The notes under the pieces are model-generated. The model was not told the DNA's origin. It worked only from the letters and a program-made list of their open reading frames with translations, and ran no database searches. A DNA stretch of 32,442 nucleotides, from NCBI GenBank assembly GCA_903930145.1, contig CAIYXP010000416.1:1-32442 (forward strand), in the 5' to 3' direction. The DNA is from an uncultured Methylococcaceae bacterium (lineage in GTDB: Bacteria > Pseudomonadota > Gammaproteobacteria > Methylococcales > Methylococcaceae). Below, piece after piece: positions 1 through 32,442 of this stretch (positions are counted from its first letter, which is position 1; each line of letters starts with the position of its first letter). A program made the translations under genes and the position numbers.

Positions 1-138
1 GAAGTTGACCGGTACTGCATGACCGCATTGAATGCCGTGCAGACACGCATTCTAGGGTTGATCGGGTTCACCCCGGCAATTTACCAAGGGATTGAAATGC
101 AATCCGGGAAACTGGCCGTTAAAATGGGCGAACCGTGA
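1..138 (+). CDS. C-terminal tail of an upstream gene (partial, unknown)
   Basis: Reading frame 1 is open from the first base to a TGA at 136-138, giving 45 residues that end in ...KLAVKMGEP. The fragment is too short to assign to a family. Its frame is clean, and it ends 49 bp before the start of the tubulin-like gene on the same strand, so it may be the previous gene of the same cluster. A possible promoter overlaps its end, so the two genes need not share one transcript. It could be a chance open frame, because 45 codons is not decisive. Confidence 0.4.
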   Translation, partial: EVDRYCMTALNAVQTRILGLIGFTPAIYQGIEMQSGKLAVKMGEP

Positions 139-147
139 GTATATAAT
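119..147 (+). promoter_or_regulatory. Possible sigma-70 promoter of the tubulin-like operon
   Basis: A perfect -10 hexamer TATAAT lies at 142-147, and TTAAAA at 119-124 is a four-of-six match to the -35 consensus with a 17-bp spacer. Transcription would start near 154, leaving a leader of about 34 nt before the ATG at 188. No operator-like repeat is visible next to it. Confidence 0.35.
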
Positions 148-187
148 CCCAACCATAAACAAGCCAAAGCACCACAGGAAGCAGATC

Positions 188-3100
188 ATGAGCGAAGATT
201 ACAGAACAGGCCAAGGCAGCGTCATCCCCACCTTGATTATTGGCATTGGCGGGACGGGTTCGAGGATCGTGGACCGCTTGGCGGGGCGGGCGGCGCGTTT
301 GGCAAATTGGGAAAGCCAGTTGCGGCCCTTGACCCATTTCGTGTCCATCGACACCAATGAATTGGATCAGCATAAGCTTAAATTCATCCCCACCGGCAAT
401 CGGTTGAACATCGCCGCCTTCGACAAGGCGGTGGTGATCGAGAATTTCCGCCGATCCCAAGAGGATCAGGCATTGCAATGGCTGGACAAGGGCTACCGCC
501 CACGCCCCGGCTTCAGGCCGGGGGCGGGTCAAATCCGGGTGGAATCCCGCTTGGGGTTTTTCTATCATTCGCAGGAGATTCGCCAACGCTTGAAGGATTT
601 GGTCGATGCCAGCCTCAGGCCGGGTGTCACTTGGCGGCAATCTTCCCCGCCTAAGTTTAATGTGTACATTTTCTGCACCTTGGCCGGCGGCACGGGTTCG
701 GGCAGTTTCTTGTCGGTGGCTTATTTGGTGGATGCCGTGGTCAGGGAGCAGAACTGGCAACCGAGGATCATCGGCAACCTGTTGCTATCCACGATCATGC
801 TGGATAAAGTCGGCCCAGAACTGCATTCCGACATTCATGCCAACACCTATGCCGCATTGAAGGAATTGGAGCATCTGACCAAACTGGATTATAAACAAGT
901 CAAGGACGAAGGCCGCACTGATGAGCCTTTTGTTTACTGCCGAGACCCTTACAACCGGGAGATTCCCAAAGTCAAAGCCCGGCCCTTTTTCCTGAGTTTC
1001 ATCTTTGACCGCCCGTTCCATTTAGGTTTGCCCGACCCGGAAGCAGCCATTGCCGACGCGGCTTTCCTGCAAATCTTCACGCCGCTGATCGACAATTTGG
1101 CGGGCGAATTGGACAACTATGAGAAAAAACTGGAAGGCTTGACCCGTTTCCCCGGACACTTGCGCGATGTGGGCTTGGGCTATACCAAGAATTTCGGTGC
1201 ATTTGGCGCGGTGGCCTTGGTGCTACCCGGCGAGGATTTGCTGGAATATTGTGCCTTGCGCTTCGCCGCCCAAGCCTTGCGCCGCCAGATCACGTTTGGC
1301 ATTGATTCGGCCGACGGCGACGACGACCGCGCCAGAGCTTTGGCTCGGTTAGCGGTGGATTATTCCGACCCGAAGTTTTTGCGCATGGCGGACGACGGGC
1401 GCGAACGGGCGATCAACCAAGCTTTTGTGGCTTGTGTGCAAGAATTGGCGCGCCAAGATGCCAGTCAAGATTTGCCCAATGGGTTTTGGGGGCAGTTGGT
1501 GGAGTCGGTGGACGAGGGCCGGTTAGCGGGTTTGGATGCCCAAGGCTTGCCGATCAGAGGCGAATCGCTGGCCCGTCAGATTGAACGCAAGCTGGAAGAG
1601 GCCAGGGCTGAACTGCTGAATAAAATTTCGATCAAGGAACGGGCATTTGTTTTCCACAAAGAGGGGTTGAATCAATACCTCGAATTGGTCAGTCGTTTAA
1701 GCGACGACATCCGCGCCGCCGCCGCCCTCGTCAGCGAGGGGATGCAAAGCTTGGAGATGGCGGCAAAGGAAGGCGATATGATAGGTCAATTGAGGCTAGA
1801 CCCTTTAAACGAGCGGTATTTGGTGATTCGCCTGTTGGACCTGTGCGAACAACGCTGGCTACCGGAAGCGAAACAACAATTGGACAAGGCCGCCGCCCGC
1901 GACATCAATAATCCCAAGGTGCGTGAACGCTTGGAGCGCGAGCTATTGCAAACCCTGCAAGAAGCGGCTGCACGGGGTGGGCGTTTCTTCAATCGCGACC
2001 AAGCTTTCTTGGATGCCAGGGACGAGGCCCAAGAATATTACCGTAGCATCGCCTCCGGTAGCCGCAAGGCGTTTGATGCGCAGATTCGGCTGCGTCAGTT
2101 GCGCGGGTTATTGGAATATTTACAGCGCCGTTCCCGCCAATATGCGGGCTTGTCCACCCGCATGGACAGCCTCGTGCAAGAATTGGATCGTGAGGCCGAG
2201 CGTCTCAGACGAGGGGAGGTCGCCCTCAGCCCGCCGTTGGCTTTGCGTGTGGAAGTGTTTGAAACCATGGACGAACCACGCCGACGGATTTGGGATCAGG
2301 TGTATCGTGAACTATTCTTGGATCGGGGCCGCTATGTCAGCACGTTTGACCGCGATGCCTTGGCCGGGGCGATTGCCCGCGAATTGAAGCCAGTGGTTCG
2401 CTCCGACGGGACGGTGGTGGACAAATCCATCGACCAATTGGTTGCCGATTTGCGCCGGGCATTGTGCGATTTGGGCCGTGTGCGCATGGGTCCGACAATT
2501 TTTGGTCAAGGACTGGATGTCGGTTTGGATTTGGCACGAGGATTGGAACTGGAGGCGCGATTGTTGCTTAGTGCCAACAAGTCGCCGGGCCAAGAGGTGT
2601 CGGAAGATGAAATTGCCGCCTACCGGCAGCAGAAATTCCGCGCTTTGGCTCAATTGGCAGGGACATTGGCGCGGGTGGACACCGCACAATCCAAGGCACT
2701 GGACGACGGCGTAGAAGTCAACCGCACTCGCCAGTTGATCGTTGGCGATGCCGGTGACTCCCAAGCCGCAGAGCGCTTTACCCAAAGCTTGGAGGATGTA
2801 CTGGCAACCAGTGGTCGACAGGTAAAGAAAGATGTCTGGCACGACCCGCGCATAGCCATTGTCCACGATGTTGAACTCCCCATACCGCTATATTATTTCC
2901 CGGCAGTGGTGGGCGACATCGAGGAATCCTATCTGGCACAAGCCGCCGATGAGCGTCGCAGTTACAACCTGCATACGGATTTCAACTGGGAAAAATCGCT
3001 GCCCAACCTGAACCCTCGCCGATCCGAATTGGCGGTCGGCTGGTCGTTGGAACTGCTGGCGAAGGGGCTTGCCACCAGTATCATCGGTTTCCAGGATGGA

Positions 3101-3469
3101 ATTTTGGTTTGGCGCGTGGACGGCAAAGGCCAAATCGAGGAACTGGGCAGGAATTTTTCCAGTGCCTTATACCGACTCGGCGAGATGCACCGTATCGAGG
3201 AGTTGCAAAAGGAAATGGATCGGCGCATTGCGGCAGTTCAAGCCGAGCTTGGATCCCATGAAGAGCAAGCTGGCTGCGTTCAATTGGCGGAAAAATTCAC
3301 CGTATTGTTAAACCAGATGAACCTCCGCGAGTTTCGCGGCGAAATGAGCCGGGAAGACATCCTCGACCGTCCCATCCTGCGCGCACTCATCCGCGTACTG
3401 GGACAAAGGGGGGCGCAACCGGCCACCTCGTCCACAGGTGGCTTGTACAGTGGCTTGGAATTGGGTTAG
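188..3469 (+). CDS. Tubulin/FtsZ-like GTPase (Tubulin_2-like), 1093 aa
   Basis: This is a large cytosolic protein of the tubulin/FtsZ superfamily. The N-terminus has a glycine-rich nucleotide loop (GIGGTGS, residues 19-25) after a hydrophobic strand. The superfamily signature appears as AGGTGSG at 166-172, within the stretch FCTLAGGTGSGSFLSVAYLV. The GTPase part probably covers the first 400 residues or so. The rest is long and helical, rich in Arg, Glu and Leu, and far beyond the length of FtsZ. The start at 188 is chosen because AGGAAG precedes it at 177-182; an in-frame ATG at 92 has no such site and overlaps the preceding frame. Families of this kind were proposed, from gene context, to remodel membranes together with a separate GTPase, which fits the genes downstream. 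Polymerisation is inferred from the family, not seen. The next gene starts 3 bp after the stop. Confidence 0.88.
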   Translation: MSEDYRTGQGSVIPTLIIGIGGTGSRIVDRLAGRAARLANWESQLRPLTHFVSIDTNELDQHKLKFIPTGNRLNIAAFDKAVVIENFRRSQEDQALQWLDKGYRPRPGFRPGAGQIRVESRLGFFYHSQEIRQRLKDLVDASLRPGVTWRQSSPPKFNVYIFCTLAGGTGSGSFLSVAYLVDAVVREQNWQPRIIGNLLLSTIMLDKVGPELHSDIHANTYAALKELEHLTKLDYKQVKDEGRTDEPFVYCRDPYNREIPKVKARPFFLSFIFDRPFHLGLPDPEAAIADAAFLQIFTPLIDNLAGELDNYEKKLEGLTRFPGHLRDVGLGYTKNFGAFGAVALVLPGEDLLEYCALRFAAQALRRQITFGIDSADGDDDRARALARLAVDYSDPKFLRMADDGRERAINQAFVACVQELARQDASQDLPNGFWGQLVESVDEGRLAGLDAQGLPIRGESLARQIERKLEEARAELLNKISIKERAFVFHKEGLNQYLELVSRLSDDIRAAAALVSEGMQSLEMAAKEGDMIGQLRLDPLNERYLVIRLLDLCEQRWLPEAKQQLDKAAARDINNPKVRERLERELLQTLQEAAARGGRFFNRDQAFLDARDEAQEYYRSIASGSRKAFDAQIRLRQLRGLLEYLQRRSRQYAGLSTRMDSLVQELDREAERLRRGEVALSPPLALRVEVFETMDEPRRRIWDQVYRELFLDRGRYVSTFDRDALAGAIARELKPVVRSDGTVVDKSIDQLVADLRRALCDLGRVRMGPTIFGQGLDVGLDLARGLELEARLLLSANKSPGQEVSEDEIAAYRQQKFRALAQLAGTLARVDTAQSKALDDGVEVNRTRQLIVGDAGDSQAAERFTQSLEDVLATSGRQVKKDVWHDPRIAIVHDVELPIPLYYFPAVVGDIEESYLAQAADERRSYNLHTDFNWEKSLPNLNPRRSELAVGWSLELLAKGLATSIIGFQDGILVWRVDGKGQIEELGRNFSSALYRLGEMHRIEELQKEMDRRIAAVQAELGSHEEQAGCVQLAEKFTVLLNQMNLREFRGEMSREDILDRPILRALIRVLGQRGAQPATSSTGGLYSGLELG

Positions 3470-3472
3470 TCC

Positions 3473-5962
3473 ATGACCGATGCCAACACGCCTGTCCACC
3501 GCGCCACGCTCATCATTGGTTACGGTGATTTCGGACTGGATGTGCTGCGCCGGTTTCTGGACAGTACGGCTACCCGCGGGGTATTGACATGGGAACAATC
3601 CAGTGGCGAGGATCAAAATGCGCGGCGGTTGCGCGATTTGGCTCTGCTATGGGTTCATCCCCACCTGAACGATACCGCGCAAGCCGACCGGAGGCGTGTT
3701 CAAGAAGACAGCCATGCCGAGCTTATGCGGGATCTTTACCAGCAGATTGAACCGGTCGAAGTGGATGATGACCAAAGCATTTTGGCTGCGGTCATGGAGG
3801 AAAAAGCCAAGCTATTGCTGGATGCAGCCACCCGCGCCATGCGCCGGGAGAACCTGCCGCTGGGCTTGGATGTCATCGTCATCGCCCAACCTCGCGACCG
3901 TGCCGCCTTAGGGCGGCTAAATCCGCTGTTGCTAGCCGGCATCGAACGGCTCAACCGTTACGCCACCCAGTTGCAACGTCAGGTGAGCGGGACAGGCGCA
4001 TTGAACTTCATTCAAATTCTGGATTTTGAAAACTACTGGTACATGTCTGAGCAAAGCAAAGCGCTTCGCACCGCCGTGTACAATGCTATTAAGCGTTGGC
4101 AGCAACAACGCGGCGAGGGTAAACCGGGATTTGGCCGGATTTATCTGGTCGATGGTCAAGACCCCAAAGGGGGTGTGCGCAGTGAGCGCATGAGGATAGA
4201 CGAGATCAGCCTATTCCTCGAATTTCTGCTGTTCGAAGGCCAGCGTGGCGAGTTGCAAGCCTTTTACCAACCCAAAACCGCGCAAGAGCCACTACTGGCC
4301 ACCTTCGGCATCCGCCTGCTGGAACGCAGCGGTGGTTTGTTGCGCCGTCTTGCCGCTGCCCGCTTCGGCATGGATTGGTTGGATTACCTAGCCGATGGGG
4401 GTATTCGGCAGGGGGAGGCAGGCACGTTGGAATTGCGCAAACAATTGGGTGCTTACCGGGTCGAGGCGCTAAACCGATTATTGGAGGCAATGACTTTGCC
4501 GATGGACATCAACAAGCAATTGGAGTCCATCGCGCAGGAACTGGCCCGAATACCGATTGATGGAACCGACTGGTCGGGGCAAGTCGAGTCCCGTTATAGT
4601 CAGGCGGCACGACAGATGGAAAACGAATGGGCAGCACACGCCCATCAGCAAATCCGGCAAATCCTTGATCGCGAACCTTTGGTCGATTTGGCAAAAAACT
4701 TGCGCGATGGCATTGATGCCGCTTTGCATAGCCGTCAACCCGCAACCTTAGGCGCGGTCGTGCGTGAAGTGGATACGGTCTTGTCGGGTTTGACCAGCGA
4801 GCCAACCCCGGAAATTACCACCAATCAGAAATTACCGAGTAGCGGAGGCTGTGCTTTGCTGCGGCAGGACTACCAACGCTACCAGCATATCAAGCGTGGG
4901 CAGCTTAATCCTCACGACTTGAGCAAGTGGTGGCCTTTATTCAGTCTACTGCTCGGCCTTGGCCTTACCCCGATGTGGGTCGAGGCGCTCTCCTTCCCCC
5001 CGCCCGACCCGCTGACCGCCCCATTCCTATGGCAACGCTTATATCCTTTGCTGCAATGGCTGGCGGGGCATCCCACTATTTTGCTCATCCTATTCACTGC
5101 TATCCTATGGGGTTTACTGGCAAGCGTCGCCCAACAAGGCATCGTTGGGCGCTTGCAACGGGGGCGGCGGTTTTGGAATGACCCTGAACGTGGGCGATTA
5201 GTGGGTCGGCTGCATTCGCTGCTACGCCCGGACGGCGAATTAGGCAGGCATTTGGATGGTTTTTTGCAGCGCATGCGTCAAGACATGGCGTTGAGCATTC
5301 GTAGCGATGTCGGTCGGGAATTGAGCCGTGTGCTAAAACGCCTAAGTGAACGGCAGCGCGAGGTGGCTTGGCTGCGTGGGCAATTGCGCGAGTTCCTCGT
5401 CATGCATGGCATCAACCCGGACGTGCCCAACGAAAACTGGACACGGATGGATCATGAACGGACCGGCATCCGCCATACCTTGGAGCAATACAAGGACTAT
5501 GAGACTATTTTGGACTCCATCCCGCGTTTGGACGGGCCATTTTCGTCCATGCAGACACTGCGCAAACCTTTCAAGCAATGGGATGAGCGCTATTGTGATG
5601 CTTTTCTTTATCCCTTGCGCTTCATAGACGAATTGAGCGAACAATACAAAGACCCCTTTGAAGGCGAGCTTGCCAAACCCGACATCGGCATCGAACAAAA
5701 TGCCAGGGCGCGTGAATTGCGGGATTTGCTCGAACGCCATGGAAACTTTTCCACGGCATTTTCTTGGCGCGCCCAAGAGGGTGTGCCAGTGGATCAAGTC
5801 TATTGCCTATTGCCTCAAATTTGGTTGGGCTTGCAAGGGGTTCCGTCCACCCTGACCGGGTTGGGCATCACTGAGTCGCACCACTTTGTTGGCGTGGATG
5901 CCTCCCGCGCCTATCTATTGCGGGTAAAAATAGGAGTGAATACCCAATGCCTACTGGACTGA
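3473..5962 (+). CDS. Membrane protein with Rossmann-like N-terminus, operon partner (829 aa)
   Basis: No family is recognised with confidence. The N-terminus (TLIIGYGDFGLDVLRRFL, residues 12-29) closely parallels the nucleotide-loop start of the preceding tubulin-like protein, with the same strand-glycine-helix layout, but no GGTGSG signature follows. Residues 30-470 are mixed and then mostly helical. Two transmembrane segments lie at about 486-505 and 535-557, separated by a Pro-rich loop. The C-terminal 270 residues are again helical and charged. This suggests a protein anchored by a two-helix hairpin with two large cytosolic parts. It follows the tubulin-like gene by 3 bp and overlaps the next gene by 16 bp, so all three are probably translated together. 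It could be a degenerate paralogue of its neighbour that tethers it to the membrane; that is inference. Confidence 0.82.
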   Translation: MTDANTPVHRATLIIGYGDFGLDVLRRFLDSTATRGVLTWEQSSGEDQNARRLRDLALLWVHPHLNDTAQADRRRVQEDSHAELMRDLYQQIEPVEVDDDQSILAAVMEEKAKLLLDAATRAMRRENLPLGLDVIVIAQPRDRAALGRLNPLLLAGIERLNRYATQLQRQVSGTGALNFIQILDFENYWYMSEQSKALRTAVYNAIKRWQQQRGEGKPGFGRIYLVDGQDPKGGVRSERMRIDEISLFLEFLLFEGQRGELQAFYQPKTAQEPLLATFGIRLLERSGGLLRRLAAARFGMDWLDYLADGGIRQGEAGTLELRKQLGAYRVEALNRLLEAMTLPMDINKQLESIAQELARIPIDGTDWSGQVESRYSQAARQMENEWAAHAHQQIRQILDREPLVDLAKNLRDGIDAALHSRQPATLGAVVREVDTVLSGLTSEPTPEITTNQKLPSSGGCALLRQDYQRYQHIKRGQLNPHDLSKWWPLFSLLLGLGLTPMWVEALSFPPPDPLTAPFLWQRLYPLLQWLAGHPTILLILFTAILWGLLASVAQQGIVGRLQRGRRFWNDPERGRLVGRLHSLLRPDGELGRHLDGFLQRMRQDMALSIRSDVGRELSRVLKRLSERQREVAWLRGQLREFLVMHGINPDVPNENWTRMDHERTGIRHTLEQYKDYETILDSIPRLDGPFSSMQTLRKPFKQWDERYCDAFLYPLRFIDELSEQYKDPFEGELAKPDIGIEQNARARELRDLLERHGNFSTAFSWRAQEGVPVDQVYCLLPQIWLGLQGVPSTLTGLGITESHHFVGVDASRAYLLRVKIGVNTQCLLD

Positions 5963-8745
5963 TCTTAACTGTTTCATTGCTAGTGCTTGCTGCTGCTTTG
6001 GCGATATTCATGGATCGGCTGGCGGGTTTGCGCCGCCCGGATGGTGACCGGGGTGATTATTGGAGCCGCGTTGCCACTTATAGCCTGTTTCCATTGGCTT
6101 TCCTGCTGGCATTGTCGCAAGTGATGCCCTCCTTAGGCTGGCCGGTCGCGTGGACATTGCGCATGGACTTGGCTGGCGGCAACTTACAATATTGGTTGGC
6201 TTTGTCCCTGCCCTTCCTAGGCTGGGGTGGAGTGTTGCTGACGAGCTTGGCGGCAAAACCCTCAACGGGCGAGTCAATGCCTTGGCTGGTTGGCGGAGTG
6301 GGGTTTTTCAACTCTCGCCATTGGCTATTGTGGTGCGCTTTGCCATTAGCCTTGATTGTAGCAGTCAAAGCCGTTGATTTAGGCGGCGGCGAAAGCGCTT
6401 ACCCGGCGGCAGTCTGGAGCATGTTGGTCGTGACCCTGCTGACTTTGTCAGGCTTGGCATTCAGTCAGGGACGGGAAATGCCGGACATGGGACTCGTTAC
6501 AGAAACCGCTTCCTCCGAGAGTATCGCCAACCCAAAGCCTTGGCCTGACTGCATGGCGGATAGCGGCATTCAAGCCAAACCCTTGCCCAATTGGCCGTTT
6601 GCCAAAGAACCCAAGCGAACCGTGCGTGGCCTTGACGCGCAGGCATTCGCCCAGCGTTTGGATGGCATTGGGGCCAACCATGTCGCACCGCCTTTGATTG
6701 AAGGTGTCACCACGCTACTGCGACAAAACCGGCTCGATGATGACGATTATGGCGCTATCCAAGTGGTGTTCGCCCCCGATGACTGCGGTCAAGTGGAAGT
6801 CTTAAGCCTGGCGGCAATCTTGTTGCATCAGCAATTCCACACCGTCACCTTGATCGTAGTGCCTAGCGGGTCCGCGAATATGGCAGATCAACTAAGGGGC
6901 TGGTTGCCCGATACAGGGCAAGCAGTGGTTGCGCTGGACTATGGGGAAATCCCTGACAGCGCCTTGATTTGGGTGGCCGATGCCGAGTTTTTGTCTGACC
7001 GTCTGCTGGCGCAGATGAAAAACCCGAGGTTTGCCCGTCGCATTGGTTTGGTGGCATGGTGGCGGTTGGATGATTACAGCGGGGTCATGGCTGCCAATTT
7101 GTGGGCCATCACCCGCCGTTTGCATCGGATGCTGCGCTTTCAGGGTCGGCCTGATATCCGCACCTTGGCCTTATTGCGTTCGGCCTCCCCCGATACCCAA
7201 TTAGGCGATTTTGTACGCCGACTCCTGCCCCATTCCAACCCCGCCGAAACCCATGTCGGGTCGGGTTGGGCGAGATCGACCAGCCTTTATCTGCTAGAGG
7301 CAAAGAACGCCTCGCCAACTCAGGGGCAATACTTGCTGTTTCGGGCGGCGGCGGCCTCCGTGACGGGCGGTTGGTCAACCTGCCTGCAAGCCACAGAATT
7401 CATGACGACCAAAGAATTGAATCAGTTCCGCCAACTCCCGGTCAACGGCAACACGATGGGCGAACGGCTACGCCCTGACCCCGCCTCGGCAGATGTCCGC
7501 TTATTGCATTTGAACCCCGCCGACGTGCTGGCATTGCAGCCTACTTTGGCACAAAGTGGACGCGCACTGCCCTCTCTATCCGGTCATATTGGCCTAGTGC
7601 CACCATCCAACCCTTATGTGACGTACTTATTGGGACGGCTCGCCAAAGACCACGACCTACCCGGATCCAAGCGGTTGGTGTGTGCGGAATCCTGTCCGGC
7701 GATCATCAAGCGGCATTTGTTGTTGGCACTGAATGAAATGCCAGCCACTCGCCGTGGCTTGCTGGAAAGCGCCTTGTCGGATGAGCGTGTGGTGGCTGAA
7801 ACTTTGCGGGATTTGGCCGACGCAGGCCAATTGACCCGGCGCGAAGTGCGTTTTTTAGGCGAAAACGGTCGATTGATTCCTGAGTTTGAATACCAGAGTC
7901 TACGCATACCCGCCGGTCAATTCTATCCTTTGGACACGGTAGGCAGCCAACTGCTGGAAGTGCGCGAAGGCGGGACGGTGTGTCTGCGTTTGGATCCTGA
8001 AAGGCTATTGATCGCGGCGTATCCGGGACGGGTGTTCCTACGCGACGGGCAGCGTTATCGCATTCGTGACTGGCATTCGGTGGAAGAAGCCAAACGGCGA
8101 GGTTGGGTGGATTGCCAGCGGGAAGACCAATGCTATGCCAATTGGCGCATCCACTCCGCCGCTGTGTTCGGCATCCGCCCCTTGCGCGGGGAAGAAGAAG
8201 TCACCATCGGCAGGCAAGGCATCTTGACCCGGCTGGCGGTCGAACTGCACTACCAAGAAGAAGTGACCGGCTGGCTCGAATGGACCGAAGACCCCTGCCG
8301 CCTGCCCATCGAAACGCCGAAACCCAACTATTTTGTCAGCCCCCTCACCGACAAGTTCAAGACCCGCGCCGTGGTGTTGCGCCTGACGCGAAGGTTTGAC
8401 GACACCAGTGCGCTGACTTCATTGTGCCAAGCTTTGCGCCACGTGCTACCCGTTCACCTAGGCGTGGAAGAAGATGCGCTGGAAGTGGCCTGTTTGAATG
8501 GTGCCGATATCAACGGTGAGGAATCCTATGGTCTGGCCATTGTCGATCTTTACCCCGGCGGCATCGGCTTGACCGATGCCATCCGCGACGACAGTGCCTT
8601 GTTGCTGCGCCTGTTGGAATGGAGTCGTGATTGGTTGTGCGCTTGCCCGGATGATGCCTTGCAAACGCCTATGGCCTTGGCAACCAATCCCGATCAAGCA
8701 CCGCAACGCAAAGCCGCATTAAAACTACTGGACCAGATATTGTGA
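5947..8745 (+). CDS. Membrane-anchored MrfA/YprA-like pseudo-helicase with DUF1998-like C-terminus (932 aa)
   Basis: Five transmembrane segments lie at about 3-20, 45-63, 81-102, 125-143 and 155-172. The soluble part follows the layout of MrfA/YprA superfamily-2 helicases but without their catalytic residues. The Walker A site is replaced in VVFAPDDCGQVEVLSLA (from about 271). The DEAH box region reads LVAWWRLDDYSGVMAANLWA (from about 368), where helicases have a DExH followed by a Tyr-x-Gly-Val segment. The segment with PPSNPY, the region around YPGRVFLRDGQRYRI (about 692-706) and the end with DLYPGGIGLTDA (about 868-879) match the order of the MrfA C-terminus and DUF1998. Only two of the four usual cysteines remain (WLCAC near 897). 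AGGAG about ten bases upstream supports the start at 5947. DUF1998 proteins occur in DNA repair (MrfA) and in DISARM defence (DrmB). The homology is judged by eye. Confidence 0.78.
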   Translation: MPTGLILTVSLLVLAAALAIFMDRLAGLRRPDGDRGDYWSRVATYSLFPLAFLLALSQVMPSLGWPVAWTLRMDLAGGNLQYWLALSLPFLGWGGVLLTSLAAKPSTGESMPWLVGGVGFFNSRHWLLWCALPLALIVAVKAVDLGGGESAYPAAVWSMLVVTLLTLSGLAFSQGREMPDMGLVTETASSESIANPKPWPDCMADSGIQAKPLPNWPFAKEPKRTVRGLDAQAFAQRLDGIGANHVAPPLIEGVTTLLRQNRLDDDDYGAIQVVFAPDDCGQVEVLSLAAILLHQQFHTVTLIVVPSGSANMADQLRGWLPDTGQAVVALDYGEIPDSALIWVADAEFLSDRLLAQMKNPRFARRIGLVAWWRLDDYSGVMAANLWAITRRLHRMLRFQGRPDIRTLALLRSASPDTQLGDFVRRLLPHSNPAETHVGSGWARSTSLYLLEAKNASPTQGQYLLFRAAAASVTGGWSTCLQATEFMTTKELNQFRQLPVNGNTMGERLRPDPASADVRLLHLNPADVLALQPTLAQSGRALPSLSGHIGLVPPSNPYVTYLLGRLAKDHDLPGSKRLVCAESCPAIIKRHLLLALNEMPATRRGLLESALSDERVVAETLRDLADAGQLTRREVRFLGENGRLIPEFEYQSLRIPAGQFYPLDTVGSQLLEVREGGTVCLRLDPERLLIAAYPGRVFLRDGQRYRIRDWHSVEEAKRRGWVDCQREDQCYANWRIHSAAVFGIRPLRGEEEVTIGRQGILTRLAVELHYQEEVTGWLEWTEDPCRLPIETPKPNYFVSPLTDKFKTRAVVLRLTRRFDDTSALTSLCQALRHVLPVHLGVEEDALEVACLNGADINGEESYGLAIVDLYPGGIGLTDAIRDDSALLLRLLEWSRDWLCACPDDALQTPMALATNPDQAPQRKAALKLLDQIL

Positions 8746-8806
8746 AGTATTGCGCATGACACCCACCCTAGACATCAAGAGCCACTAACTTACCGGTACA
8801 GAAGCT

Positions 8807-11140
8807 ATGTTCGACAACAAAGCTAAGCAACAACTGGAAGGCTTGCTTTCCGACTTACGCAATTGGGGTGACTCGGTCGAAACACGGGCAGAGAGTTTCC
8901 ACCGTCTTCGCCGTTTATTGCAAGGCGATATAGAAACCGAGTTGAAACGGCTGTTTCCCCGCAAAAGCCAAGCCGAGAACTATATCCAACGCCACCGCCC
9001 CCTGTCCAAGCTTGCCTTGGATTTAGGGGACTTGCTAAATCAATCGCAAGCATTGGATGCTGAGCTTGACGAGTTGCTTATTCTCTTCACCCATGAGCGT
9101 GAATTATCCGCCATCGGCGAGGGCACTTGCCGGCAATGGCGGGAGGAGTTGCATAAACTGCCGGCAGCTTGCGAGCGGGAGACCGATGTGACTCGTGCCA
9201 AACAAGAGGCGGAGCAAATCGGCCAAGCCGTTAGACTCCACATTGAAGCCTTGCGGGCCTTCCAAGAAGCCGATGCCATCATCAGGCGACTCGGCAGCGA
9301 TGCTGACACCGCCGCCTTGGAAACGGAACTGCAAAGATCGCGACTGGCGATGGCAGCCGGCCGAGTCTCCTTGGAAGGGGCAAGGCAAATCAAAAAGTTA
9401 TGCGCCCCTTTGGAAGCACTGCTCAACCGCCCCGAACCGCAAGAATTGCAAAGCCTGTCTGGCTTGTTGACGGAAATTCGTGAATGGAACCGTAGTTTGG
9501 AGGCACCATCCGACCAAGAACGCAGCTTGGAGCAACGCCGCCGCCAACTGGGGACGGACTGGCGGCGGCGTGATGCCGATGCTTGGCAGGTTTTGCTGCA
9601 AGAGGCCGAAAACTTGCGCAAGCAACTCATCACCCAAGGCAGGGCATTGCGTGACAGCAAATTAGCCGAACTGGAGGAATTGCTGGACGACTTGGTCTAT
9701 GCCTTGGACACTCACCAAAAGGGGACGCAGGACATCCAAGACATCCGCCGTCGCTTGGCTACGCTCAAGCAAGGCGGCTGGGACAGCGTCCACCGCCACA
9801 AAGACTGGCTGGAAATATTCAAGGAGGCCGAAGCCGATTTCAGCGCCATCACCAACGATCAAGAACCCGCATTGGAAAAGCGCCTGCAAGAACATTGCAC
9901 CCATTTGAAAACCCAACTGCGCCGACTGAATGACATGCCTTTGGCAGATGAAATCAGACGGAACGCCGAATCGCTGGAACAAAAGACCCAGCCTCTTTGC
10001 CAACCGCACGAAGCTCACAATCTACTCATCGCGCTACGCCAAAGCCATAGAATAGACCGTCAAGTGGCCGAACTGCAACAGCAAGCCGCGAAAGACCGGG
10101 AAGAGCTAGCCTATAGCCAACAAAAACTACGCCTAGACAATGAGCATTTGCTACAGGAAGCCGCCAGGATTGGCTGCGCCGTCGAAGACCTGACACCCAG
10201 CATAGAGGCTTTGATTGAGGGGGTTTTAAACCGGACGCTGGATAAAGCCCGCCAAGAGGCAAAGTCGCTGGCAACCAAGCTCGACGATCATCGGGAAACC
10301 CTCATTCGGCATTGTCAAACTGAGCAAGACGCACGGTTGACGGAAATCAATCTCCATGTCGCTGCATTGTGCGCCGCCGGTTTTCCCGTCGAAGCACCCA
10401 ATCTACCCATCAAACCTATCGTCCTTGAGGAATTCGCGGGCAGATTGGACGCACTGGCGCAGGAATGCCTGAGGCTGCAACAGCTCCTCGCCAAAGCCAT
10501 GACTGAATTGGAACAGCGCAGGGACCGCCAACGGGTAGATTTGTCGGATTTAACGCATCAAAGGCTTCCTCCCGGCGAACAAGAAGAGGCCGAAGCCCTG
10601 CTCGCGCAGATGGAGACTGATGCGGCCATGGCAGCAAGCCCAATGCATGGCCCAATAGAACGCCTACGCGAGTTGGCGGACAGGGTCGAAATAGGCGCTG
10701 CCTTCCTTGAACGCCTGTCCGCCGAACAACAAGGCTGGCAACAGCAGCTTGTCACACTGAAAGAAAGGCTGCAAACCTTCAAGCAAGAACGCCTTCATGT
10801 CCATTGTTCAGACGAATGGCTCAATCATGTCGCCGATTTGACTTACGGCATTCCCGACCCGGTTGCGCAAGAGCATTTGCCGCAATTGCGAGAAGCCAAA
10901 ACGCTATTCGACCGCCTTGAGCAGCAAGCCCTTAGACTGACGGCGCAAATAGTCGATGTTCAATTGGCTGAATTGGAGCAACACAAACACAAGCATCCCA
11001 AGCCCCACGAAGTCGAAGCCTTGCTACTGGCCTTGCGTAAACTAGGCGACGACATGCCTGTCCCCGTCAATCTGCGCCTAAGGCTACACAATGCCGCTGC
11101 CGCATTGGGCAAGGAAAGGAGTCACCATGGCCGCGCCTGA
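8807..11140 (+). CDS. Long coiled-coil protein of the tubulin-like operon (777 aa)
   Basis: The protein is almost wholly alpha-helical. Heptad-like Leu/Glu/Lys/Gln/Arg runs extend from about residue 10 to 760, with no transmembrane segment, signal peptide, P-loop or metal motif. Composition and length resemble the stalks of SMC, dynamin-like or myosin-like proteins, but no head domain is present. It starts 61 bp after the pseudo-helicase gene with only a weak ribosome site. Its last 14 bases overlap the start of the GTPase gene, so the two are coupled. A role as a linker or scaffold between the membrane proteins and the GTPases is inferred only from structure and position. A basic-residue tail (KERSHHGRA) ends the protein. 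Confidence 0.82.
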   Translation: MFDNKAKQQLEGLLSDLRNWGDSVETRAESFHRLRRLLQGDIETELKRLFPRKSQAENYIQRHRPLSKLALDLGDLLNQSQALDAELDELLILFTHERELSAIGEGTCRQWREELHKLPAACERETDVTRAKQEAEQIGQAVRLHIEALRAFQEADAIIRRLGSDADTAALETELQRSRLAMAAGRVSLEGARQIKKLCAPLEALLNRPEPQELQSLSGLLTEIREWNRSLEAPSDQERSLEQRRRQLGTDWRRRDADAWQVLLQEAENLRKQLITQGRALRDSKLAELEELLDDLVYALDTHQKGTQDIQDIRRRLATLKQGGWDSVHRHKDWLEIFKEAEADFSAITNDQEPALEKRLQEHCTHLKTQLRRLNDMPLADEIRRNAESLEQKTQPLCQPHEAHNLLIALRQSHRIDRQVAELQQQAAKDREELAYSQQKLRLDNEHLLQEAARIGCAVEDLTPSIEALIEGVLNRTLDKARQEAKSLATKLDDHRETLIRHCQTEQDARLTEINLHVAALCAAGFPVEAPNLPIKPIVLEEFAGRLDALAQECLRLQQLLAKAMTELEQRRDRQRVDLSDLTHQRLPPGEQEEAEALLAQMETDAAMAASPMHGPIERLRELADRVEIGAAFLERLSAEQQGWQQQLVTLKERLQTFKQERLHVHCSDEWLNHVADLTYGIPDPVAQEHLPQLREAKTLFDRLEQQALRLTAQIVDVQLAELEQHKHKHPKPHEVEALLLALRKLGDDMPVPVNLRLRLHNAAAALGKERSHHGRA

Positions 11141-11933
11141 GTCCGAAGATTCTGTCATACCCTTGGCCATTTGGGGTCCCTCAGCCTCGGGAAAAACCGT
11201 ATTAATGGCGCAACTGCATTTGGAAACCCATGACGGGCAAGGCGATTGGGATGTCTACCCCACCCATGCCGATTCTTTGAAATTCATTGATCAAATGCAG
11301 GAATACCACCTCAACAACGAATTCCCGCCCGCTACTTCGGTTGGTTTGACGGAACAAATCGCCTATGAGTTTTGCAACCGTGAAACCGGGGCCAAGGCTC
11401 TGCTGACCTTGGAGGACCGGGGGGGAAAAGATTTCGAACACGAAACCCTGCATAACGATGCCAGAAACCGCATCAATACCGCCTTGGGACTCGTGTTGAT
11501 GATAGACCCCACCCGCGACAAGCGCCATATTCAATCGCAACTGTCGCATCTTTTAAGGCTGATGCACACGGACAGACGGGCCAGCCAACCACAAGCCGCC
11601 AATCCGAAAGACCAAAGACCCATCGCCGTGTGTATCTCCAAGGCCGACTGCTTGATCGACTCCCCGGCTGACTACCGCCGTGCTTGCCAAGCACCGGATG
11701 CCTTTGTCCGGGAAAACGATCATTGGGATATAACGCCTTTATTAGAAAGGTTCTGTGCCAATTACCATTTCTTCCCGGTCTCATCCGTGGGTGTGGGACT
11801 CCACCACGGCGTGATTGAAGCCAATACCTTTTACGATGAAAGCTTCAATCTGCGCATCAAAACCAAAGGCAAGCCGTTTAACCTGATGATACCCTTTGCA
11901 TGGTTGATTGGACAGTTGGCGACAAACTCATGA
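11127..11933 (+). CDS. Small G-domain (Ras-like P-loop) protein, 268 aa
   Basis: The full set of GTPase motifs can be read. G1/Walker A is GPSASGKT (17-24), G3 is DRGG (97-100), a G4 variant SKAD (171-174) stands where NKxD is usual, and a G5-like SSVG lies at 219-222. The hydrophobic strands before each motif are present (IPLAIW, ALLTLE, PIAVCI). There is no transmembrane segment; residues 250-265 are hydrophobic but form part of the fold's last helix. The start at 11127 is supported by GGAAAGGAG just upstream, while an earlier in-frame ATG lies inside the coiled-coil gene. It overlaps that gene by 14 bp and the next gene by ATGA. Likely a molecular switch for the cluster, similar in context to the distinct GTPase linked to FtsZ-like genes and to GTPases of NTP-dependent conflict systems. 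GTP specificity is inferred. Confidence 0.83.
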   Translation: MAAPESEDSVIPLAIWGPSASGKTVLMAQLHLETHDGQGDWDVYPTHADSLKFIDQMQEYHLNNEFPPATSVGLTEQIAYEFCNRETGAKALLTLEDRGGKDFEHETLHNDARNRINTALGLVLMIDPTRDKRHIQSQLSHLLRLMHTDRRASQPQAANPKDQRPIAVCISKADCLIDSPADYRRACQAPDAFVRENDHWDITPLLERFCANYHFFPVSSVGVGLHHGVIEANTFYDESFNLRIKTKGKPFNLMIPFAWLIGQLATNS

Positions 11934-13423
11934 AAAAAGACCCTACTTGGCCCGCTTTAAAGCCTAGGCAAGAACCCATGCCATCCATGGTTTTTCATCG
12001 TGCAATATGGGGCAAGGTGCATGGTGCCAATTCTGATTTTCGTTGGATCGCCCGCAGCGAGGCTTGCAAAGCCGATGATGGGCTGGCGCGCGATCTATTG
12101 CTAGGCAGCGAAGACACCCCGCCAGCCGGAAAGCTCTATTTTTGGCGATCATTCAGCCATGGCGGGAAACTGACCGCGTATGTCGCCGGTACGGCTTACC
12201 TTAGCCGGGCGGTGGATGCGACGGGGCGGAAGGACTTTCTGGAAAAGCAATTGCTGGAATTGGATGCGGAATACCCGGCGGCAGCGGCGGCTTTGCTCGG
12301 TCTGCCCGAAACCGCCGCATGGACGGACGACATCTGGTGGGTTCAATCGCAGCCACTGGATTGGTCGCGCCACGAAACTGTGCTAACCATCAACGGACAG
12401 AGGAGCTTGGACCCAAGCCAATTGGCACAAGCCATACAAAACGGCTTGGACGCATTGAAGGCCATATCCACTGAGGAGTTGGAGGAATTCTATGCCCGCC
12501 TATTAGCCGGTGAACGGCCCGCCTGCCTGCGCCAGCGCTCCCCCCTGTCCGCTGAGGCTTTGGCCGCTTTACTGCTGCCTTTGGACCGCGCCCTTGCCGA
12601 CACCTTGTCAATGGCCGGCTGGATTCCCTCCCAGCGTTACGAACTGGAAGAACTGGGCAAACGCTGGGATATTATCGTCTTGCCCGAATCGGCAAGGCTG
12701 CCGGCCTTATCCATCCCGGCACTGGAAAAAATGGAACAAGCCAAACTATTTGTACAGGCTTTGCAAGAGCAAAACCCTAGGCTTTTAGCAGGGGAAACAT
12801 CCCCTGAATCTGCCAATGAGTCTTTCAGCGACTTTGAACCCATTGAAGCACAGCCAGTACAGGATGAAGCTTCCAACAACGAGCCTGTCCTCGGACAGGA
12901 AACTGCCCACTTGCCGGATAATTATCACTTGCGAGATCCAAATTGGCCCATACTGCCCGATGCCAGGCTTGCCATTACCCCGCCCACCAAGGATGCCAGC
13001 GAAAGGATGCGTTTATTCCACCATTTTGCCTCTGCGGTGGATCAACGTGTGCTTAAAGCCAGCGTATTGAAAGATTTGCAACCCCCTCTCACAGAATTGC
13101 CTGAGGCCGAAGCCTTGCAATTATGCTCTTGGGTAACGCAGGTGGAAAAAACGCAAAAACCCCATTATGCCGATCAACAGCAATGGCATTTGAAATTGGA
13201 CTTGCTCAAAGCCATCGCCTGGATTTTAGCCCCATCGATATGTGTTGAAAAAGGGTTTTCTGTACCCATCGACGACCGTCTTTTTTATTATGCTCCGGCC
13301 TTGATTACCCGTTCAAAAGAATTCGAAGAACGTTGGAATTCAGCCAAGGAAAAATCGCCTGATGAGCTTGCAAAAACCATCCGAGACTGTCTATCGAATA
13401 CTGAAACCGGATATAAAATTTAG
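11930..13423 (+). CDS. GTPase-coupled partner protein, possibly GAP1-like (497 aa)
   Basis: This soluble protein starts with the ATGA that ends the GTPase gene, so its synthesis depends on that gene. An earlier in-frame ATG at 11900 would lie inside the GTPase. Residues 20-120 contain a distinctive pattern: an FHRAIWGKVHGANSDFRWIA block followed by LLLGSED and an aromatic YFWRSF stretch. Its shape (Ala-x-x-Gly-x-x-His-Gly, then Arg-x-Ile-Ala-x-Ser) recalls the N-terminal domain of GTPase-associated protein 1 (GAP1) in NTP-dependent conflict systems. A linker rich in Glu, Ser and Pro (about 285-325) joins a second, mostly helical domain (about 330-490). No catalytic motif is recognised. The GAP1 link is a by-eye resemblance and is uncertain; a close functional tie to the GTPase is likely. 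Confidence 0.75.
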   Translation: MKKDPTWPALKPRQEPMPSMVFHRAIWGKVHGANSDFRWIARSEACKADDGLARDLLLGSEDTPPAGKLYFWRSFSHGGKLTAYVAGTAYLSRAVDATGRKDFLEKQLLELDAEYPAAAAALLGLPETAAWTDDIWWVQSQPLDWSRHETVLTINGQRSLDPSQLAQAIQNGLDALKAISTEELEEFYARLLAGERPACLRQRSPLSAEALAALLLPLDRALADTLSMAGWIPSQRYELEELGKRWDIIVLPESARLPALSIPALEKMEQAKLFVQALQEQNPRLLAGETSPESANESFSDFEPIEAQPVQDEASNNEPVLGQETAHLPDNYHLRDPNWPILPDARLAITPPTKDASERMRLFHHFASAVDQRVLKASVLKDLQPPLTELPEAEALQLCSWVTQVEKTQKPHYADQQQWHLKLDLLKAIAWILAPSICVEKGFSVPIDDRLFYYAPALITRSKEFEERWNSAKEKSPDELAKTIRDCLSNTETGYKI

Positions 13424-13495
13424 GCTGGATGAAACGTCGGCGGACATGATGGCTGGAAATCGCCCTAGTCATTCCCCATAGCTCAGCATTGGAGC

Positions 13496-13525
13496 GTCAA
13501 AGCTTGCTTTGACAGGCGAAGCAAG
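13496..13525. terminator. Possible bidirectional terminator between convergent genes
   Basis: Bases 13496-13513 form a perfect palindrome (GTCAAAGC/GCTTTGAC around TT). An alternative seven-bp stem, CTTGCTT/AAGCAAG, spans 13503-13525. The site lies between the end of the operon (13423) and the end of the minus-strand membrane protein gene (13527). There is no clear U-tract, so this is tentative. Confidence 0.35.
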
Positions 13526-13526
13526 G

Positions 13527-15068
13527 TCAAGGCAAGTCATTTTCCTTGGCGGATTTGAATCTGGCACACGTGCCCAACAAACCGATCACGAAGAAAGCCG
13601 TGCCGACTAGGGTGAAACGCAGATTCGGTTCCTCAATGGTAAAGTTGTCAGTCGCGTAAAGCATGATGACGATAGCCACCATTCCCCATCCTAAAAAGCG
13701 CAGCGTAATCGATGTCACAAGATCGCCTAAGGTTTCCGAGTCGCTTGTCGGCGTGTCCATTTGATAAGCCACAAAGCCGCTTATCAATGCGGGGAGTATG
13801 CCCCAGCGCATGTGCTGCATGAAGCTTTCCAGAAAATTAAAATGCTCCCTTCGATAAAAGGTCAATTCGAGAACAAGCGCAGACACCGAGGTGCTGACAA
13901 TAAAGCCCATGATCATCATTGCCATATAAAAGCCATAGTATCGGTCCGCTTGCTCCCTTTGCCGTCTGAAGGAAAGCGTCCGGGAAACAAAGACCATCCC
14001 TATCGGAAGGACATACATGAGAATGGCATAGGCGATCCACCGGAGCGTTGTATAGCTGAAATGCTTCAGCGGTTTATCGGGAAAGAGGAAGTTATTATGC
14101 AAAACGACCGAAATCTCCCGGCCCAGCATCACGCCGATGGCGGTGACTGCGGTAAATAGCAACACATATTTATAGGTATGCTTCAGCCGGGCCTCGTGGA
14201 TGTTTCCGCCAAGCTGCTTCACCGTTGCCCAAATATCGGTTTCACTGGTGCTACCGAACACGATGAGGCAGGCCAGCAAACGGCACAGCAAAGCGGTGAG
14301 CTGGTCCAGTTCCTTGAGCAAATTCACCGTCTTGGTATAGTGCGGTTCAGCCTCTTTCCAAACGGCAATCTTCTCTGACATGGCGTTGTAAGAGATGCAG
14401 ATTGCCCCCCATTTCAAAGAAGGTTCGTGAAAAAACCGGCTATATGATGACTGGTCGGCATAATTTTGGATTCGATCGAACAGAAGGCAATTATGAGCCC
14501 ATTTATACTCGACCGTGGCGCTTGATTTTTCGTAATCGCCCTCATCAATGCTCGACACCAGCAAACGATCGGCAATTCTTTCCTTCAATCGGTCGTCAGC
14601 GGCTGACAGCCGCGAAGCTATCAGTGCGTTATAAACCACCACCGCTTTGGTCGGAATGGCAAAAGCGTCGTGAACACTGTCCCTCAAAATAAGCAGTGGA
14701 TTGAACTTGTTTTCCCAAGCGATCAAGAAAAGAAACAATCCGGCGGAAATCAGCGGTATGAGCGTATCTCCATCCAAACCGTTGAGAAGCTCCAGCACCT
14801 CCCCGGAGCTTGCACTCTGTTCGATCAGGCTCACCAAGGGCTCCACGGGCAACCAGTTCTCTGTCAGCAACCAATAAAGCAAAGCCATAAATAAGCAATA
14901 AGAGACGATACCTATCCAGTAAGTGTTCTTTCCAACAAAATATTGAGGCAGCGTCGGTTCATCGCCCAACTGGATGCGGCGTTTTTGGAAGGACCGATAG
15001 GCAAGGAATAACGCGGCACAGATTCCAATAAGCTGCACTGCAAAATGAATTGTCGGCTCGACGATCAT
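13527..15068 (-). CDS. Polytopic membrane protein, unknown (513 aa)
   Basis: About ten transmembrane segments are visible: 8-26, 50-68, 103-118, 258-273, 299-317, 343-362, 379-401, 421-436, 455-472 and 484-501. A soluble insert of about 135 residues (120-255) lies after the third. The loop between segments 6 and 7 holds a basic RRQREQADRYYGF stretch. No transporter or enzyme signature is recognised. The ATG at 15068 is preceded by GGGAGAAA at a suitable distance, which supports the start. It converges on the tubulin-like operon and starts about 160 bp from the iteron array of the replication origin. It could be an accessory membrane component of the operon or an unrelated plasmid gene; nothing in the sequence decides this. 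Confidence 0.75.
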   Translation of the reverse strand: MIVEPTIHFAVQLIGICAALFLAYRSFQKRRIQLGDEPTLPQYFVGKNTYWIGIVSYCLFMALLYWLLTENWLPVEPLVSLIEQSASSGEVLELLNGLDGDTLIPLISAGLFLFLIAWENKFNPLLILRDSVHDAFAIPTKAVVVYNALIASRLSAADDRLKERIADRLLVSSIDEGDYEKSSATVEYKWAHNCLLFDRIQNYADQSSYSRFFHEPSLKWGAICISYNAMSEKIAVWKEAEPHYTKTVNLLKELDQLTALLCRLLACLIVFGSTSETDIWATVKQLGGNIHEARLKHTYKYVLLFTAVTAIGVMLGREISVVLHNNFLFPDKPLKHFSYTTLRWIAYAILMYVLPIGMVFVSRTLSFRRQREQADRYYGFYMAMMIMGFIVSTSVSALVLELTFYRREHFNFLESFMQHMRWGILPALISGFVAYQMDTPTSDSETLGDLVTSITLRFLGWGMVAIVIMLYATDNFTIEEPNLRFTLVGTAFFVIGLLGTCARFKSAKENDLP

Positions 15069-15260
15069 CGAACATTTTCTCCCTCGGACTGGTTACAATC
15101 TTTGATGTGGTTCAAAAACATCTGATTTTGGATGACATTTATGATCTGTGTCAATATTATTCCATTATGGAGCTTCGAGCCTTCGCCTTTTCCCGTGAAT
15201 TTCGCGCAGACATTGGACGGTAGGCGAACGAGGTTTGACTTCCAGGCAAGCTGGCAAAGC

Positions 15261-15379
15261 GGTAGGTTTAACTTCCGGGTAAGCGGCCAAAGCGGTAGGT
15301 TTAACTTCCGGGTAAGCGACCAAAGCGGTAGGTTTAACTTCCGGGTAAGCGGCCAAAGCGGTAGGTTTAACTTCCGGGT
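15261..15379 (+). repeat. Four iterons at an exact 33-bp period
   Basis: The 20-mer GGTAGGTTTAACTTCCGGGT occurs identically at 15261, 15294, 15327 and 15360. The copies are separated by 13-bp spacers of the form AAGCGGCCAAAGC (one base differs in the middle spacer). Thirty-three bp is close to three helical turns, so bound RepA molecules would line up on one face. A degenerate copy (AGGTTTGACTTCC) precedes them at 15231-15243. Confidence 0.93.
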
Positions 15380-15382
15380 CGC

Positions 15383-15602
15383 GGTAGGTTTAGCTTCCGG
15401 CATGAATTTTATCCACAGATTGATCGTTTCAGGATGGCAACAGACGGTAGGTTTAGCTTCCGGGTCGGCATAAACTAAGGAGGTTTAACTTCCACGTCAA
15501 CAGAAAAGCGGTAGGTTTAGGTTCCATGTGTGGTAGGTTTAGCTTCCGGGTCGCTTATTTTAGAGGTGTTTTTCTTTGCGGCCAGTAGGTTTAAGTTCCG
15601 GG
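15383..15602 (+). repeat. Six further, less regular iterons
   Basis: Variant copies lie at 15383-15401, 15446-15465, 15479-15496 (degenerate), 15510-15529, 15532-15551 and 15584-15602. Most carry GGTAGGTTTAGCTTCCGG, with G replacing A at one position. Spacing is irregular, unlike the first four. They lie between the phased block and the AT-rich tract, with the DnaA box among them. Confidence 0.88.
15409..15417 (+). promoter_or_regulatory. DnaA box
   Basis: TTATCCACA is an exact match to the consensus DnaA-binding 9-mer. It lies inside the iteron region, as expected where host DnaA helps the plasmid initiator to open the origin. Confidence 0.8.
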
Positions 15603-15715
15603 AACGCTTTAAATTAACCCGTAAATATATGATTTTAATTTTAATTTTTTTATTTTCCAAGCTTCTATTCTTTTATTCTTTTATTTATCCTTCTTTTATC
15701 CTTCAGGGAACCAGT
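15603..15715. other. AT-rich unwinding region of the origin
   Basis: Bases from about 15607 to 15702 are strongly AT-rich, with long A/T runs and repeated TTTTATT/TTCTTTTAT-like motifs. This is the only such tract next to the iterons, and it is the likely DNA unwinding element. No gene is seen in it. Confidence 0.65.
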
Positions 15716-15744
15716 GGGCAAGCCCGTGCTGCTTTCCACACCTG

Positions 15745-15774
15745 TTGATAAATCATACGCACACCCTCTAAGAT
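15745..15774 (+). promoter_or_regulatory. Probable repA promoter
   Basis: TTGATA (15745-15750) and TAAGAT (15769-15774) are separated by 18 bp. Transcription would begin near 15781, which leaves room for a ribosome site before the ATG at 15804 but hardly any before the GTG at 15789. It lies just outside the iteron block, so RepA binding could influence it. Confidence 0.45.
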
Positions 15775-15803
15775 ACGACAAAGATTAAGTGACGGAAAAT
15801 CTC

Positions 15804-16880
15804 ATGAAAGAACAGGCAAACAGCATAACCCCCCTTGCCCCAACGGCATTCAAAAACAAACAACTTGACCTTTTTGGCGCATTCCTCTGCAACGGACCAA
15901 TTGAAAAGGATAGGCTTTCCAATGCACTCGACCTTTGGGACAGCATTCCCCGCTATTCGGTTTCGCGACGGGCCATGGAAAAAACCCGGGAGAATGGGAT
16001 ACTTCCACTGCTGAAGATCGATTTTTATTATAAGGGAATGGCTTTCAAAGCGGTGATTCGGCCTGCCCGCATTGAAGAAAAAGACGGCACGACAAAAGAC
16101 TATTACCCAAGCGCAAACGAAGAACTGATTGAAGATGCCTTGCGGAAAATAGCCGCTGATCAGAAAAGTGGGTTTTTCGACAAAAAGAACTATCACAGCG
16201 GTGTTGTGTTTACACTTTACATGCTCCGCGAAGAGTTAAAGCGCCGAGGACATACCCGGTCTTATCACGAAATCATCCTAAGCCTAGATATTCTTTCACT
16301 AAGCATCATTGATATCCGCACAGCAGACGACAAAGAAATCAAAGACATTAGCCGCAGCAACTATTTCCCTAGTATTTCAGCAGTTTCAAGGGCCAAACTA
16401 GCCGAAGATCCTAATTCAAAATGGTTGGTTCAATTTCACCCTCTGGTCACCCAGGCAATCGACGAACTGACCTATCGACAGTTCAACTATGCCCAGATGA
16501 TGGGTTATAGGAGCCAACTGGCACGTTGGCTACACAAGCAATTGTCCATGAAGTTTACCTTCGCCAGCATTGCAACCTCGTTTGAGATTCGCTACAGCAC
16601 CGTCCGGCGTGACAGCGGCCTTCTGGAAGGGTATGGTTTGGAACGCAAGGCAATCGCTGCCCTTGACGCTGCTTTCAACGAACTAAAGGGCCATGTATTG
16701 ATGAGCGTCGGAAAGAAAGAAGTGCTTGGGGTTCGCGGAAAACTTCTGGAAGTGGTTTACACGCTCAGCCCTTCAATAGAATTTGTCGGACAGATGAAGA
16801 CTGCCAACAAACGCAAATTGCTTGCCAAAGAACAAGTCATAGAAACGAATACGGGAAAAGATGACATAATCTTACGGTAG
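15804..16880 (+). CDS. repA: Plasmid replication initiator protein (RPA family), 358 aa
   Basis: The protein belongs to the RPA/RepA initiator family found on IncW-like and related broad-range plasmids. Family blocks are clear near the N-terminus: LDLFGAFL, LWDSIPRYSVSRRAMEKTRE, DYYPSANEELIEDALRKIA and SGVVFTLYMLREELKRRGHT. It binds the iterons and starts replication at the adjacent origin. The C-terminal half contains a probable second winged-helix domain (QLARWLHKQLSMKFTF onward) and ends in a Lys-rich tail. The ATG at 15804 is chosen because GGAAA precedes it and the predicted transcript would barely reach the alternative GTG at 15789. The TAG stop lies inside a further iteron. The gene appears intact. 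Confidence 0.92.
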   Translation: MKEQANSITPLAPTAFKNKQLDLFGAFLCNGPIEKDRLSNALDLWDSIPRYSVSRRAMEKTRENGILPLLKIDFYYKGMAFKAVIRPARIEEKDGTTKDYYPSANEELIEDALRKIAADQKSGFFDKKNYHSGVVFTLYMLREELKRRGHTRSYHEIILSLDILSLSIIDIRTADDKEIKDISRSNYFPSISAVSRAKLAEDPNSKWLVQFHPLVTQAIDELTYRQFNYAQMMGYRSQLARWLHKQLSMKFTFASIATSFEIRYSTVRRDSGLLEGYGLERKAIAALDAAFNELKGHVLMSVGKKEVLGVRGKLLEVVYTLSPSIEFVGQMKTANKRKLLAKEQVIETNTGKDDIILR

Positions 16881-16895
16881 GTTTAACTTCCGGGT
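16876..16895 (+). repeat. Isolated iteron covering the repA stop codon
   Basis: GGTAGGTTTAACTTCCGGGT is identical to the phased iterons. The TAG at 16878-16880 inside it ends repA. It lies about 1.3 kb from the main array, and RepA bound here could pair with the origin or affect the 3' end of the repA transcript. Confidence 0.85.
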
Positions 16896-16962
16896 CGCGG
16901 TCATTGTTCTCTTCCGAAAAATTCCACTTGCAGTCGCTTTTCCATATTATTCAAATGGCCTT

Positions 16963-17874
16963 TTAGCGGTTCTCAAACCGGTTGTAATCGAATAACCCTG
17001 CTTCGACAGGAAAGGTCTTGCGATAGCCCTCAATCAGAGAATCACTATGCGACCAAAACCGATTGTCCGTCCGGCGGATGGCAAACTGCGAACTGAGGGC
17101 AGAATAATCAGCCTCGGATTGCAGACTGCCGACCATCCTGACGAATCTCGGCAAATGGGATGATTCCACTTGGTAGAAGGCATTGGGGTAAGCCCCCAAA
17201 AAGCCGGGAACCACCGTCAAGGTGTCCTCGTTAGGCAAGCGGCGGGCATCCTCCTTGAACATCTGCGAGATGTTGCTGTGGGCGCTATTGCGTAAAATGC
17301 TAAAGTGATGCTTCTGTCCTTTTCCGTCGAGCACGGTCAGCAACGTCACTTCAGGCAAAAACGAGACTGCCCTGCCTTTCAAACCGGACAATTGCAGCAG
17401 AGATTCCCAAGTTTCATTATCCAACTTGCCTTGGGTAAAGTCGTAACGCTTGTCTAACACAGGCTTGAGATGTGCCTTCCAAAGCCCCAGCAATTCAGGC
17501 CAAGGGTCGTCAGTTTGATAGTTCACGCCGCTGTCCTGAAGGAAAAGTGCCCTGCTCCCGTTCAAATACTGTATTACGTTCTCGGAGGCATTGCGATACC
17601 AAATGTCGCGCACCGTGTCGCGGGAGTCAATAGGCAAGAGGGCGAGGACGGCAAACTCGCCCTCCATGCGCAGGAAGTCCATGTAGAGCCTAGATTGGAG
17701 TTGATGGGCAGTGTTGCCATAGACATCGAAACCCGCCACCAATAAATAATGCATGCGCTCCAGCAAGGTATAGCCCATGATGAGCGCCGTTTGCGGCCTG
17801 TCCCCGACCAAACCCTTGGCGACGCTGGCGCTGTCGAAGGTGATTAAATTATTAAATTTCTCCACCCTTGACAA
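16963..17874 (-). pseudogene. cti: C-terminal fragment of fatty acid cis/trans isomerase
   Basis: About 300 residues match the end of the periplasmic cis/trans fatty acid isomerase (CTI). The blocks ITFDSASVAKGLVG, LLERMHYLLVAGFDVYGNTA and RLYMDFLRMEGE are typical. CTI converts cis to trans unsaturated fatty acids in membrane lipids under solvent or heat stress. This fragment begins only at a TTG (17874), with an in-frame TAA two codons upstream, and has no signal peptide or heme site. The N-terminal fragment of the same gene lies at 19213-19959 on the same strand, and about 220 central residues are missing from both. The two are therefore halves of one gene broken by the AT-rich insert between them. 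It is unlikely to be functional. Confidence 0.82.
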
Positions 17875-17944
17875 ACGAAATTAGAGGGGGTAGTGTGCTG
17901 CTGACTAAGTTTTTTTGAAGCTAGGCCATTATAGGAGAACAGAG

Positions 17945-18442
17945 ATGAGCGAAACTGATGGTGAATTGAAGGCAATACCAGCTTTAACTAAACCTACGGG
18001 TTTCTTTGTTAATGTCATTTTCGTAATTTTCTTTTGGTGTATGGGGGGGGTCGTTGTTATATATGGCATTCGTCTATACCATGATTTGCCGATTCATCCA
18101 ACTTTTATACCGATAATTGGGGCAGTTTTCGCTGCTGTGCTATCCTTTACTTTAGTGATGACCCTACAAATTTATTCAGGAACAGTCTCCATTAAGGCTG
18201 GAAGTGGTTTCGCATTGGAGGGGGCTTCTGGCCCAATCGTTTTATGGTGTCTATGTTTTTTATCAGTGTGCTACGGTTTATATCTGTTAGGGGTAATTGA
18301 GGTAGCTAAAACAGCACCAAGTTCTAATTATATTTCATGTTCCGTCCATGATGCTTGGAAGAAGAAATGTATATATCAAGTAATAGTCGAAAAAAACCCC
18401 AAAGCGGAAAGTGCGGTTATCTCATCACCCAATAATCCTTAA
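17945..18442 (+). CDS. Small three-segment membrane protein (165 aa)
   Basis: Three transmembrane segments lie at about 19-43, 52-76 and 93-115, with a hydrophilic C-terminal tail of about 45 residues. A conserved-looking motif, ALEGASGPIVLWCLCFL (about 86-102), leads into the third segment. I recall such a GASGPI-LW-FL pattern from small hypothetical membrane proteins, but no function is known to me. AGGAGAA just before the ATG at 17945 fixes the start; an in-frame ATG at 17915 lacks such a site. It is the first gene of the AT-rich cassette, 43 bp before the second membrane protein gene, so the two may be co-transcribed. Confidence 0.7.
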   Translation: MSETDGELKAIPALTKPTGFFVNVIFVIFFWCMGGVVVIYGIRLYHDLPIHPTFIPIIGAVFAAVLSFTLVMTLQIYSGTVSIKAGSGFALEGASGPIVLWCLCFLSVCYGLYLLGVIEVAKTAPSSNYISCSVHDAWKKKCIYQVIVEKNPKAESAVISSPNNP

Positions 18443-18485
18443 CCTAAATCTTATGTGTTCTTTAATATATTGTAAGGATTAGTTT

Positions 18486-19175
18486 ATGAATAACTTACCT
18501 ACAAACAAACCTGGGTCACAGGCGTTCATGGTATTTTCCATGCTTTTGCTTGGTACGTTTTCTGCGGTTCTGGTTATTATTTTTGATTTATTTCAGAGTG
18601 ATAAAACAACAATATCGAGCGTAATTATAAAGCATGTAAAAGAATTTGACGGTGTTCCATACATTACAATTATTTCTATTACTGGTTTGTCACTTTTGGC
18701 TGTTGGATTTTTTATTTATCTTTCGTCTTTTATAATTTTATCTTTGCCTGCTATGTTATTGCGGAATAGAGTGAAAAATTGGAAAAATGGGCTTTTTGCA
18801 TATATTACAACGAACGAATTAAAGGAAATAACAACAGAGGTTTTTTCGGAAAATACTGACCGTAAATTCAGGGATGCTTTTCTTTATATTTATTTGACAA
18901 GTGAGGTCTCCGAAAATAGTTCAAATATACGATTCGCTTTCACTCAACTAATGTTTGGTCGCTCTCTCTGTTGTATATTCTTAATATTTTCAGTTTACGC
19001 TTGTTTGGTATCCGCTTCTTATTTAGGCATTTGGATACTTATAATTCCAATTCTTTTCTATGCTCTTTGCATAGCATGGTATATATATGGACTGGACTAT
19101 TACGAAGATATTATGACTTGCGGTTATTTGGTAAACAAGTCAAAGCTATGCAAAAAAACAGTTGAATCTATTTAA
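18486..19175 (+). CDS. Four-segment membrane protein, unknown (229 aa)
   Basis: Two N-terminal transmembrane segments (about 15-36 and 60-90) and two C-terminal ones (about 157-176 and 179-202) enclose a soluble region of about 65 residues. Codon use is strongly AT-biased compared with the flanking genes, which marks it as acquired DNA. AAGGATT precedes the ATG. No family is recognised. As the partner of the three-segment protein upstream, it may form a two-component membrane unit, for example an immunity or abortive-infection type pair, but this rests only on gene order and composition. Confidence 0.68.
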   Translation: MNNLPTNKPGSQAFMVFSMLLLGTFSAVLVIIFDLFQSDKTTISSVIIKHVKEFDGVPYITIISITGLSLLAVGFFIYLSSFIILSLPAMLLRNRVKNWKNGLFAYITTNELKEITTEVFSENTDRKFRDAFLYIYLTSEVSENSSNIRFAFTQLMFGRSLCCIFLIFSVYACLVSASYLGIWILIIPILFYALCIAWYIYGLDYYEDIMTCGYLVNKSKLCKKTVESI

Positions 19176-19212
19176 GCATTAGATTTAAAAAGCCAATAAA
19201 TAATTTTAGTAA

Positions 19213-19959
19213 TCAAGCAGATTTGATGTCATCGCCATTTAAAAATTCTTCCCATTGGGCGATGCGTTTCTGTTGGGGTTCGGAGAGCGGTTTGGGCGGC
19301 GCGGCGGGTGCGCCCAGTTCCAACCACTGCTTGATAGTCTGTTCCTCCTTCTTCGACAGTGCGGGTAGCCCGTAAGGCATCCCCCACTCAGGATGTTGGT
19401 TGGCGAAATCGTCAAATTCTTCAATCGCCGGACAATATTGATCCCGATCCAGTGAAAAATCGAAGCGGTCATTCGGGAGTGGACTGCCAGCGATAGATGG
19501 GTGTTTGGATTTCAACGTCAGCATTCTCGCCATGACACTGGCATCTAGGTTGGCTTCCGCAGTTGACTCGCGCTCGTTGAGGACCGGATGGAACCCCCTT
19601 GCCCGCCATGCGGCATTGCTTTGCGCATCCACAAACAAACGGCTGGGGTTGGCGGCAAACAACCGAACCGCGTCATAGACTTTGGTTTTGTTCGCACCAC
19701 GGGTGATGCCTTCCACGCTACCCATTTGCAACTGGCAAGGCGCATCGAAGCACCCGTGGCAAACCGCACAGCGATTGTCGGTGATGGGCTTCACATCGCG
19801 CCAATATTCAACCGGGGCGTTAGCGATGGCTTGTCGGTCTGGCGTTTGGTCGAAACGGGAAGGGTCGGCTCTACCGTGGCGCTGGTCCAGTTGGTAGCCT
19901 TTGATGAAGGCGCAACCAGAAAGTAGGAACAATACTGAAAAAAGCAGAAACTGGCGCAT
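19213..19959 (-). pseudogene. cti: N-terminal fragment of fatty acid cis/trans isomerase
   Basis: The fragment (248 residues) starts with a lipoprotein-like export signal (FLLSGC, cysteine 16) and carries the CTI cytochrome-c heme site CAVCHGC at 64-70, followed by FDAPCQL. The following region (YDAVRLFAANPSRLFVDAQS, then CPAIEEFDDFANQHPEWGMP) also fits CTI. It stops after ...FLNGDDIKSA, about where the full enzyme of some 780 residues should continue for 500 more. The remainder is partly found at 16963-17874. GGGAAG upstream supports the start at 19959. A palindromic operator-like site lies about 110 bp upstream. The fragment could still be exported as a small heme protein, but it lacks most of the enzyme. 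Confidence 0.83.
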
Positions 19960-20064
19960 AAGGCTTCCCGAATCAATGGAATAAAAAAAAAGGCAAATCC
20001 CGGGAGGATACCTGGAAAATTAGGGTTCAAAGCGATTGTGGCGCAGCAGAGTTCCCTTCTCAAA

Positions 20065-20085
20065 ATGACAACTAACAGTTGTCAT
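20065..20085. promoter_or_regulatory. Palindromic operator-like site upstream of cti
   Basis: ATGACAACT and AGTTGTCAT form a perfect nine-bp inverted repeat around a three-base centre. On the minus strand, a TATAAT (20083-20088) overlaps its upstream edge. This arrangement is typical of a TetR-type repressor operator blocking a promoter, here facing the cti fragment. No regulator gene is in the window. Confidence 0.5.
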
Positions 20086-20178
20086 TATATTGGTTTATGA
20101 TAAGACCATATGGCTTGCCTGAACGTTCAAGATGATCTAAAGTCTTTAGTGTCTGCCTGATGGTGAACGAGGCTCCGT

Positions 20179-20332
20179 AGGCGACACCACACTGCCATTA
20201 AGTTAAGGATTTTCCCGTTCACCCTGAGCTTGTCGAAGGGTGAACGGAAAATCCCAACTTGTTGCAAATTAAGCCGTTCATGGTTCGACAAGCTCACCAC
20301 GAACGGCTTAGCTTAATGGCAGTGAGGCGACA
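20179..20332. repeat. MITE-like element made of two REP hairpins
   Basis: Terminal inverted repeats CACTGCCATTAAG (20190-20202) and CTTAATGGCAGTG (20312-20324) enclose two hairpins: 20207-20254 (stem GGATTTTCC-GTTCACCC) and 20270-20310 (stem TAAGCCGTTC). Both loops contain the REP-like core TTCGACAAGCTCA. The octamer AGGCGACA flanks the element on both sides (20179-20186 and 20325-20332), like a target duplication. Confidence 0.7.
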
Positions 20333-20600
20333 TCATCGTTCCTGTCGAGTCCTTTGATTTTTTATGTCAATTACAAGCGTTCACCGAAAACTGACTACTG
20401 CCTCCTGTACCGCGGGCAACCGCATACGGTTTTGGAAACCCTAGAATATATCAAGCACGAAACTATGTCACATGCTCTGTTCGCAACCCCCGCAAACCTG
20501 CCTAAAGCCGGGCAAACTTCCTCGAACAAAGGTATCCGCGATGCTTATGCCAACAACTAGACCTGGCGTCATGACAGACGATGTCCACTGGAAGGCAGCC

Positions 20601-21827
20601 GTGCCTATCCGTATGCTTAGGTTCTTGATGGTAGCCGCAACGACGGTTTTGTTGGTGGGGTGCGCCGTGCTAAGGCCACATTCCCCTCCTCCACAGAAGT
20701 TAGAGCCTTTGGTGCAGATTCCCGGAATGCCGGATGTGCGGGCTTGGGGCGACGAATTTAGCCCAGTTTTTCAAAAGGATGCGCTTGTGGCTAGGGAGCA
20801 GGAAAAACAAAGCGGTTTGTTTGAAAAACAGCCTATCGTCAACGTTTTGGCCATTTCGGGCGGCGGTGGTGACGGGGCATTTGGCGCAGGATTATTGTGT
20901 GGGTGGAGCACATCCGGGACCCGCCCCAGTTTTAAGCTAGTCACCGGGGTCAGTACGGGTGCGTTGACTGCGCCCTTTGCCTTCCTTGGGCCTGCTTATG
21001 ACGAAAAGCTGAAACAGGCCTACACGACGATCACAGGCAGGGATATTTTCATGATGAGGTCGCTACTCGCCATATTGTTAAGGCCGGATTCCATCGGCCT
21101 TAACGATCCCCTGGCCAAGCTGACCGCCGAGATTGTCGATGAAAAGATGCTTGCGGATGTGGCTGCCGAGCATTTGAAAGGTCGTCGGCTTTACATCAGT
21201 ACGACAGCACTCGACGCCCAGCGCCCGGTGGTGTGGAACATGGGGGCAATTGCCGCATCCGGGCAACCCAATGCACTCAGTTTGTTCCGCGATATTATGG
21301 TAGCCTCGGCCGCCATTCCGGTGGCCTTTCCGCCGGTTTTTCTAAAAGTCGAAGCCGATGGCCGGCGCTTCGACGAGATGCATGTCGATGGCGGGGTGAT
21401 GAACCAAGTATTCCTCTATGGCTCGATGCTGAACCCGCAGGAGTTTAGGGAAAATTCAAACGATGGTAAGCCACTCCGCGAAGCCAGTGTCTATATCATC
21501 CGCAACAGCCAACTTAGACCTGATTGGCAGGATGTCAATCCCAGGCTGCATTCCATCGGCCCCCGCGCCGTCTCTTCATTAATCAGAGCGCAAGGCTTCG
21601 GCGATCTTTTCCGCATTTTCACCACGGCGCGGCGAGACCAGCTTGATTTCAATTTGGCGTTTATTCCCGATTCCTTGGATACTAACCGGGAAGACGAGTT
21701 CGACAATCGGGTGATGAACCTGCTTTTTAATGCCGGTTACGATCTTGCCAAACAGGGTTATCCTTGGAGGAAGGTTCCGCCGGGCTACTTCCCGGTGAAA
21801 ATTAGGGAAAATAAAAACATCCCTTGA
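20601..21827 (+). CDS. Patatin-like phospholipase, predicted lipoprotein (408 aa)
   Basis: This is a patatin-family lipid acyl hydrolase. The oxyanion glycine loop SGGGGDGAFGAG (about 85-96), the nucleophile elbow GVSTG with Ser118, and the catalytic-dyad motif DGG (Asp263) are all present. The N-terminus is a lipoprotein signal ending in LLVGC (Cys21), so the enzyme is probably anchored on the periplasmic side. The GTG at 20601 is chosen because GGAAGG lies five bases upstream and it gives a normal signal; in-frame ATGs at 20541 and 20613 are alternatives, and the one at 20472 would place 44 unlikely residues before the signal. It converges on the ceramidase-like gene with 32 bp between stops. 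It may act in membrane-lipid turnover; its substrate is unknown. Confidence 0.85.
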   Translation: MPIRMLRFLMVAATTVLLVGCAVLRPHSPPPQKLEPLVQIPGMPDVRAWGDEFSPVFQKDALVAREQEKQSGLFEKQPIVNVLAISGGGGDGAFGAGLLCGWSTSGTRPSFKLVTGVSTGALTAPFAFLGPAYDEKLKQAYTTITGRDIFMMRSLLAILLRPDSIGLNDPLAKLTAEIVDEKMLADVAAEHLKGRRLYISTTALDAQRPVVWNMGAIAASGQPNALSLFRDIMVASAAIPVAFPPVFLKVEADGRRFDEMHVDGGVMNQVFLYGSMLNPQEFRENSNDGKPLREASVYIIRNSQLRPDWQDVNPRLHSIGPRAVSSLIRAQGFGDLFRIFTTARRDQLDFNLAFIPDSLDTNREDEFDNRVMNLLFNAGYDLAKQGYPWRKVPPGYFPVKIRENKNIP

Positions 21828-21859
21828 TGATCGGACACCCCGCCCGAAGTGCGTTGAGT

Positions 21860-22639
21860 CTATCCGTCGGATGCGAGTTTTTTCCTCCGCCTAAGGCCCA
21901 GCCAAAAACAATAGGCCCCTAAAGCGGCCAAGAGATGCTTAATGCTATGGCCGCTCATGACATGTAAAAGCCGGAAGATCGGCTCATCCAGCGATTCAGC
22001 CAGTTTGGCTCCGGCATAAGCGCCAATCATGGCCCAAAGGTAGGCTGACCCACTGAATGTGGGTTGGAAAAAAAGGAGTATCAAAGGCATTACGAGTATG
22101 GGAACAAACTGCACCACAACGTAGGGGCGAAGATCGCCGTGACCTTTCAACTCAGTGAAATACCAGAAAAAAACCGATAAAATACCTATCAACACCATAG
22201 GCCACAATAATCGTTGTGCCGCAGGAACAGACAGGTGTTCGGCAATGACGACCGCAAAAAGTGCCATGAACGCGATGGTCATAGGCAGGCGGTCCCATAA
22301 CAGGCTTGCGTTGTCGGGCGTCAAGTGATAATAGACTGAGCCAGGGCCGACCAAGGCCACGCCGATGAAGAAAGTCAGGTAGCCAGCCTTAAATTCCTGC
22401 AAGATGGCAAGCCTCCCTCCGACTATATCCCACAGGCCCAGCAAACCCACCAACAGAAACGGCAAATTGCTTAACACATTCCAGAAATTTGAAACCCCAT
22501 AGTAGGAGTTCTTATCTGCGAATTGATGGTAGGCGGCATCCTGCGGGATGGGTGGCAACGAAAAGACAGCTATGATCATCAATCCCGCAATGACGACAAG
22601 TAATCCAAGCCTTTGATTAAAATTGAAAGATTTGCGCAT
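21860..22639 (-). CDS. Ceramidase-like (CREST superfamily) membrane hydrolase (259 aa)
   Basis: The protein has about seven transmembrane segments and the conserved blocks of the alkaline ceramidase/CREST superfamily: SNFWNVLSNLPFLLVG early on, YYHLTPDNASLLWDRLPMT in the middle and GHSIKHLLAALGAYC near the end. The conserved His, Asp and paired His residues would bind the catalytic zinc within the membrane. Family members hydrolyse amide bonds in lipids; bacterial ones are mostly uncharacterised. It follows the DUF4136 lipoprotein gene by 50 bp on the same strand, so they may share a transcript. The ATG at 22639 has no strong ribosome site. Substrate is unknown. Confidence 0.8.
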   Translation of the reverse strand: MRKSFNFNQRLGLLVVIAGLMIIAVFSLPPIPQDAAYHQFADKNSYYGVSNFWNVLSNLPFLLVGLLGLWDIVGGRLAILQEFKAGYLTFFIGVALVGPGSVYYHLTPDNASLLWDRLPMTIAFMALFAVVIAEHLSVPAAQRLLWPMVLIGILSVFFWYFTELKGHGDLRPYVVVQFVPILVMPLILLFFQPTFSGSAYLWAMIGAYAGAKLAESLDEPIFRLLHVMSGHSIKHLLAALGAYCFWLGLRRRKKLASDG

Positions 22640-22689
22640 GTTGATACCGATACAGTGGGAAGCCGTGTGGATAACAAAAATGCTTTGCT

Positions 22690-23244
22690 TTAATTCGGTC
22701 GAGGATTCGATGGCACGCCGGGTGGAAAGTTTGCAAACATCCTTTGAACGCCGTCATTCAATGATCTCTGCATGGCAGACGGGCTATTGGAAAGGATGTC
22801 CGATGCCGTGCCGCGCCAAATCGCATTCTTGCTCTGGGTGTCGTACAGGTCGATGACCAGAGTGCCCCTCTGGTAATTCACGACCTGTGATGACGGTATG
22901 CCATGGATTCCCCTTGCGCCCCATCCTCCGTTCCAACCGGGACCCCAATTATTATGGAAAGTATGGACGATCTGACCATCCTGCACGGTCACGATACCCG
23001 CCAATGCGGTTTGGGCCTGGCTTTCCGGGACTTTCCGCCAGCCCTTGGCTTGCAACTGCCCGTCCACAGCGGACACAATCCGGGCATTCATCAGGGAGTT
23101 GCTGGATTCCGGGAGCTTTTTCCAGAAATAAGTCGTAAATTTAGAAAAATCGACAGTATTGTCATAGTCCGTATGCACCTCAACACTGGCACACGCGCTT
23201 AACATTAACGGCGCGGCCCATAAAATCGTCCACAAACTTCTCAT
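22690..23244 (-). CDS. DUF4136 lipoprotein (184 aa)
   Basis: An export signal ending in the lipobox LSAC (Cys18) is followed by a DUF4136 domain with the typical opening VHTDYDNTVDFSKFTTYFWK and the closing DGVQRMFANFPP. Most of the domain is a small beta-rich fold of unknown role in the envelope. A Gly/Trp/Asn-rich loop (NNWGPGWNGGWGARG) lies in the middle, a common variation in this family. The start at 23244 is preceded by AGGAGTC; a longer frame from 23295 has no such site. REP hairpins lie just upstream. Confidence 0.82.
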   Translation of the reverse strand: MRSLWTILWAAPLMLSACASVEVHTDYDNTVDFSKFTTYFWKKLPESSNSLMNARIVSAVDGQLQAKGWRKVPESQAQTALAGIVTVQDGQIVHTFHNNWGPGWNGGWGARGIHGIPSSQVVNYQRGTLVIDLYDTQSKNAIWRGTASDILSNSPSAMQRSLNDGVQRMFANFPPGVPSNPRPN

Positions 23245-23295
23245 GCGTTTGACTCCTGATGAATACGCGGATGGGAACCTCGAAAAACCCTGCAC

Positions 23296-23376
23296 TTCGA
23301 CAAGCTCAGTGCGAACGGTATTAAGCTAATCATATGGTTACGTTCGTGGCAAGCTTGTCGAACCATGAACGTAACC
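23296..23376. repeat. REP-like hairpin pair
   Basis: The REP core TTCGACAAGCTCA occurs at 23296-23308, and a hairpin with stem GGTTACGTTC/GAACGTAACC spans 23336-23376 with the core in reverse (CAAGCTTGTCGAACC). These match the loops of the element at 20187-20324, so they belong to the same dispersed family. Confidence 0.7.
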
Positions 23377-23421
23377 CCCTCTTTGCAAAAGCTTACAGTC
23401 ACTTTAAGATCATTCCACAAA

Positions 23422-24162
23422 TCAGAGAAACTCCAATGCGCCCGTTTCGATGTCATACATGCTTCCCACGATTTTGAGCTTGCCCGCACTGACCATTTCG
23501 CTCAATACTGGGCTGCTCTTTGTTATGCCGGCAATCGTCAATTCCACGTTTTTACGTGCCACGGCATCGACAAAGGCATTGTTGTTGGCTGAACGCTCGC
23601 CTTGATAAGCGGTTGCATCGACTGCCGGCCGAATTTTCGCCAGCAAGCCCGTCAGGTGACCAAGCTCCGCCCCGGCGATGGTCCCCGCGACCGCGCCGCA
23701 TTTAGTATGGCCCATCACCAGAATGACTTTGGCCCCCGCCACCTTGCAGGCAAACTCCATGCTGCCAAGAATATCGTCGTTGGAGATGTTGCCCGCTATC
23801 CGGGCATTGAACACATCACCCACACCCAAGTCCATCAGAATCTCGGCAGGTGCGCGTGAATCAATGCAGGAAAGAATGACGGCGGCGGGATATTGTCCAG
23901 AGGCGCTCACCTTACGCTGTTCGGCAAGGTAGTTATGTGTCTGGTTTTTGCCTTTGCGAAAACGTTCATTGCCTTTCTTCATGACCGCAATGATCTCGTC
24001 GGGGGTCATGGCATCCCGTTGCGCCCTGGTCAAAGCCGCAGCATGGGCTACTTTTCCCGTAAAACCCAAACCTAGCGCACCCAATAACGAGACTGCGCCA
24101 GCAGACTTCAACAATGCCCTGCGATCAGCGGCGTTCACTTCTTTCTCATGGTGGTCACACAC
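23422..24162 (-). CDS. Beta-class carbonic anhydrase with Tat signal (246 aa)
   Basis: The enzyme interconverts CO2 and bicarbonate. The beta-class zinc ligands are in CIDSR (Cys99, with Asp101 and Arg103) and HTKC (His152, Cys155). The N-terminus carries a twin-arginine signal, DRRALLKSAG (residues 13-22), then a hydrophobic stretch ending in AHA, so the folded enzyme is exported to the periplasm. The start is GTG, supported by TTAGGAG eight bases upstream. It lies 68 bp after the alpha/beta hydrolase gene on the same strand and may be read with it. An exported beta anhydrase is known in several proteobacteria and helps CO2/bicarbonate exchange at the envelope. Confidence 0.9.
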   Translation of the reverse strand: MCDHHEKEVNAADRRALLKSAGAVSLLGALGLGFTGKVAHAAALTRAQRDAMTPDEIIAVMKKGNERFRKGKNQTHNYLAEQRKVSASGQYPAAVILSCIDSRAPAEILMDLGVGDVFNARIAGNISNDDILGSMEFACKVAGAKVILVMGHTKCGAVAGTIAGAELGHLTGLLAKIRPAVDATAYQGERSANNNAFVDAVARKNVELTIAGITKSSPVLSEMVSAGKLKIVGSMYDIETGALEFL

Positions 24163-24230
24163 GGCTATGTCTCCTAATTTATGCGGTTTAAAATCGAGTT
24201 AAATAATGCCCGTACACGTTCAATAATGGC

Positions 24231-25700
24231 CTATTGATGCGTTTTGGCCGGAGTTGAGGTGATGCCTTCGTCAATGCGGTCCAAGAGATAGGAAAAGAAC
24301 GGATTGGAGGAGGTTCGCAACAGCCCGTCCAAACTCATGATCAACGCGCCGCGTTCCCCGCGGGCGGCAATCGCACCAAGCTGGATGCCAAAATTCTCGG
24401 TTGTCCCGGGCTGCATGCCATATAACGCATCGTCCGGGGGAAAAGGCAGGGCGACATGGGAAAGCGAGAAAATGTCGGCAGGGTAGGACAGGCCCAAGGG
24501 CTGGGACTGTTCCGTCGATGTGCCGGCCTCGGTCACCTTGATGACTTCCCCTGTGTCGGGGTTGGCGTTCGTAACGATGACTGTCCTGAATGGACGCGGC
24601 GGCGGCGGGAGGATGCGCGTCAGCTTGGTTTCCAGGCCGGGCCGCAACAGTAAACTCAGCTTCGCGGCGCGGTTCATGTCAAACAGCACGAGTTCGCTGC
24701 CGTTTTCCGGTAACAGGGCATGCAGGGTGGAGACGACGGCGCTAGTACTTACCGTGAAATCAATCAGCGATTGAAAGGTCAGGATGGGCGGTAGTTTGGC
24801 AAGCCGCCCTTCACGCGAATAGCGCACCATCCTGTCTTCCAAGGCCACGGTGAGCTGGTGGGCTTGCCGCGCGCCGTTGACAGGGAAAGAGTTATATTTG
24901 AACGGATTAAACTCGGGGATGATACTCAGCCAAGCGGCCTTGGCAAATGGCGGCAGGATCGCCGGGAGACCGGCCAGACCTGCGAAACGGGCGAATCCCG
25001 TGAGTCCGATCATCGGCGAAATAAGAACGAGGCGATCCGGCCGCGCCAATTTGTCATCGTCGATCGCATCCAGTGCATATTTGAGTGCAAGGGCGCCGCC
25101 ATTCGAGAATCCGACGATATGCAAGGGTGCATTGGGACCGGTCCGTCTGCGAGCCTCCCTAACTGCCAGACGGGTCGCCGCTTGCCATTCTTGCCACCTC
25201 ACTTTGGTCAGGGCTCCCGGAACGGTTCCGTGAGCCGGCAGCCGGATTGCCACTGACACATAACCGTGAGAGCGATAGAGGCGGGCGATGTGGCGCAAGC
25301 TATAAGGGGAATCGGTCAGCCCGTGCAGGAAAACGACCGCGCCGACGGGCGGGCCCTCCGGCTCAAGCACATAAGAACGATTCCAATCCTGGGGGAATTG
25401 GCCCGGATAGATCGGGCTACCTTCGAAATAGCGGTTGTAAGGAACTTGATCTTTCGTTTCCAACTGCTGCGTAATCTCAGTCCGCAATGTCTCGAAGATT
25501 GCCGCCTCGGCCTTAAGATAGCCATCCCAGTCGGACTGATTGAGTTCTTCCACGCTCATCTCATGCGGGACAAACCGATGCCAAGATTCGAGAGGCGCAC
25601 CGCCTTGCGCAACATAGGCTCTCGCTGAAAACAAGATTATCGCCATGATGGATAGTGCCACCAAGGCATATTTGATGCTTTTGAACACAATGGGTTTCAT
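24231..25700 (-). CDS. Membrane-anchored alpha/beta hydrolase (489 aa)
   Basis: A single N-terminal transmembrane anchor (about 10-27) is followed by an alpha/beta hydrolase domain: oxyanion motif HGLTDS (126-131) and nucleophile elbow GFSNGG with Ser199. Residues 130-165 resemble monoacylglycerol-lipase-like (serine aminopeptidase S33) proteins. A Pro-rich segment (ILPPPPRPFR) separates the last part, which holds the likely catalytic His in SLSHVALP. The ATG at 25700 is preferred because AGGG lies nine bases upstream; an ATG at 25706 is too close to it, and a TTG at 25724 is also in frame. At 489 residues it is longer than most S33 hydrolases because of the C-terminal region. Substrate is unknown, probably a lipid or ester. 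Confidence 0.82.
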   Translation of the reverse strand: MKPIVFKSIKYALVALSIMAIILFSARAYVAQGGAPLESWHRFVPHEMSVEELNQSDWDGYLKAEAAIFETLRTEITQQLETKDQVPYNRYFEGSPIYPGQFPQDWNRSYVLEPEGPPVGAVVFLHGLTDSPYSLRHIARLYRSHGYVSVAIRLPAHGTVPGALTKVRWQEWQAATRLAVREARRRTGPNAPLHIVGFSNGGALALKYALDAIDDDKLARPDRLVLISPMIGLTGFARFAGLAGLPAILPPFAKAAWLSIIPEFNPFKYNSFPVNGARQAHQLTVALEDRMVRYSREGRLAKLPPILTFQSLIDFTVSTSAVVSTLHALLPENGSELVLFDMNRAAKLSLLLRPGLETKLTRILPPPPRPFRTVIVTNANPDTGEVIKVTEAGTSTEQSQPLGLSYPADIFSLSHVALPFPPDDALYGMQPGTTENFGIQLGAIAARGERGALIMSLDGLLRTSSNPFFSYLLDRIDEGITSTPAKTHQ

Positions 25701-26586
25701 CGCCATATACCCTAATTCGGTCAAAGGTTTTAATTTACGTTGGGAGGGAAATCTGGAAACATGTTATGGAAAACCGATGGTTCTTTAAACATCATGCAAG
25801 ACTACAGCATCATCAACTGTTTTCGCAAGTCTTCCGCATTATAAGGTTAAGCTATCAGGCGGGTATTGGCGTAGAATGGGCTGTTGGCGGAAAACCCACT
25901 GCCCGGTGAAACCGACTACGCCCCCGAGTATAAACTGCAAAACCGCCTAGGCCGCACTTTGGCTGCATCCATTTGACAGCCGGCATCCAGCCATCAATAA
26001 CCGAATGGAAACGACCCTCCACCAAACAAATCATCCATTTCATGCTTTTTTGGAATCTTATACGATTTCAGCCAGCCTTTGAGAAGCTCAATGTCTTGGA
26101 AGGTGTGCAAATCCTGTTTGATTACGGCGACCTCTCGCTTGAGTTGGCGTATTTCAGCTTGCATCTGGTCCATCACTGCTTTGGGCGATACTGTGGCAAA
26201 CGGCGGCAGGTTGAGTTGCATTCGCCATCTCATCTCGATCCCTAGGACTTCCTGTTGCAACTGTTGCAATTGGTCTTTTAGGATTTTGTTGAAGCCGCCC
26301 CAACTTTTCACGGTAGTTGAACTTGGAGCGAAACACAACCCGGTTGTCCACTGCCTTTCCCCACTATTTCGTGGATAACTCATCACTAGGACACAGGCCG
26401 CTGATGATAGAAAGGGTGCAAACGACCCTTAAGAGTCACTCTGAATTGCAAGCTCTTGATGGCCGATTTTGGGTGTGAAGCTGATACCGCCAATTTCTGA
26501 GTATATTATAATCGCTTAAACCTGACTGAGGATCGGCATTAACCAATCGAAACGGCTGATTATCAGAATTGATGAGGAACCGATTC
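25701..26586. other. Largely non-coding stretch with decayed coding remnants
   Basis: No intact gene is convincing in these 886 bp. A short plus-strand open run (about 25885-25975) and the minus-strand frame at 25994-26386 look like remnants. A TATAAT at 26507-26512, 75 bp before the TIR gene start, is the best promoter candidate, but no matching -35 is clear. Confidence 0.4.
25994..26386 (-). pseudogene. Possible PhaE/phasin-like C-terminal remnant
   Basis: The last 100 or so codons give a coherent helical protein: KDQLQQLQQEVLGIEMRWRM, then LNLPPF, then AEIRQLKREVAVIKQDL, a coiled coil. A Leu-x-Leu-Pro turn before a coiled coil is reminiscent of the tail of PhaE-type subunits of polyhydroxyalkanoate synthase. 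The upstream part of the frame is not convincing, and another frame (26250-26350) seems to carry related sequence, which suggests a frameshift. No ribosome site is seen. It may instead be a chance frame. Confidence 0.28.
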
Positions 26587-26991
26587 ATGTTGAGGAAGTT
26601 TTTTTTTACGATGACTGACTTTTTCGTTAGCTACAATAGCGCCGATAAAGCGTGGGCGAAATGGATAGCCCAGCAATTGGAGGGCGCGGGTTTCTCGACG
26701 GTAATCCAAGCTTGGGATTTAGGGGCGGGGGAGAATTTCGTCCTAGCCATGCAGAAGGCGGCGGAAGCGGAACGCACGATTGCAGTGCTTTCGCCGGATT
26801 ATGTTTCGGCCCGCTTTACTCAGCCCGAGTGGGCGGCGGCGTTTGTCCAAGACCCCACCGGCAGCAAGCGCCAACTCATTCCCGTCCGGGTGCGGCCTGT
26901 GGACTTGACTGGCCTTTGGTCCGCGATTGTTTACATCGACCTAGTGGGACTCGGTGAAGCAGTAAAGAGCGTCGGTGTATGCCCATATTAG
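26587..26991 (+). CDS. TIR-domain protein, truncated (134 aa)
   Basis: This is a TIR_2-type domain with the block TDFFVSYNSADKAWAKWIAQ near the start, the central WDLGAGENF and LSPDYVSARFTQPEW. Glu81 in that last block is the likely NAD-hydrolase glutamate. Bacterial TIR proteins often act as effectors in anti-phage systems. The ATG at 26587 is chosen because AGGAA lies eight bases upstream; ATGs at 26569 and 26614 are in frame. After GLGEA the frame enters a 107-bp insertion and stops, whereas the expected linker (AEAKRRLLAGV...) continues in another frame from 27069. The gene therefore once encoded a longer protein, and its C-terminal partner domain has been lost. The TIR domain itself is complete and may still be made. 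Confidence 0.72.
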   Translation: MLRKFFFTMTDFFVSYNSADKAWAKWIAQQLEGAGFSTVIQAWDLGAGENFVLAMQKAAEAERTIAVLSPDYVSARFTQPEWAAAFVQDPTGSKRQLIPVRVRPVDLTGLWSAIVYIDLVGLGEAVKSVGVCPY

Positions 26992-27183
26992 CCCAACCGA
27001 CAGACCTTTCCTCTCTGCCATTCCTTGCCAACCTAAAGTCCATTAACTTGTGTGGCTGCAACCTTGCAGAAGCTAAGCGGCGATTGTTGGCAGGGGTCAT
27101 CGGCAAGGGCAGCCGACCCATTGTGGAACCCCGGTTTCCCGGTGACGAACCCGCGTTTCCCCCTGACCAGCCGACTCGAAAGC
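26962..27183 (+). pseudogene. Displaced linker of the TIR protein after a 107-bp insertion
   Basis: The linker AEAKRRLLAGV ... EPRFPG, usual after TIR domains in multi-domain effectors, is found in a different frame from 27066. Removing 26962-27068 would rejoin ...GLGEA to EAKRRLLAGV exactly, and GCA is present at both joints. The inserted 107 bp, read in the downstream frame, gives LSSLPFLANLKSINLCGCNL, which looks like one leucine-rich repeat. Beyond 27183 the sequence no longer resembles a TIR effector. Confidence 0.5.
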
Positions 27184-27300
27184 TAGAAACATCGGCATCG
27201 GTTGGCCGGTGGTGGTGCGGTCGCGGGAAAGGCTGTGGGATTCGGACTGGCAAGTGGATTGGGAGGGCAATTGGAATGCCTTGGCGAACCGCTTCCATGA

Positions 27301-27882
27301 AATTCCCCCCGATCCGGTTTGGTTTCCATGGCGGGGCTGGCCGACTCCATGCCGGTGATCATGGCCCGGCAAAGCCGCCGCTACCACGCCAAGGTCGCCC
27401 CCGAACTGGCCGACAGCGGCTACTGCCCGACCAAGAACGTTTACTATTACGGCGTGAAAGTCCACTTGATCGGCGACCAGTAGCCCGGCGCGCTGCCGAG
27501 CCCGCGCTTCATCGGCCTGACTTCTGCGGGGCTGAACGACGGCCCTGCGCTTGAGCAGATTACCCCCGCGCTGCCCTACGAGGAAGTCCATGCCGACAAG
27601 GCGTATGACTACCTCAAGCGGTTGGGCGGGTTGCCGTTTACCGCGATGACGTCGGTCAAGCGGCAGAGAGGCCAGGAACCTCTCGACATTGCCGACATCT
27701 GGCTTTCGCGCGCCGTCTCACAAGTTCGCCAGCCCGTGGAATCCATGTTCAACTGGATCGAGGAAAAAACGAGCATCGAAATCGCCAGCAAGGTGCGCTC
27801 CTACCAAGGGCTTCTGGTCCATGTGTTCGGACGGCTAGAAGCCGCAATGTTCATACGGAATGTCTTACCAAAATGCGCTTAA
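27301..27882 (+). pseudogene. Transposase pseudogene (IS982-like DDE type)
   Basis: The frame from 27301 reads as the catalytic part of a DDE transposase: DSMPVIMARQSRRYHAKVA, ELADSGYCPTKNVYYYGVK, HADKAYDYL and VRQPVESMFNWIEEKT. An in-frame TAG at 27481-27483 interrupts it, and an in-frame TGA at 27298-27300 closes it on the left, so the N-terminal third is missing. The Asp-Ser-Met-Pro and YYYG-x-K-x-H spacing fits IS982-type enzymes best, but the family call is tentative. A short hairpin (27876-27896) at its end may belong to the element's right end. It probably caused or followed the loss of the rest of the TIR gene. Confidence 0.7.
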
Positions 27883-28029
27883 TTCGCATTTAAGCGAAAA
27901 TCGTAACCACACCTTGCCACCGAAAAAACGGCGTTTTGCGGGGGTTCGCGGAGCATCGCCGCCATGCCCGGTTTCACGTCAGGTGTTTTTATCACTGATG
28001 CGCTAAATGGCACAACCTGAAACATTAAC

Positions 28030-28059
28030 AAAGCCAGACAACGGCCATTGCCTGGCTTT
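28030..28059 (-). terminator. Rho-independent terminator of the Na/Pi cotransporter operon
   Basis: A 12-bp stem (28030-28041 with 28048-28059, one G-U pair) closes a six-base loop. On the minus strand it is followed by TTTGTTAATGTT. It lies about 80 bp beyond the stop of the cotransporter gene. The rest of the 27883-28139 gap shows no gene. Confidence 0.7.
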
Positions 28060-28139
28060 ACTGCGTCATGCGGTTTTCCGGGCGCATGAGGCACAAATGG
28101 TATCCGGCATACTGTGAGAGTTAGCCTTGCCCGACCTGG

Positions 28140-29849
28140 CTATCCTCCCTCCTGTTCGACAACCTTTTCCATATCGCTACGAAGTAGACCCGTGCCCACG
28201 CGGACAAACCTGCGAATCAGGCTATAGGCGCGTCGTAGGGACTCGGTAAGTTCGCGCTCCAGCGCGGTCGGCAGCACACGCTGAGGGCCGTCAATAGGCT
28301 GAGGCTCGACCGGAAATTCGACTGCGGCCCGCTCGATGCTGCGCACCTGTGACTTGGTCTCCAGTACGGTTCGGGCCAGATCATGGTCAACCTCGGCCAC
28401 CGCACACAGCGCCCGGCGAAACTCCTGGCCGACCGCTTCGGCGAGTGCATGCAGTCGTTCGCGCGCCTGCGGGCTCATCTCCGTGCCGCGTTCGAGGTAG
28501 CACCGATACAGCGGGATCATTTCCTTGTCGACCAGGTCGCCGATGGATTCGAGATAGTCAGCCGCTTCGACCAGATCGACCGCCGCCCGGCAGATATCGG
28601 GTGCCAGTTCCGGCTGCAGCACTTTCTCGATGAAACCCACGATGGCGGCATGATGCCGGTCAATGAGCTGCTCACGCGCATGCAATGGGTCGATTGAATC
28701 GTGCTGACCGTCGAGGATGGCCGGAACCGCTGCGTCGAACAAATCGCCGACCCGCTCACCCAAGTGGAGCACCTCTCGCCGTGCGGCATCGATGGCCAGG
28801 GGAGGCATTTCAAACAGCACCGTGTTCAATTCCGGTGCCATCGCATCGTGCCCTTGCGGCTGAGGCCCTTGACCAATCACGCGCACGATCAGCGCGGCCA
28901 GCAGATTGGTGAATGGCAACAGAACCAACACCGTGCTCACGTTCATGATCAGGTGCACATTGGCGACTTGGCGAGGCACCTCGTAGGCCAGTTGCCCGGC
29001 CAGCGCCAATCCGTCCGCGCTGGGCGAGACGGTGCGCGTGATCTGTTCGAGCAAACCGATCAGCGGTAGCCAGATCAGCACCATCAGCACTTTGAAAGTG
29101 ACCAGTCCGATGGCGGCGTGTAATGCCTCGCGCGGCTGCCCGATAGTTGCCAGCAGTCCGGTGATGGTGGTGCCGATGTTGGCACCGAACACCAGCGCAA
29201 TGCCTGCTTCCAGTGGAATCAGTCCCTGGGCGGCGAGTGCAATGATCACACCCAAGGTTGCCGATGACGACTGCACAACCGCCGTGAAGATCGCGCCTAT
29301 CAGGATGCCGAGCAGCGGGTTGGTCATCGACGCCATCAGGTCCAAAAACGGCTGATACGTGCGCAGCGGGGCCATGAAACCGGACATCATCGACAAACCT
29401 ATGAACAGCACCCCGAGGCCCAGGATCACGGAGCCGACAAGGCTTGGTATCCGCCTGGCCTTCCACAACGATAGCCCGAAACCGATTGCAACCAGCAGAA
29501 ACGCAAGGTAGCTGATGTCGAAAGCGATGATCTGCGCTGTGACGGTGGAGCCGACCGCAGCACCCATGATGACCACGAGGGCCTGCCCGAGCGTGAGAAC
29601 CCCGGCCGATACGAAGCCGATCGCTATCACCGAGGTCACCGACGAGGATTGCACAATTGCCGTGACCACTATGCCGGTCAGCAACGCGCTCAAGCGATTG
29701 CCGGCCAGTCTGGCCATGATGGTCTTCAACCGCGAACCGGCCATTGCCCGCATCGAATTCGACATCATCGTCATGCCGTGCAGGAACAGCGCCAGCCCGC
29801 CGGAAAGCCCGATCAGCATGGGAGCAAGTGAAAAGGGTTCGTAGTTCAT
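28140..29849 (-). CDS. Na+/phosphate cotransporter with PhoU-like C-terminus (569 aa)
   Basis: This is an NptA/YjbB-type sodium-dependent phosphate transporter of the inner membrane. The family's repeated QSSS motif is at 67-70 (VQSSSVTSV) and 193-196 (VQSSSATLG), within two inverted sets of transmembrane segments that fill about the first 320 residues. The last 220 residues are helical and contain a PhoU-like domain, common in this family. The ATG at 29849 begins MNYEPFSLAP directly before the first helix; the longer frame to 30113 runs inside the ATPase gene. It follows the ATPase stop by 52 bp on the same strand, so the two are probably one operon ending at the terminator at 28030. It probably imports or exports phosphate with sodium. 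Confidence 0.88.
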   Translation of the reverse strand: MNYEPFSLAPMLIGLSGGLALFLHGMTMMSNSMRAMAGSRLKTIMARLAGNRLSALLTGIVVTAIVQSSSVTSVIAIGFVSAGVLTLGQALVVIMGAAVGSTVTAQIIAFDISYLAFLLVAIGFGLSLWKARRIPSLVGSVILGLGVLFIGLSMMSGFMAPLRTYQPFLDLMASMTNPLLGILIGAIFTAVVQSSSATLGVIIALAAQGLIPLEAGIALVFGANIGTTITGLLATIGQPREALHAAIGLVTFKVLMVLIWLPLIGLLEQITRTVSPSADGLALAGQLAYEVPRQVANVHLIMNVSTVLVLLPFTNLLAALIVRVIGQGPQPQGHDAMAPELNTVLFEMPPLAIDAARREVLHLGERVGDLFDAAVPAILDGQHDSIDPLHAREQLIDRHHAAIVGFIEKVLQPELAPDICRAAVDLVEAADYLESIGDLVDKEMIPLYRCYLERGTEMSPQARERLHALAEAVGQEFRRALCAVAEVDHDLARTVLETKSQVRSIERAAVEFPVEPQPIDGPQRVLPTALERELTESLRRAYSLIRRFVRVGTGLLRSDMEKVVEQEGG

Positions 29850-29901
29850 CAAGAAAGCGCCATGTGATCCAAGAAAGGGAGGGTCGGAGGATAACGGGAA
29901 A

Positions 29902-32442
29902 TCAAACGTCACTTCGGGGAATAACTCCGGCTGCCACTGTCGCCCCGCGCGATCGCCGCAGCGTCCGAATAATGAACTTTTCCAGTTCGACAACGAGGAA
30001 AAACACGAAGCCGGCGAGGAATAGCCATGGCCATATCCGCAGGGGTATGGCCGCCGTTTCAAACAGCATCTGGAGCGGCGGCGCATAGGTGAATAGCAGT
30101 TGCAGCACCACAACTACGACGATCCCCAACGGCAAATACTTGTTGCCTCCATGAGCCTTGAGCGACAGCGACGAATCGAGCTTGAATCGGCTGTTCAGCA
30201 GATAGAAGATTTGCCCGATGACCAGCGCATTCACCGCAACGGCGCGGGCCAGCGGGTCCGAGGCATCAATGGATTTCATCCAGAAGAAGGCCCACAGTGT
30301 CAGCACAAGCAGCCCTAGGCCGACGAAGATGACGCGCCATACGCCAAAGCCATCCAAGATGCCACGGTCGGTTGCCCGTGGCGCCCGCTGCATGACATCC
30401 AGTTCATGCGGCTCGAACGAGATCACCAGACCGAGCGCAACCGAGGTCACCATGTTAACCCAGAGGATCTGCGGCGCGGTGATCGGCGCGACAAACCCGG
30501 CCACGATGGCGACTAATATCACCAAGCCTTGAGCGACGTTGGTGGGTAGCATGAACAGCATGGCTTTTTCGATGTTGTTGTAGACCGTCCTGCCTTCCTT
30601 GACCGCCGCTGTGATGGAAGCGAAGTTATCGTCGGCTAACACCATCGCCGCCGCCTCCTTGGTGACTTCCGTGCCTTTGATGCCCATGGCCACGCCGATG
30701 TCGGCTTTCTTCAGCGAGGGCGCATCGTTAACCCCGTCGCCGGTCATCGCCACGATCTGCCCGTTCGCCTGGATTGCCTTCACTAGGCGCAGCTTGTGTT
30801 CGGGGCTGGCACGGGCAAAGACATCAACGTCGCGGACACGTTCCTGCAAGGTGGCAGTGTCCATTTCCTCGATCTCGGCACCCGTGACCGCCGTCTTGCC
30901 GTCGCCGATGCCCAGCATCTTGGCGATTGCCGCTGCGGTGATGCGGTGATCGCCGGTAATCATCGTCACCCGGATGCCGCCGGCATGGCACTCTTTCACG
31001 GCTTCGATTGCCTCCTGGCGTGGCGGGTCGAGCAACCCGATCAGGCCGATGAGGATGAGGTTTTTCGGCAAGTCCTCGGGGCGGAGTGTGCCTGCGGTGA
31101 CATCCGGGACTTCAAGCCAAGCCATTCCCAACACACGTTCGCCCTGTGACGCAAGCTTGTCCGCAGCTTGCAGAAAATAGTTGCGGTCCAGCGGCTCCGC
31201 TGCTTCCCCGTCAATTGCCTGCCGGTCGCAGTGTTCGAGGATGACTTCCGGCGCGCCTTTGACGAACATCACCTGCTTGCCGTTAGCATCCCGGTGCAGC
31301 GTGGCCATGAATTTATGTTCCGACTCGAAGGGGATCGAGTCGATTCGGGGATAGGCATCTTGCTCGGCCTTGCGTTCAAGACCGAGCTTGTTCCCGTAAG
31401 GATAAAGCGCCCCTTCGGTGGGGTCGCCCTGCACCTTCCAAGCACCTTCCTCCTCAAGTATTTCGGCATCGTTGCACAGCATTGACACACGGCCCATGAG
31501 GTTGAGCACAGGGTCTACTCCTGGCTTTACCGGCTTGCCGTCCCGCAGGACATCGCCCTTGGGTGCGTAGCCATTGCCCGTCACTGTGTAACCCGATTGC
31601 GCGGTGACCGCCGACATCACCATCATTTCCATGAGGGTCAGAGTGCCGGTTTTATCAGAACAGATTCTCGACACCGAACCTAGGGTTTCCACCGCCGGGA
31701 GCCGCCGGATAATGGCGTTGCGGGAAGCCATGCGCTGCACTCCAATGGCCAAGGTGACGGTGATAAGGGCGGGCAAGCCCTCCGGGATCACGGACACGGC
31801 GATGCTGACCACGGCTTGGAATAATTTGATGAAATCCATCTCTTTGATCCAATGGCCGTAGGAAAACAGCAGTACGCAGGTTACCCCGATCACGGCGGTA
31901 ATGGTATAGCCGAATTTTTTAATCTGACGCAACAGCGGCGTCTCAAGGGGGCTGACCGAGTCCATCATCTGGTTGATGCGGCCCAGTTCGGTATTCGCCC
32001 CGGTTGCGACCACGACTCCGGTGCCACGCCCGGACGAGACGAGGGTGCCGGAAAATGCCATGCATTCCCGATCCCCTATCGTGGCCTTTCCGCTCACGGC
32101 AGCGGTGGTTTTATCGACTGGGACCGACTCGCCTGTCAGCGGCGCTTCCTCGGTGCGCAAGTTCTTGACCTCAATGAGTCTAAGGTCGGCAGGAATCTTG
32201 TCACCCGACTCCAGCAGCACGATGTCGCCGGGCACTAACTCTTCTGCAGGGATCACGCGAGTAATGCCGCCACGCACGGTTCTAGCCTCGGCGGAAAGCA
32301 TGTTGCGGATCGAGTCGAGCGCTTTCTCGGCCTTGCCTTCTTGAAGGAACCCGAGCAGCGCATTGATGACGACGACACCTAGGATGATCCCGGCATCCAG
32401 CCACAACCCGACCATCATCTTGACGAAGCCGGCCCCCAGCAA
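29902..32442 (-). CDS. P2-type cation-transporting ATPase (partial, N-terminus off the window)
   Basis: The frame is open to the right edge, giving 846 residues without the true start; the actuator N-terminus and the first transmembrane segment are probably missing. Visible motifs are the actuator TGES in APLTGESVPVDK, PEGLPA in transmembrane segment 4, the phosphorylation site DKTGTLT (Asp at fragment residue 263), KGAPE and KVQGDPTEGAL in the nucleotide domain, and the hinge GDGVNDAPSLKKADIGVAMG. The C-terminus has the six-segment end of P2 pumps (Ca2+, Na+ or similar); the ion cannot be fixed by eye. It leads into the Na+/phosphate cotransporter gene 52 bp downstream, a pairing that suggests linked handling of cations and phosphate. 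Confidence 0.9.
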   Translation of the reverse strand: MLGAGFVKMMVGLWLDAGIILGVVVINALLGFLQEGKAEKALDSIRNMLSAEARTVRGGITRVIPAEELVPGDIVLLESGDKIPADLRLIEVKNLRTEEAPLTGESVPVDKTTAAVSGKATIGDRECMAFSGTLVSSGRGTGVVVATGANTELGRINQMMDSVSPLETPLLRQIKKFGYTITAVIGVTCVLLFSYGHWIKEMDFIKLFQAVVSIAVSVIPEGLPALITVTLAIGVQRMASRNAIIRRLPAVETLGSVSRICSDKTGTLTLMEMMVMSAVTAQSGYTVTGNGYAPKGDVLRDGKPVKPGVDPVLNLMGRVSMLCNDAEILEEEGAWKVQGDPTEGALYPYGNKLGLERKAEQDAYPRIDSIPFESEHKFMATLHRDANGKQVMFVKGAPEVILEHCDRQAIDGEAAEPLDRNYFLQAADKLASQGERVLGMAWLEVPDVTAGTLRPEDLPKNLILIGLIGLLDPPRQEAIEAVKECHAGGIRVTMITGDHRITAAAIAKMLGIGDGKTAVTGAEIEEMDTATLQERVRDVDVFARASPEHKLRLVKAIQANGQIVAMTGDGVNDAPSLKKADIGVAMGIKGTEVTKEAAAMVLADDNFASITAAVKEGRTVYNNIEKAMLFMLPTNVAQGLVILVAIVAGFVAPITAPQILWVNMVTSVALGLVISFEPHELDVMQRAPRATDRGILDGFGVWRVIFVGLGLLVLTLWAFFWMKSIDASDPLARAVAVNALVIGQIFYLLNSRFKLDSSLSLKAHGGNKYLPLGIVVVVVLQLLFTYAPPLQMLFETAAIPLRIWPWLFLAGFVFFLVVELEKFIIRTLRRSRGATVAAGVIPRSDV

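Follow-up and report, generated by a model that had tools for sequence, protein, structure and literature searches.

The question raised by this locus is which kind of system is formed when tubulin-like, GTPase and helicase-like proteins are encoded side by side in a bacterium, and whether such a system has been described before. The window, that is the whole stretch of 32,442 nucleotides analysed here, comes from an uncultured Methylococcaceae bacterium and carries six forward-strand genes, A to F, between positions 188 and 13,423. The six open reading frames and their junctions (in order, a 3-bp gap, a 16-bp overlap, a 61-bp gap, a 14-bp overlap and an ATGA overlap) are exactly those given in a first-pass annotation of this DNA when its listed starts are adopted. 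As the genes touch or overlap, they are likely to be expressed as a single transcription unit, as had been proposed. The order A-B-C-D-E-F recurs in other genomes at about 30–80% identity and is kept in Methylumidiphilus, Lamprocystis, other Chromatiaceae and two Acidobacteriota. The co-occurrence postulated for the six genes is thus real, and chance neighbourhood is rejected as an explanation.

The first-pass annotation had seen no vWA partner and for this reason took the operon as a candidate undescribed system, outside the FtsZ-like-1 (FtsZl1) family. The left margin of the window tells a different story. Positions 1–139 (forward strand) are the right end of an insertion sequence, made up of the final ∼45 codons of a frame resembling a transposase and of a terminal inverted repeat, next to which a target duplication, TATATA, lies at about 140–145. 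The head of this element forms the end of another contig of the same genome (C57), with three vWA genes directly upstream, and an identical element end with a different flank is found on contig C387. A sister genome (G001, contig C251) has retained the empty site, and there the uninterrupted order is vWA1-vWA2-vWA3-A-B-C-D-E-F. In the window genome the insertion sequence interrupts the locus between vWA3 and A, and the vWA genes are missing from the window as a contig-end artefact, the contigs being broken at the element. A to F are therefore the downstream part of a longer, nine-gene operon that does not start at position 188. Each of the three upstream, predicted periplasmic products, V1 to V3, starts with a signal-peptide-like segment, retains the MIDAS motif (DxSxS) in intact form and carries one C-terminal membrane helix; the copies of the window genome score below the curated cut-off of the Pfam VWA profile. 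vWA genes are also located upstream in most other loci that contain A and B.

The character of the individual proteins had been better anticipated: a tubulin-like GTP-binding protein is recovered in A, two membrane proteins in B and C, a coiled-coil-type protein in D, a small G protein in E and a pseudo-helicase with DUF1998 in C. Protein A (188–3469, 1093 aa) matches the Pfam family Tubulin_2 (PF13809) with an E-value of 9e-45. Its T1-like loop, GIGGTGS (residues 19–25), and its T4-like loop, AGGTGSG (residues 166–172), are intact, the loop glycines are invariant across 14 relatives, and a long C-terminal part follows. To judge by these motifs, A is a GTP-binding-type tubulin. It is not the cell-division protein, as a normal FtsZ is encoded elsewhere in the same genome (contig C433). 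A phage origin is likewise rejected, since phage records contain no match to A and no PHROG gives a sound one; plasmid records harbour only distant Tubulin_2 proteins with about 27% identity. A occurs by itself in three Chromatiaceae loci (L041–L043), and may therefore also work without B to F. The T6-H7 elements are not recognisable in FtsZl1 proteins (PMC2875224), which counts against assured filament formation by A.

Protein E (11,127–11,933) displays the P-loop GPSASGKT and an SKAD motif, and exceeds the cut-off of 27 bits for two Pfam DO-GTPase families, PF19975 (30.4 bits, E 3e-7) and PF19993 (28.0 bits, E 2e-6). Two DO-GTPases of Rhizobium are matched by hhalign with probabilities of 93 and 89. 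In five relatives E is fused N-terminally to an F-like domain. The part concerned corresponds to the N-terminal domain of ∼300 aa in F (11,930–13,423, ∼500 aa), and F is therefore likely to be a direct partner of the GTPase. No meaningful Pfam match, GAP1 included, was obtained for F in 10 of 10 members, and its identification as GAP1 is rejected: hhalign comparison with 12 GAP1 N-domains, taken from plasmids and two genomes, yielded a probability of at most 1. F resembles GAP1 in placement and fusion only. Protein D (8807–11,140, 777 aa) is charged and rich in leucine; the coiled-coil label reflects its residue content and no formal coiled-coil prediction. D is fast-evolving, yet present in every complete operon, and iterated profiles place it at the same position in L037–L040, L045, L047 and L048. 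In the Pfam search of A to F, B, D and F remained without a significant match.

With an FtsZl1/Tubulin_2 protein in A, a DO-GTPase in E and vWA genes upstream, the locus belongs, on its gene content, to the vWA-FtsZl1-GTPase system, which was predicted in 2010 by Makarova and Koonin to act in membrane remodelling (PMC2875224) and was later put among conflict systems by Kaur et al. Tubulin_2/FtsZl1, vWA genes with signal peptide and MIDAS, a divergent GTPase and several membrane proteins are shared with the original description. The conserved nine genes include no OmpA-family or peptidoglycan-binding partner, a component that is frequent in the system without being universal, and B and C are additions relative to the main text of that paper, by which novelty is judged here; its supplementary families A1-A2/B1-B9 might hold B or C unnamed. 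One relative has a gene for a weakly FadL/TodX-like outer-membrane protein upstream. The DO-GTPase-GAP1 systems of Kaur et al. 2020 (PMC7159879) also combine a DO-GTPase, a tubulin, a vWA protein and a partner placed after the GTPase or fused to it. They differ in having two GTPases where this operon has one, and in the GAP1 that F does not match. The tubulin theme is there associated with Bacillota and Actinomycetota and with FNIII proteins, and the consulted parts of the account mention no dead helicase; in turn, neither a GASH nor an FNIII-repeat component was detected by Pfam in A to F or V1 to V3.

Protein B (3473–5962, 829 aa) is connected to the tubulins by several lines of evidence. 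Its profile matches A with an E-value of 9e-6, and the Myxococcota version of B does so at 4e-8, whereas controls gave nothing. The AlphaFold2 model of B finds CetZ (Z 18.2) and BtubA (Z 17.5) as best structural matches, and 50 of the 50 matches listed are tubulins. Against this assignment stand the pLDDT of 78 of the model and a plain Foldseek E-value of only 4e-3, which is suggestive. Profile searches against solved structures gave no useful match for A, B, E or F. One or two hydrophobic segments in a helical insert, at about residues 485–545, are predicted membrane helices. The T1 loop reads GYGDFG and does not follow the GG.G pattern, and the GGTG loop is absent. As neither T1 nor T4 is intact for GTP binding, B is termed degenerate. 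The model thus points to a second, membrane-inserted tubulin with a degenerate GTP site, which appears to be new. The pairing of such a protein with a GTP-binding tubulin would be unusual and suggests a parallel with eukaryotic nucleators or capping subunits.

Protein C (5947–8745, 932 aa) begins with five membrane helices (residues 4–172) and ends in an MZB/DUF1998 region that lies barely above the Pfam cut-off (E 4e-5). Profile comparison with the PDB retrieves the helicase MrfA (6znp, E 1.2e-8), Foldseek links the model of C to MrfA with an E-value of 4.3e-26, and in the VIA comparison 562 residues are superposed with a Z of 24.1 over residues 193–932, the whole soluble part. Motif I is DCGQ and motif II is WWRL, so that neither the Walker A lysine nor the DExH signature is left. 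C accordingly appears, from its model, to be a full-length MrfA/YprA-type SF2 helicase fold with inactive ATPase motifs, seemingly new as a subunit of such an operon. The GQ of motif I is found in every gammaproteobacterial and acidobacterial member. With the Myxococcota-type loci included, motif I forms a series of GSGKT, GSGRT and DCGQ, and GSGKT is borne by a relative in L071; the helicase seems to have lost its engine stepwise while being kept in a cytoskeletal operon. The four MZB zinc cysteines, gone in the window protein, are retained in five of nine relatives, as in MrfA/YprA helicases (PMC12458937). Five membrane helices, the missing Walker A lysine and DExH, the lack of a nuclease partner and a tubulin/vWA operon set C apart from that group, DrmA/B, DruE and ARMADA included, and no association of these helicases with FtsZ, vWA or GTPase was found in the same paper.

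The combination extends beyond the genomes in which all six genes are kept. In 15 Myxococcota-type loci, C is encoded downstream of A, and proteins in the B position match B with a probability of 99.7 over 736 columns. Loci of Bacillota and Bacteroidota are possible further members. They encode proteins of corresponding size in the same succession (vWA, tubulin, ∼750 aa, 1200–1700 aa); their B position is unmatched and their C position is weakly related (Myxococcota C against Bacillota C, P 88.5, E 3e-6).

On balance, the product of the nine-gene operon may well be a cytoskeletal complex that sits on the inner membrane and is regulated by GTP. The vWA ectodomains would sense a ligand in the periplasm or cell envelope and pass the signal across the membrane, triggering GTP-dependent assembly of A on a membrane template of B and C. 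E, together with F, would be the GTP switch that gates this assembly. B would offer a fixed tubulin-like face from which polymerisation of A is nucleated or capped, C, its motor lost, might be a passive anchored scaffold or a binder of nucleic acid or nucleotide, and D could bundle or crosslink filaments. As a result, the inner membrane would be remodelled or scaffolded locally. A more tentative view sees in the operon a conserved cytoskeleton for signalling across the envelope. A would assemble on the membrane-embedded pseudo-tubulin, and a helicase, converted progressively from GSGKT through GSGRT to DCGQ, would have become a membrane-bound subunit that is structural or senses nucleic acid; the detection of foreign nucleic acid at the membrane might in this way be coupled to the formation of filaments.

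A role in defence, suggested in the first-pass annotation as possible action against invading DNA or damage, might also be considered. The binding of foreign nucleic acid or of a phage product by C would set off the DO-GTPase switch, and tubulin assembling at the membrane would halt infection by phages or plasmids, in some genomes with the contribution of an inserted nuclease or NAD-depleting gene. Kaur et al. proposed that systems in which a DO-GTPase is accompanied by tubulins and vWA proteins act in conflict (PMC7159879), and DISARM, Dpd, Druantia and ARMADA are built around relatives of MrfA/YprA (PMC12458937). The operon is patchily distributed, being present in three of seven genomes of the genus, and some genomes carry an extra effector-like gene between vWA3 and A. 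In G006 this slot holds SIR2_2-TPR, and in Lamprocystis it encodes a nuclease domain of the GmrSD type. These defence-type genes are suggestive only. In most relatives the slot is empty or occupied by other genes. No PADLOC (2023) model fits the whole operon, and the single-protein matches are weak and not solid, DruE being hit by the DUF1998 region of C at an E-value of 0.0016 and Csx3 by protein E at 0.012, so that identity with a known defence system is rejected. The remaining genes of the window are mostly of a housekeeping type, and long joint inheritance of nine genes together with slow evolution of A would be unusual for a defence effector. This reading is tentative.

Methanotrophs and Chromatiaceae are generally known for internal membranes, and the hosts include a methanotroph as well as Chromatiaceae. 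An organiser of intracytoplasmic membranes or cell shape in methanotrophs and purple sulfur bacteria would suit the membrane components B, C and V1 to V3, and FtsZl1 was from the outset proposed to remodel membranes (PMC2875224). Such an organiser is improbable, however: methanotrophy should be common to the whole genus, of which only the three genomes have the operon, and Acidobacteriota and Myxococcota, which also possess it, are not known for such membranes. TubZ systems use tubulins to move plasmids, and C retains the entire fold that binds DNA in MrfA, but a machine that uses the two tubulins to move or tether DNA, C serving as the anchored DNA adaptor, is very improbable, as the genes reside on chromosomal-type contigs, an unsystematic look identified no centromere-like repeat or TubZRC-type adaptor, and vWA sensors have no place in it.

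The preferred reading, a membrane-bound cytoskeletal complex, concerns a family for which no experimental study was found in the literature searched. The compact nine-gene version defined here has a relative in the culture-collection strain Lamprocystis purpurea DSM 4197. Two core subunits without prior family assignment, B and C, are given structural identities, and the role of FtsZl1 becomes directly testable. The window genome itself contains another Tubulin_2 gene with vWA proteins nearby, in a Ter (tellurite/stress) cluster on contig C298. No relatives of B, C or E were detected in that cluster, where three TerD proteins are encoded together with a PP2C phosphatase and a vWA protein of the TerY type.

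The six plus-strand genes A to F (A, 188–3469; B, 3473–5962; C, 5947–8745; D, 8807–11140; E, 11127–11933; F, 11930–13423) have exactly the open reading frames and spacing described in the first-pass annotation. Pfam searches identify A as Tubulin_2 (E 9e-45), an MZB/DUF1998 domain in C (E 4e-5) and E as a DO-GTPase (30.4 and 28.0 bits against a cut-off of 27), and assign no family to B, D or F. The operon reaches beyond the window, which is a complete contig (C416) of a 6.0-Mb assembly in 542 contigs. The relative G006 carries vWA-domain genes upstream of A, and a search with one of these genes located a homologue in the window's own genome, 170 bases from the end of contig C57 and oriented towards that end. 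In the sister genome G001, contigs C251 and C82 share 141 identical bases within A and together give the order vWA1-vWA2-vWA3-A-B-C-D-E-F. The vWA partner, initially thought to be absent, is thus present. A tandem duplicate of vWA3, with internal repeats in one copy, is found on contig C27 of G006 (L014/L011).

The interruption is due to a single insertion sequence bounded by inverted terminal repeats; its two ends are formed by the final ∼100 bases of C57 and by positions 1–139 of the window. The uninterrupted site is present in G001, and TATATA (6 bases) on both sides of the element is the target duplication. The right end also occurs on contig C387 with a different flank; the element is therefore repeated in the genome, which accounts for the assembly break at the window start. 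By eye, it looks like a transposase gene. It occupies the position that separates A from the preceding vWA gene; this slot is empty in G001, L039 and L047 and accommodates a SIR2_2-TPR gene in G006 (L011:3646–5496), a GmrSD-type nuclease-domain gene in L040 (7740–9734) and a transglutaminase-like gene in L049 (6083–7390). These different contents, in three cases and hence few, hint at cargo.

A scan of 84,980 species genomes yielded 80 loci, the closest of which provided profiles for checking gene order. Besides the window, the complete A-B-C-D-E-F array, whose conserved co-occurrence the annotation had proposed to check, occurs in G001, G006 (on the contig also listed as L038), L037 (an uncultured proteobacterium), L039 (a Thermoanaerobaculia MAG), L040 (Lamprocystis purpurea DSM 4197), L047 (an Acidobacteria MAG) and two Chromatiaceae MAGs (L045, L048). 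Ca. Thiosymbion (L049) shows A-B-C up to the end of the fetched DNA, and Thiodictyon (L044, L046) A-B only. vWA genes precede A in L038–L040, L044, L045 and L047–L050, and none does so in L037 and L046. Three Chromatiaceae loci, including Lamprocystis (L041–L043), harbour full-length A without B–F or vWA genes; there A lies near a conserved 662-aa FAD-binding-type gene, and L. purpurea has such a lone A besides its full operon. C is carried by only three of the seven genomes of the window's genus, to which Candidatus Methylumidiphilus alinenensis and a MAG of an uncultured Methylococcaceae belong; full-length C was found in 0 of 194 other relatives and in none of a 369-genome class sample.

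In a tree of A, a fully supported split divides a gammaproteobacterial–acidobacterial clade from Myxococcota; long branches were flagged. Downstream of A, Myxococcota-type loci are syntenic with the B–C order: the profile of the first gene matches B (P 99.7, 736 columns), that of the second matches C (P 99.8, 637 columns), and iterated searches individually confirmed C in 15 such loci. Bacillota and Prevotella loci display the same order of vWA, tubulin, a ∼750-aa gene and a 1200–1700-aa gene; profile comparison detected no homology of the former to B, and that of the latter to C is weak.

The N-terminal part of B aligns to A in profile comparison (E 9e-6; Myxococcota B, E 4e-8), and the controls C, D and vWA3 gave no match. 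An AlphaFold2 model of B (pLDDT 77.8) superposes on CetZ with Z 18.2 over 277 residues (rmsd 4.0) and on BtubA with Z 17.5; the 50 structural matches listed are all tubulins. Because the superposed residues come from the beginning of the protein as well as from its last part, the helical stretch that spans the membrane appears to be inserted into a tubulin. The GTP loops are degenerate, with GYGDFG at T1 and the GGTG loop absent, so that B is a membrane-inserted, probably GTP-blind tubulin.

The designation of C as a pseudo-helicase with DUF1998 is borne out. Searching the PDB with a profile built from nine members identified MrfA (6znp; E 1.2e-8), and the model of C (pLDDT 76.4) matches MrfA (Foldseek E 4.3e-26; VIA-align Z 24.1) over residues 193–932, namely all that follows five N-terminal membrane helices. 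Motif I reads DCGQ in the window, with GQ in all gammaproteobacterial and acidobacterial members, and motif II is WWxLH. Myxococcota members mostly have GSGRT in motif I, with DDxD, and two (L067:17949–21956 and L071:17692–20538) still have GAGKS and GSGKT. These graded motifs suggest that the helicase ATPase was lost stepwise inside this operon family; some versions may still possess an active helicase. The MZB zinc cysteines are retained in five of nine close members and absent in the window's C.

E matches two canonical Rhizobium DO-GTPases (P 93 and 89). F lies directly downstream, and an F-like domain is also fused N-terminally to E in five relatives. GAP1 is reported with the same placement relative to the GTPase (PMC7159879); F resembles it in placement and fusion but not in sequence, and its identification as GAP1 was rejected, as no sequence test made supports it.

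The kind of system is ordinary, belonging to one already predicted: Makarova and Koonin proposed a vWA-FtsZl1-GTPase membrane-remodelling system (PMC2875224), and Kaur et al. counted tubulin-vWA-DO-GTPase clusters among conflict systems (PMC7159879). The novelty appears to lie in two of the conserved subunits and the roles they probably play. The text of a 2025 YprA helicase survey (PMC12458937) is silent on tubulin or vWA partners, FtsZ appearing only in a reference title, and neither the dead helicase nor the second tubulin was found described in the main texts of the open-access papers searched. Pieced together from its parts, the mechanism would involve periplasmic sensing by the vWA proteins, a membrane template formed by B and C, assembly of A powered by GTP and a switch constituted by E–F.

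The window's genome has a second Tubulin_2 gene on contig C298, neighboured by three TerD genes, three vWA genes, of which one is TerY-type, and a gene for a PP2C phosphatase; this is a Ter-type cluster (2612–12419 of L012, which is G000:C298:19000–38900) possessing its own tubulin. Elsewhere in the window, a TIR-domain gene (TIR_2, E 2e-30) and a 191-aa gene of unknown family overlap by 13 bases (26569–27554); the two may form a small defence or signalling pair of their own. In cti (16963–19959), which encodes fatty-acid cis/trans isomerase, an AT-rich insert of ∼1.4 kb splits the gene and carries two small membrane-protein ORFs (17915–18442 and 18486–19175), both without a Pfam match; cti is unbroken in G001 (L010:1576–3936).
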